Source: Herbiconiux gentiana
GTDB taxonomy: Bacteria; Actinomycetota; Actinomycetes; Actinomycetales; Microbacteriaceae
Reading direction: 5' to 3'
DNA length: 64,000 bases
Assembly: GCF_024978135.1 (NCBI RefSeq)
Contig: NZ_JANTEZ010000002.1
Location: 62,001 to 126,000 of the forward strand
Each line of letters starts with the position of its first letter. The stretch's first letter is position 1. The notes beneath the pieces are model-generated. The model saw only the letters and a list, made by a program, of their open reading frames with translations, was not told the origin of the DNA and searched no databases. The translations under genes and the position numbers were made by a program. Shown in pieces: positions 1 through 64,000 of the stretch.

Positions 1-1347
1 GACGTCTTTCAGCACGTCACGTGCAGACCTCTTGTCCGCGAGGGCGAGGCCGCCGAGGATCCAGAGGGGACCCGCGGCGTCGAGGCCTCCGGCGGTCTCG
101 GACACCATCGCCACGAGCACGGCCGCGGTCAGCGCCACGCCGGGAAGAGTCGCACCGGCACCGATGCCTCGGAGCAGCAGCCAGCCTAGGAGCAGGATGC
201 CGAACCAGCCAAGGGCGGTCAGGAAGATCGCCGCCAGGCTCTCGCCGGCACCCGATTCGCTCCCGTCCAGGCCTGCTTGGTTGACCGAGTTGCCGACGAG
301 ACCGAACCCACCTCCGAACGGATGGGTGAGCGCATAGGTGATGCCGTAGAGGAATCCGTCGGCGTGACGGCCGCTCTGCCCCTGCTGGGCGAACTCGGAG
401 TAGGCGACCGCGCCCAGCACAACTCCGACGAGGATGAAGGCCAGACGACCCGAGTACTTGGTCAGGAACGGCTGCACAATGGCAAGTCCGAGCACGACGA
501 TCCCGCCGCGCCCCAGCGAGGCGAAGGTCATCCCGGCGAAAAGGAATGCCAGGATGATGAACAGGGGCCCGCGCTTGAGAGAGGAGAACCGCAACCAGAT
601 GAAGCCGCTCGCCGCCAGGATCCCGAAGGACGGCGGATTGAGGACGAGGCCACCGACCCTGGACAGCACCGTGCCATCGGACAGGAAGTAGCGGTAGGCG
701 GCCGGGAGACCGTTCTCGCGGATATTGGTGTTCGAATAGGCGTTCAGGTCGCTGGCACTCGCAGGATCGATCGGCCGCACTCCCGTGAGCTCGAGCACGC
801 CGTAGAGAGCGCCGATAGCGATGAAGGTGATGACGACGGGGGATGCCCGCCGCAGCTCCTCGCGGTCGACCACCATGCCGAACATCAGCAGGATCGCCGG
901 CACACCCATCTGGCGCAGCTGGTAGACGCCGATGGAGGTATCGGTCGAACGGAGGAAGGCCACCGCGAGGAACGCGACGAACACGAGGATGAAGACGAGC
1001 ACGCCTGCCCGCTGTTGACTGCGGGTCATCAAGCGGATGACGATGTACAGCGCGATGCCGATCAAGACCGAGTCGTCCAGCCAGAGGGCGATCGGGCTGC
1101 CGGTCAGCGCTCCGAGCGACCGCTGGACGGCAGACGCTCCGACGAGCAGTCCGATGAGAAGGACCGGCTTGTTCGCGAGAGCCGCTAGCACCGAAGAGAG
1201 GCCGACCAGCGCGACCAGCACTGAGACAATCCCATCAGGGCCCGCACTCACGGCGGCGAGAGTCACCACGGGGACGGCGAGCACCGCGCACGCCGTAAGG
1301 ACGACGTCGCGCAGGGACATGTGTTCCCGCATTCTCGTTCCAGCCAT
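1..1347 (-). CDS. Wzy-like O-antigen ligase/polymerase family membrane protein (3' end outside window)
   Basis: The open frame runs from an ATG at 1347 to the left edge without a stop, giving 449 visible residues. It is very hydrophobic, with about ten predicted membrane segments and a large extracytoplasmic loop (residues about 190-235) between helices, the layout of Wzy polymerases and O-antigen ligases. In the cell such a protein would polymerise lipid-linked repeat units on the outer face of the membrane. It is the last visible gene of a minus-strand operon, 14 nt after the beta-helix gene, in a locus that also holds a flippase, chain-length kinases and a priming transferase, so polymerase is the best fit. 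Family assignment rests on topology and context; sequence motifs in this family are weak. Confidence 0.82.
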   Translation of the reverse strand, partial: MAGTRMREHMSLRDVVLTACAVLAVPVVTLAAVSAGPDGIVSVLVALVGLSSVLAALANKPVLLIGLLVGASAVQRSLGALTGSPIALWLDDSVLIGIALYIVIRLMTRSQQRAGVLVFILVFVAFLAVAFLRSTDTSIGVYQLRQMGVPAILLMFGMVVDREELRRASPVVITFIAIGALYGVLELTGVRPIDPASASDLNAYSNTNIRENGLPAAYRYFLSDGTVLSRVGGLVLNPPSFGILAASGFIWLRFSSLKRGPLFIILAFLFAGMTFASLGRGGIVVLGLAIVQPFLTKYSGRLAFILVGVVLGAVAYSEFAQQGQSGRHADGFLYGITYALTHPFGGGFGLVGNSVNQAGLDGSESGAGESLAAIFLTALGWFGILLLGWLLLRGIGAGATLPGVALTAAVLVAMVSETAGGLDAAGPLWILGGLALADKRSARDVLKDV

Positions 1348-1361
1348 GTTCCCTCCGCCTC

Positions 1362-2882
1362 TCAGTGTAGGTGAAAGAGGCGCCGCACGATTCCGGCGGG
1401 CTCCCGGCTCGTCCGCAGCACGATGGTGTTGTTGTCCGCCTTCTCGGCCTCGACCACCGCCACCGTCGAGCGCGTGTCGGTCGTGACCTCGCGCACCGAG
1501 TTGTTGTCGCCGAGGATGCGGACCCCGACCTCGCCACCGCGTCGGATGGTCAGACCGTCGATGCTCGAATCGCTCCGCAGCTCGACCGCAGGTCCAGGAG
1601 TGTCCGAGATGGAGCAGTCCCGGATGTGAGCCGGCCCGCGACAGCGGATTCCGGTGCCGTCGGTGACGTCGGTGATCGTGACGCCCTCGATGGATGGCGG
1701 CACACGCACGACGCTCGCCACGGTGATGCCGGAGACGGTCGTTCCGCTCACCGAGCCTCCGAGAACCCGCACGTTGTCCGCGCGGACCTGCACGCCCCCG
1801 GCGCCACCGGCGACGTCGGGGATCATCGTGATTCCCCACCCCAACCGGTGGGTGTCGATGGCTTTGTTCGAGCAATCCTCCGCCCGGGGAGCAAAGGTGC
1901 AGTCCTCAGGCTCTCCCGCACTGCCCACGCCCTCGATGGGACTGCCGGCGTTCGTCGTCACTGCGTGGCGCACCCTGGTCATGAATCCTCCGACGAACAC
2001 GTCCCGCGTCGAACCCGACACATTCACTCCGTAGCCGAAGTAGTCTTTGCCGTCGTCGAGGAGATCACGGACCGTGCACTCGATGCGTCCGCCACGGCAA
2101 TGGGCGACCGTCACGCCGATGCCTCCGTTCGAGTGGACGTCTATTCCCGAGACGATCGGCTGATCGACTGCTCGCAGAGTGACCAGCGACTTCTTGCCCG
2201 ATCGCGGGTCGAGGTTGTAGACCTCGCCCGCTCCGTCGATGACGACCGGCGGCGCGAGAGTCACGCTCGAGGTGCGCGGAGACTTGTCGATCGTGCGGGG
2301 CAGGGGCCGATCTATGTTGACGGTGCCACCGTCGATCGAGGTGACCCGCCGCAGGTACCCGTACTTGTCCGAGGAACCGGCCACCTTGTTGTCACCCGAC
2401 AACAGCAGGTACTCGTCCACCTCGTAGCGGTCCGCATGGTCGGTTCGGAAGGACACCGCGCCCTCCTCCATGGTGTGGCCGGTCTTCTCCCGGAGCTCGA
2501 TCGATCCCGAACGGGCCAATCCCGAGTGACTGCCTCGAACCTTGATCGCACTGCCCGCCGCGAAGGTCAGGTGGGCGAGCGATTCGGGGAGTTCAACTGC
2601 GGCGTCCGTCACGAAGCGGCCGTCGATCGTCGCCCGCGACCCTGCCCGCTCCAGGAACGCATTGAGAGCCGGTGCGGCGTCGAGGTCGCTCCCGTCCAGC
2701 TCACGTAGCACGGGGTCATCGGACGTTCGCACTCCGGGACGCCCGAGCAACGACCCGCCCGTCGCGAGTTCGAGCGAGACCATGCCGGCCAGACCGGCCG
2801 CTACGGTGGCCGCACCGCCGCCCGCGACGAGGAGGAACGAACGTCGGGTCAGGCCCGGTGCCGTCATACGGTTCTGATTCAC
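1362..2882 (-). CDS. Tat-exported right-handed parallel beta-helix protein
   Basis: The 506-residue product has an N-terminal twin-arginine signal (LTRRSFLLVAGGGAATV at about residues 10-26) followed by a hydrophobic stretch. The body is rich in short repeated turns of the form GV-I--N, GLTIRRGGEVGVRILGDN and similar, typical of pectate-lyase-like or polysaccharide-lyase beta-helices. I chose the GTG at 2882 because GGAGGGG lies about 6 nt upstream; an ATG at 2867 is the alternative. Extracellular polysaccharide-modifying proteins of this fold are common in exopolysaccharide operons, where they trim or modify the polymer. No catalytic residues can be fixed by eye, so lyase, hydrolase or epimerase activity is open. 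Confidence 0.85.
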   Translation of the reverse strand: MNQNRMTAPGLTRRSFLLVAGGGAATVAAGLAGMVSLELATGGSLLGRPGVRTSDDPVLRELDGSDLDAAPALNAFLERAGSRATIDGRFVTDAAVELPESLAHLTFAAGSAIKVRGSHSGLARSGSIELREKTGHTMEEGAVSFRTDHADRYEVDEYLLLSGDNKVAGSSDKYGYLRRVTSIDGGTVNIDRPLPRTIDKSPRTSSVTLAPPVVIDGAGEVYNLDPRSGKKSLVTLRAVDQPIVSGIDVHSNGGIGVTVAHCRGGRIECTVRDLLDDGKDYFGYGVNVSGSTRDVFVGGFMTRVRHAVTTNAGSPIEGVGSAGEPEDCTFAPRAEDCSNKAIDTHRLGWGITMIPDVAGGAGGVQVRADNVRVLGGSVSGTTVSGITVASVVRVPPSIEGVTITDVTDGTGIRCRGPAHIRDCSISDTPGPAVELRSDSSIDGLTIRRGGEVGVRILGDNNSVREVTTDTRSTVAVVEAEKADNNTIVLRTSREPAGIVRRLFHLH

Positions 2883-2981
2883 TGTGCCCCTCCGTCTGCC
2901 ATTCAACACAGTGAATGTTTCCAATGACATCTCGAACGCTGGGAATCAGCCTGCGTTCGCCGCCCAAAAGCTCTGCGGCGT

Positions 2982-4082
2982 TTAGACGCCCACCTCCCTG
3001 CGACCGCTCGGGCGGTCGTCCGCGCGGGTGCGGCTGATCCACCGCACGAGCGCCACGGCCTGACTGACCAGATACGCGGCCCCGACGAGGCCCCCGACGA
3101 TGATGATCGTCAGCTTGATGCCGTTCTCCACCTCGAGCGGGAGCGAGATCGACAGCAGCCAGGCGCACAGTGCCAGAAGGGGCACTCCGACGGACGCCAT
3201 GACGATCCAGGCCCGTGGCGACAGGTGCGGTGCGCGAACACCCCGGTCGCGCAGCCAGGCCACCGCGAGACCCCAGGGCACGAAGGCCGCGTAGGCGACG
3301 ACGTTGGTAGTGAACAAGATGTTCATCATCACCAGCACCCCCACGTGGAAGACCGCCGCGAAGGAGATGAGGATGCGGAATGCGCGCCAATTGATCACCG
3401 AGAGGAGGATGCCGCCTTCAAGAAGGATCGTGATCCAATCGAGCGGCTCCCAAAAGACCGGTGTCGTGATGTTGCCGAACAGCGGCGCGAAGGCCGCATC
3501 CCGGCCGTCGATCAGCAATTCGTACCAGTAGTGGCCCTCCGTCGCCTGAGTGCCGGGGCGCAGCCATCCGCCCAGTACTTTCGGGGCAGCAGCCGTCGCG
3601 AAGCCGACGCCGATCAGTAGCGCGAGGAGCCGCATGGGCCACTGACGAGGCGGCCGCGCGGCGTCTGACACGGAGGAGTCGATGGAGTACGCACTCCCCC
3701 ACCCCGCCCAGACCACGAGCAGCGCGACCAGCGGCAGGAAGATCGTGTGATCGATCTTGCCGAAGCTGTAACTGAGACCGAACAGCACGATCATCAGCAA
3801 CCCGGCTGCGATCGATGCAACGCGAGTGACGACACCGAACACCACGAGCGCGAGGGCTAGCGCCAGAGCGAGTTCCAGGGCCACAAGCACGCCAAGGGGC
3901 GGCAGGGCGTCCAGCAGTCGGAACGGCCCGGGTGGGGGGTTAAAGAACGACTCGGGGTAGGAAGAGAGGAACTGCGCGTTCGGGAGTAGCGCCAAGGCGG
4001 CGATGCCGAAGACGATGCGGTACACGCCGAGATCGCGCGTGGTGAACGGTCCGCTGAGAACCCAGCGATCGAAGGCCTTCAT
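2982..4082 (-). CDS. HTTM-domain membrane protein
   Basis: This 366-residue protein begins MKAFDRWVLSGPFTTRDLG and carries about eight membrane segments, with the pattern of the HTTM domain (related to the membrane part of vitamin K-dependent gamma-carboxylase): an opening F-----D---LG-YRI segment and a later SYSFGKIDHT motif. The ATG at 4080-4082 overlaps the stop of the upstream gene as ATGA, which indicates translational coupling. Bacterial HTTM proteins have no settled function. Here the gene sits in an exopolysaccharide operon directly after a small anchored protein, a pairing that suggests the two act together at the membrane. A carboxylase role is not supported by anything else visible. 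Confidence 0.82.
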   Translation of the reverse strand: MKAFDRWVLSGPFTTRDLGVYRIVFGIAALALLPNAQFLSSYPESFFNPPPGPFRLLDALPPLGVLVALELALALALALVVFGVVTRVASIAAGLLMIVLFGLSYSFGKIDHTIFLPLVALLVVWAGWGSAYSIDSSVSDAARPPRQWPMRLLALLIGVGFATAAAPKVLGGWLRPGTQATEGHYWYELLIDGRDAAFAPLFGNITTPVFWEPLDWITILLEGGILLSVINWRAFRILISFAAVFHVGVLVMMNILFTTNVVAYAAFVPWGLAVAWLRDRGVRAPHLSPRAWIVMASVGVPLLALCAWLLSISLPLEVENGIKLTIIIVGGLVGAAYLVSQAVALVRWISRTRADDRPSGRREVGV

Positions 4083-4609
4083 CGGGCACCCTCTGTCAGG
4101 TCGATGACCACCGTCTTCGTGATCTCGTCGGTCGTCTCCGTCGCGCCCGTGATGTCGATGCGGCGATCCGTCCAATCGACCGTCATGCCGACCGGCTCAC
4201 GCCCAGGAAACATGCGCGCAAGGTCCCCACGGAGCCATTTGACGGTGTCAGGTGCCGTGGCGCGATCCTCCAAGAAGAACGCCGACTTGAACACCGACTT
4301 GTCGAGAAGCTTGGAGTCGGGAAGGACATCCTCGAAGGGGATCTCCTCGCTCGCTCCGTCGTCGAACTCTACGTGAACAACCGGAATCTGGGCTTTGAGG
4401 ATGTCACCCGTCAGGGGCGTGCCCGCGAAGCTCGGCTGGAACACGCCCGGATAGGGCTGATCGAACTGCCGCTGAAAGAGCAGCTGGGCAGGGAGGAGCA
4501 GGATCGCCAGCGCAAAAATCAGCCTGAGCGCGATGCGCACTCCACGATTGCTGTCGCGGCGGCGGTCACCTCGGAGCGACCGACGGCGATCGCCTTCTTC
4601 GTCTCGCAC
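4079..4609 (-). CDS. Single-pass membrane-anchored protein coupled to HTTM gene
   Basis: The 176-residue product has a basic, Arg-rich N-terminus, one membrane segment (about residues 25-44) and an acidic extracytoplasmic domain. The start is a GTG at 4609 with AGGGGG 6 nt upstream. The stop overlaps the ATG of the HTTM gene. I do not recognise a defined domain. From memory, small anchored proteins of the DUF5819 kind occur beside HTTM genes in other actinobacteria, and this protein could be a divergent equivalent, but that is inference. Its position, coupled to the HTTM gene inside the polysaccharide operon, suggests a partner subunit. Confidence 0.7.
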   Translation of the reverse strand: MRDEEGDRRRSLRGDRRRDSNRGVRIALRLIFALAILLLPAQLLFQRQFDQPYPGVFQPSFAGTPLTGDILKAQIPVVHVEFDDGASEEIPFEDVLPDSKLLDKSVFKSAFFLEDRATAPDTVKWLRGDLARMFPGREPVGMTVDWTDRRIDITGATETTDEITKTVVIDLTEGAR

Positions 4610-4732
4610 TGCGTCCCCCTCTGATGCCTTCCCACGAACCCGTCGGTGGCTCGGTCGGCCCCAGAAGTTTACCGGGCAGGCATCGGTGACATCCGCCGAT
4701 GCGTACCCCCCTTTTTGGGCCGAGCCAGGTAC

Positions 4733-6760
4733 TCAGGTTTGGACTAGACCGTCGAGCCGATCCCAGATCTCATCGCGTAGAGCGGTGGTGAAGGTGACGG
4801 TCAGGTGATGATCGTCCCGGTAGACCAGGGTGTCGTCGATGATCGGCGGGCACCAGCGGTCGTTGCAGAGGTAGGGGTTGAGGTCGAGGAAGGCCGCGCC
4901 CGTGTCGGACGCGACGCGGCTCTCGGCGTCGAACGAGAGCCGGTCGATGGCGGCGGACGGTGCGCGACCGCAGTAGTTGGCGTCGTCTAGGTGGGCGGAC
5001 AGGCAGATAGAGGGCGTCAGCCCCATCGTCGCCGTCTCGCCGACAACGACGGTCTGCGACGCGTCCGGCAACGACGTGATGGTCGTACGCAGCCCGGATG
5101 CCCAGTAGCTAGTGAAATCCTCGGTTCCGTGAGCCACATCAATCTCCCGCGCGAAGTTCGCGAGGATGATGACCTCGGGCGGATCGGCGTTGAGGCGGTC
5201 GATGACGCCTTGGCGCCAGGTGTCGCACTCGGGGTACGGCTCGCTGTTCAGCAGACTATCGACCGTCACGGAGTTGCAGGAGCTCTTCGTGTACGACGTC
5301 AGTCGGATGCGGCCCTCCTCCGCCAAGGCCGCGAGCGGTGGGTACCACTGAGCCGCGTGGGAGTCACCGAACAGCGCCACGGTCGGGCCTGAGTCACCGA
5401 CCTCGCAGCCGGCCACCGACATCTCGTCGAAATCGAGGTGGCATCCGCTGTCGTAGATGGCGGGATTATCCTCGCTCGCGTCCTCAAGGGCCGGTCGCAG
5501 GTTGACGGGCACGAAGTCAGTTCCCTCCGGCGATGTCCGCGCGACGTACCCGGGGGCAGTCTCGCCGCTCGTCAGCCGAAGCTGTGCGACGACGGCCATG
5601 CCTCCCCCGCACGTCGCCACAATGACGGCGGACGCTGTCAGCGCGGCCACGAGGGTGCGCCGAGGACGCGCTCCGGCCAGGAACTTCTGAGTGCGGAACG
5701 GGTTCTCCACGAAGGTAAAGAGCAGCCACCCGATCGGTACGCAGGCTACGGCGAGCGCGACGGTCGCCCACAGCGGCAGCGGAGACCGTTCCCCGATCGC
5801 GGCCTGGGTCAGTAGCAGCACCGGCCAGTGCACGAGATACAGCGAGTAAGAGATCATGCCGATGAAGACCAGCGGCCGCAACGACAGCAGGCCAGCCGGA
5901 CTCCACGCACGCGTGCCGGCGCCCCCGATGATGACGAGTGCGGTCGCCACGACCGGGATGGCAGCGTTGTATCCCGGGAACGATGTGTTCTCGTTGAAAC
6001 TGAAGCAGACCCAACCGATGGCCACGAGTCCGATCCAACCGGCAATGCCCGCGGCGCGACCCCGGATCGCGCGTGGGTTCGCGTTCACGAGGAAAGCGAC
6101 CAATCCCCCGACGCCGAGTTCCCAGGCGCGGGTCGGAAGGGAGAAGAACGCCCAGGGCTGATCGGAACGGGTCAACAGCACGCACAGGGCGAACGAGACA
6201 ACGACGAGCATCGCCACCACCGCGGCCAGCCTCCGCGGCGACCTCCGGACGAGGAGGAATCCGAGCGCCAGCACCGCCGGCCAGAAGATGTAGAACTGCT
6301 CTTCGATGCCCAGAGACCAGAAGTGTTGGAAGAGCGAAGGCGTGGTCTCGCTGAGGTAGCTGGTGCCGGTCGCCGCGAAGAAGTAGTTCGGGAGGTACAG
6401 CGCAGTGGCGATCGCGCCCTGGAACATGGCCTTGAGTTGGAGTGGCGGGAGCCAGATCACGCTGCCGATCACGGTCAGGATGACCACGAGCAGCGAGGCG
6501 GGCAGGATGCGGCGGGCTCTCCGGGCGTAGAACTCCGCGAAGCCCACCCGGCCCGTCGACACAAGCGATCGTAACAAGTGACTCGTGATGAGGAATCCGG
6601 AGATCACGAAGAAGATGTCGACCCCGACATAGCCGCCCGTGATGAATGGCAAGTGGGCATGGTAGAGCAGTACGGCACCGACCGCTATGGCTCGGAGTCC
6701 CTGAATATCGCCCCGGAACCCTTCACGGGGAACCGCACGGCGTTCCGCGGTCATCGCCAC
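4733..6760 (-). CDS. OafA/YrhL-type acyltransferase with C-terminal SGNH domain
   Basis: The 675-residue protein opens with the acyltransferase-3 signature: GDIQGLRAIAV, LLYHAHLPFITGGYVGVDIFF and FVISGFLIT within the first 60 residues, followed by about ten membrane helices to residue 390. The C-terminal third is extracytoplasmic and carries an SGNH-hydrolase block I (ALFGDSHAAQW) and a late DDHHLT motif. Proteins of this architecture move acetyl or other acyl groups across the membrane onto surface polysaccharide sugars. The start may be GTG 6760 or ATG 6754; the upstream GAGG motifs do not settle it. The gene lies 33 nt after the pyruvyl transferase gene, so both decorate the same polymer by inference. 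Confidence 0.93.
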   Translation of the reverse strand: MAMTAERRAVPREGFRGDIQGLRAIAVGAVLLYHAHLPFITGGYVGVDIFFVISGFLITSHLLRSLVSTGRVGFAEFYARRARRILPASLLVVILTVIGSVIWLPPLQLKAMFQGAIATALYLPNYFFAATGTSYLSETTPSLFQHFWSLGIEEQFYIFWPAVLALGFLLVRRSPRRLAAVVAMLVVVSFALCVLLTRSDQPWAFFSLPTRAWELGVGGLVAFLVNANPRAIRGRAAGIAGWIGLVAIGWVCFSFNENTSFPGYNAAIPVVATALVIIGGAGTRAWSPAGLLSLRPLVFIGMISYSLYLVHWPVLLLTQAAIGERSPLPLWATVALAVACVPIGWLLFTFVENPFRTQKFLAGARPRRTLVAALTASAVIVATCGGGMAVVAQLRLTSGETAPGYVARTSPEGTDFVPVNLRPALEDASEDNPAIYDSGCHLDFDEMSVAGCEVGDSGPTVALFGDSHAAQWYPPLAALAEEGRIRLTSYTKSSCNSVTVDSLLNSEPYPECDTWRQGVIDRLNADPPEVIILANFAREIDVAHGTEDFTSYWASGLRTTITSLPDASQTVVVGETATMGLTPSICLSAHLDDANYCGRAPSAAIDRLSFDAESRVASDTGAAFLDLNPYLCNDRWCPPIIDDTLVYRDDHHLTVTFTTALRDEIWDRLDGLVQT

Positions 6761-6793
6761 GGCCTCAGACCTCGCATCACGGGCGCGGACCGT

Positions 6794-7942
6794 TCACGAT
6801 CGGAGGTCCTCGCGCACCGCCGACCACATCGCCTCTATCGACCGCTTGACTTCAGACCCCGCAGCGACGATGCGCTCCCCCAGATCGGCGGACTCGAGGA
6901 TGTAGCTGATCAGATCGACCGACTGGCCGGCGTCGCCGAGCGGGTCGGCCAGAAGCTCCGGGACCCCGAAGTCGCGGGCAACGTGCTCATACTTGTGGCT
7001 CCAGCCGTGGATCACCGTGGGAACACCCTGCGATAGGGCGCTCACCACGGCGTGGTATCTCCCGGACACCAGCAGCGGTGCCGACCCGATCAGGCCCTTC
7101 AATTCCACGCCGTCGAGACCGCTGACGACGTCGAGGTCGATCCCGGCGGTGCGCCTGACGGAGTCGACTACCAGTTGGAGGATCTCGACGTCGTTCCGGC
7201 CCTCGTGGGCCAGTCCGTACGGGGCGAGCCCCCGGCCGTGCAGGTCGATCGCTATCGCGGAGAGGTTCGCCACGTAGCGGGCCTTCGCCTCCGCGTCGTC
7301 CGCCCGGGAATAGATGTTGACGTTCGGGACGATCGGCACACGACCTCGGAGCCGCTCGTGCCTCGCGGGGAAGCGTCCGTCCAGCACGGCGGTGAAGTCG
7401 GGATAGCGCCGCACTCGATCCGCGCCCTCGTCGGCCAGGATAGCTCGAACGTAGGACTCCGACTCCGGGTCGCGAGGGAAGATCAGATTCGAAGCGTTCA
7501 GAGCCTTCCGCGACGGCGCCGCCGTCAACTCGAACGGGCCGAAGGCTTGCGGGAGCATGTAAACCGGCACGCCGCGCGCCGCCCACCGTTCGAGCTTCGA
7601 GGCCGTGTAGTCCAGCGACTGATGCACCCACTGGTCACCGTAGCGAAATCCAGAACCATCGAACACGGCGACGACCTCCGACGGCAGCACCCACGGGAAC
7701 CGCTTCCACAAACGTCGAAGCCCGGGAATCTTCTGGAGACGGTCGGTCAGCCCGTACACCCGCTGAGGAACGAGGGGATACACGCCCGCGATGCGTTTCT
7801 TGACGTCGGATCCGTTGTGGAACTCGACCACCGGCACGGCCCCGAACTCCTGCCGCACGCGCTCGGCCGCGGCGAGCAGCATTAGATACGCGCCCTGGTT
7901 ATTGAATTCGACCCCGACGAGGAGTATATATTTTCCCTGCAA
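6794..7942 (-). CDS. Polysaccharide pyruvyl transferase family protein
   Basis: The 382-residue product begins KYILLVGVEFNNQGAYLML and ends with a GRYHAVVSALSQGVPTV block, both typical of the polysaccharide pyruvyl transferase family, which adds ketal-linked pyruvate from phosphoenolpyruvate to exopolysaccharide sugars, or in some members acts as a glycosyltransferase-like enzyme. The start is TTG at 7942 with GGGGG 6 nt upstream, so it is supported despite the rare codon. It is the first gene of the minus-strand operon that ends in the Wzy-like gene, and it is divergent from the flippase. Pyruvylation would give the polymer negative charge. Confidence 0.9.
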   Translation of the reverse strand: MQGKYILLVGVEFNNQGAYLMLLAAAERVRQEFGAVPVVEFHNGSDVKKRIAGVYPLVPQRVYGLTDRLQKIPGLRRLWKRFPWVLPSEVVAVFDGSGFRYGDQWVHQSLDYTASKLERWAARGVPVYMLPQAFGPFELTAAPSRKALNASNLIFPRDPESESYVRAILADEGADRVRRYPDFTAVLDGRFPARHERLRGRVPIVPNVNIYSRADDAEAKARYVANLSAIAIDLHGRGLAPYGLAHEGRNDVEILQLVVDSVRRTAGIDLDVVSGLDGVELKGLIGSAPLLVSGRYHAVVSALSQGVPTVIHGWSHKYEHVARDFGVPELLADPLGDAGQSVDLISYILESADLGERIVAAGSEVKRSIEAMWSAVREDLRS

Positions 7943-8180
7943 TGCGTGCCCCCGGATCGCCGACCTGACTTACAACTGTGATGCAAGCTTACGAGGGGAG
8001 CGTGGACACCGACGGCACGCCGGATCCGCGGCACCTCAGCGTCTTCGGTCGCACCGATCCCGATGTTACACTTGTCGGCGACGCCAGCTCTCCTGCCATA
8101 GGAATCCGACCCATCGTCCCGCAGGCGTCGACCCCACCCATCGACGGCGTTGGTCGGTCCTCTTCGACATAAGGAGATAG
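7943..8180. promoter_or_regulatory. Divergent intergenic region between pyruvyl transferase and flippase genes
   Basis: These 238 nt separate two divergently transcribed polysaccharide operons and must hold promoters for both. The region is lower in GC than its flanks. AAGGAG at 8171-8176 is the ribosome-binding site of the flippase GTG. I could not fix a convincing -35/-10 pair on either strand, and an open frame at 7978-8172 has no ribosome-binding site or family resemblance. Confidence 0.5.
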
Positions 8181-9509
8181 GTGGTCACGTTTTCGCGCGA
8201 TTCGCGCAAGTCCCTCGGGAACGGTTTTTGGAACGCGGGCCAGCAGGGACTTTCACTAGCGTTGAACGCCGTGATCGGCATTCTGTTGGTCGTCGCAGTT
8301 CCGGTTCAGGAATACGGCCTCTACAGCTATGCGGTCGCGCTGTCGTCGATCGGCGTCGCTGTGATGTCGGCGGGTCTGACCGGGTTGGCCGTCCGCGAGC
8401 TGGTGCAGGACCGCGAAGCAAACTCGGCTATTGTCGCGTCGCTGACGCTGATCCGCGAGTTCTTCGCCCTGGTCGGCTTCCTCATCATCGCGGGCCTCAG
8501 CCTCACGAGTGGCGACGGTCTCGCGATCGCCGCCACTCTGCTGGCGTCTTCCGCGCTGTTCGGACGGGCGCTGAACGCTCCGGAGCTCTGGTTCCTCTCG
8601 CACCTGCGCAGCGGCAAGCCCGCGATCGCCAGGATCTCGGTCACCGTTGCTCTCTTCGGCGTCCGGCTCGCTCTTCTGGCCCTGTGGCCGAACATCTGGG
8701 TCATGCTGATCCTGTACTCAGCGGAGGGGCTCATCTCAAGCCTCATCATCATCGGGATGTACCTCCGAGACAAGGACTCACCGGGGTTCGCCCGTCCGAG
8801 CTTCCCCGCCATGTTCACGCTGCTCCGCCGGTCGTGGCCACTTATGCTGTCCAGTCTCGCCGACCAGGCGAACCTGAAGTCCAGTGTGATCGTCATCCAG
8901 GCGCTGCTCGGCCCGAAAGCGGTGGGCGTCTACGCAGCCGCGTCCCGGCTCAGCGAGATTTCTTTCTTCCTCCCCGTCGTGTTCATGAACTCCACCTTCC
9001 CCGTGCTGCTGAAGGTCCGGAAGGAGAAGGGGCCGGACAGCTCCGACTACCGGCGCATGCTCCAGCAGTCCTACGACCGAGCGTTCTGGATGGGCGTGCT
9101 CGTCGCAGTGAGCGTTATCGTCGTCGGCACGGTCGTGATCCGCGTCGTCTTCGGACCGGAATATGCCGACGCGGAACCTATTCTGTACATCCAGGCAGCG
9201 GCCTGCCCCTTCGTCTTCATGGGTGCCGTCTACTCGAAGTGGATCATCGCAGAGGGCTACCTCTGGTCGTCGCTGGTGCGCCATTCCTTCGGAGCAGTCG
9301 TCAACATCGCCCTCAACTTCGCCCTGATTCCGGTCATGGGCGTCATCGGGGCCGCCGTGGCGACTCTCGTCTCCTACATCGCCGCGTCGTTCGTCGCCAG
9401 CTTCCTGGGCCGTCGATCGCGGTTCGCCGGTGGCCAGATGGCTCGCGCCATCGTCTGGCCCGCGCGCCTGGTACGCAACCGCCTGCTTCGGCCCTCGATC
9501 GGAAAGTGA
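8181..9509 (+). CDS. Oligosaccharide flippase (Wzx-like, MATE/MOP superfamily)
   Basis: The 442-residue membrane protein has about twelve hydrophobic segments and an early NGFWNAGQQGLSLALNAV helix, a pattern of the polysaccharide-transporter flippases. It would translocate undecaprenyl-linked repeat units to the outer leaflet. The start is GTG 8181 with AAGGAG 4 nt upstream. The stop at 9507-9509 overlaps a possible GTG start of the next gene, so flippase, nitroreductase-like gene and glycosyltransferase form one plus-strand operon. With the Wzy-like gene and the two chain-length kinases it defines the locus as Wzx/Wzy-dependent. Confidence 0.92.
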   Translation: MVTFSRDSRKSLGNGFWNAGQQGLSLALNAVIGILLVVAVPVQEYGLYSYAVALSSIGVAVMSAGLTGLAVRELVQDREANSAIVASLTLIREFFALVGFLIIAGLSLTSGDGLAIAATLLASSALFGRALNAPELWFLSHLRSGKPAIARISVTVALFGVRLALLALWPNIWVMLILYSAEGLISSLIIIGMYLRDKDSPGFARPSFPAMFTLLRRSWPLMLSSLADQANLKSSVIVIQALLGPKAVGVYAAASRLSEISFFLPVVFMNSTFPVLLKVRKEKGPDSSDYRRMLQQSYDRAFWMGVLVAVSVIVVGTVVIRVVFGPEYADAEPILYIQAAACPFVFMGAVYSKWIIAEGYLWSSLVRHSFGAVVNIALNFALIPVMGVIGAAVATLVSYIAASFVASFLGRRSRFAGGQMARAIVWPARLVRNRLLRPSIGK

Positions 9510-9514
9510 CCCAC

Positions 9515-10582
9515 GTGAAGAAGAGCCTCGTGTCCCGCGGAATCTCTCGGAGCCGCAAAGTCGTCGGCCGATGGGCTCTGGCCGGAGGTCCCGTACGGCG
9601 GGGGCTTTACTACCGATATATCAGCGAGGCCTTCGGTCGCGAGGAGCGGGCCGTCGACGCCGGCATCACCGCCTATCATGGAACTCTCGGCACCGGCAAG
9701 GAGCTTTTTACGCTCCGGCGGAACGTGCACATGCTCGAAAAGGGCCTCACCATGCGCCCGCGGCGCGATGAGTTCGCCTTGGGCTACATCGGCTCGACTG
9801 TGCAGGCCTTCGCCGGCGTGCACCGCCTCGGCGCCGCGTCGGGCGTGGGCGTCGACGAGTCCCGTTGGATGCACACGGTGCTGACCGAGTACTTCGAGGC
9901 CACGTCGCGCTCGACGAATCCGAAGATCGAGCGCCTCCGCGCCACGTTCCGTGACCTCGAGCCGATCGAGCCCACCCGGGTATCGATCGCATCGGGACCG
10001 CACCTGCCGCAGGGCCTACCTCCCGCGGTGTCGATCGAGAAACTGACCGAGCTCGCGATGAATCGGCGCTCGGTCCGGTGGTTCACCGGCCAGCCCGTGG
10101 ACCGCACACTCGTCGACGCCGCGATGGCGGTCGCAGCGGAATCCCCGACGGCGTGCAATCGACAGCCCTACCGGTTCGAGGTGTTCGATGACCCGGAGAG
10201 CGTGCGCCGCGTGGCAGCCATTCCCATGGGCACCGCGGGATACGCGGAGCAGCTGAGCGGGATAATCGTCATCGTCGGAGACCTCTCCGCGTTCTTCGAT
10301 GAGCGGGACCGGCACCTGATCTATGTCGACAGCTGCCTTGCTGCGATGGGTCTCATCTACGGCCTCGAAGCCCAGGGTGTGGCCAGCTGCTGCATCAACT
10401 GGCCGGACCTCCCCGATCGGGACAAGGCGATCGCCGCATTGCTGGGTCTGCCCTCCCACGAGCGAGTAGTGATGCTCCTGGCCTACGGATACCCCGATCC
10501 GTCGGGGCTCGTGCCCTACTCGGCGAAGCGCCCCGTCGAGGCCGTTCGCCGGTACCGATCGCTGACACGGCCCGCCGACTGA
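9515..10582 (+). CDS. Nitroreductase-fold protein in polysaccharide operon
   Basis: The product is 355 residues from GTG 9515, chosen because GGAAAG lies 8 nt upstream; GTG 9506, overlapping the flippase stop, is an alternative. The C-terminal 190 residues have a nitroreductase/FMN-binding pattern: NRRSVRWFTGQPVDRTLVD, then a PTACNRQPYRF segment, and a late VMLLAYGYPD strand. The N-terminal 160 residues are specific to this subgroup and contain a conserved-looking NVHMLEKGLTM segment. Nitroreductase-like proteins occur in capsule and exopolysaccharide clusters, but their substrate is not known to me; sugar or lipid-linked intermediate redox is one guess. Between flippase and glycosyltransferase, a role in polymer synthesis is likely. 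Confidence 0.87.
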   Translation: MKKSLVSRGISRSRKVVGRWALAGGPVRRGLYYRYISEAFGREERAVDAGITAYHGTLGTGKELFTLRRNVHMLEKGLTMRPRRDEFALGYIGSTVQAFAGVHRLGAASGVGVDESRWMHTVLTEYFEATSRSTNPKIERLRATFRDLEPIEPTRVSIASGPHLPQGLPPAVSIEKLTELAMNRRSVRWFTGQPVDRTLVDAAMAVAAESPTACNRQPYRFEVFDDPESVRRVAAIPMGTAGYAEQLSGIIVIVGDLSAFFDERDRHLIYVDSCLAAMGLIYGLEAQGVASCCINWPDLPDRDKAIAALLGLPSHERVVMLLAYGYPDPSGLVPYSAKRPVEAVRRYRSLTRPAD

Positions 10583-10604
10583 TCTGAAAAGAGGCTCCAC
10601 GCTG

Positions 10605-11513
10605 ATGTCGTCAATCAGTTGCATCATCCCCACGCATCGACGATCCGACCTGCTCGCCGAAGCATTGCGATCGGTCGCAAGTCAGACGCGGCCTCCGCTG
10701 GAGATCATCGTCGTCAGCGATACTGATGACCCGGGGGCGGCCGAGGTGTGCGAGCGCTTCAGAGCGGATTCGGCCATCCCGATCCAGTTCCACTCGTCCG
10801 CCGGCACCGTCGGAGGCGCGTCGGACTCGCGCAACCGCGGCTTCCGCGAGTCCATCGGGGAGTACGTCGCCTTCCTCGACGACGACGACACCTGGGAACC
10901 GCGGTTCCTCGAGGAGTGCGAACAGGCTTTGGCCGCGTCGAATCGGGACATCGCTGTCGCGTGGATCACCATGTTCCGCGAGGCCGCGACGAAAACCGGC
11001 CCTGCCATCGTCGAGGGTCTATCGGCGTCCGACGTCGTCGCGGTGAATGCCGGCACGACCGGCAGCAATATGGTCATCTCCCGCACGGCGCTCGACGATG
11101 TCGGTGGATTCGACCCCAGTCTCCGGATGAAAAATGACACAGACTTGTTCTATCGACTTCTAAAGGCCGGCAATGGTTACTCCGTCGTCCCCGAACGGCT
11201 CGTGAATCAAAGGAAACATGACACCGGTCAACTGACGGGGCACTCGTTGGCTCGAGCTGCAGCCACCGAGCGCTACATGGCGAAGCACGCCGCGGATCTC
11301 AACAGAAGTGACCGGCGGCAACTCCGTTTCGTCATTCACCGCATCCGGCGGCACGCCTCCACAAATCGACTAGCGAAGGCTTATCACCTCGTGATGACTA
11401 TCCTGCACTATTCGCTCGCGCAGTATCGGATCGACAGGGCCAACCGTTCCGAGAAGGACTATTTCACCGTCCCGGCTATCGAGGACTCAGGCGGCGAGGC
11501 AACCGGTACATAG
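10605..11513 (+). CDS. Family 2 glycosyltransferase
   Basis: The 302-residue soluble protein begins SSISCIIPTHRRSDLLAEAL, the GT-A nucleotide-binding start, and has the acidic metal-binding cluster FLDDDDTWEP at about residue 90 and a later GGFDPSLRMKNDTDLFYRLL segment typical of GT2 enzymes. It would add one sugar of the repeat unit from a nucleotide-sugar at the cytoplasmic face. It follows the nitroreductase-like gene by 22 nt with GAGG upstream of the ATG. It is the only ordinary glycosyltransferase visible in this locus, so either the repeat is very short or further transferases lie beyond the left edge. Confidence 0.93.
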   Translation: MSSISCIIPTHRRSDLLAEALRSVASQTRPPLEIIVVSDTDDPGAAEVCERFRADSAIPIQFHSSAGTVGGASDSRNRGFRESIGEYVAFLDDDDTWEPRFLEECEQALAASNRDIAVAWITMFREAATKTGPAIVEGLSASDVVAVNAGTTGSNMVISRTALDDVGGFDPSLRMKNDTDLFYRLLKAGNGYSVVPERLVNQRKHDTGQLTGHSLARAAATERYMAKHAADLNRSDRRQLRFVIHRIRRHASTNRLAKAYHLVMTILHYSLAQYRIDRANRSEKDYFTVPAIEDSGGEATGT

Positions 11514-11571
11514 GCAAAAGTCGAGTCCGCGACCGGTCTCGTCGCCGCCACGCTCAACCAACTGGTTCGAA

Positions 11572-13080
11572 TCAGTAGGCCCCATCGCGTGCCAGCACTG
11601 CCCGCGCAGTCCGCCAAAGAATCACGAGATCGCCTGTGAAAGACCAGTTCTCGACGTAATACAGATCCAGTCGAACGGTGTCCTCCCAGGAAAGGTTCGA
11701 TCGGCCAGACACCTGCCACAGCCCGGTGATGCCCGGCTTGACGAGGAATCGACGATGTACGTGCTGCTCGTACTGGTCGACCTCGGTGTCCAGCGGAGGT
11801 CGGGGGCCGACCAGTGACATGCTTCCCGAGAACACGTTGAAAAGCTGGGGCAGCTCGTCGAGGCTGAAGCGGCGGAGGAAGCGACCGATAGGGGTGATTC
11901 GAGGATCGTTCTTCATCTTAAATAGCACGGCATTCCCCTCAGCACGCTGCTTCGCGGCGAGTTCTTGCAGCAGGTGCTCCGCATCGACCACCATTGAGCG
12001 GAACTTCAGGATGCTGAAATGTGCACCGTTGTAGCCAACCCGCTCCTGCCGGAAAAAGACCGGGCCAGGGGAACTCAGGCGAATCGCCAGCGCGATGGCC
12101 CCTAGCACAGGGCTCAATAAGAGGATTCCTAGACCGGAGAAGAGGATATCGAAGGCCCTCTTGGTGAACTTCTTTGCTCCCTCGTAGCGCGGCATCTCGA
12201 CATGAATGAGGGGCAATCCGGCGACTGGTCGGGTGTGGATACGCGGACCACCGATATCCACCAAGCTCGGTGCCACGACAAGGTGCTGACGCCCCGGAGC
12301 CAAACTCCAGCTGAGCTCTCGGACACGTTGGGGGGGAAGCTCGTCGGCACTAGTGATGATGACCGTGTCCGCTCCTGACGCCTCGAGCGCCATCTGGACC
12401 TTGTCGAGGTTCCCGAAGATCGGCGCGCCGGTGCCCGGGAGCGTCGCACCAACGAGGGAGGTCGGAACGCAAGCGCCCACTACCCGATAACCGACGTCAG
12501 GACGACGCATCAGCTCGCGCCCGATATGAGACGCCGACGCTGCCGAACCGACAAGGAGCACTCGCGAACTAAAGGCACCATGCGCTCGGCGAGCGTGCAA
12601 CCATCGGCGCCACGCCCAGCGGCCCAGCAACAGTACCGCTATTCCTCCAGGGAAGGCGATGAGTATGTAACCCCGCGCTAGATCTACTTGGAACAGGAAG
12701 GCGACAATGGCGACCAGTCCGAAAAGACGTACGGTCGCATCGGCGATCAATCGGTATTCCTGCGAACCAGCCCCTATTACCCGGAACCCTCGGGTCCCGT
12801 AGATCTGCAGCGCGAGGAGCCAGGAAACGAACAGGACCACAGAGATCGTCGTATAGCTCACCGCCAAACTGCCCGACGACTCGCCCAGGCGGAGCTCGGC
12901 GGTGTCGAGCCCCAGCCAGAACCATTGCACCCCGAAGATCACGGCGGCGACGATCCCGACGTCCGTGAAGAACAGCCGGCGAGCGTAACCAATCTGCCAG
13001 GGGGCCGCGCGATTCGCTCGACCGGCGGCCCCGATGGTGCCGCCGCTCAAAGCGCCCTCTGAATAGGTTTCGCTGACCAT
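11572..13080 (-). CDS. Exopolysaccharide priming polyprenyl glycosylphosphotransferase
   Basis: The 502-residue protein has four to five N-terminal membrane helices, a central CoA-binding-like domain (VLLVGSAASASHIGREL at about residue 170), one further helix and a C-terminal bacterial sugar transferase domain with KRAFDILFSGLGI, RQERVGYNG, KFRSM, RRFSLDELPQL and LVGPRPP motifs. This is the WcaJ/CpsE architecture. It transfers a sugar-1-phosphate to undecaprenyl phosphate, starting each repeat unit. The gene is convergent with the glycosyltransferase (58 nt apart) and is the last gene of a minus-strand operon starting at the HPr-kinase-like gene. GGGGGATGA precedes the ATG at 13080. Confidence 0.95.
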   Translation of the reverse strand: MVSETYSEGALSGGTIGAAGRANRAAPWQIGYARRLFFTDVGIVAAVIFGVQWFWLGLDTAELRLGESSGSLAVSYTTISVVLFVSWLLALQIYGTRGFRVIGAGSQEYRLIADATVRLFGLVAIVAFLFQVDLARGYILIAFPGGIAVLLLGRWAWRRWLHARRAHGAFSSRVLLVGSAASASHIGRELMRRPDVGYRVVGACVPTSLVGATLPGTGAPIFGNLDKVQMALEASGADTVIITSADELPPQRVRELSWSLAPGRQHLVVAPSLVDIGGPRIHTRPVAGLPLIHVEMPRYEGAKKFTKRAFDILFSGLGILLLSPVLGAIALAIRLSSPGPVFFRQERVGYNGAHFSILKFRSMVVDAEHLLQELAAKQRAEGNAVLFKMKNDPRITPIGRFLRRFSLDELPQLFNVFSGSMSLVGPRPPLDTEVDQYEQHVHRRFLVKPGITGLWQVSGRSNLSWEDTVRLDLYYVENWSFTGDLVILWRTARAVLARDGAY

Positions 13081-13160
13081 TCATCCCCCATCGTTCACCA
13101 ACCTGGCACGAGGCGACTGCGCCGATCAGGATACGGTCTTGACGATACCACTCGGCTCAT

Positions 13161-14132
13161 TCAGTTCACTTGCGACCAAACCGCTCCGCCGTCGGCCGAC
13201 ACGAAGAACCCTTCCTGTGACCACGCCTTGACAGCGGATCCCTCAGACGTGATTCCGATCGGTTTGGAGGCGACTTCCGGGAGGCAATCGGACGCCTCGA
13301 CGACCGCCCTCTGCGGCCCGACGCCGTACTTCCGGAGCCCCAGCCCATCGCAGTCCGCGTCGTCGGAGACCACGGCCACGAGGCCACCGGAACCATAATC
13401 GTAGGCGATCGTGGCGGCTTGCTCGTCGATGACAGGCTCCCAGACTCCGACCACCCCGTCGTCTACCGTTGCATGGAACACGCCTTCCATGCAATTGACG
13501 GCGATATTCACGAGCCGTTGCACCACTTGAGTCACCGCCGTGCAGGGCGTGGCAACCGCCGCGCCACCCACGTCGATCTTCGACGAGTCGAGCGGGTCGA
13601 CAAAGGTCCCCTCCGCGAGTCTCTCAGGGTAGCTCTCCCAGTATTGTCCTCCGGTAAAGGTCGAGATCAGGGAGATGCGGCAGTCCGGCAGCAGCGCCGC
13701 GACGATGTCGGTCTGGTCGGCGTCCACCACATCGACACTCAGGATCTGCCCCACCTCAAGGGTGCCGAAGGTCGCGCCGACCCAGGTCGCACCCCCATCC
13801 TGGGAGACGTCTAGAACCGGGGAGACTGATCCGCACTGACCGCGCGTGGCACGGAACAGTTCTGGCGACTGCGAGGAATCGAGGTAGTACGGTGCGGGTG
13901 GAGGGTCGGTGGGTGCACTATCGGCGCCCGGACTCGGGGAGCTGTTCGGACTTGGCGCGGGTGTGGACGGCGACCCCGCCACCGGCGGCGCCGATGGCAC
14001 CACGCCACTGTCTGCCACCGGCGGTTGATGGATGGCGAATATCACGAGGACCGCGGAGACCGCCGTGAGCGCAATGATCAGCACGACCGTCATGGGCCCG
14101 CGCTGACGGGCTCGTGCAGATGGCGAAGCCAT
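13161..14132 (-). CDS. Membrane-anchored Asp-box (BNR-like) protein
   Basis: The 323-residue product from ATG 14132 has one N-terminal membrane segment, a Pro/Ser-rich linker of about 40 residues, and an extracytoplasmic domain with two Asp-box-like motifs, SQDGGATW near the start and SADGGAVW at the end. Asp boxes mark beta-propeller folds of sialidase or photosystem-assembly type. Several Cys residues could form disulfides. The upstream kinase stops 7 nt before the ATG. Its place between tyrosine kinase and priming transferase suggests a surface role in the exopolysaccharide system. I cannot assign an activity; two motifs in sequence are fewer than a full propeller usually shows. Confidence 0.75.
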   Translation of the reverse strand: MASPSARARQRGPMTVVLIIALTAVSAVLVIFAIHQPPVADSGVVPSAPPVAGSPSTPAPSPNSSPSPGADSAPTDPPPAPYYLDSSQSPELFRATRGQCGSVSPVLDVSQDGGATWVGATFGTLEVGQILSVDVVDADQTDIVAALLPDCRISLISTFTGGQYWESYPERLAEGTFVDPLDSSKIDVGGAAVATPCTAVTQVVQRLVNIAVNCMEGVFHATVDDGVVGVWEPVIDEQAATIAYDYGSGGLVAVVSDDADCDGLGLRKYGVGPQRAVVEASDCLPEVASKPIGITSEGSAVKAWSQEGFFVSADGGAVWSQVN

Positions 14133-14139
14133 GAGGGCG

Positions 14140-15576
14140 TCAGCCCCTTCGTGAACTCGGCGCAACTACCGCTGCAGGCGCAGCCGGCATTCCCGAGACG
14201 TCCGGAGCCACCGCGTCTCCGTAGCCATAGCCGTAGCCGTAGCGTCCGTATCCGTACGAGTCGGGCCCGCGGGTCGGCAGCATCGTCAAAACCGTGCCGG
14301 CCAGCTTGGCTCCGACGTTGTGCAGCGAACTGACTGAGGCTCGTACCTGGCTTTTGTTCGCCCGGCCTGTCGCGACGACCAGGATGGCGCCGGCCGTAAG
14401 GTTGGCCAGGATGATCGGGTCCGTGACGGGCAGCACGGGCGGCGCATCGAAGAGGACGACATCGAAGGCGCTCTCCAGCGAGGCGATCAGTTTGGTCATG
14501 GCCGACGATCCCAGCAGTTCGCTCGGGTTTGGCGGGATCCGACCCGAAGGGAGGACGTAAAGGTTCGTCTCGCCCCAGCGCTGGATCACGTCACCGGGTT
14601 CGGCTCGATTCACGAGGACGTCCGTGAGTCCCGCGCTGCCTTCGACGCCCAGGTAGTCGGCGAGGCGGGGCTTCCGGAGATCCGCATCGACAATGATCAC
14701 ACGCTGGCCCGAGAGAGCAAGTGCGATCGCGAGATTCGCCGCTGTCGTGCTTTTGCCCTCACCGGGGATGGACGAGGTGAAGACGAAGCTGCGAGCATCG
14801 CTGTCCGTGCCGACGAACTGAAGGTTGGTGCGGAGGGTGCGGAACGACTCGGCGCGAGGGCTCATAGGGTCGTCCCTGACCACGAGCGGTCGCTCCGTTG
14901 TGGTGGGGTCGTGCACGATTCCGCCGATGATCGGCGCATCCGTGATGGCCTCGACGTCATGCTCGTTGCGGATCTTCGTGTCGAGTACTTCCCGCAAGAC
15001 GGCCAGCGCGAGCCCGGCGATCAGGCCGATGACTCCCCCGATGACGATGTTCAGTACGACATTGGGGGACGAGGGCGAACCGGGCACATAGGCCTGGGTG
15101 ATGACTGTTATCTTGACCGGGGTGACACCCTCGGCGGTTGCGGGAACGAGGTCGGTCACCACGTTTTCGAAGCTGCTCGCGACGGCGTTCGCCAGTTGAG
15201 CGGCGAGCTCCGGCGACGGGTCGGAAGCGGTTATCTCTACGATGACAGTGCCGGACGGCGACGATGCCGAGATATGCTCAGCAAGTGAGTCGACATTGGT
15301 GTCGAGATTCAGGGTGTCGATCACCGGCTGCAAGACGATGGGCGTCGTCGCGACGTCGGCATAGGACTGAACCTGCCCCTGGGCGAAGTTCTGCCCCTGG
15401 CTGAGATCGCTGACCGATCCCGTCGACTGCACGGACACGAACACCTTCGACGTTGCTTGGTACTCCGGTGCCTTCAGGATCGAAAAACCTGCGCCGACAG
15501 CCACTCCGACCAGAGTGAGAGCCACAATGTAGACCCATCCGCGGCGCAGGAGTCTGATGTAATCACGTAAGTCCAC
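14140..15576 (-). CDS. Polysaccharide co-polymerase / tyrosine autokinase (Wzz-BY-kinase fusion), copy 1
   Basis: The 478-residue protein has a Wzz chain-length domain between two membrane helices (about 15-34 and 173-195) and a cytoplasmic BY-kinase domain. Walker A is IPGEGKSTT (270-278), Walker A' VIIVDADLRKPR (293-304) and Walker B VVLFDAPP (373-380). A C-terminal tyrosine cluster (Tyr441, 443, 446, 448, 450, 452) is the expected autophosphorylation site. Such kinases set polymer chain length through cyclic phosphorylation, reversed by the Wzb-type phosphatase encoded at 19496. The single-chain form is usual in actinobacteria. A second copy lies 2 kb away on the opposite strand. Confidence 0.95.
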   Translation of the reverse strand: MDLRDYIRLLRRGWVYIVALTLVGVAVGAGFSILKAPEYQATSKVFVSVQSTGSVSDLSQGQNFAQGQVQSYADVATTPIVLQPVIDTLNLDTNVDSLAEHISASSPSGTVIVEITASDPSPELAAQLANAVASSFENVVTDLVPATAEGVTPVKITVITQAYVPGSPSSPNVVLNIVIGGVIGLIAGLALAVLREVLDTKIRNEHDVEAITDAPIIGGIVHDPTTTERPLVVRDDPMSPRAESFRTLRTNLQFVGTDSDARSFVFTSSIPGEGKSTTAANLAIALALSGQRVIIVDADLRKPRLADYLGVEGSAGLTDVLVNRAEPGDVIQRWGETNLYVLPSGRIPPNPSELLGSSAMTKLIASLESAFDVVLFDAPPVLPVTDPIILANLTAGAILVVATGRANKSQVRASVSSLHNVGAKLAGTVLTMLPTRGPDSYGYGRYGYGYGYGDAVAPDVSGMPAAPAAVVAPSSRRG

Positions 15577-15667
15577 GCCCAGATTTCCCTTTCGAAAGTC
15601 GGTCCCGCTCGGCCGCGACCGTAATCATGGTCTCACAGTCCCACAGTTGCTGATGACCCAGGCCACG

Positions 15668-16582
15668 CTAGGAGCGACCAGCCGGCCGCTTCGTGATTAG
15701 CCGAAGGCCGTCTAGTGCTCCCCGTAGTACCCGGTGGACTCGCGACGCCGTGAGGTTATGACCGATCCACTCCGGGTGCTCTTGCAGGAGCGACTCTTGC
15801 GGTGGCCACAGCAGTTTCGCCAGCTCGCGAGGCCGATTCTGCCATGGCACCCCACCGAGATAGCTCAACCACCGGCCCGTTCGGGACTCCACTGATGTGC
15901 GCCGATGCCAATCTCGAAGCGCACGTTTGTCACCCACCCGCCCGGGAGCGACAGGTAGACCCGCTGCCAGGAGAACAGGTGCCAAGGTCTCCGAACAACC
16001 GGCTCGGGCAGCGAATTGAACGACTTCCGCGCCTAGTGCGGAGTCGCGGCGGAGGCGCTCCACCAGTTGACCGAGCTCGACCTTGCTGCGCGGCGCATTC
16101 GGCTTGCGTAAGCCGTGCAGTCCGAGGATGGCTGCGCTCGCCGCGGTGTCCGGAATGAATGCAGGTGAGTGCGCCACCTCAATCTGCTCGCGTCGCTGCC
16201 AGAGAAGGTCGAAGACTTCACCGGGAGGCGCGAGGAAGCCCGGGAATCGATGATGCACGTCGATGTCACAGGGCCACCGCTCGTGGACCAGCGTCACTGA
16301 ATGCATTTCGAGCTTGTCCGCCGTCCACAGCGTGACTCGAGGCTGCCACCCCTCCTTGGCGAGGGCGCTGATGGCCCGCTGAGCCGCCGCCGGGTGCGCG
16401 ATCACGTCTACATCAGCGTAGGTACGAGCAGCTCGCAGGCCTTGGAGCTCAGCGGCGAGCCCTTTGATTATCAGAGCGTCGACGCCGGCCGTGCCGAGCC
16501 GTTTCGCGACGAGACCCGTCACAAGAGGAACGGCTTCGCTTCCGCGCAGGTTTAGGGGGGACGCTGCCCGAAGCGCTGTCAT
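15668..16582 (-). CDS. Nucleotidyltransferase family protein (NTP_transf_5-like)
   Basis: The 304-residue product has the opening pattern of the uncharacterised nucleotidyltransferase family: LIIKGLAAELQGLRAARTYADVDVIAHP at about residues 37-65 (a KG---- motif followed by an acidic D-D pair), then IDVHHRFPG at about 108. These features fit the nucleotidyltransferase fold with two metal-binding Asp. Its ATG overlaps the stop of the HPr-kinase/PqqD gene as ATGA, so the two are co-translated. In lasso-peptide and some exosortase-linked polysaccharide loci, members of this family sit beside HPr-kinase-like and PqqD-like genes. The substrate here is unknown. It could modify a sugar, a lipid carrier or a peptide. 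Confidence 0.8.
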   Translation of the reverse strand: MTALRAASPLNLRGSEAVPLVTGLVAKRLGTAGVDALIIKGLAAELQGLRAARTYADVDVIAHPAAAQRAISALAKEGWQPRVTLWTADKLEMHSVTLVHERWPCDIDVHHRFPGFLAPPGEVFDLLWQRREQIEVAHSPAFIPDTAASAAILGLHGLRKPNAPRSKVELGQLVERLRRDSALGAEVVQFAARAGCSETLAPVLLAAGLPVAPGRVGDKRALRDWHRRTSVESRTGRWLSYLGGVPWQNRPRELAKLLWPPQESLLQEHPEWIGHNLTASRVHRVLRGALDGLRLITKRPAGRS

Positions 16583-17682
16583 TGCCTACCCGAACGCAGC
16601 ACCCCGGCCTCGACGAGCTCGACTAGGGCTGCCGCAACCGCTGCTCGCGGATCGAGCCCCATCGGGACGCCGTACGTCTCGACGACCGAGAGGCTTATAG
16701 CTTCGGTTGACACCGCCGATGCGGCCATGTCCCAGATGAGCGGACCGATGCCGTCGAGAACCCTGACGGTCGAGCCGTGGAGAAGCATGATACGGCCGTC
16801 GACTCGCACAGCGTCTGTAGCGGCGGTTCGACAGTACCAACCCGGTGGTAGGGGTCCGTCTTCTCCGGAAGGGTCGACGGCCCCCCAGTCCTCCGGCGCG
16901 GCAGCCTCTCCCACCTGACCTTCGAACCACGACGGGACCGAGGACGCCTCCGCGTAGGTAAGGGTTCTCACACCGCCGATTCGGGTAATCAATTCCGCTA
17001 GTTGGCAGAGGGGTCGGTCGAGCTCGGGCAGGTAGCTCATCTCGGGAATCAGAGCCGTCATCGCATCCAGCAGTGGTAGATCGACAGCGAATGGAGACTC
17101 GCTCGAGCCCGGGACCCGCTTCAGGATATGGATGGATGACAGGCTAAGTGGGGCGTCCGGCAACTCAAGAAGGCCGAGGCCGGACGGAGGAGTCTGAATC
17201 TTTGCGCCGAAGCCAAGGATGCGCGACAGCGGCTTCCGATATGGGAGAACACGACCGTTGGCATCGGTTCCAATGGTCTCGTCCGTCACATAGCCGAGGT
17301 AACGGGCGAGGTGCCCAACGAGTGTCGTCTTGCCGGTCCCGGACGGTCCGACGAACGCGTGCACTTGCCCGTCCTCCGCAGCCACACCGCACGCATGGAA
17401 CATCAACAGCTGAGAACGCCGAAACTCGATCGCTGCAAGCGTAACGCGGCTGGTGAGCAGCGCGGCCGCCTCGCGGGCATCCGCTACTACGACGTCGAAG
17501 GGGCCGGGAACTGAAGAAGGAGGATTGGCCCGGATGTAGATCGACACGTCAGCCGGGCCAGCATGTGCCGCCGCGTCAACCCAGCCGTATGAGATCTCTT
17601 GAACCGTCGGCCCTGAGACTGAATCGTCGAAGTTGAGCGCGACGCGAACGCCTATCGCGCTAACCAGGAGCTGAGCCGCCAT
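16579..17682 (-). CDS. HPr-kinase-like ATPase fused to C-terminal PqqD-like domain
   Basis: The 367-residue protein starts at ATG 17682. Residues about 90-230 resemble HPr serine kinases: LLMFHACGVA, then a P-loop GPSGTGKTT (112-120) and YVTDETIG (131-138). The last 85 residues match the PqqD layout: VRVDGRIMLLHGSTVRVLDG, IGPLIWDMA, then a helical region ending ALVELVEAGVL. PqqD-like domains bind leader peptides of ribosomal peptide products; HPr-kinase homologues phosphorylate the product in paeninodin-type lasso peptides. The fusion is co-translated with a nucleotidyltransferase and sits in an exopolysaccharide operon, divergent from the second tyrosine kinase. No precursor peptide gene was found nearby. 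Function in polysaccharide synthesis is inferred from context only. Confidence 0.82.
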   Translation of the reverse strand: MAAQLLVSAIGVRVALNFDDSVSGPTVQEISYGWVDAAAHAGPADVSIYIRANPPSSVPGPFDVVVADAREAAALLTSRVTLAAIEFRRSQLLMFHACGVAAEDGQVHAFVGPSGTGKTTLVGHLARYLGYVTDETIGTDANGRVLPYRKPLSRILGFGAKIQTPPSGLGLLELPDAPLSLSSIHILKRVPGSSESPFAVDLPLLDAMTALIPEMSYLPELDRPLCQLAELITRIGGVRTLTYAEASSVPSWFEGQVGEAAAPEDWGAVDPSGEDGPLPPGWYCRTAATDAVRVDGRIMLLHGSTVRVLDGIGPLIWDMAASAVSTEAISLSVVETYGVPMGLDPRAAVAAALVELVEAGVLRSGRQ

Positions 17683-17843
17683 GTGCCCACGATAGTGCAG
17701 GCGACGGACGCCGGAGGGCGCGCATTCGCGAGAGGTGACGCCCCCACGGCTACAATGTGCAGGTCGCGTGCGTGTTCGAGCTGTGACACCGCGCGCAGGT
17801 CCGGGCAGACCGATGTGTGGACGTTTAGATTGTGGGGGAACGC

Positions 17844-19496
17844 ATGGAACTTCGGTCGTACGCCGCAATCCTGCGAGCGCACTGGCTGGCGATCGTCGCT
17901 CTGCTGTTGCTGGGTGGCGCCGTCGCCTTCGGGTGGTCCCTGCTGCAGCCCAAGGTCTACCAGGCGGATGCGAGCGGCTACATCTCGGCGGGCGCTGCGG
18001 GAGACACGGGCTCGGCGCTGGTCGGAGACAACCTTGCCAAATCGAAGGTCAAATCGTACATCGACATCGGAACCTCACGCGCGGTCGCCCAGCACGCCAT
18101 CGATGAACTCGGCCTGGTCGCGACGCCCGAGAGCCTCGTTCAGCGCATCAAGGTATCGAACCCCGACGACACCGTGCTCCTCGAAGTCACAGCCCTCGCG
18201 GGAACCCCGACCGACGCGCGGGACCTCGCCGAAGCCTGGTTGCGGGGCATTCAAGAGCAGATCGACAGCATTGAGACCCAGTCGGGCGCCTCGGCCGATG
18301 GCTCGACGGACAGCATAGTCAAGCTCATACCGCTCGATTCCGCGACGCTTCCCGATTCACCGCTCTCGCCCAATACCCGCCTTGCCATCGTGATCGGTCT
18401 GGTGGTGGGTCTGGTCCTGGGCATCGCCTTAGCCTTCGTGCGACACGCTTTCGACCGTCGCATTCGCGGCGCCGACGCGGTTGAGTCGCAATTCGGCATC
18501 TCCGTGGTGGGCTCCATCCCCGTCGACCGTCGGTTTACCGACCAGGACCGGCTGGTGGCGATGGAAGGTGCGACCGACTACTCCCGCGTGGATGACGACG
18601 ATGTCGCCGTGGCGGAGTCCCTCCGCGAGCTCCGTACCAACCTGCAGTTCATGAACGTGGATGACCCTCCTCGGGTAATCGTTGTGACAAGCCCCCTGCC
18701 TGGCGACGGTAAATCTACAACGATTGCAAACCTCGCGATCGCGCTAGCTGCCGGTGGCCAGAACGTGATCCTGGTGGATGCGGATCTGCGCCGGCCGACC
18801 GTTTCCACGACGTTCAACCTGGTCGGCGGCGCCGGACTGACGGAGGTCCTCGCCGGCCGGTCAGAGGTGACAGATGTGCTCCAGCCCTGGGGCACGTCCG
18901 GGCGCCTGTTCATTCTGGCCGCTGGCAAGACCCCGCCGAACCCGAGCGAGCTCCTCGGGTCGGAGCGCATGCACAGCCTGCTCGCCGAACTATCGCAATT
19001 CGCGATCGTTCTGATCGACGCACCGCCTCTCATCCCCGTCACCGATGCGGCGATCCTCACGCACAACACGGACGGCGCTCTCGTCGTCGCGAGCGTGGGT
19101 AAAACGACCTATGAGGCACTTGCCAAAGCATTGGCCAACCTCGAACGGGCGAATGGTAAAGCTCTGGGCGTCATCCTCAACCGGGTGCCCAGAAAGGGCG
19201 GTGGCTATTACGGCTACCAGTACCGGGGGGATTACACCGCAGTCAGCCGCGCGGATAGCGTCGACCCTGCCACTGAGGCGCTGCCCGGGCTGTCAGGGAC
19301 ACCCACCGCAATGGCGGCACCGCCACGGTCCGAGACTTCATCGCGGCAACCTGGTTCCGAACCGCCTCCCCCGACGTTCGACGACCTCTTAGCGGAGCCC
19401 GACGCGAACGAGTCCGAAGTCCGGACGGCACCGGGCGAGATCCCCGCCAGGTCGCGGCGCGAATTGCGCTCCGCTCGATCCCATCGAGGAGTCTGA
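17844..19496 (+). CDS. Polysaccharide co-polymerase / tyrosine autokinase (Wzz-BY-kinase fusion), copy 2
   Basis: The 550-residue product has the same design as the copy at 14140: Wzz domain between helices at about 14-33 and 180-200, Walker A LPGDGKSTT (285-293), A' VILVDADLRRPT (308-319), Walker B IVLIDAPP (388-395) and a tyrosine cluster (Tyr455, 456, 458, 460, 464). A Pro-rich tail of about 80 residues follows, longer than in copy 1. ATG 17844 is preferred because GGGGGAA precedes it; GTG 17832 overlaps that site. The phosphatase gene starts within the stop codon (TGATG), so kinase and phosphatase are produced together. Confidence 0.94.
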   Translation: MELRSYAAILRAHWLAIVALLLLGGAVAFGWSLLQPKVYQADASGYISAGAAGDTGSALVGDNLAKSKVKSYIDIGTSRAVAQHAIDELGLVATPESLVQRIKVSNPDDTVLLEVTALAGTPTDARDLAEAWLRGIQEQIDSIETQSGASADGSTDSIVKLIPLDSATLPDSPLSPNTRLAIVIGLVVGLVLGIALAFVRHAFDRRIRGADAVESQFGISVVGSIPVDRRFTDQDRLVAMEGATDYSRVDDDDVAVAESLRELRTNLQFMNVDDPPRVIVVTSPLPGDGKSTTIANLAIALAAGGQNVILVDADLRRPTVSTTFNLVGGAGLTEVLAGRSEVTDVLQPWGTSGRLFILAAGKTPPNPSELLGSERMHSLLAELSQFAIVLIDAPPLIPVTDAAILTHNTDGALVVASVGKTTYEALAKALANLERANGKALGVILNRVPRKGGGYYGYQYRGDYTAVSRADSVDPATEALPGLSGTPTAMAAPPRSETSSRQPGSEPPPPTFDDLLAEPDANESEVRTAPGEIPARSRRELRSARSHRGV

Positions 19497-20143
19497 TGCT
19501 GGAAGACCTTTTCGGGCGTCCGGCTGCGCCGGAAGGCTCACCTCTGATCCTCTTCGTCTGCACGGGCAACATCTGCCGCTCACCGTTGGCGGAAAAACTG
19601 TTGCGCGAACGCCTGGAACAATTCGATCCGACAAACCGGATCGAGGTGGCCAGTGCAGGCCTCCACGCCGTCGTGGGGGCCCCGATGGAGCCGGAGCCGG
19701 CCGCAATCGGAGAGCGCCACGGGGGTGTCATGGCGCACGAAGCTCGCCAGCTCACCGCAGCGATAGCGCGTAGGGCGTCGGTAATCCTGACTATGACGAA
19801 AGCGCAACGGGCGGAACTCTCACAGGAGTTTCCGTTCGCGCTGAAGCGCACATTCACTCTGGTCGAGTTCGTGCGCTTACTTGCCGAGGTTCCGGACAAG
19901 GTCGCGCCGCCGTCTGCCCAGAATGGGCGCACCCTGTTCGACACGTCGCTGGACGCGTCGCGCTACCGGGGGTCCGTCGTGGCTCATCCGACCGACGACA
20001 TCGAGGATCCGTATCGGCGGTCGGCGGAGACCCATGAGCGGGTCGGTGAACGGATTGTGACACTGGCCGATGAGCTCGCCGCCCAACTTACGGGCAAGTC
20101 GGGTGGCACAGCTCAGGATGCGGGCCCGCCTACGGCGAGATGA
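19496..20143 (+). CDS. Low-molecular-weight protein tyrosine phosphatase (Wzb-like)
   Basis: The 215-residue protein carries the phosphatase loop CTGNICRS (Cys22 to Ser29), the C-X5-R signature of this family, near the N-terminus and the catalytic general-acid motif DDIEDPY with Asp171-Pro172 in the second half. It would dephosphorylate the tyrosine cluster of the tyrosine kinases and so complete the phosphorylation cycle that controls polymer length. The ATG overlaps the kinase TGA by one base. At 215 residues it is longer than the roughly 150 usual for the family, with an insertion of about 40 residues between helix and DP loop and an extended tail. Confidence 0.94.
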   Translation: MLEDLFGRPAAPEGSPLILFVCTGNICRSPLAEKLLRERLEQFDPTNRIEVASAGLHAVVGAPMEPEPAAIGERHGGVMAHEARQLTAAIARRASVILTMTKAQRAELSQEFPFALKRTFTLVEFVRLLAEVPDKVAPPSAQNGRTLFDTSLDASRYRGSVVAHPTDDIEDPYRRSAETHERVGERIVTLADELAAQLTGKSGGTAQDAGPPTAR

Positions 20144-20795
20144 AGCGTACTTCTGTAGTCACTATTCAAACTAAAGATCCCGCCGCGGTACCAGATCCTG
20201 TTCGGTCAACGCGCGGCACGGCGGCTGGAGCGATCTCCGATCTGCGAAGGCCTTCATCCGGGCGATCCATTGCGGGAGCAGCGCAGACATCGTCCATCAC
20301 TGACACCTCTGCCAGTTTCTGAACAGATCGCCCTCCGGCATCGAATTTCTACGCGCTGCGTCACCGCGCATACGTGGCGGGCACCACGTGAGCATCGTAT
20401 GCAGGCAACAGTTCTGAATACAGCGGGGCTCACCCCGGCCGTTCTAGCTTCTGGCCGACAACTACGACACTCGCCGGCAACACTTCGCCTGCTACGTGCA
20501 CCCGCTTCTGCCACTATCCGACGGTCACCTGGGCACACCGGCCGACGCCTTGGTCAGCATCAATCTCATCGCATGTGGTCGACGCGGCCCCCACTCCCCT
20601 TCATGCACCGTCCCCTTGTGCCGCGGGCGTGCAGACGAGGCACGAGGCAGTCAAGGGAGACTGGGGCTGACCTTGATCGACATGTCTGCTCCACCAGCGG
20701 TCGCGATGAAGATGATCATGGGATGATGACGAGCACGCTACGAAACGCACGATTGATTCGGTCCTGACGCTTCGCTCGGCTCGATCTGGCGCGAA
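20144..20795. other. Gene-poor stretch with no recognisable product
   Basis: This 652-nt stretch between the phosphatase gene and the G5-protein gene has weaker codon-position GC bias than its surroundings. Open frames at 20140-20322, 20270-20767 and 20254-20538 (minus) have unusual, Arg/His/Ser-rich compositions, no credible ribosome-binding site and no family resemblance. I see no tRNA, transposase remnant or strong hairpin. It may be degenerate sequence at the edge of the polysaccharide locus. Confidence 0.6.
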
Positions 20796-22243
<1,448 letters not shown>

Positions 22244-22795
22244 CTAGTTCAGGCTGACTCCGAGGCCCGAGACGTCGTCGTTGTCCGACGAGACCATGAT
22301 GCCGAGGAGCGGCTTCGAGCTGCCGATCGGGGCCGACCACGTGATGGCAGGCATGCTGATGGTCGCGCCGTTGCTGATCGCGGCGTGGATGAAGACCGTC
22401 GATCCCGGGCTCGATGTGACCAGCACCCAGCCAGCGGTCTGGTAGGCGGTGACGACGTCGGTCGTCACTGTCCAGGATGCTGTCTTGTTGTTGTAGATGG
22501 TGATGGTGATCTCGCCGGAGTCGAGTCCGGGAACGCCGGCACTGTTGTAGTTCAGCGCCCCGCCCTCGTACGTCGCCGTGCGCTGGGTGGCGCTCGTACC
22601 GGTCGCGGCGAGCCCGCCGCTGACGAAGGCCGTCGGGCTGTCGAAGACCTCGCTGGCGGCAGCGAGGGGGGTCGCGACGGCGAGGGCGATGACCGGCGCG
22701 GCCCAGGCCGCTGCAGTGGCGACCTGGCGGCGGGTGAGGCCACGGGTCTCGGCCAGGAGGGTGGCGTCGGAGTCGTGGGTGGGTGTGACGGTCAT
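22244..22795 (-). CDS. Small Tat-exported surface protein, cargo 1
   Basis: The 183-residue protein has a twin-arginine signal peptide: LTRRQVATAAAWAAPVIA followed by LAVATPLAAAS, with probable cleavage after the Ala-rich stretch near residue 48. The mature part is about 135 residues, Ser/Thr/Gly-rich, without Cys, and looks all-beta. No domain is recognised. GAGGAC lies 5 nt before the ATG. It is divergent from the signal peptidase gene that opens the lepB-tatA-tatC operon, and its signal peptide is nearly identical to those of the products at 25153 and 38434, so I infer it is a dedicated cargo of this export module. Confidence 0.85.
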   Translation of the reverse strand: MTVTPTHDSDATLLAETRGLTRRQVATAAAWAAPVIALAVATPLAAASEVFDSPTAFVSGGLAATGTSATQRTATYEGGALNYNSAGVPGLDSGEITITIYNNKTASWTVTTDVVTAYQTAGWVLVTSSPGSTVFIHAAISNGATISMPAITWSAPIGSSKPLLGIMVSSDNDDVSGLGVSLN

Positions 22796-22988
22796 GGCGG
22801 GTCCTCAAATGTGGAAGTTCGATGAATCGCGCGGGGCCGGAAGAGCCCTCACGCGCGAGTCGAAAGTAACGACGGCGACGAGTTCGATCAGATGAACGAC
22901 TGGTTTTTCACCCTCGGCTTCACCCTCCGCAGGGGTCCGGAGAAACCGGATACCACGCGGTGTCACACCTTCTATTAAGGTGAGCGCT

Positions 22989-23714
22989 GTGACCGAGCCC
23001 ACCGAACCCCTGACGGCGACACCGGCACGGGTGTCTGTGCTGCGTCGGCTGGCGCGGAATCCGCTCGTAAATCTGGTCGCCGCCTTCGTCGTGCTCGCGC
23101 TCGTGCAGACGTTCCTGGTGCGGTTGTACTCGGTTCCGTCGGGGTCGATGGAGTCGACGCTCGAGGTCGGCGACCGCATCCTTGTCAATCGACTCGCCTA
23201 TCTCGGGGGCGGGCCGGCCGACGGGGACGTCATTGTGTTCAACGCCTCGACGGCCTGGGAGCCGTCACCGCCGGCGGAGACCAACCCGTTGAAGGCAGTG
23301 GCCAGGTGGGTCGGCGGGCTCGTGGGAATCGGGCCGACCAACGATCACGTCCTGGTGAAGCGGGTGATCGCCGGCCCCGGGGAGACGGTCTCGTGCTGCG
23401 ATGCGAAGGGGAGGATCACGGTCGACGGAACGGCGATCGACGAGCCGTACATCCTCGACGACGTGCCGTTCGAGGCCGGGGTGCTGGACTGCTCGACCGT
23501 GCCGGCTTCGCTGCGGTGCTTCACCCCGTTCACCGTTCCCGACGACCAATACTTCGTGCTCGGGGACCATCGCTCGGCGTCGAGTGATTCGATCGCCCAG
23601 TGCCGGGGGGCTCCGACGACCGCGACGTGCGTGCGGCTCGTCGACCGGTCGGGCGTTGTTGGCCACGTCTTCAGCATCGTCTTCCCGTTCACCCGGCTGG
23701 GAGCAGTCTCATGA
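22989..23714 (+). CDS. lepB: Signal peptidase I
   Basis: The 241-residue protein has one N-terminal membrane helix (about 26-45), the catalytic serine box VPSGSMESTL with Ser53, the general-base lysine in HVLVKRVIAGPGE (Lys124), and the late GDHRSASSDS box. It removes signal peptides at the outer face of the membrane. I chose GTG 22989 because AAGGTGAG lies 5-6 nt upstream; GTG 22980 overlaps that site. It is the first gene of an apparent operon with tatA (44 nt downstream) and tatC, between two genes for Tat cargo proteins, which suggests it processes those cargos. Confidence 0.94.
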   Translation: MTEPTEPLTATPARVSVLRRLARNPLVNLVAAFVVLALVQTFLVRLYSVPSGSMESTLEVGDRILVNRLAYLGGGPADGDVIVFNASTAWEPSPPAETNPLKAVARWVGGLVGIGPTNDHVLVKRVIAGPGETVSCCDAKGRITVDGTAIDEPYILDDVPFEAGVLDCSTVPASLRCFTPFTVPDDQYFVLGDHRSASSDSIAQCRGAPTTATCVRLVDRSGVVGHVFSIVFPFTRLGAVS

Positions 23715-23724
23715 CTGAGCCGGG

Positions 23725-23730
23725 TACACT
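23725..23730 (+). promoter_or_regulatory. Possible -10 box for tatA
   Basis: TACACT lies 28 nt before the tatA start, just after the signal peptidase stop, and AGGGGG precedes the ATG. No clear -35 is present, so an internal promoter is only possible. Confidence 0.3.
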
Positions 23731-23758
23731 CAGGCAAAACCACTAGGGGGCTTCACTC

Positions 23759-24061
23759 ATGCTCGGAAATCTCAACGGCTGGCACCTGATCATCGTTCTC
23801 GTGGTCATCCTGCTGCTGTTCGGCGCGACCCGTCTCCCTGCCCTGTCGAAGGGGCTGGCGCAGTCCATGCGCATCTTCAAGCAGGAGACCAAGGCTCTTC
23901 GGGATGACGACAAGCCCGCTGAGGCTGTGAACACCACGCCGCCGGCAGCGAACGCCCCGACCACCTCGACGACCGACGTCGCTCCCCCGCTCGAGACGCC
24001 GCGTGTCACGCCGGTGCACTCCGACGCGGTGCGCAGCGAGCCCGACTCCAGCAAAAGCTGA
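23759..24061 (+). CDS. tatA: Twin-arginine translocase subunit TatA
   Basis: The 100-residue protein begins MLGNLNGWHLIIVLVVILLLFGATRLPALSKGLAQSMRIFK in pattern: a short membrane helix, the FG hinge with the conserved Phe-Gly pair, then an amphipathic helix and a Thr/Pro/Asp-rich tail. This is the TatA pore-forming subunit layout. It starts 44 nt after lepB and ends 2 nt before tatC. The short amphipathic helix fits TatA better than TatB; the actinobacterial TatB-like partner is not in the window. Confidence 0.95.
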   Translation: MLGNLNGWHLIIVLVVILLLFGATRLPALSKGLAQSMRIFKQETKALRDDDKPAEAVNTTPPAANAPTTSTTDVAPPLETPRVTPVHSDAVRSEPDSSKS

Positions 24062-24063
24062 CG

Positions 24064-24912
24064 ATGGTCGCCATCGGAGCGCGGAGCTCGCGCTCGGGCG
24101 GCGAGCGCGCGCCGCGCACGCCTCGTTCGAAGCGCCCTGCTGATGGGCGGATGTCGCTCGGCGCCCACCTGATCGAGCTGCGGAAGCGGCTCTTCCTCGC
24201 CGCACTGGGCATCGTGCTGGGCATGGTCGTCGGATGGATCCTCTCCGATGCCGTGCTCCAGGCGCTGACGGTGCCGATCCAGGAGTTGTCCGATGCGCAG
24301 GGGCGCACGGCATCGCTGAACTTCACCGACATCTCGTCGGCGTTCGATCTGCGAATTCAGATCGCCTTCACTGTCGGTGTGGTCATCTCCTCCCCGGTCT
24401 GGCTCTACCAGATCTGGGCGTTCGCCGTTCCCGGCATGAAGCGGCGGGAGAAGCAGTACGCGGTCGGCTTCGTGCTCTCCGCGGTGCCGCTGTTCCTCGC
24501 CGGCTGCGCCGCGGGCTGGTTCGTGATGCCGCACATGGTGGTGCTGCTGACCGGGTTCGCGCCGCAGGATACGACGGCGCTCATCTCGGCGCGTACCTAT
24601 TACGACTTCGTGCTGAAGCTCGTGCTCGCGATCGGTATCGCGTTCGTGCTTCCCGTATTCCTGGTGCTGCTGAACTTCGCCGGGGTACTCACGGCCAAGG
24701 CCATCTTGAAGTCGTGGCGGATCGCCATTCTGGTGATCACCCTCTTCACCGCCATCGCCACTCCGGCGGCCGACGTGATGTCGATGTTCCTGCTCGCGGT
24801 GCCCATGGTGCTGCTGTACTTCGGCGCAGCCGGGATCGCGTACATCCACGACCGCAGGGTCGCCAAGCGCAATCGCGCCATCGACGCGGAACTGGGTCTG
24901 GATCCCGCCTGA
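24064..24912 (+). CDS. tatC: Twin-arginine translocase receptor subunit TatC
   Basis: The 282-residue protein has a basic N-terminal extension of about 28 residues, then MSLGAHLIELRKRLF (the conserved H-LELR-R cytoplasmic motif that contacts the signal peptide) and six membrane helices, with VWLYQIWAFAVPGMKRREK in the middle and a late AIATPAADVMSMFLLAVPM segment. It recognises twin-arginine signals and assembles with TatA. The start may instead be ATG 24151, which would remove the extension; no ribosome-binding site decides it. Together with lepB and the adjacent cargo genes it forms a self-contained export module. Confidence 0.95.
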   Translation: MVAIGARSSRSGGERAPRTPRSKRPADGRMSLGAHLIELRKRLFLAALGIVLGMVVGWILSDAVLQALTVPIQELSDAQGRTASLNFTDISSAFDLRIQIAFTVGVVISSPVWLYQIWAFAVPGMKRREKQYAVGFVLSAVPLFLAGCAAGWFVMPHMVVLLTGFAPQDTTALISARTYYDFVLKLVLAIGIAFVLPVFLVLLNFAGVLTAKAILKSWRIAILVITLFTAIATPAADVMSMFLLAVPMVLLYFGAAGIAYIHDRRVAKRNRAIDAELGLDPA

Positions 24913-25152
24913 GTCGCGGAATGGCCGCTTTTCGTAGCGGTCGCGCAAATGGTTCGGGGTGAATCGGCCGAATCGACGAATCTCCTCCTTCCGACGTCGA
25001 ACGGTCACACGTGACACCACCCGTGCGGGCGATGGGCGTCGGCTAACGCCCCTCGTAGCGTGGACGCTGCCGCTCGCGCCGGTGACCCCACGGCTACTCT
25101 CGTCGCCGCTCCGTGCGCCATCTGGAGCGGTCGACCCGAAAGCAGAGTTGCA
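24913..25152. promoter_or_regulatory. Intergenic region before second Tat cargo gene
   Basis: This 240-nt gap contains a palindrome GTCACACGTGAC at 25004-25015 that could be a regulator site. I see no clear promoter boxes. Confidence 0.3.
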
Positions 25153-25605
25153 ATGGACAACAACATCAGCGCGCCCGGAATCTCCCGACGCCAGGTGCTC
25201 GCCACGTCAGCCTGGGCCGTGCCCGTCATCGCTGTCGCCGTCGCGACCCCGCTCGCCGCAGCCAGTGAGGCGCCCGAGCCGAAGTACACGTTCGCCGGCA
25301 TCTCGGCGACCGGTAACCCCGGCGAGACCCTCGTCGACGACGCCCGCCCGGGCGCTCGTGTTCGCACCGACCCCGAGGGCAACCCGGTCGCCGGCCAGGT
25401 CGTCTCGTTCGTGTACGTGTCCGGCCCGTTCACGATGAACGAGAACACCGCCACCACCGACGGCGAAGGCGCTGCCCGCGTCGGCGTCACCTTCGCCCCC
25501 GACGCGGAGCCGGGCATCCTCGGCGCCATTCAGGCGTTCTGGACCGGCCCCGACGGCGTCAAGTACGACGACACCGTCGACGTCTCGGTCAACCCGGCGG
25601 CCTAG
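25153..25605 (+). CDS. Small Tat-exported Ig-like protein, cargo 2
   Basis: The 150-residue product starts at ATG 25153 and has a twin-arginine signal, ISRRQVLATSAWAVPVIA followed by VAVATPLAAAS, almost the same as in the protein at 22244. The mature part of about 105 residues has the layout of an invasin-type bacterial Ig domain: GETLVDDARPGARVRTDPEG, a GQVVSFVYVSGP strand, TTDGEGAARVGVTF and a closing DDTVDVSV strand. It contains no Cys. It follows tatC and precedes a strong hairpin, so it probably ends the export-module transcript. Its role is likely structural or adhesive at the cell surface. Confidence 0.85.
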   Translation: MDNNISAPGISRRQVLATSAWAVPVIAVAVATPLAAASEAPEPKYTFAGISATGNPGETLVDDARPGARVRTDPEGNPVAGQVVSFVYVSGPFTMNENTATTDGEGAARVGVTFAPDAEPGILGAIQAFWTGPDGVKYDDTVDVSVNPAA

Positions 25606-25613
25606 CCGGATAC

Positions 25614-25652
25614 ACGAAGCGGGTCGGCTCATTGCGAGCCGGCCCGCTTCGT
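25614..25652. terminator. Strong hairpin terminator after Tat cargo 2
   Basis: A 17-bp stem (arms 25614-25630 and 25636-25652, one G-U pair) with a 5-nt ATTGC loop lies 8 nt after the cargo stop. There is no T-run, as is common for high-GC actinobacterial terminators. Confidence 0.75.
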
Positions 25653-25667
25653 GCATCCTGGGTTCGC

Positions 25668-25673
25668 TACGCT
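25668..25673 (+). promoter_or_regulatory. -10 box of a leaderless gene
   Basis: TACGCT ends 6 nt before the ATG at 25680, placing the expected transcription start at the start codon. No Shine-Dalgarno sequence is present. Confidence 0.6.
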
Positions 25674-25679
25674 TCCCCC

Positions 25680-26177
25680 ATGACCCAGGTGGATCTCGAA
25701 GGGTGGCACGATTTCGCGGTGGCGACCGTGGGGGCCGCCGGTGCGCTGGCCGGGTTGATCATCGTGGCCGTGTCGGTCAACGTGAAGCAGATCATCGCCG
25801 GGTCGGCCCTGCCCGCGCGGGCCGGTGCCACGATCGCGGCGGTCGCGGTCATCCTGGTGTCGGGGATGGCGATGCTCATCCCGGGGCAGGGCGCCGAGGC
25901 GCTGGGCGTCGAGGTGCTCGTCTTCTCGATGGCCGCATTGGCCTTCCAGGCGGATGCCGCGGTGCGCCTGCTGCGGAGTCAGGACGGGCCGCCTCTCTCG
26001 GCCAGGGTGTCGACGGCCGTGATCGGGATCGGTCAGCTGACGGGCGGGGTCGTCGGGGGCATCCTGCTCGTCACCGGCGATGCCGGCGGGCTGTTCTGGG
26101 TGGCCGGCGGGTTCATCGCGATCTTCGTCGTGTCGATCGTGAACGCGTGGGTGCTGATGGTCGAGATCCTGCGGTGA
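25680..26177 (+). CDS. Small multi-pass membrane protein of unknown function
   Basis: The 165-residue product has four to five membrane helices beginning at about residue 15 (FAVATVGAAGALAGLIIVAV). I do not recognise a family with certainty; short proteins of this topology are common and uncharacterised in actinobacteria. The ATG has no ribosome-binding site but a TANNNT box 6 nt upstream, so the message is probably leaderless. Its stop overlaps the GTG of the XRE-family regulator as GTGA, which makes the two an operon and hints that the regulator controls the membrane protein. Confidence 0.8.
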   Translation: MTQVDLEGWHDFAVATVGAAGALAGLIIVAVSVNVKQIIAGSALPARAGATIAAVAVILVSGMAMLIPGQGAEALGVEVLVFSMAALAFQADAAVRLLRSQDGPPLSARVSTAVIGIGQLTGGVVGGILLVTGDAGGLFWVAGGFIAIFVVSIVNAWVLMVEILR

Positions 26178-27034
26178 GCGCCGATCCCCGGGCTGCTGCG
26201 CTGTCGGACTTCCTGAGGTCGCGGCGCGGGCAGCTCGACCCGGGTGCGCTCGGCCTGCCCGGTGGCGCGCGACGGGTGCCGGGGCTGAAGCGCGAGGAGG
26301 TCGCGGCCCTGGCGGGCATCAGCCGGGATTACTACGTGCGGCTGGAACAGGGTCGAGGGCACCAGATGTCGGAGCAGGTGGTCGCCAGCCTCGCGCGGGC
26401 GCTGCAGCTCGACGGTGACGAGCGCAGCTACTTCCACCGCCTCGCCTCGCCCCACCCCGCGTCGATCACAGCCGATGTCCCGCAGCCCGTGACCGCGACC
26501 GTGCTGGCACTGCTCGATCAGTGGGCGGATGTTCCGGCCTACGTCTTCGACGGCAACGAGGACATCCTGGCCATCAACGAGATGGCCGACCTGGTCAGCC
26601 CGGGGCTCGAGTGGTTCGGTGACAATATCGTTCTCGGCGCTTTCGCTGTGGTGGAGATGTTCCCCGACAATCCGGACTTCCAGGAGCACGCCCGACGCTC
26701 GACTGCGGCGCTGCGCTTTCACGGGGACCCGGAGAACGAGCGACATCGGGAGATCGTCGGGCAGCTCTCGGTCGGCCACGTGCTGTTCCGGCGACTGTGG
26801 GCGGAGCACCACGCTTATCCGTTCATCAGCGGAACGGTGCCGGTCAGCGTGAACGGGAGCGAGCTCGTGGACTTCCCGTGGCAGATCCTCGAGATCCCCG
26901 GCGGGTTCTTCATGGCATTCATGCCCGTGGAGGTGGGGAGCACGCCGTGGCGCATGCTCGCGTGGCTGCGGGAGACGAAGCTGACCGGGCGAGGACTTCG
27001 AGGGCCGATGGCGGGGTGGCCTGCCCTCAGCTAG
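26174..27034 (+). CDS. XRE-family regulator with MmyB-like ligand-binding domain
   Basis: The 286-residue protein has an N-terminal helix-turn-helix (about 8-75) with RRVPGLKREEVAALAGIS and DYYVRLEQGRGHQMSEQVV, the hallmark of the MmyB subgroup, and a C-terminal ligand domain (about 105-270) with PAYVFDGNEDILAINEMADL near its start. Members bind small hydrophobic ligands and usually regulate a neighbouring gene. The GTG start overlaps the stop of the membrane protein gene. Its 3' end overlaps by 8 nt the 3' end of a gene encoding only the ligand domain. Confidence 0.93.
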   Translation: MSADPRAAALSDFLRSRRGQLDPGALGLPGGARRVPGLKREEVAALAGISRDYYVRLEQGRGHQMSEQVVASLARALQLDGDERSYFHRLASPHPASITADVPQPVTATVLALLDQWADVPAYVFDGNEDILAINEMADLVSPGLEWFGDNIVLGAFAVVEMFPDNPDFQEHARRSTAALRFHGDPENERHREIVGQLSVGHVLFRRLWAEHHAYPFISGTVPVSVNGSELVDFPWQILEIPGGFFMAFMPVEVGSTPWRMLAWLRETKLTGRGLRGPMAGWPALS

Positions 27035-27560
27035 GGAGGGCGTCGGCCAGGCGGGTCAGGGTGCGCTCGGACTGCGGGTCGGCGGGGGCCCAGACGAACA
27101 GCGAGTCGCCGGAGTCGTCGGGGAGCAGCAGGAGCTGGTAGGTGAGCTCGATGGTGCCCTGCGCCGTGTGCGGGAAGACCGCCGAACCGTGGCCCAGGGC
27201 GCGGAGCTCGTCGTCGGCCCAGGCTGCGGCGAAGTCGTCGCTGCGCACCGAGAGGTTGCCGACGATCGAGCGGAAGGTGGCGTCGCCGCGGTGCTCGTCG
27301 AGCGAGCCACGCAGGAGGGCCACGGTCTGGCGCGAAAGCTCGGTATAGCGGGCGTGGTCGCGGTCGATCGTGGGGTCGAGGAAGGTGAAGCTCGCGAGGT
27401 TGGCGCCCTCGTGGAATGCCGGCGTCAGCGCCTCGGCCAGGCGGTTCGAGACCACGACGGTGAAGTAGCGGTCGCAGAGGAATGCCGGGGTCGCGGGCCA
27501 CGACGTGACGAGCTGCCGGATCGCCTCGCGGGATCCGGCCGGCGTGCGGTCGTCGGTCAT
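27027..27560 (-). CDS. MmyB-type ligand-binding domain protein without helix-turn-helix
   Basis: The 177-residue product from ATG 27560 aligns by eye with the C-terminal domain of the neighbouring XRE/MmyB regulator: SWPATPAFLCDRYFTVVVSN matches the PAYVFDGNEDILAIN region, followed by a helical FRSIVGNLSVRSDDFAAAWA segment and a terminal strand pair. There is no DNA-binding domain and no room for one, because the ATG is preceded by a TANNNT box (TACCGT, 7 nt upstream). It could titrate the ligand or form heterodimers with the full-length regulator. It may also be an N-terminally truncated relic, though the intact frame argues against decay. Confidence 0.8.
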   Translation of the reverse strand: MTDDRTPAGSREAIRQLVTSWPATPAFLCDRYFTVVVSNRLAEALTPAFHEGANLASFTFLDPTIDRDHARYTELSRQTVALLRGSLDEHRGDATFRSIVGNLSVRSDDFAAAWADDELRALGHGSAVFPHTAQGTIELTYQLLLLPDDSGDSLFVWAPADPQSERTLTRLADALPS

Positions 27561-27567
27561 GCGTTCC

Positions 27568-27573
27568 ACGGTA
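27568..27573 (-). promoter_or_regulatory. -10 box of a leaderless gene
   Basis: TACCGT on the minus strand ends 7 nt before the ATG at 27560 of the ligand-domain protein. Confidence 0.45.
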
Positions 27574-27642
27574 GCCAGCGGCCCGCGGCTTCGATTGCGA
27601 TGAATGTAGGAAGGGACGCGCATCCTGGCGGAACCCTGCCGA

Positions 27643-27922
27643 CTACGTCGCGAACAGGGGATCGCGCCAGACATCCTCGGCGATCTCGACCCAGCCGTCG
27701 CCCGGGCGGTGATCGCTGAGCAGGGCATCCGCGGTCTGGATGACGCCGCCGAGGCCGGGGCCCGAATAGCCGAGCTGCGAGGCGTCGGGGTCGGGGTCGA
27801 TCGTGTCGGCCGCGAGGAAGCACAGGCCGCTGTCGAGCTCGGAGGGCGCCGCGACCCACCAGCGCGACGGGCAGCAGCAGGCCCATCAGCAGCCGGTCCA
27901 GCGGGGGTGACGCCGAGGTCAT
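27643..27922 (-). pseudogene. Frameshifted small gene of unknown function
   Basis: From ATG 27922 a signal-like N-terminus reads about 21 residues (MTSASPPLDRLLMGLLLPVA) and then becomes Arg-rich and implausible. In another frame from about 27860 down to a TAG at 27643-27645, a natural-looking acidic sequence appears (SELDSGLCFLAADTIDPD, then LGYSGPGLGGVIQTADALL and EIAEDVWRDPLFAT). No start codon opens that frame. Joining the two frames near 27855-27862 gives one protein of about 92 residues, so a single indel or a sequencing error is the simplest explanation. I do not recognise the family. Confidence 0.5.
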
Positions 27923-27956
27923 CGGGTGGTTCGAGCCTGTGCCGAGAGCCCGGTTG

Positions 27957-28253
27957 CTAGCGCCCGTCAATAGACTCGGAAGCTCTCGCCCAGGCGGCGA
28001 GGGACTCGATCGCCGGGCGCAGGGCGTGGCCGCGGTCGGTCAGGGCGTAGGCGCGGGTGTTGTGACGGAGGGGCAGGCGCGTCAGCACGCCGGCCTCCTC
28101 GAGTTCGCGCAGGCGGGTGGCGAGCATGTTCGTGCCGAGGCCGAGGTCGCGTTGGAGGTCGCCGTAGCGTTGCGGCCCGTCGAGCAGGCGTTCGACGATG
28201 AGCAGGGCCCACCGGGAACCCACGACGTCGAGGGCCGCCGCGAGATCGCTCAC
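27957..28253 (-). CDS. HxlR-type winged-helix regulator
   Basis: The 98-residue product starts at GTG 28253, overlapping the stop of the VOC gene as GTGA. It shows the HxlR pattern: LDVVGSRWALLIVERLLDGP, YGDLQRDLGLGTNMLATRLREL, EEAGVLTRL and a wing ending YALTDRGHALRP. HxlR proteins bind palindromic operators as dimers and often autoregulate their operon. Such a site is visible upstream of the VOC gene. The usual N-terminal Cys of redox-sensing members is absent, so a small-molecule or other signal is more likely. Confidence 0.92.
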   Translation of the reverse strand: MSDLAAALDVVGSRWALLIVERLLDGPQRYGDLQRDLGLGTNMLATRLRELEEAGVLTRLPLRHNTRAYALTDRGHALRPAIESLAAWARASESIDGR

Positions 28254-28654
28254 GCGGTGGGGGCGGCGTCCGGCTTCATCCAGAACGGGGAGTAGTGGTA
28301 GCCGTCGGGGTCGTCGAACTGGCGCTGGTACATGAAGGGGTAGTCGTCGGTGTCGCCGATGCGGCCGCCGGCGGCGCCGGCTCGGTCGGTGAGCTCGTCG
28401 ACCGCCTCGCGGCTCGGGTGGTCGAACGAGACCGTGACCTTCGAAGGGGTGTCGGGGCCGCCGATCAGCTCCTCGGTCGCGCCGACGCTTGTGTACATCT
28501 CGCGGCTGCCGAGCATGACGTACTGCTCGGGCGCGATGGCGAAGCACGACACGTTGTGGTCGGACATCTCGGGGTTGAGGGTGAAGCCGAGGGCGGTGTA
28601 GAAGGCGGTCGCGCGCTCGACGTCGGCGACGGGGCAGGTGATGAAGAGGCTCAT
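28250..28654 (-). CDS. VOC-superfamily protein (glyoxalase/bleomycin-resistance fold)
   Basis: The 134-residue product begins MSLFITCPVADVERATAFYTALGF, the first beta-alpha-beta module of the vicinal oxygen chelate fold, and ends with DPDGYHYSPFWMKP, close to the DPDG--- metal-ligand loop of the second module. It is the single-domain type related to PhnB-like and glyoxalase-like proteins. The substrate cannot be told from sequence. It is co-transcribed with the HxlR regulator, and its promoter carries a TTGACA box 17 nt before the -10 region, ending 7 nt before the ATG. Confidence 0.9.
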   Translation of the reverse strand: MSLFITCPVADVERATAFYTALGFTLNPEMSDHNVSCFAIAPEQYVMLGSREMYTSVGATEELIGGPDTPSKVTVSFDHPSREAVDELTDRAGAAGGRIGDTDDYPFMYQRQFDDPDGYHYSPFWMKPDAAPTA

Positions 28655-28661
28655 GGGTGAC

Positions 28662-28690
28662 ACACTTCCAAAAGTGAAGTGACGTGTCAA
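28662..28690 (-). promoter_or_regulatory. VOC/HxlR operon promoter with operator palindrome
   Basis: On the minus strand TTGACA (28685-28690) is followed after 17 nt by AAGTGT (28662-28667), which ends 7 nt before the ATG at 28654. The perfect palindrome CACTT-N4-AAGTG (28663-28676) overlaps the -10 region, where a bound HxlR dimer would block polymerase. The operator role is inferred. Confidence 0.6.
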
Positions 28691-28694
28691 GAGG

Positions 28695-30194
28695 CTAGAA
28701 GGGCGGATGCTCGGGCAAGGGTCGTGGGGTGGGGCGGGCGGTGGCGCTCGTGGCTCGGTGCGGGGTGGCGCGATGGAATGGCGGCACCGTGATGGGGCGG
28801 GTGGCTGGGTGCGGGGTGGCGCCAGGGGGTGGCGGCTCGGTGGCTGAGCGGGTGGTGGGGCGAGTGGCTGGGTGCGGGGTGGCGCCAGGGGGTGGCGGCT
28901 CGCTGGCTGAGCGGGTGGTGGGGCGAGTGGCTCGGTATGCGGTGGCGCCGTGGGGTGGGGGATCGGTGGTGTGGCGGGCGCCTGATGGGGAGGTCCAGTG
29001 GAGGGTGCGGTCGGGGCCGGCGGTGACATTCCAGTCGGTGTGGTGCTTGACGGTGTGGTGGCGGCGGCAGAGGGCGGCGAGGTTCGCGAGGCTGGTCTCG
29101 CCGCCCTTCGCCCAGTCGAGCACGTGGTCGAGGTCGCAGCGGTCGGCGCTTCGGGTGCAGCCGGGGAAGCGGCAGGTCTCGTCGTCGAGCACGACCGAGG
29201 CGCGCAGGTCGGCGGGCACCTTGTAGCGGTCGCGGCCTACCGAGAGACGGCGGCCCGTGATCGGGTCGGTGAGGATGCGCAGGAACGTCGGAGCGGCTGC
29301 CGCCAGTTCGCGGGCGGTGTCGAGATCGATGGGGCCGTAGCCGTGGAGTTCGGCCGGCTCGGTGGAGCGACCGAGGAAGGTCAGCACCGGGACGGTGACG
29401 GCGATGTTCGCCGTGATGCCGCGGGCCCGGGTGACGACGTCGCTGTCGCCGTCGCGGTGCAGCAGGAGTTCGACGAACGAGTCGGCTCGGAGCTGTGCGT
29501 GGGTGCGCGACTCGTCGGGCGCGCGCAGGGCGCGGCCCAGCTGGTCGAGGGTGTCGTCGATGGCCGTCGCCGCGACGGCGGGGAGGTGGCACACCAGGGT
29601 GGACATGCCGTCGCGCTCCTTCTCGAGCCACACGGCCCGCTCGTCGCGCGCCTCACGGTGGCGGGTGTCGATCGATTCGGGGTGCATCCGCTCCCGCACC
29701 ACCCGCGCGTGGGCGGAGAGCTGCGGGGCCGTCTGCCGCTCGGCCTTCGCGAGGGCGACCACCTCGAACTCACCCCGTGCGTGTTCGGGGAGCGTTCGCG
29801 CCTGCCTCACGACAGCCTGGGCGTGGCGGTAGCTGAGGTCGCCCCGGGTCAGCGCATCGAGGGTGACCGGGAGGAACTCGCAGAGCATCTCGGCGTCGTC
29901 GATGCGCTGGGCGGCTGTCGACTCGGGCAGGCGCAGCGTCGTCGCGATCTCGGCCACCAGCGACCGTCGCGCATGCTCGAGCGAGGCCCCGTCGAGCTTC
30001 GCGAGCCGGTCGGCCTTGCGCGCGGCTGCCGCCAGATGCCGAACCGCTCGGCCCTCGAGAATGGCCTGCTCGCGCTGGATCTCCGCCACCGCATCCGCCT
30101 CGGCCCCGATGCCCTGCAGCAGCGATTCCCGCCTCGAGACCGCCGACGGCGAAACGTCGACGAAGGTGAGAGAGGGGGCCGGAGAAGAGTTCAT
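28695..30194 (-). CDS. DUF222 / HNH endonuclease family protein with repetitive C-terminus
   Basis: The 499-residue protein has the alpha-helical DUF222 region (about 20-330) and an HNH nuclease motif at about 350-400: CRFPGCTRSADRCDLDHVLD, GGETSLANLAALCRRHHTVKH. The Cys pairs and the DLDH/HH residues fit metal binding. Such proteins are present in many copies in actinobacterial genomes; their role is unknown and they are not established mobile elements. The C-terminal 90 residues are Pro/Ala/Thr-rich and made of 21-residue repeats coded by a 63-bp DNA repeat. A -10 box TATAAT and a GAGG site precede the ATG. Confidence 0.92.
   Translation of the reverse strand: MNSSPAPSLTFVDVSPSAVSRRESLLQGIGAEADAVAEIQREQAILEGRAVRHLAAAARKADRLAKLDGASLEHARRSLVAEIATTLRLPESTAAQRIDDAEMLCEFLPVTLDALTRGDLSYRHAQAVVRQARTLPEHARGEFEVVALAKAERQTAPQLSAHARVVRERMHPESIDTRHREARDERAVWLEKERDGMSTLVCHLPAVAATAIDDTLDQLGRALRAPDESRTHAQLRADSFVELLLHRDGDSDVVTRARGITANIAVTVPVLTFLGRSTEPAELHGYGPIDLDTARELAAAAPTFLRILTDPITGRRLSVGRDRYKVPADLRASVVLDDETCRFPGCTRSADRCDLDHVLDWAKGGETSLANLAALCRRHHTVKHHTDWNVTAGPDRTLHWTSPSGARHTTDPPPHGATAYRATRPTTRSASEPPPPGATPHPATRPTTRSATEPPPPGATPHPATRPITVPPFHRATPHRATSATARPTPRPLPEHPPF
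28801..28950. repeat. 63-bp tandem repeat inside the DUF222/HNH gene
   Basis: Two nearly perfect 63-bp units (28801-28863 and 28864-28926, one mismatch noted) are followed by a degenerate third from 28927 and preceded by a partial one near 28750. Each unit encodes 21 residues in frame. Confidence 0.9.
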
Positions 30195-30206
30195 GAGCGT
30201 GCCTCA

Positions 30207-30235
30207 ATTATAGAGGCGCACCCGACTGAGGGCAA
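30207..30235 (-). promoter_or_regulatory. Promoter of the DUF222/HNH gene
   Basis: On the minus strand a perfect TATAAT (30207-30212) stands 17 nt after TTGCCC (30230-30235). GAGG then lies 7 nt before the ATG at 30194. Confidence 0.65.
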
Positions 30236-30282
30236 TAGATTTAAGCCGGTCAATCCCCATTTTCTGCCCGACCCAGCCATGG

Positions 30283-30385
30283 CCATCGAGGGCAAGCGCG
30301 AAGCGCGCGGCAGCACCCCGAGTCCTGCCGTTAATGACTCAGAAGCCGACAGGGCTGCCGCGCGCTACGCGCTTGCCCTCGATGG
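30283..30385. repeat. Long inverted repeat (31-bp arms, 41-nt loop)
   Basis: Arms 30283-30313 and 30355-30385 are complementary over 31 bp with a single mismatch. The element lies between the LCP gene end (30453) and the DUF222 promoter. It could be a terminator for the LCP transcript, a folded RNA, or a small palindromic mobile element. Arms begin CCATCGAGGGCAAGCGCG. No T-run follows. Confidence 0.85.
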
Positions 30386-30452
30386 TGTCGGCCGGGTTTT
30401 CGAGGCAGGTGCCCGAGAGTGCGCGGGTGCGCGATCGGTCGTGATATTCGGG

Positions 30453-31661
30453 TCAGTTGGGGACTGCGCAGGTCTCTTCCGCGGCGTTCTGGCCCTGGAG
30501 ACCCTCGATGACCTCGGGGGTGGTCGGGGAGTCGGTGGGAGCGGCGTCGGCGGGGGGTGCGGCGTCGGTCGCGGCGGGGTCGGGAACGGCCTCGCCCTCG
30601 TCGGCCGAGCCGGTCGTCGTCGAGTCGGGGCTCAAAGTGAAGGGCTGGTCGGCGAGCACCTTCGCGAACAGCTGGTCGGCCAGCTCCTGGATGGGCTGCA
30701 CCTTGTTCGAGTCGTTCACGTACTCGGCCACCGGGTACGAGACGAAGACGACCTTGGAGAGGTCGATGTCCTTCAGGGTCAGGGCGAGCGAGACCATCGA
30801 GTCGGGGCTCTGAAGCGAGGTCGACGGCTTCACGTTCTGCGCGGCCGCCTGGGCGAGGCCGTAGACCTTCGTGATGTCGGAGAGGGTGCTCTCGCTCTTG
30901 ATCTTGCGCAGCAGCGAGGAGAGGTACTGCTGCTGCGAGCCGATGCGGGACAGGTCGCTGCCGTCGCCGACACCCTTGCGGTTGCGGAGGAAGGCGAGAG
31001 CATCCTGACCCTGGACGATCGAGCGGCCGGCGGGCAAGTAGAGCCCCGAATCGGTGTCGGCGATGTCGCCGGTGACGCAGACCTCGACTCCCCCGACCGC
31101 GTTGGTGAGCTCGATGACCCCGTCGAAGGAGGTGGCGGCCGCGTACTGGATGTCGACCCCGGTGAAGCCCGAGATGGTCGCCGCGGTGCAGGCGAGGCCA
31201 CCGCGGCCCCAGGCGTCGTTGAGCGCCTCGGCGTCGCTGGCGTCGTAGGCGGTGCCCGTCGTCGGGTCGGTGCACGCGGGCTGGGGGATGACGAGGTCGC
31301 GCGGGAAACTGACCACGACGGCGTTCTGGTGGTCGGCCGAGACGTGCAGCAGGATGTTGACGTCGTTCAGCGTGGACTCGCGCTCGCCGAAGCTCTCACC
31401 CTGGTTGGGGTCGTTGTCGGTGCCGACGACGAGGAGGTTGAAGCCGCCCTCGTAGGCTCCGAGGAAGGGCGGCGGGGCGGGCGGAGCGGCGGTCGAACCG
31501 AGGTCAACGGCGTTGGAGCTGAACTGCTGGGTGACGCTGGTGACGGCGTAAGCGGTGACGGCGAAGACGCTGACCAGAACCACGGCGACGGCTACGGCGA
31601 GCCACTTCAGGACGAACGCGACGGGCGACGGTTTCGGTCGTCTGGCGTGGTGCATCTGCAT
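30453..31661 (-). CDS. LCP (LytR-CpsA-Psr) family wall-polymer ligase
   Basis: The 402-residue protein from ATG 31661 (GGGGAG 7 nt upstream) has a basic N-terminus, one membrane helix (about 17-38) and an extracytoplasmic LCP domain (about 65-330): FNLLVVGTDNDPN, VSFPRDLVIP, ALNDAWGRGG, GLYLPAGRSIVQGQDALAFLRNRKG and DLSRIGSQQQYL. The FPRD and RNRKG-type arginines bind the lipid pyrophosphate. LCP enzymes transfer teichoic-acid-like or capsular polymers from the lipid carrier to peptidoglycan. An acidic Pro/Ala tail of about 60 residues follows. It may anchor the exopolysaccharide of the locus at the left of the window, but it is not in that operon. Confidence 0.94.
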   Translation of the reverse strand: MQMHHARRPKPSPVAFVLKWLAVAVAVVLVSVFAVTAYAVTSVTQQFSSNAVDLGSTAAPPAPPPFLGAYEGGFNLLVVGTDNDPNQGESFGERESTLNDVNILLHVSADHQNAVVVSFPRDLVIPQPACTDPTTGTAYDASDAEALNDAWGRGGLACTAATISGFTGVDIQYAAATSFDGVIELTNAVGGVEVCVTGDIADTDSGLYLPAGRSIVQGQDALAFLRNRKGVGDGSDLSRIGSQQQYLSSLLRKIKSESTLSDITKVYGLAQAAAQNVKPSTSLQSPDSMVSLALTLKDIDLSKVVFVSYPVAEYVNDSNKVQPIQELADQLFAKVLADQPFTLSPDSTTTGSADEGEAVPDPAATDAAPPADAAPTDSPTTPEVIEGLQGQNAAEETCAVPN

Positions 31662-31686
31662 GTGTGGTCTCCCCGGTCGGCCCGGG

Positions 31687-32424
31687 TCATCCTGCCACAG
31701 CTCGGTGCGCGGCGCCTGAACCGCGGGCGGGTGGCGTGCGGGTCGCGAAGGCGAGGGTGACGTGCGGGAGCTCGGAGCGCGGGATGACCGCGGAGAGCGT
31801 GGAGCGCGGGGAGAGTTCGACCGAAAGGGCGTAGACGAGGGGGTCGGTGTCGATCTCGAGCGCCGGGCGGGGTGAGCCGTCGACTTCGACAGGCGGGCGG
31901 GCACGCACGGCTCGTTCGCCGGAGAGGAGCGGCGAGCGGGCGGGAGCGATGGGGCCGGAGGGCAGACCCATCTCCCGTCGGAAGCGGTTGGTGAGGATGT
32001 GCCGGGTGTGCGCCGCCAGCAGCAGCGGCGGGGCGGTCCGTTCACTCGGCGTCTCGTGCCAGCTAGTGCGGACCGCCTCCCAGAGGAGCGGGTAGTGCAT
32101 CCGCTCGACCAGCTCGAGGAGCCAGGTGGGTCTCGGGTGCGGCGAGGGCTGCTCGAGGGCGCGGAGCTGCTTGGGGTCGAGGTCGGCGAGGTTGACCGGG
32201 TCGGAGTGATCGGCGGGGTTGCGCCAGAGCGTGTAGCTGATGCTGACGGCCCGGTAGCCGTCGCTGGACTCGATGCTCTCGAGGTGCACGTCGTCGAGGG
32301 CGGGCTGCGGCGCGAGGCCCATGACCGGACCGGGGAAAGCCCGCACGCGCTCGGCCTGGGCGATCCGCGGATTGGGGGCGTCTTCGGGGAGGTATCCGGT
32401 GACGTGCATGGGGGCGGTAGCCAT
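31687..32424 (-). CDS. Conserved-looking protein of unknown function
   Basis: The 245-residue soluble product begins MATAPMHVTGYLPEDAPNPR. It has no membrane segment, no signal peptide and no motif I recognise. Codon usage and base bias fit a real gene, and it lies 25 nt before the LCP gene start on the same strand, so the two may be co-transcribed. Trp and Arg clusters around residues 60-140 (SISYTLWRNPADHSDPV, WLLELVERMHYPLLWEAV) suggest a folded domain. Confidence 0.75.
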   Translation of the reverse strand: MATAPMHVTGYLPEDAPNPRIAQAERVRAFPGPVMGLAPQPALDDVHLESIESSDGYRAVSISYTLWRNPADHSDPVNLADLDPKQLRALEQPSPHPRPTWLLELVERMHYPLLWEAVRTSWHETPSERTAPPLLLAAHTRHILTNRFRREMGLPSGPIAPARSPLLSGERAVRARPPVEVDGSPRPALEIDTDPLVYALSVELSPRSTLSAVIPRSELPHVTLAFATRTPPARGSGAAHRAVAG

Positions 32425-32519
32425 GCTTCATTTTCTCGCTCTAACGGCCTGATCAGTCGAATCCGCCCTGAACCGGCCCGCTTGACCAACGGGTCTTCGG
32501 AGGGGTCCATCTACGACCG

Positions 32520-32525
32520 TAGGAT
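32520..32525 (+). promoter_or_regulatory. -10 box of a leaderless gene
   Basis: TAGGAT ends 6 nt before the GTG at 32532. Confidence 0.55.
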
Positions 32526-32531
32526 TCCAGC

Positions 32532-32966
32532 GTGAATGACGACATCCCGCCTATGCCCCCTCAAGACGCCATGCCGCTCCCAGCACCAACGCCGCACTAT
32601 CAGCAGACGCCGGCCAACTACCCGCCGCCTGCGCAAAATCCACCTGCGCACTATCAGCCGCAGCAGGGCCAGCCCATCTACATGCAGCCGGTCTATCTTG
32701 CTGCGCCGCCGCGCCCGCCTCTTCCCGGCAGCGCCATCGCGACCCTCGTGCTCGGGATCATCTCGATGGCGCTCTTCATGACCATCCTCCTCAGCCCAGT
32801 CGGCGCATCGCTCGGTGTCGTGGGATTGGTTTTCGGTTTCGTTGCAATCGATAGCGTTCGACGGCCTGGCCGTCGCGGTGTCGGTCATGCCGTGTGGGGT
32901 CTGATTCTCAACGGCATCCCGGTCGGGATATTCGTCCTCGGCTGGCTCGTGAGCACTGTCTCGTAG
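32532..32966 (+). CDS. Pro/Gln-rich membrane protein with two-helix DUF4190-like domain
   Basis: The 144-residue product has a cytoplasmic Pro/Gln/Tyr-rich region of 65 residues (HYQQTPANYPPPAQNPPAHY type) followed by two membrane helices, PLPGSAIATLVLGIISMALF and LILNGIPVGIFVLGWLV. The pattern of a Pro-rich tail plus a G-AIA-LVLGI--- helix hairpin matches DUF4190-like proteins of actinobacteria, whose function is unknown. It starts at GTG 32532 without a ribosome-binding site and is probably leaderless. It is convergent with the RecQ gene. Confidence 0.82.
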   Translation: MNDDIPPMPPQDAMPLPAPTPHYQQTPANYPPPAQNPPAHYQPQQGQPIYMQPVYLAAPPRPPLPGSAIATLVLGIISMALFMTILLSPVGASLGVVGLVFGFVAIDSVRRPGRRGVGHAVWGLILNGIPVGIFVLGWLVSTVS

Positions 32967-32980
32967 CGACACCGGGCCAG

Positions 32981-34618
32981 CTAGGGAGCCGGGGTAAGGA
33001 GGGCGTGGGACGCGATCGCGGAGAGGGAGAGGACGCGGTAGCCCTTCGTGGCGAAGAAGGCCGTGACGCGGTCGGGCTCGACGCTGACGATCTCGCCCGG
33101 GCCCCAGAGGGCGTGGCGCACGCGCTGCGCCTTCTCGAAGACGGGCAGGCCGGGCGAGGCCGGCACGGGCGGGCGGTAGGCGCTGCCGCTGTCGCAGGTG
33201 TCGCAGTTGCCGCACGGCTCCGCGAGAGTGTCCCCGAAGTAGGCCAGCAGCAGCTGGCGGCGGCAGCGGGTCGTCTCGGCGTACGAGCGGATCATCGCCA
33301 GCCGCGACTCCTCGATGTCCAGCCGCTGCTCGGCGAGGCGCGAGACCGCGGCCACCGCGTCGGCGGGCTCGGTCGGGCCGGCGAGGGCGATCCCCGAGGG
33401 GGACTCCACCGCCACGCCCGACTCGACGAGCAGGTTCACCAGGGTGCCGGCGGCGCGGGGCGACAGGCCGCTGCGGGTGGCGACGGCGGCGAGCATCCGC
33501 GGGTCGTCGACGGCGAGCGAGCGGATGATCGCCTCGACGTCGGAGGGTGCGGGCCGGCCGCCCGCGAAGAAGCGGCGGAGGCCCAGGTCCTCCTCGCGGT
33601 AGTGCAGGGTGGCCCGGGCGGGGGCGCCGTCGCGGCCGCTGCGGCCGACCTCCTGGTAGTACGAGTCGAGCGAATCCGTGATGTCGGCGTGCACCACGAA
33701 GCGCACGTTCGGCTTGTCGATGCCCATGCCGAACGCCGAGGTGGCCACCACCGCGTCGACCCCGTCGCCCTGGAACCGCTCGTGCACCGCGCGACGACCG
33801 GCCGCGCCGAGACCGCCGTGGTACGCGGCCGAGCGGATGCCCGCCTGCTCCAGCTCGGTCGCCGTCGTCGTGGTGTCCGCCCTCGTGGCCACGTAGATCA
33901 GGCCGGGCTTCGGGGCGGCCACCACCTCGGCGAGCACGGCTCGCGCCTTCTCGTGCTCGCTCTCGTGGCGCTCGACCGCGAGGTGCACGTTCGGGCGGTC
34001 GAAGCCGCGCACGAACAGCACCGGGTCGTGCATCCGGAGCCGCTGCACGATCTCTTCGCGCACGGGAGCCGACCCCGTGGCCGTGAGGGCGAGCACCGGC
34101 GGGCGGCCGAGCCGGTCGATCAGGCCGCCGAGGCGGAGGTAGTCGGGGCGGAAATCATGGCCCCAGGCCGACACGCAGTGCGCCTCGTCGACCACCACGA
34201 GGCCGACGCCGAGGGTGCCGAGCTCGTCGACCACCTCGTCGCGGGCGAGCTGCTCGGGCGCGAGGAAGATGAACTCGGCCTCCCCCGAGGCCACGGCGCT
34301 CCAGGCGGCGGCGTTCGAGCGCCTGGACTGCGAGGAGTTCACGGCGACGGCGTCGTTCGAGCCGGTGCGCTCGTCGATGTGGCGCACCTGGTCGAGCTGC
34401 AGCGAGATCAGCGGTGAGACGACGACGGTGGGGCCCTCGAGCAGGTGGCCGGCGATCTGGTAGATGGCCGACTTGCCGTAGCCGGTCGACATGACCGCGA
34501 GCACGTCGGCACCGCCGGCGACCGCTCCGATGGCCTCGGCCTGGCCCGGGCGCAGCTGCTGCCAGCCGAACACTCGGCGGGCGACGTCGTCGATCCTCGC
34601 GGTGAGCTCGCTCTGCAC
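32981..34618 (-). CDS. RecQ-family ATP-dependent DNA helicase
   Basis: The 545-residue protein has the SF2 motifs in order: QAEAIGAVAGGADVLAVMSTGYGKSAIYQ (motif I, near residue 45), DEAHC (motif II, near 145), a QEVGRSGRDG motif VI near 330, and a four-cysteine zinc region starting RCRRQLLLAYFGD and CGNCDTCDSG near 455-475. There is no HRDC domain; a short C-terminal region replaces it. It unwinds DNA 3' to 5' in recombination and repair. The GTG at 34618 has TAGGGT 6 nt upstream and no ribosome-binding site, so it is probably leaderless. Confidence 0.95.
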   Translation of the reverse strand: MQSELTARIDDVARRVFGWQQLRPGQAEAIGAVAGGADVLAVMSTGYGKSAIYQIAGHLLEGPTVVVSPLISLQLDQVRHIDERTGSNDAVAVNSSQSRRSNAAAWSAVASGEAEFIFLAPEQLARDEVVDELGTLGVGLVVVDEAHCVSAWGHDFRPDYLRLGGLIDRLGRPPVLALTATGSAPVREEIVQRLRMHDPVLFVRGFDRPNVHLAVERHESEHEKARAVLAEVVAAPKPGLIYVATRADTTTTATELEQAGIRSAAYHGGLGAAGRRAVHERFQGDGVDAVVATSAFGMGIDKPNVRFVVHADITDSLDSYYQEVGRSGRDGAPARATLHYREEDLGLRRFFAGGRPAPSDVEAIIRSLAVDDPRMLAAVATRSGLSPRAAGTLVNLLVESGVAVESPSGIALAGPTEPADAVAAVSRLAEQRLDIEESRLAMIRSYAETTRCRRQLLLAYFGDTLAEPCGNCDTCDSGSAYRPPVPASPGLPVFEKAQRVRHALWGPGEIVSVEPDRVTAFFATKGYRVLSLSAIASHALLTPAP

Positions 34619-34624
34619 GCCCTC

Positions 34625-34630
34625 ACCCTA
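34625..34630 (-). promoter_or_regulatory. -10 box of the recQ-like gene
   Basis: TAGGGT on the minus strand ends 6 nt before GTG 34618. Confidence 0.55.
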
Positions 34631-34851
34631 ACTGCGTGCGTCTGGGCCCCACCAGCGGGGGCTGGCGGCACTACGGCTTCGCGACCCCCGAACGGGGGCG
34701 GGTGAGCCAAGGGTGATACTGCGGGTGATAAAGGCCGCACTCAGTCGACATCGAGCAGAACGTGCCTAATCTGGACAGGTCGGACCCGATGACGTCTGAG
34801 GTTTCGACGGCGTCTCGCTACAGCGGTCACCCAACCGTTGCGAGCACGTAG

Positions 34852-34894
34852 AGGCCCCTTACCGGTGAACCCCAAATGATCCGGTGAGGGGCCT
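34852..34894. terminator. Hairpin terminator downstream of the gene at 34945
   Basis: A 14-bp stem (34852-34865 with 34881-34894, one G-U pair) encloses a 15-nt loop. It starts about 50 nt after the stop of the minus-strand gene and could also stop plus-strand transcription. Confidence 0.7.
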
Positions 34895-34944
34895 TCTCCA
34901 TGCCCGGAGCGTCTCTGGCGCGGGCGCTCGGCGTCGGGCGGGGG

Positions 34945-35472
34945 CTAGGAGCGCGACCAGCCGCGGACGGTGCAGTCGCGGCAGTAGCCCGAGGTGCCCG
35001 AGACGCGCGCGGTGACCTCGTCGCCGTCGTCGGGGGCTCCGGCCTTCACGAGGGTGAGAGCGGGCACGGGCACGGCGGGTACCCCGCGGCCGATCGACGG
35101 ATGCTCGAGGTCGGCGCGGCCCGCGGCGACCGCCGCCACCGTCCAGCCGTCGATCTCGCTCCCGGTCTCGAGCCCGGCCAGCGAGAAGCCCTCCGACCAG
35201 CGCACGCTGATCGTGAGCACGCCGGACGCATCGGCCGCCCAGGGCGCGACGCCGACGGTGCCGTTCGCGAGCGACACGCTCACGGCGTCGGACTGGCTGT
35301 TCGCGGCGAAGTCGAGCGCGAACTCGAGCGGCGCCACGATGCCGGGCAGCGGAAGCGGCGGGGCGCTGTCGCGCGAGCGGGCGACCGCGGCGGACACCCA
35401 GGACGCGGTCTCGGAGACGGCCTGGTCGTGGGGGTGACGATCGTGGGGATCGCCAGGGGAGCTCGGCGTCAT
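34945..35472 (-). CDS. Protein of unknown function with C-terminal CxxC
   Basis: The 175-residue soluble product from ATG 35472 (GGAGA about 5 nt upstream) has a His/Asp-rich N-terminus, a strand-rich middle (VSVSLANGTVGVAPWAADAS, VLTISVRWSEGF) and ends in GTSGYCRDCTVRGWSRS. The CxxC near the C-terminus could bind metal or be redox active. I do not recognise the family. A hairpin terminator follows. The next genes to the right are divergent and include a PqqD-like protein. Confidence 0.72.
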   Translation of the reverse strand: MTPSSPGDPHDRHPHDQAVSETASWVSAAVARSRDSAPPLPLPGIVAPLEFALDFAANSQSDAVSVSLANGTVGVAPWAADASGVLTISVRWSEGFSLAGLETGSEIDGWTVAAVAAGRADLEHPSIGRGVPAVPVPALTLVKAGAPDDGDEVTARVSGTSGYCRDCTVRGWSRS

Positions 35473-35657
35473 GGTTCTCCATCGAGTGTGCATCGGAGCA
35501 GCGTGGGGATCGGGTTCCCCCCGGGGACTACTGACGCACTACGGAACTTACACCGCACGGCTCCCGGACACGCGCGGTGCCACTACTGAGATGGGTAGGG
35601 TGGGGTCCCCGTCTCCGGGCGGGTTAATACGCTCAACCGAGACTGTGGGGGTCCAGG

Positions 35658-35981
35658 ATGATCGAGAACGGAATGCCGGTCGACGGCGCACGGGCCGCGC
35701 GGCTCCTGCTCGACGCGGTGGTGTCGCAGAGCGGCGACGCCACGACCGACGAGAACACGCGGGCCATGACGACGGCTCTCGGCGAGCTGATCGGCGGGTC
35801 CACGGCGCCGGACACGGGAGACGTGGTGGGAGCATCCGTCGTCTGCCTGTCGTGGCTGGCGGGGCATCTCGCCGCGGCGACCCGGCGCTCACCCGAGGAG
35901 GTCGTGGCCGATCTGCGGGAGTTCATCGACCTCACGACCGCCCGGGAGGGCGTGACGGGCGTCGATAGAGTGGAGGAGTGA
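35658..35981 (+). CDS. Small helical protein translated with a PqqD-like protein
   Basis: The 107-residue acidic product is predicted mostly helical (ARAARLLLDAVVSQSGD, VVGASVVCLSWLAGHLAAAT, PEEVVADLREFIDLTTA). It has no signal peptide and no recognised domain. Its stop overlaps the GTG of the PqqD-like gene as GTGA, so it is probably a functional partner of that protein. A TACGCT box at 35628-35633 and GGGGG upstream of the ATG could serve expression. Confidence 0.75.
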   Translation: MIENGMPVDGARAARLLLDAVVSQSGDATTDENTRAMTTALGELIGGSTAPDTGDVVGASVVCLSWLAGHLAAATRRSPEEVVADLREFIDLTTAREGVTGVDRVEE

Positions 35982-36325
35982 CGAGCTACCGCATCGGGCC
36001 CGACGTCGCGTGGCACAGTTCCGACGACGACGGTGGCGCGGGCGGTAGCGGTGGTGCGGGCGCGGGTCGAGTGGCGGTGCTCGACCTGGCGGAGGTGGGG
36101 GCGGTTCCGTTCGTGCTCGAGGGGTCGGCGGCGGCCATCTGGACGGCGGTCTTCGAGCACGGTGATGAGGGCGCCGACGGCGTGGTCGCCGCGGTGGCCG
36201 AGCGGTTTGACCTCGAGCCCGCTGACGTTCGCGCCGACGTCGATGCGTTCCTCGCCGAGCTGGTGCAACGGCGGCTGATCGAGGCGGAGCCCGACCCGGC
36301 GGCGGCTAGCCCAGACCCGACCTGA
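35978..36325 (+). CDS. Stand-alone PqqD-like protein
   Basis: The 115-residue protein shows the PqqD pattern: YRIGPDVAWHSSDD, a Gly-rich insertion, RVAVLDLAEVGAVPFVLEGS, AAAIWTAVFEHGDEG and a helical end ADVDAFLAELVQRRLI. PqqD-like domains are recognition elements that bind leader peptides of ribosomally made, modified peptides, though many stand-alone actinobacterial members have no known precursor. No radical-SAM or other modifying enzyme is adjacent. The nearest candidates are the coupled 107-residue protein and the MauE-thioredoxin gene 1 kb away. It is convergent with, and overlaps by 20 nt, the AraC-family gene. Confidence 0.8.
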   Translation: MTSYRIGPDVAWHSSDDDGGAGGSGGAGAGRVAVLDLAEVGAVPFVLEGSAAAIWTAVFEHGDEGADGVVAAVAERFDLEPADVRADVDAFLAELVQRRLIEAEPDPAAASPDPT

Positions 36326-37193
36326 GCTCGCGCGGCGACGGGAAGCCGAACGCCGACATCGCGCGGCGCAGCTCGGCGGCGTCGCTGAAGCCGCTGTGGT
36401 GCGCGATCTGCGTGACGTTGAACACCCCGAACGACTCGCTGCGCAGCATCGACACCGCGAGCTCGGCCCGCTGCCGGCGGATCTCACGCGACGGCGTCGA
36501 CCCGGTCGAGGCGAACACGCGCTGCAGCTGGCGCATCGAGACGTTCAGCGACCGGGCCACCGCCTCGGGCGTGAGCGAGCGGTCGGTGCGGTAGGCGGCG
36601 ATCTGCGCCATCGCCCGATCCAGGATGCCCGTGTTCGGCGCCTCGGCGGCACCGACGCCCTTGCCCTCGAGGTAGATCGAGGCCACCATCTCCCAGATCA
36701 GCTTCTCGGCGAAGTAGCTCGACAGCCGGTCGAGCTCGTCGCCGCCCTCGAGCAGGGTGCCGAGGAACGCGGTGGCCGGCGTGAGCACGGCCGAGCCCTG
36801 CACGAGCACGGGATCGGTGTTCGCGCGGTCGATGAACTCGTCGACCGCCGAGAACGGCAGGCCGAGGGTGATAGCGCTCGCGCCGCGGAGGGCGTAGGCG
36901 GCGTAGCGGCGGCAGCCGATCAGGTAGAGCGCCTCACCGGGCCGCACCGCCCGCTCGTCGCGGTTCTCGGAGCGCACCATGATCGTGCCGCCGCGGGGCA
37001 CGATCACCTCGACGGCGAGCTCGTCGGGGCGGCAGATCTTGCGCACCGGCGTGCCGCCCGCCGGCACCCGCAGGATGGAGAGTTCGGTCTGCCCGAAGCG
37101 CACTCCGCGCTGCCCGGCCGCGCGGTGCTCCCGCCTCGACTCCATCGTCGAACCGCCTTGGATTCCCGGTGTGCTGCGCGCGCTCTGTGCCAT
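36306..37193 (-). CDS. AraC-family transcriptional regulator
   Basis: The 295-residue protein has a cupin-like N-terminal sensing region (VEVIVPRGGTIMVRSENRDE and RPGEALYLIGCRRYAAY) and a C-terminal AraC DNA-binding domain (about 195-295): LTPEAVARSLNVSMRQLQRVF, then AHHSGFSDAAELRRAMSAFGFPSP as the second helix-turn-helix. The second-half pattern resembles the AraC-binding-like (TTE/ Rhizobium NodD-unrelated) subgroup that senses small molecules. ATG 37193 is chosen because AGGTGG lies 8 nt upstream. The target is unknown. Neighbouring PqqD-like and MauE-thioredoxin genes are candidates. Confidence 0.92.
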   Translation of the reverse strand: MAQSARSTPGIQGGSTMESRREHRAAGQRGVRFGQTELSILRVPAGGTPVRKICRPDELAVEVIVPRGGTIMVRSENRDERAVRPGEALYLIGCRRYAAYALRGASAITLGLPFSAVDEFIDRANTDPVLVQGSAVLTPATAFLGTLLEGGDELDRLSSYFAEKLIWEMVASIYLEGKGVGAAEAPNTGILDRAMAQIAAYRTDRSLTPEAVARSLNVSMRQLQRVFASTGSTPSREIRRQRAELAVSMLRSESFGVFNVTQIAHHSGFSDAAELRRAMSAFGFPSPRELRSGLG

Positions 37194-37261
37194 GTCTGCC
37201 CCCACCTACTCGGTCACGCGGTCATTCAAGCGCCCGCCGCCCCTGCACGCATCCGTAGTCA

Positions 37262-38278
37262 CTACCGAGATCCGGCGGGTGCAGCGCCCGCCAGCGCCTC
37301 GGCGACGGCGGCCGCCAGGGACTCGACCTCGGTCGACCCGATGGCCGGACCGGCGGCCACCGTGCCGTCGGTGGCCAGCAGCAGCGCCGCCGGGTATCCC
37401 GGGATGCCGGCCGCCGTCATCACCGCGCGGGCACCGCGGTGCACCGGGGCGTCGAGCAGCGGATGCGCGTCCGCCAGCCTCGCGGCGTCGTCGGAGCTGA
37501 GCGCGGCCACCTCGACCGCCCCGCCGAAGCGCTCCCGCCAGCCCGACAGCTGCGGCGCGACCTGCTCGCAGGCGTGGCAGTCGGCCGAGAGCAGCACGAG
37601 CAGCAGGGGCTCGGTGCGAGCGAGCTCGGCGAGGGGCGTCAGGGTGGAGCCGTGCGCCAGCACCTCGACGTCGGGGGCGGGCCAGGGGGCGCTGCCGGCC
37701 CGGGCGGGCCAGGGGGCGCCGGCGGCGGGGGCCGGTACGGTCGTCGGCGCAGCCGGGGCGCGCCGGCCGGCCACGACGAGCAGGGCCGTCGCGGCGAGCA
37801 CGGCGGTGGTGGTGGCGAAGAAGGCCGTCCAGTCGTCCCGGTGCAGGGCGAGCAGGGTGGGCAGCGCCCCGCGGTCGGCGGTGACCGCGACGGCGGCGGC
37901 CGCGAGGAAAAGAAGGACGTTGCGGGCGGCGGTGGCGGGCGTGAGCGGTGAGCGGAGCATCCCGAAGCAGGCGCAGTCGACCCGGCGGCCACGAAGCAGC
38001 ACCCGGAGCACCACGACCGTGAAGGCGAGCATCAGCAGCACGGCGACGGCGGCGGCGACGGTGAGCAGCGGCGCGGGGGCGAGGAGCAGCGCGAGCCCGA
38101 GCAGCAGCTCGAGGGCGGGGAAGGCTGCCGTGAACCAGGAGCGGCGGAGCGGGGCCGGCACCCCGAGGTCGACGAGGTCGTCGACGGTCAGCCGGCCCGA
38201 CGGCAGCAGCTTGAGGGTGCCGCTCACCAGCAGCACGGCGGCGAGGGTCAGAGCGAGGGCGGCTGCGACGGCGGTCAT
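37262..38278 (-). CDS. MauE/DoxX-type membrane protein fused to thioredoxin-like domain
   Basis: The 338-residue product has four membrane helices (about 2-155) with an internal CACFGML motif, matching MauE/DoxX-type membrane redox proteins, an Ala/Pro-rich linker and an extracytoplasmic thioredoxin-like domain (about 215-335): EPLLLVLLSADCHACEQVAPQL with the redox CHAC motif, then the cis-Pro region GIPGYPAALLL. This combines the roles of MauE and MauD and would form or reduce disulfides in exported proteins. ATG 38278 has GAGGGAG 8 nt upstream. It lies downstream of a Tat-cargo gene whose mature product has two Cys, a likely client. Confidence 0.88.
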   Translation of the reverse strand: MTAVAAALALTLAAVLLVSGTLKLLPSGRLTVDDLVDLGVPAPLRRSWFTAAFPALELLLGLALLLAPAPLLTVAAAVAVLLMLAFTVVVLRVLLRGRRVDCACFGMLRSPLTPATAARNVLLFLAAAAVAVTADRGALPTLLALHRDDWTAFFATTTAVLAATALLVVAGRRAPAAPTTVPAPAAGAPWPARAGSAPWPAPDVEVLAHGSTLTPLAELARTEPLLLVLLSADCHACEQVAPQLSGWRERFGGAVEVAALSSDDAARLADAHPLLDAPVHRGARAVMTAAGIPGYPAALLLATDGTVAAGPAIGSTEVESLAAAVAEALAGAAPAGSR

Positions 38279-38433
38279 CGTCGGGACTCCCTCGGGGGTG
38301 GTGGGCGGCGGCGGCGCCGGCGAGGCGGGCCGAGACGCCGGAGCGGGCGGCGGCGCCCACGGGGCCGGCAGAGACGCCCGAGCGCCCGGCGACCCGCCCC
38401 GGAGGGCAGACGACGAGCGCTCGGCGGGGTGGA

Positions 38434-38949
38434 TCAGCTGGCCGAGCAGAGGATCAGCGTGCTGCTGACGTTGCCCGCGGACTTCCCGCCGGTGGCGGTG
38501 TAGCCGGCGGGCAGCGTGGAGACCGCGTTCAGCTGGAACGCGACCGAGATCGACAGCGTGGTGCGGAACGCGATGGTGGCTCCGGCCGGCAGCGCCGACG
38601 TGAGCGTGATCTGACGGCTCGTGCCCGACAGCACCGCGACCGAGGCCGTGCCACCCGAGACGGAGAAGACGCCGATGTTGGCGACTCCCGAGCCCGAGAT
38701 GACGACGGTGGTGCCGACGGGCAGCGGCGTGGTGGGGCCTGCCTGCAGGGTGAAGCCGGGGCCGAGCACGCCCAGCGTGCCGCAGGTTCCGCGCAGCGCG
38801 TAAGCGCCGACGTCGACGATCGAGGCGGCGTGCGCCGGGGTGGCGACGGCCAGGGCGATGACGGGAACCGACCAGGCGGCACCCTTCATGACGGTGCGGC
38901 GGTCGAGGCCCTTCTCGGCGTCGATCGGCGTGTTCTTGTTCTGCAGCAT
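38434..38949 (-). CDS. Small Tat-exported protein with two cysteines, cargo 3
   Basis: The 171-residue protein from ATG 38949 (GAGGGGG 4 nt upstream) has a twin-arginine signal LDRRTVMKGAAWSVPVIALAVATPAHAAS, close to those of the proteins at 22244 and 25153. In the mature part of about 130 residues, only two Cys appear, one near the start (RGTCGTLG) and one in the penultimate stretch (LILCSAS), well placed for one disulfide. The region is strand-rich and Ser/Thr/Gly-rich. The gene is 155 nt upstream of the MauE-thioredoxin gene on the same strand. Confidence 0.85.
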   Translation of the reverse strand: MLQNKNTPIDAEKGLDRRTVMKGAAWSVPVIALAVATPAHAASIVDVGAYALRGTCGTLGVLGPGFTLQAGPTTPLPVGTTVVISGSGVANIGVFSVSGGTASVAVLSGTSRQITLTSALPAGATIAFRTTLSISVAFQLNAVSTLPAGYTATGGKSAGNVSSTLILCSAS

Positions 38950-39126
38950 GGGTCCCCCTCGAGACGTTCGTCGGATCGCGGCGACGCTTCTCGGCGACCG
39001 CTGGATCAGCATTTCGAGGGGGTGAGAGCGGGTGAAGCGGAAGGGGATCTTCTGTCGTTCCGGTGACCTGTCCTGTCGCTGGTGTCACTTTGCGAAGTGT
39101 TTACCCGCCGGAAATCCGGGTGTGTC

Positions 39127-39132
39127 TATCGT
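39127..39132 (+). promoter_or_regulatory. -10 box of a leaderless gene
   Basis: TATCGT ends 6 nt before the ATG at 39139. Confidence 0.6.
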
Positions 39133-39138
39133 GAGTGC

Positions 39139-39324
39139 ATGGGGACCATCGAATTCGAGAACGAGAAGAGCGCACTCGTGCACACGGGTGACGTCACGCA
39201 GCCGATCGCGCGGCTCTACCGCATGAACGACGGCTGGCACGCCAAGCTGGCGCACCTGCACACGGGCAAGGCCTGGTTCGGGCCGTACGAGTCGCCCGAA
39301 GACGCGCTCAGCGAGATCGCGTAA
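39139..39324 (+). CDS. Small conserved protein of unknown function
   Basis: The 61-residue product reads MGTIEFENEKSALVHTGDV onward and ends KAWFGPYESPEDALSEIA. It resembles small stand-alone sensory or binding modules in actinobacteria but I cannot name a family. The ATG at 39139 has TATCGT 6 nt upstream and no ribosome-binding site, which decides this start over an upstream ATG at 39082. Confidence 0.75.
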   Translation: MGTIEFENEKSALVHTGDVTQPIARLYRMNDGWHAKLAHLHTGKAWFGPYESPEDALSEIA

Positions 39325-39388
39325 TCGCGCACGGCGCGCCGAACGCACGAGCGGCGAGCTGCGCGCCAGCCGCGAGCGGGAAGCGCTT

Positions 39389-39763
39389 CTAGAGCGACTT
39401 CAGGTCGCCGACCGCGCCGAGGTCGAGGTCGAGGTCGTCGGCCGGCCCCGGCTCGGGCTGTTCGACCGCGACCGCCTTCGAGCGACTCGGGGTGACCGCC
39501 GCGAGGTGGTCCCGCAGCGTCTGCGCTCCGGTGGAGAAGTCGGGATCGTCGCCCTGCGCGACCTCGGGGACCGCCAGCACGTCATTGCCGACCCCCACCA
39601 CGAGCTCGGCCGAGAGGCCGAGCTGGCCCGAGGCCGTGACGATGGGGACGGTGACGGCCTCCGCGAGCCCGCGCTTGGCGAGGCCGGCGCTCAGTTCGAC
39701 CAGTGCCGTCGCGACCTCATCGGTGGTCAGAACCGTCTCGCCGGCGTAGGTGATTCGCTTCAT
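39389..39763 (-). CDS. Protein of unknown function
   Basis: The 124-residue product has a helical N-terminal half starting MKRITYAGETVLTTDEVATALVEL, and an acidic end with DDLDLDLGAV. There is no signal peptide or membrane segment. Composition and start context (AGGG upstream of the ATG) support a real gene. I do not recognise the family. It is divergent from a small DUF7882-type gene. Confidence 0.72.
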   Translation of the reverse strand: MKRITYAGETVLTTDEVATALVELSAGLAKRGLAEAVTVPIVTASGQLGLSAELVVGVGNDVLAVPEVAQGDDPDFSTGAQTLRDHLAAVTPSRSKAVAVEQPEPGPADDLDLDLGAVGDLKSL

Positions 39764-39808
39764 GGCTCAACCCTGCCCCGATCCGGCCCCGCGCGCTCGC
39801 CAGGGGCC

Positions 39809-39814
39809 CATAAT
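39809..39814 (+). promoter_or_regulatory. -10 box of a leaderless gene
   Basis: CATAAT, one base from consensus, ends 5 nt before GTG 39820. Confidence 0.45.
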
Positions 39815-39819
39815 GAGGC

Positions 39820-40125
39820 GTGGGCACTCTCATCTACGGCGGCGACTTCGAGCTCGAGGTTGATGACCGGATGCTCGCGCATCTGCAGGTCGTCATCATC
39901 GGCCGGCTCCGCCGCGCCGAGTCCTGCGCGCTGAGCTGGAGCGTGCCGAAGGCCCAGGGCAGCGGACGCGAGACCATCTGGCTGAACCCGCACACCGCGC
40001 TGCGGTTCCGCTTCGACTCGGCCGAGCGGCACACGATCAACCCGGCGTGGGTGGCGCTGATCTCCGAGACGGCGAACCGCGGCGACATCCAGCTGGTGCA
40101 GGAACCGCAGACGGCGGCCGGCTGA
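39820..40125 (+). CDS. Small DUF7882-type conserved protein
   Basis: The 101-residue product begins MGTLIYGGDFELEVDDRMLAHLQVVIIGRLRR and has the conserved-looking RETIWLNPHTALRFRF segment. Small proteins with this pattern are widespread in Microbacteriaceae and, from memory, are sometimes mislabelled ATP-dependent DNA ligase; the size rules that out. Function is unknown. It probably has a leaderless message from a CATAAT box 5 nt upstream. Confidence 0.82.
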   Translation: MGTLIYGGDFELEVDDRMLAHLQVVIIGRLRRAESCALSWSVPKAQGSGRETIWLNPHTALRFRFDSAERHTINPAWVALISETANRGDIQLVQEPQTAAG

Positions 40126-40166
40126 TCGCTCAGCCGACCGCCGTCGCGGTGTGGAAGTGGGTGGCG

Positions 40167-40436
40167 CTACGCGCGGCTGCCCTTGCGGCCGAAGATGAGG
40201 CCGTAGATCAGCAGCACGATGATCGAACCGACGATGGCGACGACCCAGGTCTGGATCGACCAGAAGTCCTGCAGGTTCGCACCGAACAGCAGGCCGCCGA
40301 GCCAGCCGCCGAGCAGCGCGCCGACCACGCCGAGCAGCAGCGTGACGAACCAGCCGCCGCCCTGGCGACCCGGGAGGATCAGCTTGGCGATGGCGCCGGC
40401 GATGAGACCGAGGATGAGGAAGGCGATGAAGCTCAT
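40167..40436 (-). CDS. GlsB/YeaQ/YmgE family stress membrane protein
   Basis: The 89-residue protein has three membrane helices and the family pattern MSFIAFLILGLIAGAIAKL, ILPGRQGGGWFVTLLLGVVGALLGGWLGG with a closing FGRKGSRA. It belongs to the transglycosylase-associated family, induced by stress; the exact role is not established. AAAGGAA lies 7 nt before the ATG at 40436, which fixes the start. Confidence 0.93.
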   Translation of the reverse strand: MSFIAFLILGLIAGAIAKLILPGRQGGGWFVTLLLGVVGALLGGWLGGLLFGANLQDFWSIQTWVVAIVGSIIVLLIYGLIFGRKGSRA

Positions 40437-40503
40437 GATGTGATTCCTTTGTGTTCTGGGGTGGTCGGGTACTCGTGCCCGGCGATGCCGTGTGCCGGGA
40501 ACG

Positions 40504-40791
40504 TCAGGTGCGGTGCGGGATGTTGATCTCCGCACCCTCGATGTCGATCTCGCCCACGTCGTCGGGGCCGCCCGTGCCGGGCAGCGACGTGACGCGGTCG
40601 GTCTCGATGTCGGGGTCGTCGAGCGCCGCGGATTCGCCGGCTTCGTGCTGCAGCACCTCGGTCTCGCGACCGCTCGAGGGGCTGTAGGTCATGTCCTTGC
40701 GGGTCAGGTCCTCGTCTCCGAGGTCGCCGTCGTGAACATCCACATCGGGCAGTGTGTCTGCTCCGAGCGCGTCGGAATCGTTGTCGCTCAT
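40504..40791 (-). CDS. Small acidic protein of unknown function
   Basis: The 95-residue product is very acidic (about a quarter Asp/Glu) and has no membrane segment. It begins MSDNDSDALGADTLPDVDV. AGGAGG precedes the ATG at a short spacing of about 1 nt. It lies 67 nt upstream of the stress-membrane-protein gene on the same strand and may be part of the same stress-related set. No family is recognised. Confidence 0.7.
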   Translation of the reverse strand: MSDNDSDALGADTLPDVDVHDGDLGDEDLTRKDMTYSPSSGRETEVLQHEAGESAALDDPDIETDRVTSLPGTGGPDDVGEIDIEGAEINIPHRT

Positions 40792-40912
40792 GCCTCCTGC
40801 CTACTCCTGTGAGCACTCCCAGCAAAGGGGCAGCTTTGACACCGATCGTTCCGCGGCTCCGGTCCGAACCACCGCGGGTGTTTGTTGACGCCCATTCCTC
40901 GAAAGGACTCTG

Positions 40913-41749
40913 ATGACCGAGATCACCGCGCACCACGGACTGCTCAAAGACATCGCCCTGCACGTCGACGACACCGGCGGCTCCGGCCGCCCCGTCGTGC
41001 TGATCCACGGATGGCCGCTCTCGGGCGAGTCGTGGTCGGAGCAGGTGCCCGCCCTGCAGGCGGCCGGCTACCGCGTCGTCACCTACGACCGCCGCGGCTT
41101 CGGTCGCAGCGACAAGCCGCTCACGGGGTACGGCTACGACACGCTCGCCGACGATCTGCAGGCGGTGCTCACCGAGCTCGAACTCACCGATGTCACCCTC
41201 GTCGGTTTCTCGATGGGCGGCGGCGAGGTCGCGCGCTACGTGACCAAGCACGGAACCGACCGGCTGCACAGCGTCGTCTTCGCCTCGGCGGTCACCCCGT
41301 ACATGCTGACGACCGGCGACAACCCCGAGGGGCCGCTCTCCCCCGCCGAGGCCGCGAAGATGACCGCATCGCTCACCGCGAACCAGGAGTCGTTCTACGA
41401 CGGCTTCACCCGCGACTTCTTCTCGGTCGACGGCGAGCTGAAGGTCACCGAGCAGCAGCGACAGGATGCCCTCGCCCTCGCCCTGCAGTCGAGCAAGGTC
41501 GCGGCGCTGGCCTGCATGACCTCGTTCGGAACCACCGACTTCCGCGATGACCTGCCGAATGTGACGGTGCCCGCCCTCGTCATCCACGGTGACGGCGACG
41601 CGACCGTGCCCCTCGCCGGATCGGGCGCCCGCACCCACGCGGCGATCCCGGGCAGCGAGTACCACGTCGTGGCGGGAGCGCCCCACGGGGTGAACGTGAG
41701 CCACGCCGACGAGTGGAACCGGGTCGTGCTGGACTTCCTCGCACGCTAG
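40913..41749 (+). CDS. Alpha/beta hydrolase (non-haem haloperoxidase/esterase type)
   Basis: The 278-residue protein has the alpha/beta-hydrolase order: PVVLIHGWPLSGESW (oxyanion loop), YDRRGFGRSDKP, nucleophile elbow VGFSMGGGEVARY with Ser near residue 100, Asp in VIHGDGDATVPL and His in GAPHGVNVSH. The GFSMGGGE elbow is typical of non-haem chloroperoxidases and related aryl esterases. The cofactor-free peroxidase activity is possible but not certain. AAAGGA precedes the ATG. The stop codon lies in a 19-bp perfect tandem duplication. Confidence 0.92.
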   Translation: MTEITAHHGLLKDIALHVDDTGGSGRPVVLIHGWPLSGESWSEQVPALQAAGYRVVTYDRRGFGRSDKPLTGYGYDTLADDLQAVLTELELTDVTLVGFSMGGGEVARYVTKHGTDRLHSVVFASAVTPYMLTTGDNPEGPLSPAEAAKMTASLTANQESFYDGFTRDFFSVDGELKVTEQQRQDALALALQSSKVAALACMTSFGTTDFRDDLPNVTVPALVIHGDGDATVPLAGSGARTHAAIPGSEYHVVAGAPHGVNVSHADEWNRVVLDFLAR

Positions 41750-41772
41750 AACGTTCCTCGCACGCTAGAACG
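41735..41772. repeat. 19-bp perfect tandem duplication spanning a stop codon
   Basis: TTCCTCGCACGCTAGAACG occurs twice, at 41735-41753 and 41754-41772. The first copy contains the hydrolase stop codon. Confidence 0.95.
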
Positions 41773-41968
41773 GTGGGGCGCGGCGCCGACAGTACCCGAA
41801 ACGGTCGGCGCCGCCGCCCGACCTGCCTCGAGGGTAGCGAGAAACGGTTGAGACTCGTACTCCCATGATCGGGCACCCGCAATCAGGGCGCCCGGACGGT
41901 GCCGGGATCGGACAGCCGGACGATGCTGGAGCGAAAGACCACCCCGCTCCCGCTCGGAAGGACCTCCC

Positions 41969-43003
41969 GTGAAGATCGTCGTCATCGGCGCGACCGGCAA
42001 CCTCGGCACCGCCCTGCTGCGGCGGCTCGCCCAGGCCCCCGCCGCCACCGAGGTGGTGGGTGTCGCCCGCCGCATCCCCGACGAGACCGAGCCCTACGCC
42101 GGTCTCCGCTGGCACGCTCTCGACGTGGGCGACGACACGGCCAGGAGGCGGCTCACGAGCATCCTGCAGGGGGCGGATGCCGTCGTGCACCTGGCCTGGG
42201 CCCTGCAGCCCAACCACCTGGAGCACCTGCTCTGGCGCACCAACGTGCGCGGTACCGCGGCCGTGCTGGGAGCGGCGGCCGACGCCGGGGTGCCGCACGT
42301 GCTCGTGGCGTCATCGGTCGGCGCCTACAGCCCGGGGCCGAAGTACCGCCGGGTCGGCGAGGACTGGCCGACCGGCGGCCTGCCGAGCTCCCACTACTCA
42401 CGACACAAGGCGATCAACGAGCGCGCGCTCGACGACTTCGAGGCCGCGCATCCGTCGACCGTCGTCACCCGGCTGCGGCCGGGGCTCGTCTTCCAGGCCG
42501 ACGCCTCCTCCGAGATCGCGCGCCTGTTCGCCGGGCCGTTCGCGCCCCGGCGGCTTCTGGGGCGGTTGCGGCTGCAGATCGTCCCGTTGCCCTCCCAGCT
42601 GATCTCCCAGGTCGTGCACGCCGACGACGTGGCCGACGCCTTCTGGCGCGCGATCGAGCGGGGCGCGGGCGGCGCCTTCAACCTCGCCACGGAGCCCGTG
42701 GTCTCCCCCGACGTGCTGGCCGCGGCCCTCGGCGGCAAGGCGGTGCCGGTCCGCGCGGCCGTGCTGCGGGCCCTGATGTGGGCGAGCTGGAAGGCCAGGG
42801 TGCAGCCGTCCGACCCGGGCTGGCTCGACATCGCGACGACGGTGCCGCTGATGTCGACCGAGCGGGCCCGCGCCGTGCTCGGCTGGGCTCCCACGGTGTC
42901 GGCTCCGGATGCTCTCGCCGAGCTCCTCGGCGGACTGGCCGTCGAACAGGGGAACGCCGGGTCGCCACCCCTCGGCGAGGGGGGCGCCCGGCGCGCCTTC
43001 TAG
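41969..43003 (+). CDS. NAD-dependent epimerase/dehydratase (extended SDR)
   Basis: The 344-residue protein begins MKIVVIGATGNLGTALLRRL with the GxxGxxG cofactor motif and has the catalytic YSRHK (Tyr-X3-Lys) near residue 145 after a SSVGAYSPG serine region. This is the extended short-chain dehydrogenase pattern of sugar-nucleotide epimerases, although the substrate is not determined. It starts at GTG 41969 with AAGGAC 5 nt upstream. It stands alone between a hydrolase and a small acidic protein. Confidence 0.92.
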   Translation: MKIVVIGATGNLGTALLRRLAQAPAATEVVGVARRIPDETEPYAGLRWHALDVGDDTARRRLTSILQGADAVVHLAWALQPNHLEHLLWRTNVRGTAAVLGAAADAGVPHVLVASSVGAYSPGPKYRRVGEDWPTGGLPSSHYSRHKAINERALDDFEAAHPSTVVTRLRPGLVFQADASSEIARLFAGPFAPRRLLGRLRLQIVPLPSQLISQVVHADDVADAFWRAIERGAGGAFNLATEPVVSPDVLAAALGGKAVPVRAAVLRALMWASWKARVQPSDPGWLDIATTVPLMSTERARAVLGWAPTVSAPDALAELLGGLAVEQGNAGSPPLGEGGARRAF

Positions 43004-43019
43004 CGGGAGCCGCTCGGGG

Positions 43020-43289
43020 TCACTGACCCCGGCCGGTGCTCTGCTGCAGGCGGTCGATCTGCTCGGAGGCCTGGGCCTTCGTCAGGTCGGCGGGGAGCTC
43101 CTCCCCCGCCTCACGGGCGAGGGTGTCGAGGTAGCTCTTCTGCGGGCCGGTCATCGGCTCGTCGCCGGTGACCCAGTCGCTCGGGTCCTTGCTCGCGGAG
43201 TTGTCGGGGTCGGGGTGGGTGCCGCCCAGCGTCTCGCCCTCGGGCGCCGCCCCGGCTACGGATTCGTCGTTCTCGTTCTGATCGCTCAT
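43020..43289 (-). CDS. DUF3072-domain protein
   Basis: The 89-residue acidic product from ATG 43289 ends with the DUF3072 region: DEPMTGPQKSYLDTLAREAG, then LPADLTKAQASEQIDRLQ. The function is unknown. TACGTT 7 nt before the ATG and absence of a ribosome-binding site suggest a leaderless message. Confidence 0.88.
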   Translation of the reverse strand: MSDQNENDESVAGAAPEGETLGGTHPDPDNSASKDPSDWVTGDEPMTGPQKSYLDTLAREAGEELPADLTKAQASEQIDRLQQSTGRGQ

Positions 43290-43296
43290 ATGTTCG

Positions 43297-43302
43297 AACG
43301 TA
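43297..43302 (-). promoter_or_regulatory. -10 box of a leaderless gene
   Basis: TACGTT on the minus strand ends 7 nt before ATG 43289. Confidence 0.5.
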
Positions 43303-43335
43303 CGCCTCTGTCGGGGGCCCGGCACGCTATTCGTG

Positions 43336-43356
43336 CAGCCGCTCGCTCAGCGGCTG
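43336..43356. terminator. Hairpin downstream of glgX
   Basis: A perfect 8-bp stem CAGCCGCT/AGCGGCTG with a 5-nt loop lies about 30 nt after the glgX stop on the minus strand. It is a candidate terminator. Confidence 0.5.
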
Positions 43357-43384
43357 TCGCGTCGCGCCCGGGCCCTCCGAAGAC

Positions 43385-45469
<2,085 letters not shown>

Positions 45470-45556
45470 GGGTTCCTTGTTCTCTTCGGAGGACGCGACC
45501 CGCGATGCGGGGCGCTCTCCCAGTGAGCCACGCGAGCCGAAAACCGCCAACAGCAG

Positions 45557-45562
45557 TACGGT
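45557..45562 (+). promoter_or_regulatory. -10 box of a leaderless gene
   Basis: TACGGT ends 7 nt before ATG 45570. Confidence 0.5.
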
Positions 45563-45569
45563 CGCGAAC

Positions 45570-46052
45570 ATGACAGAGAAAAGCGACGTCGAGACCCTCG
45601 CCGGTCTCGTGAAGGATTTCCGGTTCGCGATGCTGACGACGGTCGACGACCAGGGTCGTCTGGTCGCGCATCCGCTCACCGTTCAGGAGGCCGAGTTCGA
45701 CGGCGACCTCTGGTTCATCGTGGGCGCCCATGCCTCGGCTCTGCAGAACCTGCAGGTGAACCCCACCGCCGGCGTCACGCTCAGCTCGAACGACAGCTGG
45801 GTCTCGCTCACCGGCACCGCCGCGGAAGTGGCCGACCAGGCGAAGGTGAAGGAGCTGTGGAGCTCCACGCTCGAGGCCTGGTTCCCCGAGGGCCCCGACG
45901 ACCCCGAGGTGCGGCTGCTGAAGTTCAGCGCCGACGGCGCCGAGTACTGGGACAGCCCCGGCGGACGGGTCGCCACCCTGTTCAGCTTCGTCAAATCGAA
46001 GGTGACGGGCGAGCCCTACGAGGGCGGCGACAACGCCAAGCTCGACCTCTAG
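45570..46052 (+). CDS. Pyridoxamine 5'-phosphate oxidase-like general stress protein
   Basis: The 160-residue product has the split-barrel flavin-binding pattern of general stress protein 26: RFAMLTTVDDQGRLVAHPLT, FDGDLWFIVGAHASAL, VTLSSNDSWVSLTGTA, and a late EYWDSPGGRVATLFSFV helix. It probably binds FMN or F420 and acts in stress; true PNP oxidase activity is unlikely. A TACGGT box 7 nt before the ATG and lack of a Shine-Dalgarno sequence indicate a leaderless start. Two tiny acidic genes follow downstream. Confidence 0.92.
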   Translation: MTEKSDVETLAGLVKDFRFAMLTTVDDQGRLVAHPLTVQEAEFDGDLWFIVGAHASALQNLQVNPTAGVTLSSNDSWVSLTGTAAEVADQAKVKELWSSTLEAWFPEGPDDPEVRLLKFSADGAEYWDSPGGRVATLFSFVKSKVTGEPYEGGDNAKLDL

Positions 46053-46111
46053 ACCGCACCATCTCCAGACCACCACATGAACCGCAGCACCGAACAGTAG
46101 GGAGATCGACG

Positions 46112-46294
46112 ATGACCGCGAAAGACGGATCCACCGACGTGAGCGAGTCCGAGAAGGAGCGCACGGAGGACCTGCCCGACGGCTCGAGCTCCGACGGCAG
46201 CACCTCCGAGCCCGGCGAGGACACGGTCTCGGGCGGCGGCGCCCAGGACAGCGGGAACCAGGACGACAGCAGCACCCAGGGAGGCACCGAATGA
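46112..46294 (+). CDS. Tiny acidic disordered protein A
   Basis: The 60-residue product is Ser/Gly/Asp/Glu-rich and probably disordered (MTAKDGSTDVSESEKERTED). GGGAG lies 7 nt before the ATG. The stop overlaps the ATG of the next gene as ATGA. It is comparable with short acidic stress-related proteins often seen beside PPOX-type genes. No function is known. Confidence 0.6.
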   Translation: MTAKDGSTDVSESEKERTEDLPDGSSSDGSTSEPGEDTVSGGGAQDSGNQDDSSTQGGTE

Positions 46295-46413
46295 CCGACG
46301 CGAAGCCCGGCACCGAGCCCGAGATCGACACCGACGTGCCCGACCCCACCACGGTCGACCCCGACACGGGAACCGAGCCCGGTGGGGCGCCGGTGGAGAA
46401 CCCCTCGGGCTGA
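46291..46413 (+). CDS. Tiny acidic disordered protein B
   Basis: The 40-residue product (MTDAKPGTEPEIDTDVPDP onward) is acidic, Pro/Thr/Gly-rich and disordered, similar in style to the preceding 60-residue protein. Its ATG overlaps that gene's stop, so it is translationally coupled. It is short, and support comes from coupling and composition only. Confidence 0.5.
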   Translation: MTDAKPGTEPEIDTDVPDPTTVDPDTGTEPGGAPVENPSG

Positions 46414-46504
46414 TCCCCGCCTCTCCCCGGCAGGTCACGAATGTCAGGCCCGCGCACTACCATCGGTGGTGCGCGGGCCGGCGTGCTTCTCGAGAGGAGC
46501 ATCG

Positions 46505-46770
46505 TTGGCCGACTGGCACCCCGTTCAGACCCTGCACGCGAACTCGTGGATCTTTCCACGACCCGGCACGACCGAGCCGTTCGCCGAGATCAGGCACCTG
46601 CCGGTGAAGGTCGGTGAGCGCACGGTGTGGGCGTTCCGGGCCGTCAGCTGGCGGCGGCCGCGGCACCTGATCGGCGCCGGCTACTTCGGCACCCTGGAGG
46701 ACGCCGCTCGCGAGTGCCATCGAGTGGCACTCGCGAGCGCGGTTCCGAGCGTGCTCAACGAGCAGCGGCG

Positions 46771-46774
<4 letters not shown>
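46505..46774 (+). CDS. Small conserved-looking protein
   Basis: The 89-residue product starts at TTG 46505, with AGGAG 5 nt upstream supporting this rare start. It reads MADWHPVQTLHANSWIFPRPG and continues with a basic WAFRAVSWRRPRHLIGAGYF segment. I do not recognise the family. Its stop codon overlaps by 4 nt the stop of the convergent subtilase gene (CTAG shared). Confidence 0.68.
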
Positions 46775-51312
<4,538 letters not shown>

Positions 51313-51377
51313 GGGAACCCTTGATCGTTGGACGGCGTTCGGTCGTCCCATTCTGGGGAGGGCTCCCGCCCATGACT

Positions 51378-51393
51378 TGGCCTGACTAGGCCA
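51378..51393. other. Small palindrome in subtilase upstream region
   Basis: TGGCCTGACTAGGCCA is a perfect 6-bp stem with a 4-nt loop. It could be a terminator for the HTH gene upstream or a regulator site for the subtilase. Confidence 0.35.
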
Positions 51394-51450
51394 GTGGCCG
51401 CAGTCGGCCAGCGCCGGAAACGCGATCGTTACACGCCGGCGACGCCCCGT

Positions 51451-52470
51451 TCACAACCAGCCGCGTCGGCCGGCCTCGAGGCCCGCTTGGAACCGCGTCG
51501 CGGCCTCGAGCTCGGCCATCAGCTCCTGGCTGCGCCGGCGGAGGGTGCGCGGCGAGATCTGCAGCTGCCGGGCGATGGCGTCGTCCTTCATGCCGACCGC
51601 CATCAGGGCGAGCAGCGCCCGCTCCTCGGATGACGCTTCCCGGGTGCGGCCCGCTCCGGCCACCCTCCCCCGCGGCACGGCCTCGCCGGCCTCCACCTGC
51701 GCGCGCGACTCGGCGAGCGGCAGCGACCGGGCCCAGTGGAACTCGAACAGCTGGTGCAGGGCGTCGATCAGCGGGGCCGAGGAGGTGACGAGGGCCGAGA
51801 TGCGGCCGGGCTCCAGCGTCAGCGAGACCAGCGCGGCCCGCCGGTCGACGATGGCGAGCTTCACCGGCAGCTGGGGGGCGATCCGCGCCTCCTCCCCCTG
51901 CTCGGCGAGCTCGGCCACCTCCTCCCAGGTGGTGCCGTCGTCGAAACTCTCGACCGTGTAGATCGCGCGCCAGCCGACTCCGCGACCGAGCGCGCTCGCC
52001 TCGACCGGATCGAGCGACGCCGAGACGTAGGGCGGCCGGTCGAAGGCCAGGAACTCGGTGCGCGCCTCGTGCTGCAGCCGGGTGTACCAGGCGGCCACCG
52101 CGTCGGCGTCGGCGAGGATCGTGGTCTGGGTCTGGTCGACGCCGCTCGGCGGCACCCGCTCGAAGATCTCCACCAGACGGGGCAGTGCCTCGCGGATGCG
52201 CAGCACCTGGTCGCCCATCCGGTCCGCGATGGCGCGGAGCGAGTAGCCCGGGTCGACCGCGGTGTACTCGCGCTCGGCGCCCTCCAGGCGCGACGCCAGA
52301 CCGAGCTCGCGCAGCCCCTCCAGGATGGCGGAGGCCGCGGGCAGGCCGAGACCGAACCGCTCGGCGGTGCGGGCGGCACTCCCCTTGCCCTGCGCCAGCA
52401 GCTCGAGGTAGACCCGTTCGCTCAGCGGATCGAGGCCGGCGACGTCGAGCAGCGGCGCGTCGTCAGGCAC
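51451..52470 (-). CDS. Helix-turn-helix regulator with TrmB-like and C-terminal LuxR-like domains
   Basis: The 339-residue protein has an N-terminal winged helix of TrmB type (LSERVYLELLAQGKGSAART, LPAASAILEGLRELGLASRLEG), a middle sensing region, and a C-terminal LuxR-like helix-turn-helix (EERALLALMAVGMKDDAIAR, QLQISPRTLRRRSQELMA). It overlaps the TetR gene by 8 nt on the same strand and sits upstream of the subtilase, so it may regulate it. A conserved layout of this kind is common in Streptomyces and relatives. Confidence 0.85.
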   Translation of the reverse strand: MPDDAPLLDVAGLDPLSERVYLELLAQGKGSAARTAERFGLGLPAASAILEGLRELGLASRLEGAEREYTAVDPGYSLRAIADRMGDQVLRIREALPRLVEIFERVPPSGVDQTQTTILADADAVAAWYTRLQHEARTEFLAFDRPPYVSASLDPVEASALGRGVGWRAIYTVESFDDGTTWEEVAELAEQGEEARIAPQLPVKLAIVDRRAALVSLTLEPGRISALVTSSAPLIDALHQLFEFHWARSLPLAESRAQVEAGEAVPRGRVAGAGRTREASSEERALLALMAVGMKDDAIARQLQISPRTLRRRSQELMAELEAATRFQAGLEAGRRGWL

Positions 52471-53308
52471 GGTCGCGCAGCGCCGCGATGACGGCGGCGG
52501 CGGCGTAGTCGGGGTCGGGCTCGAGGAAGCGCTCGAAGACTGCGAGCAGGGCGAGGGCCGGCAGCGCCCAGTCGGGGTCGTCGGAGCTGGTGGTCGCGGG
52601 GCCCCGGTAGCGCGCGTCGACGATCCCGGGGTTGCCGAGGTGCCGGAGCCCTAGGCCCTCGACGACCGCCGAGATCACGGTGGCGTAGGGGCGGTAGTCG
52701 CCCTCCCACTCCTCCTTCAGGCGGTAGCCGAGCACCTGCGAGAACTGGCGGTGGAACTCGGCCATGTGCTCGACGAACTCGGCGCTGCCCGAGAGCAGCG
52801 CGCGCTCGATCTCGATGCGCGCGGGCCAGTCGAGGTGGCTGAGCAGCGTGGCCGACAGTCCGACGTAGGACTGCCACGACACCGACTCGATCACGGCGCG
52901 GAAATTGTGCTCGAGGGCCACCCGGATGACCTCGTACAGCACCTGCTGGCGCTCCCGGGCATCCGACAACCGGTCGATGTTCGCCAGCAGGATGCGCTCG
53001 CTGAGGGCGAGCGTCTCGTCGTCGGTGAGCTTGTTCGAGGTCTCGCGGGCGATCTCGATCAGGAGCTCGGTGACGAAGGCCTCCTTGGAGTCCCAGAGCC
53101 GGTAGGTCGAGCTGCGCGGAACACCGGCCTCACGGATGAGGTCGTCCATCACGAGGTGCTCGAAGCCGATCGTCAGTCCGATGCCCTCCACGCGCTCCAT
53201 CGCCACGTCGAGCACCCGCCGGCGCACCTCGGCCGCCGGGATGCGCGAACGGGGCCGGTGCGAGTCGGGCTCGCCCCCCATGCGGGCGCCGTCGACGACT
53301 TCGGTCAC
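52463..53308 (-). CDS. TetR/AcrR-family regulator
   Basis: The 281-residue protein has a TetR helix-turn-helix in its first 80 residues: RRRVLDVAMERVEGIGL, VMDDLIREAGVPRSSTYRLWDSKEAFVTELL. The long C-terminal region (about 200 residues) is the ligand domain. The GTG at 53308 has GGGGG 6 nt upstream. Its 3' end overlaps the downstream HTH gene by 8 nt, and it is divergent from the first MarR gene across 135 nt, which suggests mutual regulation across the shared region. Confidence 0.93.
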   Translation of the reverse strand: MTEVVDGARMGGEPDSHRPRSRIPAAEVRRRVLDVAMERVEGIGLTIGFEHLVMDDLIREAGVPRSSTYRLWDSKEAFVTELLIEIARETSNKLTDDETLALSERILLANIDRLSDARERQQVLYEVIRVALEHNFRAVIESVSWQSYVGLSATLLSHLDWPARIEIERALLSGSAEFVEHMAEFHRQFSQVLGYRLKEEWEGDYRPYATVISAVVEGLGLRHLGNPGIVDARYRGPATTSSDDPDWALPALALLAVFERFLEPDPDYAAAAVIAALRDRA

Positions 53309-53431
53309 TCGTAACCCCCGGGTCAGGTCGTGGGCTCAGGCGGCGAGCCGATTCGTGAGCACCAGAGTAGTGACAAACCGGCCAGCGGGTGGTATTCGCA
53401 GATCTTTAGCCCGTCTAGTAAAGAGTTGGAC

Positions 53432-53437
53432 TATGTT
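53432..53437 (+). promoter_or_regulatory. -10 box of first MarR gene
   Basis: TATGTT ends 6 nt before ATG 53444. Confidence 0.6.
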
Positions 53438-53443
53438 TGAGGG

Positions 53444-53971
53444 ATGACCACGAATCGACCCGATTCGGATCCGCACTACTGGTACGGAGACGACGCCGAG
53501 CGCGACAGGAGCATCGCCGTCCTCGAGGCGATGCGCACCTTCCGCTCCGCCGAGTCCGCCATGCGCAGGCGGTCGCAGGAGTCCATGAACATGGGCGAGA
53601 ACGACCTGATCGCCATGCGGTACCTCCTCCGCGCGACCGAACAGGGAAAGACCGTGGGCCCCAAAGAGCTCGCGCAGTACCTCGGGATCACCAGTGCTTC
53701 CATCACGGTGCTGCTCGACCGGCTCGAGAAGAACGGTCACATCCACCGCGAGCCCAGCCCGTTCGACCGCCGGGCGCTCATCATCGTGCCGACCATCCCC
53801 AAAGACGCGATCGAAGCGGCGACCCTCGGCGACGTGCGCCCCGAACTCATCGACGTCGTCGAGCGGCTGAGTTCCGACGAGGTGCGCATCATCGTCGACT
53901 TCCTCACCGAGATGCGGGAGGCCGTCGACCAGGTCGACAATCACCAGGCCGACCGCGACGACCGCGCCTGA
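53444..53971 (+). CDS. MarR-family regulator, copy 1
   Basis: The 175-residue protein has a MarR winged helix: GENDLIAMRYLLRATEQGKT, VGPKELAQYLGITSASITVLLDRLEKNGHI and the wing residues REPSPFDRRALIIVPT with the DRR motif. A TATGTT box 6 nt upstream suggests a leaderless message. A paralogue follows 23 nt downstream, and a TetR-family gene is divergent. Both MarR copies share the GENDL--LRYLL entry motif. Confidence 0.92.
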   Translation: MTTNRPDSDPHYWYGDDAERDRSIAVLEAMRTFRSAESAMRRRSQESMNMGENDLIAMRYLLRATEQGKTVGPKELAQYLGITSASITVLLDRLEKNGHIHREPSPFDRRALIIVPTIPKDAIEAATLGDVRPELIDVVERLSSDEVRIIVDFLTEMREAVDQVDNHQADRDDRA

Positions 53972-53982
53972 CGCCGCGTCGA

Positions 53983-53988
53983 TATCGT
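53983..53988 (+). promoter_or_regulatory. -10 box of second MarR gene
   Basis: TATCGT ends 6 nt before GTG 53995, inside the 23-nt gap between the two MarR genes. Confidence 0.6.
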
Positions 53989-53994
53989 TAATCC

Positions 53995-54456
53995 GTGCCG
54001 AAGAATTACGAGGTCATCGCCGAACTGAGGGCCTACCGGCTCGCCGAGGAGGCCATGCGGCGTCGCACTCGCGAGTCGATGAAGATGGGCGAGAACGACC
54101 TCACCGCCCTGCGCTACCTGCTGAAGGCCCAGGGCGAGGGTCGGCTCGTCACGCCCGGCATGCTGGCCGATCACCTCGACATGAAGTCGGCCTCGGTGAC
54201 GGTCATGCTCGACCGGCTCACCAAGTCGGGCCATCTCTCGCGCATGCCGCACCCGAACGACCGTCGCAGCCTCGCGGTCGTCGCGACCCCGGGCTCCGAC
54301 GACGAGGTGCGCGAGACCCTCGGCGCGATGCACTCCCGCATGATGGCGGTGGCCCGTCGGCTCGACGCCACCCAGGCCGAGGTGCTGCACCGCTTCCTGC
54401 ACAGCATGAGCGACGCCCTCGAGGTCACCCTCGACGAGGCGCCGCAGCCCGGCTGA
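53995..54456 (+). CDS. MarR-family regulator, copy 2
   Basis: The 153-residue protein repeats the pattern of copy 1: GENDLTALRYLLKAQGEGRL, VTPGMLADHLDMKSASVTVMLDRLTKSGHL, and wing RMPHPNDRRSLAVVATPG. It has its own leaderless promoter box (TATCGT, 6 nt upstream of GTG 53995). The two are tandem duplicates that have diverged; both keep the DRR wing motif. Confidence 0.92.
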   Translation: MPKNYEVIAELRAYRLAEEAMRRRTRESMKMGENDLTALRYLLKAQGEGRLVTPGMLADHLDMKSASVTVMLDRLTKSGHLSRMPHPNDRRSLAVVATPGSDDEVRETLGAMHSRMMAVARRLDATQAEVLHRFLHSMSDALEVTLDEAPQPG

Positions 54457-54464
54457 CAGCCCGC

Positions 54465-55634
54465 CTACGACGCCAGGCGCTGCAGATCGAAGTGCAGCAG
54501 CAGCTCGTCCCCCGCCACCTCGTCGGAGGCGGTGCTCATCATCAGCCGCATCATGCGGATGAACGGGAGCACCTCGGCGCGCAGGCTCCGCACGTCGGCG
54601 CTGGAGCAGCGGATGATGCCGAAGCGGTCCTCCTCGCCCTCCAGCAGTTCGAGCACCAGGGTGCCGGGGGTGCGCCGCGGCGACTGGTTGAGCTCCCGGA
54701 GCACGGCGCGGATGGTCGCCCGGTCGTCCTCGTGCATGCGGAGCGACAGTTCCGCCTCGTCGATGAAGACGTCGACCTGGTCGCCGAGCGAGTCGGCGGG
54801 CCGGGAGCCGTCCACCGCGGCCTGCAGCCGGGCGGTCAGCTCGGCCGCGCGCAGGCGGTCGTCGACCGTCAGCTCGCCGGCCATCCGCAACCGGGCGAGG
54901 AAGGGCACGACCTCCTCGCGCAGGGGCCCGATCGAGCCGACTCCGTCGTCGTCGATGAACCGCTGACGCTGGGCGTCGAACTGCCGGTCCCTGGCCTCGG
55001 CCTGCGCAAGGCGCTCGGCGTAGATGCCCGCCAGCAGCACCCGCGCGTAGCCCATCGCCCCGAGGCCGAGCGCCAGCACGGGCGCGACCGCCACCAGCAC
55101 GATCACCGCGATGGGCACGGGCGTGAGCGGACTGAAGAACACGTGCAGCAGCGACAGCACGGTCACCAGCGCCGTCGAGATACCGGTGTACAGCCCCAGC
55201 TCGGCAGCCGTGCGGAAGGGTGCCGCCGCCATCAGGGCGAGAGCCAGCGTCAGCAGCCCCCAGTCGTCGCGCACCAGCAGGTTGCTGCCGAGCGAACCGA
55301 GCGAGTTGAGCACCGTGGCCACCGCGAGCAGGGCGAAGACCGTCGCGAAGCGGTCGGTCGAGACCCCCACGGTGAAGTCGAAGGCCGAGCGGATGAACCA
55401 GCCGAAGCCGGCGGCGAGCGCCACCAGCGCCCCGATGGCCAGCGGCCACGACGAGGTCTGCGCGGCGGTCGTCACCGTGAGCGCCACGGCGGAGACCAGG
55501 CACACGGTCGCCACCACGATCAGGAAGCCGCGCGCGCTGATGGCGGCCAGCGGGTCGAAATCGAGGGCGGTGGTTCCCCGCGGGGCGCGCACCGAGCCCA
55601 GCGGCACCGAGCGGCTCGGGGTGCGGGCGCTCAC
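54465..55634 (-). CDS. Histidine-kinase-like membrane protein lacking a catalytic domain
   Basis: The 389-residue protein from GTG 55634 has about six to seven membrane helices (about 30-210) and a cytoplasmic helical region with PLREEVVPFLARLRMAGELT, DRLRAAELTARLQAAVD and a repetition near the end of the same PLR-EVLPF--MMRLM type. The RAAEL-A-L pattern resembles regions of actinobacterial sensor kinases, but no kinase H, N or G boxes are present. It overlaps the next gene's stop as GTGA and forms an operon with a degenerate histidine kinase and a response regulator, so it is probably a sensory subunit. Confidence 0.75.
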   Translation of the reverse strand: MSARTPSRSVPLGSVRAPRGTTALDFDPLAAISARGFLIVVATVCLVSAVALTVTTAAQTSSWPLAIGALVALAAGFGWFIRSAFDFTVGVSTDRFATVFALLAVATVLNSLGSLGSNLLVRDDWGLLTLALALMAAAPFRTAAELGLYTGISTALVTVLSLLHVFFSPLTPVPIAVIVLVAVAPVLALGLGAMGYARVLLAGIYAERLAQAEARDRQFDAQRQRFIDDDGVGSIGPLREEVVPFLARLRMAGELTVDDRLRAAELTARLQAAVDGSRPADSLGDQVDVFIDEAELSLRMHEDDRATIRAVLRELNQSPRRTPGTLVLELLEGEEDRFGIIRCSSADVRSLRAEVLPFIRMMRLMMSTASDEVAGDELLLHFDLQRLAS

Positions 55635-56839
55635 CGGGGGGCTCCCGGCACCGTCATGAACACCGCGGTGCCGGTTCCCGGCCGCGACCAGATCTGCACC
55701 GAACCGCCGGTCTCGACGATGCTGTCGACCACGGTGACCCGCAGGCCCACCGTCTCGTCGCCCGCGGCGTCCACGTCGAAGCCGACCCCCGCATCCGACA
55801 CCATCACACTGACCTCGGGTGCGCTGTAGTAGACGGCGATCTCGGCGTCGATCTGACCGGAGTGCCGTCGCACGTTCTCGAGGCACTCCGAGATGGCCCG
55901 CTCGAGGTTGCGCGCGTCGGCCGGCCGCACGCCGTTGATCACCTCGGTGTCGCCGGTCACGCGGATGCGCAGCCCCTGCTGCTCGGCGGCCCGCACCACC
56001 GACACCAGCAGGGGCACCGAGGCGAGCGACCGGGAGGCCGAGGCCCCGATCTCGGGGCCCGAGAGCACGAGGCTGGTGTCGGCGAGATTCGCCAGGTCGC
56101 GGTCGAGCGACTGCAGCATGCGATCGCCGAGCGGGCCGGGCGGCGTGGCCGCCAGCGCGCGCAGATCGGTCAGCACGGTGTCGCCGACCCAGGCCGCCGC
56201 CCTCGCCGTGAACCGGGCCTCGGCCAGGTGGCGCTCCTCGGCGAGCGCCGAGTCGAGCATCTGCGCGGTGCCGCGCGCCGCCTCCCGCCGGCCGATCCAG
56301 AGCGCGGTGACGAACAGCACGAGGGCGAGCCAGGAGGCCAGCACCGGCACGTCGAGGGCGAGCCGCATGCCCTGCTGCCAGGCCACGAGCTGCACGAGCC
56401 CCGGGCCGACGAGGAGGGCGAGCGTGCCGAGCACGAGCGAGCGGGCGAGCGACCTGGCCGCGATGCCGACGACGAGGATCGCGAACTCGGGCATCGACAG
56501 CAGCACGAAATCGCTGGTCGGGGCGGCCGCGGTGCCCGCGTCGGCCACCGACACCCCGGCCACCACGAAGGCGTAGAGGGCGAGGCCGAGACCGGCCGCG
56601 ACCGTGTACAGCACCGCGCGCACCTGCGACCCGGTGCGCAGGGCGGCGACCACGGCGAACCCGGTGACCACGAGGCCGGCGATGCCGACCACGATGTCGG
56701 CGCGGCCGGTCACCGGGATGAAGGCCGTCACGATCAGCGCGGTGGCCGCGAGGAACACCACCGCCAGCCAGCTGCCCGCGGTGGCGAGCGCACGGCTCGT
56801 GCTCCGGCCGTCGACGTCGGCCGCGATCTGGAGCGTCAT
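55631..56839 (-). CDS. Histidine kinase with substituted phosphoacceptor
   Basis: The 402-residue protein has about six membrane helices (about 22-180) and a C-terminal GHKL ATPase region with an N box AISECLENVRRHSG and G box MVSDAGVGFD. In related kinases the phosphoacceptor lies in an HDTVL motif after the last helix; here the corresponding stretch reads VGDTVLTDL, with Gly219 in place of His. It overlaps the gene at 54465 as GTGA and lies 7 nt after the response regulator gene. It could act as a phosphatase, an ATP-dependent partner or a scaffold. Confidence 0.85.
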   Translation of the reverse strand: MTLQIAADVDGRSTSRALATAGSWLAVVFLAATALIVTAFIPVTGRADIVVGIAGLVVTGFAVVAALRTGSQVRAVLYTVAAGLGLALYAFVVAGVSVADAGTAAAPTSDFVLLSMPEFAILVVGIAARSLARSLVLGTLALLVGPGLVQLVAWQQGMRLALDVPVLASWLALVLFVTALWIGRREAARGTAQMLDSALAEERHLAEARFTARAAAWVGDTVLTDLRALAATPPGPLGDRMLQSLDRDLANLADTSLVLSGPEIGASASRSLASVPLLVSVVRAAEQQGLRIRVTGDTEVINGVRPADARNLERAISECLENVRRHSGQIDAEIAVYYSAPEVSVMVSDAGVGFDVDAAGDETVGLRVTVVDSIVETGGSVQIWSRPGTGTAVFMTVPGAPR

Positions 56840-56846
56840 CGCGCGG

Positions 56847-57506
56847 TCACGCGAGGTAGCCGTCTTCGGCGGCGCGCAGCATCAGATCCTGCTTGCGCTC
56901 GGCCTGACGTCCCTCCGAGGCGTACTGCTCGCGCACCCGCTCCAGCGCGTTCTTGACGATCTGGATGTTCGTGCCGAGGATCATCGCCACCTCGACCGGA
57001 CTGTGCCCCGAGGCGTAGAGCCGCAGCGTCTCCTCCTCGTGCTCACTGAAGCGGATGCCCGGCGACGCGTCGCGCGTGGGGCGGGCTGCCTCGTCCCAGG
57101 CGACCGCCTCCGTCACCGCGCCGGCGCCTGGCCGCACGCCGAGCACGCGGCGCACCACGGCGAGCAGCTCGTCGGCCGGCTGCGACTTCGACACGAAAGC
57201 CGCGGCCCCGGCGGCCAGCACCCGGCGCACGTTGTCGGGGTTGTCGAGGGCGCTCAGCACGACGACCGAGGCGCCCACCGAGCGGCAGATGCGGATGCGC
57301 GCCTCGACCGAGATCGGCTCCTTCAGCTGCAGGTCCATCAGCACCACGTCGGGCGGGAAGGCGGGGTGCCTGGCCATGTCGACCCAGCCGGTGCTGTGGG
57401 CCACGACGTCGAGCTCGGGCGCGTTCTGGCGGAGCCAGCCGGTGAGGCTGTCGAGGATCAGCTCGTGGTCGTCGACGATGCCGACCGTATGCACCCTGCC
57501 GTCCAT
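56847..57506 (-). CDS. LuxR-family response regulator
   Basis: The 219-residue protein has a receiver domain (VGIVDDHELILDSL, phosphoacceptor Asp58 in PPDVVLMDLQL, the late FVSKSQP lysine) and a C-terminal LuxR/FixJ-type helix-turn-helix (EETLRLYASGHSPVEVAMIL, TNIQIVKNALERVREQY). ATG 57506 is chosen because AGGGGTGG lies 7 nt upstream. It heads an operon with the substituted kinase and the kinase-like membrane protein. It is divergent from an intact histidine kinase, which may be its true donor. Confidence 0.93.
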   Translation of the reverse strand: MDGRVHTVGIVDDHELILDSLTGWLRQNAPELDVVAHSTGWVDMARHPAFPPDVVLMDLQLKEPISVEARIRICRSVGASVVVLSALDNPDNVRRVLAAGAAAFVSKSQPADELLAVVRRVLGVRPGAGAVTEAVAWDEAARPTRDASPGIRFSEHEEETLRLYASGHSPVEVAMILGTNIQIVKNALERVREQYASEGRQAERKQDLMLRAAEDGYLA

Positions 57507-57586
57507 GCCGTCACCACCCCTGACCCCTGATTCGATGCTACCCGGCACACGTTCGGGCAGTCCAATCCGGCGCGGGGACTTGCCTG

Positions 57587-57592
57587 TACCCT
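57587..57592 (+). promoter_or_regulatory. -10 box of histidine kinase gene
   Basis: TACCCT ends 6 nt before ATG 57599. Confidence 0.6.
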
Positions 57593-57598
57593 CAACTC

Positions 57599-59233
57599 AT
57601 GGCCAGGGCACCGGAGAGCACCGAGGCGGAACGGCGCTCGCGGCTCGACCGGGGCGTATTCCAGTCGCAGCTGCTGCTGTCGGCCGCCCTGCTCCTGCTC
57701 GTCTGCGCGAGCTACGTGTTCCAGCCGAGCTCGGTGCTCGACCCGCGGTTCTTCGTCGGAGTCTCGGTGGTGTTCGGGCTGACGGGGGCGGCGGCGCTCA
57801 TCCCCTGGTGGCGCCTGCACCGCAACTGGGCAGCGCTGCTCCCCCTCATCGACATCGTCGCGATCATCGCCGTGCGCGAAGGCAACACGATGCTCGGGGC
57901 GGGGCTGCTGCTGGTGTTCCCGGTCATCTGGCTGGCGAGCCACTACGCCTTCACCGGCGCCGTGGTGAGCGTGGGGCTCTCGACGGCCCTGCTGTGGGGC
58001 ACGGCCGCCCTGCGCGGAGACCCGCTCGGCGTCGCCTCGATCCCCACCGTTCTGCTGCTGCCCACCACGCTCGTGTTCATCGCGACGACCACCCTCGCCA
58101 CCTCCGCCCGCACCGCGGCGCAGCGAGGGCTGCTGCGCCAGCAGGCCGGGCTGCTCGAGGTGGCGCTCGGGCGGGCTCGCCGTCAGCAGCAGACCCTCGA
58201 CGAGGTGCTGAACGCCGTGACGTTCGGCGTGATCGCGTTCGACCGGTCGGGGCGGGAGACCCTGCTGAACCGCGCGCACCGCTCGGTGCAGACGGAGTTC
58301 GGCCTGCCCGAGACGACGGTCGAGCATCCGGTGCTCTACCAGCCCGACCGCGTCACCCCCTACGCCGACGAGGAGAAGCCGTTCCGGCGGGCCACCGCCG
58401 GCGAGCGCTACGACGACCTCGTGGTCTGGCTCGGCGAACCCGGAGAGCACCGCGTGGCGCTGTCGATCAGCTCCCGCCCGCTCACCTCGCCCGACGGGAG
58501 GCTCGACGGCGGGGTCATGGTCTCGCGCGACGTCACGAGCGAGATCAACGCGATCCGGGCGCGCGACGACCTGGTGGCGTCGGTGTCGCACGAGCTGCGC
58601 ACGCCGCTGACGTCGATCCTCGGCTACCTCGAGCTGGCGCTCGACGACGAGACGCTCGACCCCGGCACCCGGTCGATGCTCGAGGTCGCCTCGGCCAACT
58701 CCGACCGGCTGCTCGCCCTCGTCGCCGACCTGCTCACCGCGGCCAGCGAGAAGGAGCAGCAGATCGTGATGTCGTTCAGCCAGTGCGACCTCTCCGAGAT
58801 CGTCGCGCAGGCCATCGACGCCCACGTGCTCACCGCGGCCGAGCGCGGCATCGTGATCGAGAACGCCGTCGAGGGCGCGGTGCTGCTCGAGGCCGACGGC
58901 TTCCGGCTGCGGCAGGTGGTCGACAACCTGCTGACGAACGCCATCAAGTACAACGTCGAGGACGGGCGGGTGACGGTGTCGGTCTCCGCCGGCGAGAGCA
59001 GCATCGACCTCGCGGTCAGCGACACCGGCATCGGGCTGAGCGAGCTCGAGCAGCAGAAGCTGTTCGACCGCTACTTCCGGGCCGAGGGCGTGCGGCAGTC
59101 GACCATCCACGGCTCAGGGCTCGGGCTCACGATCAGCCGCGACATCGTGCGCCGCCACGGCGGCGAGCTCTCCGTGACGTCGACCGTCGGAGTGGGCACG
59201 ACGTTCACCGCCACGATCCCGCGCGCGCGTTAG
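57599..59233 (+). CDS. Sensor histidine kinase with PAS-like domain
   Basis: The 544-residue protein has about six membrane helices (about 22-175), a coiled linker, a PAS-like region (VLNAVTFGVIAFDRSGRETL onward, about 205-320) and a full kinase core: HisKA with SVSHELRTPLTSILGYLEL (His331), N box VVDNLLTNAIKYNVEDG, G1 AVSDTGIGLS, F box LFDRYFR and G2 IHGSGLGLTISR. It is an orthodox, probably active kinase. Its start is leaderless (TACCCT 6 nt upstream). It is followed by a degenerate GGDEF gene 38 nt downstream and is a candidate phosphodonor for the surrounding regulators. Confidence 0.95.
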   Translation: MARAPESTEAERRSRLDRGVFQSQLLLSAALLLLVCASYVFQPSSVLDPRFFVGVSVVFGLTGAAALIPWWRLHRNWAALLPLIDIVAIIAVREGNTMLGAGLLLVFPVIWLASHYAFTGAVVSVGLSTALLWGTAALRGDPLGVASIPTVLLLPTTLVFIATTTLATSARTAAQRGLLRQQAGLLEVALGRARRQQQTLDEVLNAVTFGVIAFDRSGRETLLNRAHRSVQTEFGLPETTVEHPVLYQPDRVTPYADEEKPFRRATAGERYDDLVVWLGEPGEHRVALSISSRPLTSPDGRLDGGVMVSRDVTSEINAIRARDDLVASVSHELRTPLTSILGYLELALDDETLDPGTRSMLEVASANSDRLLALVADLLTAASEKEQQIVMSFSQCDLSEIVAQAIDAHVLTAAERGIVIENAVEGAVLLEADGFRLRQVVDNLLTNAIKYNVEDGRVTVSVSAGESSIDLAVSDTGIGLSELEQQKLFDRYFRAEGVRQSTIHGSGLGLTISRDIVRRHGGELSVTSTVGVGTTFTATIPRAR

Positions 59234-59271
59234 ACTGCGGCGACGGCGACGGCGATTTCGGGAGGGGCGGC

Positions 59272-60441
59272 ATGCAGCTCGACAGCAGTACCCTCCTGCT
59301 GATCGCGACGTTCGTGATCCTGCTCTGCGGGGTGTCGTTCATCGTCAACACGGCCATGCGCCGCAACGACGCCTCGGGCCGGCTGTGGAGCCTGTCGTTC
59401 CTCGGCGGGATGCTCACCGCGCTGTCGTTCTCGGCCTGGAGCGTCGCCCCGCAGCTCTGGTGGGTGCTCGCCATCGGCAACAGCGCCTACGTCGTCTCGA
59501 TCGGCGCCCTGTGGTCGGGTGCCCGCGTGTTCAACGGCCGGCCGGGTCTCGTCTGGATCGCCCTCGCGGGCGGTGGCGTCGTCGCCCTGCTCACCGCCGT
59601 CGAGGCTCCGACCGGTGGTGCGTGGACGGGCTCCGCGGGCCTGTTCGCGGGCATCGCCGTGTTCGCCGGGCTGGGTGGGGCCGAGACCATGCGCTCGCGC
59701 ATGCGGCGCAACCTCAACGCGCGCATCCTGAGCTTCTGCCTCTGGATCGTCTGCGCCTACTACGTGCTGCGCACCTCGATCTTCCTCACGCTCGGCCCCT
59801 CGAGCGAGGTCTTCCAGAGCTACTTCGGAACGCAGACCACCACGGTGATGACGATCCTGCTGGTGCTGCTCAGCACCATCTCGCTGTCGATCCTGCAGGC
59901 CGAGCGCTCCGGAGCCCGCGCCCTCGGCGACATGACCGTCGGCGTGCACTCCACCGTCGGCCTGCTCTCGGCGGCACCGTTCATGCAGCAGTGGGCCGAC
60001 TGGATCGAGCGCAGCTCGTTCCACGGCGAGCGCCTCGCGATGGTGGCGATGGACGTCGACAACCTGCCGCAGATGAACATGGCGTTCGGCCGCGACTTCG
60101 GCGACCGCGCCATCCGCTCGGTGGCGCAGATCATCCGCCATCACGCGCCGACCTGTGCCCTGCTCGGCCACACCGGCGCGGGGCGCTTCGTCATCGTGGC
60201 CGTCGTGGCCACCGCCAACGACGCCGAGCAGCTCGCCATCCGGCTGCAGACGGCGCTCGTCGACGAGCCGATCGACACCGAGCAGTCGCTGCGGGCCACG
60301 GCCAGCTTCGGCGTCGTCGACACCGACACCTTCGGCTACGGGCTGCCCGTGCTGCGCTCGGCGCTCGACGCCGCCGCCGACGAGGCCCGCGACGAGGGCG
60401 GCAACCGGATCGTGGTGGGGCGGCGCAGCCCGGTGGGCTGA
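59272..60441 (+). CDS. Membrane GGDEF-like protein with substituted active site
   Basis: The 389-residue protein has about seven membrane helices (about 6-215) and a C-terminal GGDEF-fold region: AMVAMDVDNLPQMNMAFGRDFGDRAI matches the early DID-FK-IN--GH--GD segment, then LLGHTGAGRFVIVA lies where RLGGDEFAVLL is expected, giving GAGRF (302-306) in place of GGDEF. The missing acidic residues make cyclase activity unlikely; it may bind a nucleotide or partner. GGGAGGGG precedes the ATG. A TAGACT box overlapping the upstream kinase's stop could be its own promoter. Confidence 0.85.
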   Translation: MQLDSSTLLLIATFVILLCGVSFIVNTAMRRNDASGRLWSLSFLGGMLTALSFSAWSVAPQLWWVLAIGNSAYVVSIGALWSGARVFNGRPGLVWIALAGGGVVALLTAVEAPTGGAWTGSAGLFAGIAVFAGLGGAETMRSRMRRNLNARILSFCLWIVCAYYVLRTSIFLTLGPSSEVFQSYFGTQTTTVMTILLVLLSTISLSILQAERSGARALGDMTVGVHSTVGLLSAAPFMQQWADWIERSSFHGERLAMVAMDVDNLPQMNMAFGRDFGDRAIRSVAQIIRHHAPTCALLGHTGAGRFVIVAVVATANDAEQLAIRLQTALVDEPIDTEQSLRATASFGVVDTDTFGYGLPVLRSALDAAADEARDEGGNRIVVGRRSPVG

Positions 60442-60447
60442 GGCTCG

Positions 60448-61101
60448 CTACTCGGCCGGGGGCTGCGCGATCGCGACCGTCAGCTGGTCGCTCGCGGTCT
60501 GCTTGGCGTAGTCGCCCGAACCCGGCGCGGTCTGCAGCAGCAGCTCGTAGGTGAACGACAGCGTCACCGAGGTGGCGGCGGGGTCGAACGCCGGCAGGAT
60601 GAACGTCTGGCTGTAGCTGTAGGGCGCCTTGATGTAGTAGCCGGGGGTCACCGAGGACTGGTCGGTGATGGGCGACGGTGCGGGAAGGCTGCCGCTCGGG
60701 CCGTTGACCGCCGGCGTCACCGAGACGCGCGAGAGGTAGAAGCTCTGGCCGTCGTCGGTGCCGAGCTTGCCCGAGAGCGTGAAGGTGATCGGCTTGTTCG
60801 CCTCGGCCGTCCACTCGTCCATGCTCAGCGTCGAGTAGTAGTCGATGGTGAGCGCGATGTCGCCCGCCTGGAGCTGGTGCTGCGCCGAGCCGGTGGCGAG
60901 CTCGTTGACCACCGGTGTGATCGTGGGCGCCGCCGTCGGCGTCTTCGTGGGCGAGGAGGTCGGCGTGGTGGAGCTGAAGCGCGACTGGTCCCACGGCGCC
61001 GTTCCGCAGCCGCTCAGGGCCACGACCGCGGTCAGGGCGAGGGCGGCGACACCCGTCGTGCGGGCCCTGGACAGCACCCTCGTTGTTCGCGTGCGTGCCA
61101 T
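60448..61101 (-). CDS. Putative lipoprotein
   Basis: The 217-residue product from ATG 61101 (GAAGGTG 6 nt upstream) has a signal peptide ending in the lipobox LSGC, so the mature protein begins at Cys near residue 32 and is lipid-anchored outside the membrane. A Thr/Pro/Ser-rich linker (TTPTSSPTKTPTAAPT) precedes a strand-rich domain of about 150 residues with no recognised family. It is divergent from the polysaccharide synthase gene and convergent with the GGDEF-like gene (6 nt apart), so it may act with the synthase outside the membrane. Confidence 0.85.
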   Translation of the reverse strand: MARTRTTRVLSRARTTGVAALALTAVVALSGCGTAPWDQSRFSSTTPTSSPTKTPTAAPTITPVVNELATGSAQHQLQAGDIALTIDYYSTLSMDEWTAEANKPITFTLSGKLGTDDGQSFYLSRVSVTPAVNGPSGSLPAPSPITDQSSVTPGYYIKAPYSYSQTFILPAFDPAATSVTLSFTYELLLQTAPGSGDYAKQTASDQLTVAIAQPPAE

Positions 61102-61205
61102 GTGGAACACCTTCCCCGATCGACTGAGGCAATCTTAAGCCGATCTTGACGCGACCCTGGCGCATTCACGCGACAACGCTGGGGGTGCTGCGCCAGACTG
61201 TCGAC

Positions 61206-62654
61206 ATGGCAGAGAACCTGAACCCCTACGTCACCGATCGCACGGAGCTCGGTGACCACGGCGACGAGTTCGAGAACGACTTCATCGAATCGGTCGAGTC
61301 GCTCCCGAGCTACCGCCCCACGATCGGCTGCATCGTGCCCGCCTACAACGAGGCCGAGTCCATCGCCGACGTGCTGGAGTCGCTGCTCGGCCAGACCCGC
61401 CTCCCCGACGTCATCCACGTCGTGGTGAACAACACCACCGACGACACCGTGAAGATCGCCGCCCAGTACGCCGGGCCGCACCTCAAGGAGGTCGACGGCA
61501 TCGAGCAGTTCACCGAGGTCTACGTTCACGACATCGGCAAGAACAAGGACAAGAAGGTCGGCGCGCTCAACTACGGCTACCAGCTGGTCGAGGGCTGTGA
61601 CTTCCTCCTCGGTGTCGACGGCGACACCACGGCGGCTCCGGATGCGGTGGAGCGCCTCGCGGAGGAGATCACCTCCGACTCGCGCATCGGCGGCATCTCG
61701 GCCATCTTCTCGATCGACGAGGCGCCCATCAAGGGCTTCGTCGCCAAGTTCCTCGTCACGGGCCAGCGCTTCCAGTTCGCCGCCTTCAACATGCAGAACA
61801 TGCTGAAGGGCCGCAACATGGCGGTGCTCGGCGGCCAGTTCTCGATCTTCAGCACCAAGGCGCTCCGCCAGATCATGGTCGAGAACCACCAGAACACCCC
61901 CTGGGTGAAAGACAGCGAGGTCGAGGACTCGCTGCTGTCGCTGCAGATCAAGAGCGCCGGCTACCTCACCAAGATCTCCGCCCAGGCCCGCGCCGACGTC
62001 GGCGGCATGACCACCATCCGCGGCCTCGACGGCCAGCAGGTGAAGTGGAACTTCGGCGCCATCGAGCTCATGTGGCCCGGTCAGCGCGGCGACACCAAGG
62101 GCCAGCCGTTCCACCCGAACCTGCGTCTGCGCTGGCTCGAGAACTTCTCCATGCTGATCAACCTGGTCACGCGTGTGCTGTTCGTGCTGCTGCTGCTCGC
62201 GTCGCTCTCGATCAGCGCCTTCGTGTTCTCGCCGATCTGGCTCGTGCCACCGCTCGTCGCCATCCTGCTGAACCTGCGCACCGCGCTGTCGATGCACGAC
62301 CGCAGCGCGCGGGACATCTTCTTCGCCGTCGCGCTGTTCCCCGCCGAGATCTACATGTGGATCAGGCTCGGGCACTTCATCCGCGCCTGGACGAAGTTCC
62401 TCTCCCGCAAGCAGACCGACAACTGGGCCGCCCAGGCCAAGGCCGAGAAGGGCCGCGGCAACAGCTACCTCGTGCCGTTCGTGGTGATCTTCCTCACCAT
62501 CGCCGTGCTCGTGCTCGGCTGGTTCCAGCTGGACGCCTTCATGCAGTCGACCATCCTCTGGATCGGCTGGCCGATCCTCGGTGTCATCACCATCGTCCAG
62601 ACCCTCGAGATGTTCGGCAAGGTGCTGCGCCGCTACCGCGGGTACAAGGTTTGA
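61206..62654 (+). CDS. Membrane family 2 glycosyltransferase (polysaccharide synthase type)
   Basis: The 482-residue protein from ATG 61206 has a GT2 catalytic domain (about 35-300): IGCIVPAYNEAESIADVLES, GVDGDTTAAPD (DXD), WVKDSEVEDSLLSLQIKSAGY, and GLDGQQVKWNFG in the place of the Q-Q/R-X-R-W motif of processive synthases. Four to five C-terminal membrane helices follow. This is the layout of BcsA, hyaluronan and PNAG-type synthases, which extrude a polymer as it grows. The donor sugar is not determined. No PilZ domain is seen. It is co-translated with the Hpt-like gene (TTGA overlap). Confidence 0.92.
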   Translation: MAENLNPYVTDRTELGDHGDEFENDFIESVESLPSYRPTIGCIVPAYNEAESIADVLESLLGQTRLPDVIHVVVNNTTDDTVKIAAQYAGPHLKEVDGIEQFTEVYVHDIGKNKDKKVGALNYGYQLVEGCDFLLGVDGDTTAAPDAVERLAEEITSDSRIGGISAIFSIDEAPIKGFVAKFLVTGQRFQFAAFNMQNMLKGRNMAVLGGQFSIFSTKALRQIMVENHQNTPWVKDSEVEDSLLSLQIKSAGYLTKISAQARADVGGMTTIRGLDGQQVKWNFGAIELMWPGQRGDTKGQPFHPNLRLRWLENFSMLINLVTRVLFVLLLLASLSISAFVFSPIWLVPPLVAILLNLRTALSMHDRSARDIFFAVALFPAEIYMWIRLGHFIRAWTKFLSRKQTDNWAAQAKAEKGRGNSYLVPFVVIFLTIAVLVLGWFQLDAFMQSTILWIGWPILGVITIVQTLEMFGKVLRRYRGYKV

Positions 62655-63052
62655 CACCGAACTACGTCGAACACGACGCGCTGGTCGCGCTCCTCAACTC
62701 GGTGGGGGACGACGACCGGCGCGGTCGTTTCGTGCACGATTTCATCAGCCTCTGGGAGACCCGGTCCCAGAGGCTGATGAAGGCACTCGGCAACCGGGAC
62801 TTCGACGACGCCGACGTGGTGCTGCTGAGCATCCGCTCGTCGAGCACGATGCTGGGCGCGTGGTCGCTCGAGGCCATCGCCGGCATGGTGCACTCGGCCG
62901 TGAAGGGCTTCGACCTGCAGGGCAGCCTGCGGCACCTGCCTCGGCTGCAGGCCGTGGGCGAGGCCACGTGCCAGGAGCTGCTCGGGGTGCTGGAGTCGAT
63001 GCGGCGGCCCGGCGCGCCGGCCGGCGGGGCGCGGTCGGCGAAGTCGGCCTAA
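62651..63052 (+). CDS. Hpt-like domain protein lacking the phosphoacceptor histidine
   Basis: The 133-residue helical protein starts at TTG 62651, overlapping the synthase stop. Its middle, VLLSIRSSSTMLGA (57-70), matches the Hpt phosphotransfer motif AHSLKGSSANLGA with Leu59 where His is expected and Arg62 in the Lys position. The flanking helices also fit the four-helix Hpt bundle (FVHDFISLWETRSQRLMKAL, EAIAGMVHSAVKGFDLQGSL). It cannot take part in normal phosphotransfer, but could bind a receiver domain. Its neighbour, the OmpR-type regulator, is a candidate partner. Confidence 0.8.
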   Translation: MTPNYVEHDALVALLNSVGDDDRRGRFVHDFISLWETRSQRLMKALGNRDFDDADVVLLSIRSSSTMLGAWSLEAIAGMVHSAVKGFDLQGSLRHLPRLQAVGEATCQELLGVLESMRRPGAPAGGARSAKSA

Positions 63053-63102
63053 GGGGTCAGGCGTTCGGACCTGGGGCCTTGGCCCTGGCCTTGGCCTGAG
63101 CG

Positions 63103-64000
<898 letters not shown>

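Follow-up and report, generated by a model that had tools for sequence, protein, structure and literature searches.

Co-occurrence of a kinase-PqqD fusion and a nucleotidyltransferase with a Tat-like N-terminal tag suggests a protein-tagging system in actinobacteria

Close counterparts of the enzyme pair studied here have been described from lasso-peptide loci. According to the available text of PMC9266682, PadeK and PsmK phosphorylate a conserved C-terminal Ser, PsmN is required for the hexoses placed on it, and lasso-tailoring kinases carry a conserved H-K-D-D motif. The locus analysed here, in a 64,000-nucleotide stretch of Herbiconiux gentiana DNA (the window), resembles the PadeK/ThcoK and PsmK/PsmN systems in combining an HPrK-type kinase, a nucleotidyltransferase-like protein and a PqqD-type leader binder, with a conserved Ser as the target proposed here. 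In contrast to those loci, as far as the same text portrays them, no lasso cyclase motif or short precursor was found, the kinase and PqqD domains are fused, and the proposed targets are whole exported proteins.

The PEP-CTERM/EpsH (exosortase) system, as presented in the accessible part of PMC1569441, offers a second parallel: a single short tag recurs on a wide variety of exported proteins, several in each genome; its distribution across genomes follows that of one enzyme; and the setting is a polysaccharide locus. The tag described below is, however, N-terminal, Tat-like and carried by Gram-positive hosts, whereas that of PEP-CTERM is a C-terminal PEP; the present tag has a cytoplasmic kinase, PqqD domains and a nucleotidyltransferase as partners, whereas the partner described there is a membrane protein for which a transpeptidase function was proposed. 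The near-exact match of pair and tag in actinobacteria suggests a protein-tagging system not described before, in which the kinase-PqqD fusion and the nucleotidyltransferase would form the core of a many-to-one arrangement. For this explanation taken as a whole, the chances appear evenly balanced.

Kinase-PqqD fusion and nucleotidyltransferase

The fusion protein P0002 (16579-17682, minus strand; 367 aa) is an HPrK/PEPCK-like kinase with a C-terminal PqqD/RRE domain. Its AlphaFold2 model (pLDDT 94.3, pTM 0.91) matches the PEPCK fold in Foldseek (best E 3.5e-7), HPrK itself being absent among the best 50 matches listed. The Pfam scan of P0002 likewise gave no HPrK match, returning P-loop families and a weak PEPCK match only (E 5.9e-4). 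The residues H96, K118, D134 and E135 are invariant in 20/20 and 32/32 aligned members, and with this H-K-D-E set intact P0002 is assigned to the PEPCK/HPrK-type kinases, with kinase activity predicted from sequence and model. The fourth catalytic residue is Glu in 32/32 members versus Asp in the H-K-D-D motif given in the available text of PMC9266682, the correspondence of E135 having been aligned by eye. A plasmid search with P0002 as query returned no match.

The PqqD/RRE domain spans about residues 280-367 (nt 16582-16845, minus strand) and was recognised by Pfam, by the family profile and by profile-profile comparison. For P0002 alone the PF05402 match is weak (E 0.046, residues 300-362, below cut-off), and 11 of 20 aligned family members match at E<=0.01. 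The C-terminal part of the kinase family profile retrieves solved PqqD/RRE chains (9x8z, E 8.9e-6; TbiB1, 5v1u, E 1.2e-4), and the fused domain matches the standalone PqqD family at 97.7% in the profile-profile comparison. The fused domain is therefore assigned as PqqD/RRE, with leader-peptide binding as a putative function. As a separate observation, the top matches in the comparison of the family profile with solved chains are P-loop matches to ABC transporters.

The second gene encodes the NTP_transf_5 (PF14907) nucleotidyltransferase P0001 (15668-16582, minus strand; 304 aa), which scores above the gathering cut-off (E 1.8e-10, 41.3 bits vs 31.2) and whose start overlaps the stop of the kinase gene as ATGA. 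The KG and DxD residues K40, G41, D57 and D59 are invariant in alignments A5 and A6. Foldseek neighbours of the P0001 model are MNT-type folds and FKRP (MenT1, E 3.1e-6; LnuA, 1.4e-4; ANT(2''), 1.1e-3; FKRP, 3.7e-3); P0001 differs from them in sharing only ~11-18% identity among the matches listed, and, so far as is known, the substrates are not related.

Elsewhere, genes for kinase, PqqD and nucleotidyltransferase are found together with lasso precursors, as stated in the available portions of PMC9266682 and PMC7533575. This association favours the original proposal that the pair acts in a RiPP-like manner on an undetected small peptide or a polysaccharide carrier. However, the SGG[LIVMFTA]DS Asn-synthase (lasso cyclase) motif is absent from the 1953 proteins called in the window and in 100 fetched stretches, and among 1191 short ORFs (20-90 codons) within 5 kb of the kinase in 95 loci the widest families reach 6 loci, each within one taxon. 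Both results led us to place the lasso or other small-precursor reading low, and action on such a peptide or carrier is very unlikely. Within the reach of these searches, the predicted separation from lasso loci stands.

Setting in the polysaccharide locus

The kinase and nucleotidyltransferase genes sit between two BY-kinases (each Wzz plus kinase) of a polysaccharide locus, at 14140-15576 (minus strand) and, beside the kinase gene, at 17844-19496 (plus strand). The same region encodes a polyprenyl glycosylphosphotransferase of the polysaccharide locus (11572-13080, minus strand), a Wzx-like flippase membrane protein named from sequence (8181-9509, plus strand) and a low-molecular-weight tyrosine phosphatase (19496-20143, plus strand). 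An 810-aa frame at 8150-10582 was rejected as a fusion gene, since it consists of the flippase-like gene followed by a nitroreductase (9506-10582). Two further ORFs look spurious, namely 20270-20767 (plus strand) and 21845-22825 (plus strand), the latter antisense to the tagged gene at 22244-22795 (minus strand).

A standalone PqqD protein is encoded at 35978-36325 (plus strand; PF05402, E 8e-11). Its gene has an ATGA overlap with that of a 107-aa protein (35658-35981, plus strand) of family c39, for which 7 members were found, all from the window's genus. An AraC-type regulator (36306-37145, minus strand) adjoins it, followed by a MauE-type membrane protein (37262-38278, minus strand) with a thioredoxin-like C-terminus (weak AhpC-TSA match). 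The standalone PqqD family recurs adjoining the kinase or nucleotidyltransferase gene in other genomes, and a PqqD gene lies within 60 bp of the nucleotidyltransferase gene on the same strand in 16 gene pairs in 75 loci. The closest NCBIfam family of this protein is TIGR04353 (HPr-rel-A system PqqD family peptide chaperone), a likeness to the HPr-rel-A cassette. The locus differs from that cassette in that the score lies below the curated cut-off (26.3 vs 35 bits), the kinase and PqqD are fused, tag proteins are present and the hosts are actinobacterial. TIGR04352, which we take to be part of the same cassette, is not among the best 25 of 82 NCBIfam matches listed for P0002.

The original prediction is partly supported. 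It had described a kinase domain joined to a PqqD-like domain within residues 280-367, ATGA co-translation with an NTP_transf_5-like protein and a setting between two tyrosine kinases, all of which agree with the above; in profile searches NTP_transf_5 was recovered directly, PqqD at the family level and HPrK not in Pfam. What it missed are the tagged proteins, the standalone PqqD, and the signal peptidase and TatC at 22-25 kb.

Across relatives, the gene caller recovered the kinase at 75 of the 80 named loci (the exceptions are L100, L105, L124, L125 and L128), and it missed P0001 in the window. Locus counts include duplicates (L046/L063, L054/L073 and L061/L101 are the same record), and L090, L099, L103, L117, L085 and L113 are also represented among the searched genomes.

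Tagged exported proteins and their co-occurrence with the pair

Three genes of the window encode proteins that share an N-terminal tag: protein 1 (22244-22795, minus strand; 183 aa; tag match G000:C10:84643-84747), protein 2 (25153-25605, plus strand; 150 aa; Ig-like Big_1 match below cut-off; tag G000:C10:87174-87272) and protein 3 (38434-38949, minus strand; 171 aa; tag G000:C10:100812-100916), which has the genome's best tag score and adjoins the MauE-type gene. The claim that no precursor is visible consequently stands for small peptides and fails for these larger tagged proteins. The tag consensus, of about 30 residues, is RR-x-V-x-x-GAAW-S-x-P-V-I-x6-P-x-A-A-A-S. The closing Ser is present in 95% of 104 distinct tags, and beyond it conservation drops to background. 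By sequence the tag has the marks of a Tat signal peptide (RR motif, hydrophobic core, AxA site), of which the RR is not independent because the search regex demanded it. The tag is accordingly classed as a Tat-like signal of exported proteins, with export predicted. Genomes carry one to thirty tagged proteins (5 to 30 in the window's genus), with genes scattered over the genome. Pfam scanning of ten and NCBIfam scanning of nine tagged proteins gave only WYL_2 and DUF2850 (L180) over cut-off, no single stretch passing.

In the window's genus the tag occurs in 10/10 kinase-positive and 0/6 kinase-negative genomes. Among 299 family genomes, 29 have both, 1 the kinase only, 3 the tag only and 266 neither (Fisher 8e-36, genomes treated as independent); among 198 order genomes the corresponding counts are 26, 4, 4 and 164 (3e-24, again with genomes treated as independent), or 26/6/4/162 if two weak partial kinase matches (G329, G351) are kept. 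With the window's own family removed, the order set retains 23 genomes with both, and 4 and 4 discordant. In the family search the kinase was counted at E<1e-20 only (30 of 111 genomes listed); the remaining matches, none stronger than E 3e-6, are mostly short and lie around the P-loop; the weak match in G002 (2.6e-4) was not counted. These searches score the best first-look candidates only.

Tags close to kinase genes supplied the tag profile, and kinase-linked copies supplied that of the nucleotidyltransferase; each profile therefore favours the kinase-linked type. Rows of the tag profile (A3) comprise two each from G000 and G001, one each from G004, G005, G015, G255, G087 and G268, and 16 from named loci; traced for the genus and family sets, the donors account for 5/10 genus positives and 6/29 family co-positives. 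Without the donor genomes the association is 5/5 vs 0/6 in the genus, and 23 family genomes retain both. Tags also cluster near the kinase: 24 of 154 lie within 25 kb of it, against 1.8 expected, and 17 after removal of 7 profile rows.

The multi-copy tag thus tracks one enzyme set across genomes, following the tag logic of PEP-CTERM; the family and order sets together contain 12 exceptions. Five carry a kinase with no tag found (G175, G409, G422, G461, G487), and a relaxed search around the kinase in these gave no convincing tag; tags with no kinase found occur in G099, G177, G211, G318, G379, G392 and G404. The genomes are not independent of one another; among eight genera noted as mixed, concordance is complete in six and incomplete in the other two. 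The stretches fetched around kinase homologues of Rothia, Kocuria and Curtobacterium (9 loci) contain neither a nucleotidyltransferase nor a BY-kinase nor a tag.

The nucleotidyltransferase also follows the kinase. The kinase-type form (E<=2.3e-55) is present in exactly the 30 kinase-positive of 299 family genomes (30/30), on another contig than the kinase in three of them (G129, G183, G273), and 15 kinase-negative genomes have more distant nucleotidyltransferases (E 1e-15 to 5e-40). These counts bear on the alternative that the tag is a taxon-specific Tat signal only, its match reflecting a dedicated export set that travels in the same locus while the kinase and nucleotidyltransferase act elsewhere. 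The window does hold a signal peptidase I (S26; 22980-23714, plus strand), a TatA-like small membrane protein (23759-24061, plus strand; named from sequence, not Pfam) and TatC (24064-24912, plus strand; PF00902, E 6.7e-60). The TatA-like gene and TatC lie near the kinase in the window's genus, the signal peptidase family is present in the stretches of 8/9 same-genus relatives and 19/75 named loci (at most 300 bp from the kinase gene in 11/75), and signal peptidase or TatC might track the tag equally well. However, TatC was called in only 7/99 other stretches and the signal peptidase in a minority of named loci, against a kinase-nucleotidyltransferase match in 30/30 genomes, and this explanation is considered quite improbable.

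The tags could also have been mere markers of a polysaccharide locus. In a hand-picked control of 70 genomes, with the three tag-only family genomes included on purpose, a BY-kinase is present in 27/34 kinase-negatives, tags occur in 3, and 24 of the 27 BY-kinase bearers have no tag. With BY-kinases common and tags rare in kinase-negative genomes, the polysaccharide locus alone does not explain the match, and this reading was dropped. The pair follows tagged exported proteins, not the polysaccharide locus as such, and the originally predicted target, a lipid-linked sugar or a peptide cofactor of polymer synthesis, found no positive support.

The same control weighs against the possibility that the pair regulates polymer assembly, the HPrK-type enzyme being a Ser kinase/phosphorylase for the adjacent BY-kinase or phosphatase and the tagged proteins being carried along in the same surface programme. 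In 34/75 named loci a BY-kinase sits no more than 300 bp from the kinase gene; kinase-positive genus members have an extra BY-kinase in 9/10 cases, the tenth (G008) being a fragmented draft, and kinase-negative members have one BY-kinase only; at 9 Demequina loci the kinase has a tyrosine-phosphatase domain without the Cys fused to its N-terminus. Although these features would suit such a role, it leaves unexplained the PqqD domains, the matched nucleotidyltransferase and the tagless BY-kinase bearers, and is judged unlikely. Pair and tag are probably linked functionally.

Proposed route of modification

In the tag-system explanation, the cytoplasmic RRE/PqqD domains, both kinase-fused and standalone (the latter often beside the nucleotidyltransferase gene), would bind the tag in the way a leader peptide is bound. 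A Ser would then be phosphorylated by the HPrK-type kinase, most simply the near-invariant one closing the tag, and the nucleotidyltransferase might place a nucleotide or sugar on it, as reported for PsmK/PsmN on pseudomycoidin. The tagged protein would be exported by Tat and cleaved by signal peptidase with its decorated N-terminus kept, and this N-terminus could attach the protein to the polysaccharide of that locus or sort the two together. Direct modification of the tagged proteins by the pair could equally hold or fail, and the full chain with the closing Ser as target is doubtful. A new modification pathway, in which Tat-type signals double as RiPP-style leaders read by PqqD and the kinase and nucleotidyltransferase place a phospho-sugar or nucleotide on the conserved tag-end Ser of up to dozens of folded exported proteins, linking them to the polysaccharide coat, is offered tentatively, at somewhat less than a one-in-three prospect.

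If correct, this scheme would constitute a Gram-positive actinobacterial counterpart of PEP-CTERM/exosortase built from RiPP-type enzymes, and would assign a substrate class to the kinase-PqqD-nucleotidyltransferase sets of polysaccharide loci. It would further extend leader-guided modification beyond small peptides to whole exported proteins and provide a genetically encoded means of protein decoration. The tag-kinase pairing predicts substrates genome by genome.

Gene order in other genera also brings the components together. In Arthrobacter (L075) the order is tag gene, PqqD, kinase, BY-kinase and nucleotidyltransferase, and Pseudarthrobacter (L083) is alike. In Demequina, tag genes come after the kinase and PqqD genes, as many as six of them within the stretch fetched (L102).

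Kinase-PqqD fusion and partner nucleotidyltransferase

The kinase gene P0002 (16579-17682, minus strand) encodes an HPrK/PEPCK-like kinase with a C-terminal PqqD domain, and its ORF shares an ATGA overlap with that of the nucleotidyltransferase P0001 (15668-16582, minus strand), consistent with the co-translation originally predicted. The proposed HPrK-like domain is borne out: the Pfam scan of P0002 gave no HPrK match, returning only P-loop families and a low-scoring PEPCK, but structural comparison of its model (pLDDT 94.3) identifies a PEPCK-fold kinase. H96, K118, D134 and E135 are invariant in the family alignment. Similarly, the PqqD domain falls short of the Pfam threshold when P0002 is taken by itself (E 0.046) but is secure at the family level, where Pfam PqqD matches 11 of 20 kinase family members, and the C-terminal domain matches solved chains of PqqD and of the PqqD-type B1 protein TbiB1, as well as the standalone PqqD family (hhalign, 97.7%). 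Demequina and some Nocardioides encode the PqqD domain in a small ORF of its own immediately 3' of the kinase gene, and this natural split is in keeping with the domain border in P0002. Nine Demequina kinases carry an N-terminal tyrosine-phosphatase-like domain with Asp at its catalytic Cys position. By eye, the kinase at L087:9815-11281 apparently ends in two tandem PqqD-like domains.

The NTP_transf_5-like identity of P0001 is confirmed by its Pfam match. Its structure model (pLDDT 90.6) resembles MNT-type nucleotidyltransferases such as MenT1, LnuA and ANT(2''), with a weaker likeness to FKRP. The gene was overlooked by the codon-based gene caller, which hints at atypical codon usage.

Polysaccharide setting

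The pair does lie between two BY-kinases (tyrosine kinases of the polysaccharide locus), as first described; its other neighbours are a tyrosine phosphatase, a polyprenyl glycosylphosphotransferase, a flippase-like protein, and acyl- and pyruvyltransferases. Among 19 stretches of about 20 kb from relatives, 18 contain a BY-kinase and 14 the nucleotidyltransferase. A kinase gene was called in 75 of 80 named actinobacterial loci; because many of these stretches extend less than 10 kb per side, the counts are lower bounds, with a BY-kinase in at least 50 of the 75 (within 300 bp of the kinase gene in at least 34), the nucleotidyltransferase in at least 35, the tag in at least 33, a signal peptidase in at least 19, and a separate PqqD ORF in at least 36 of the 80.

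Directly 3' of the flippase-like gene, the locus also holds a nitroreductase-family gene (9506-10582), found in one of the 19 relatives' stretches (L047). Divergent kinase homologues from Rothia (L132, L135, L136, L140, L141, L142) and Curtobacterium (L137) adjoin a dcd-like gene, named from sequence; nucleotidyltransferase, BY-kinase and tag are all absent from their fetched stretches, and they possibly form a separate subfamily.

A tag on exported-looking proteins and its co-occurrence with the kinase

Neighbourhood clustering revealed a standalone PqqD (35978-36325; PF05402, E 8e-11) and a set of exported-looking proteins sharing an N-terminal, Tat-like motif, the tag. PqqD and nucleotidyltransferase genes form 16 same-strand pairs no more than 60 bp apart. 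A six-frame regex search of 101 sequences found the tag in the window and, of 99 other kinase loci, in 49; the remaining sequence, L043, lies upstream in the same genome and has no tag. Counted from the Trp, the conserved block of 104 distinct tagged proteins starts about 12 residues earlier and closes with a Ser 17 residues later. Of these proteins, 95% have the closing Ser, beyond which conservation drops to background; the regex demanded RR, W and the first P, so the conservation of these three is not independent. The median length, measured from RR to the end of the protein, is 175 residues. An LPxT-like C-terminus occurs in 1 of 104 and a C-terminal hydrophobic stretch in 5 of 98 complete proteins, and no informative family was obtained by Pfam (ten proteins) or NCBIfam (nine). 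In the window's genus, a tag gene has genes for a signal peptidase, a TatA-like protein and TatC as neighbours.

In the Demequina loci L102, L110, L113 and L185, the last with a contig as long as that of L113, the kinase gene and a small PqqD gene are followed by an array of four to six genes for tagged proteins. In the window, the standalone PqqD is separated from tagged protein 3 by an AraC-type regulator and a MauE-type protein (36306-38278); in other genomes, too, members of both families lie close to the kinase. A very long subtilisin-like protein (46771-51351, 1526 aa) is weakly matched by the models for T7SS mycosin and LPXTG-anchored peptidase.

Whole genomes were searched with A3, a profile of 26 tags. 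In the genus, 10 of 16 genomes bear between 5 and 30 tags apiece, and the kinase (E<1e-60) is found in precisely these 10. Among 299 genomes of the family, the kinase is found in 30 by single sequence (E<1e-20), the same 30 by profile, and the tag in 32, with 29 carrying both. The order set (198 genomes) gives the kinase in 30, omitting two weak partial matches, the tag in 30 and both in 26; outside the window's family, 23 carry both, with 4 and 4 discordant. Some positive genomes contributed rows to A3; with these removed, the genus gives 5/5 versus 0/6 and the family 23 with both. Eight genera are mixed for the kinase in the listed rows (g1, g2, g14, g17, g31, g70, g73, g85); in lists read by eye, tags track it in all listed members of six, the exceptions being g31 (G175) and g2 (G099, G211). 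At E<=2.3e-55, the nucleotidyltransferase profile, built from kinase-linked copies, picks out the 30 kinase-positive genomes among the 299 of the family; another 15 match at E 1e-15 to 5e-40, none with kinase or tag. G036 and G124 exemplify these more distant homologues.

A profile drawn from kinase loci could exaggerate the tag matches in kinase-positive genomes, but this alone leaves tag absence in kinase-negative relatives unexplained. In 70 hand-picked genomes, BY-kinase (TIGR01007) occurs in 36/36 kinase-positives and 27/34 kinase-negatives; tags occur in 3 of these 27, and those 3 were included on purpose. Each of the six kinase-negative genus members has one BY-kinase; the positives have two, except G003 (three) and the fragmented draft G008 (one). 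Tags are scattered, yet denser near the kinase, with 24 of 154 within 25 kb against 1.8 expected, seven of the 24 being A3 rows.

Proposed mechanism and related systems

Lasso-tailoring kinases of the HPrK type phosphorylate a conserved C-terminal Ser, hexoses on this Ser require the nucleotidyltransferase-like PsmN, the review being undecided whether PsmN itself transfers them (PMC9266682), and PqqD-type B1 proteins bind leaders (PMC7533575). The leader-like conserved N-terminus, the kinase-fused PqqD, the second PqqD that often adjoins the nucleotidyltransferase, and the closing Ser suggest lasso-like chemistry on exported proteins, which would precede Tat export; we infer each enzymatic step. 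No description of the gene set or tag was found in openly licensed literature, among the matches listed. The nearest system in logic is PEP-CTERM/EpsH (PMC1569441); the nearest in chemistry is lasso-peptide tailoring, and the nearest gene set is the HPr-rel-A cassette of NCBIfam.
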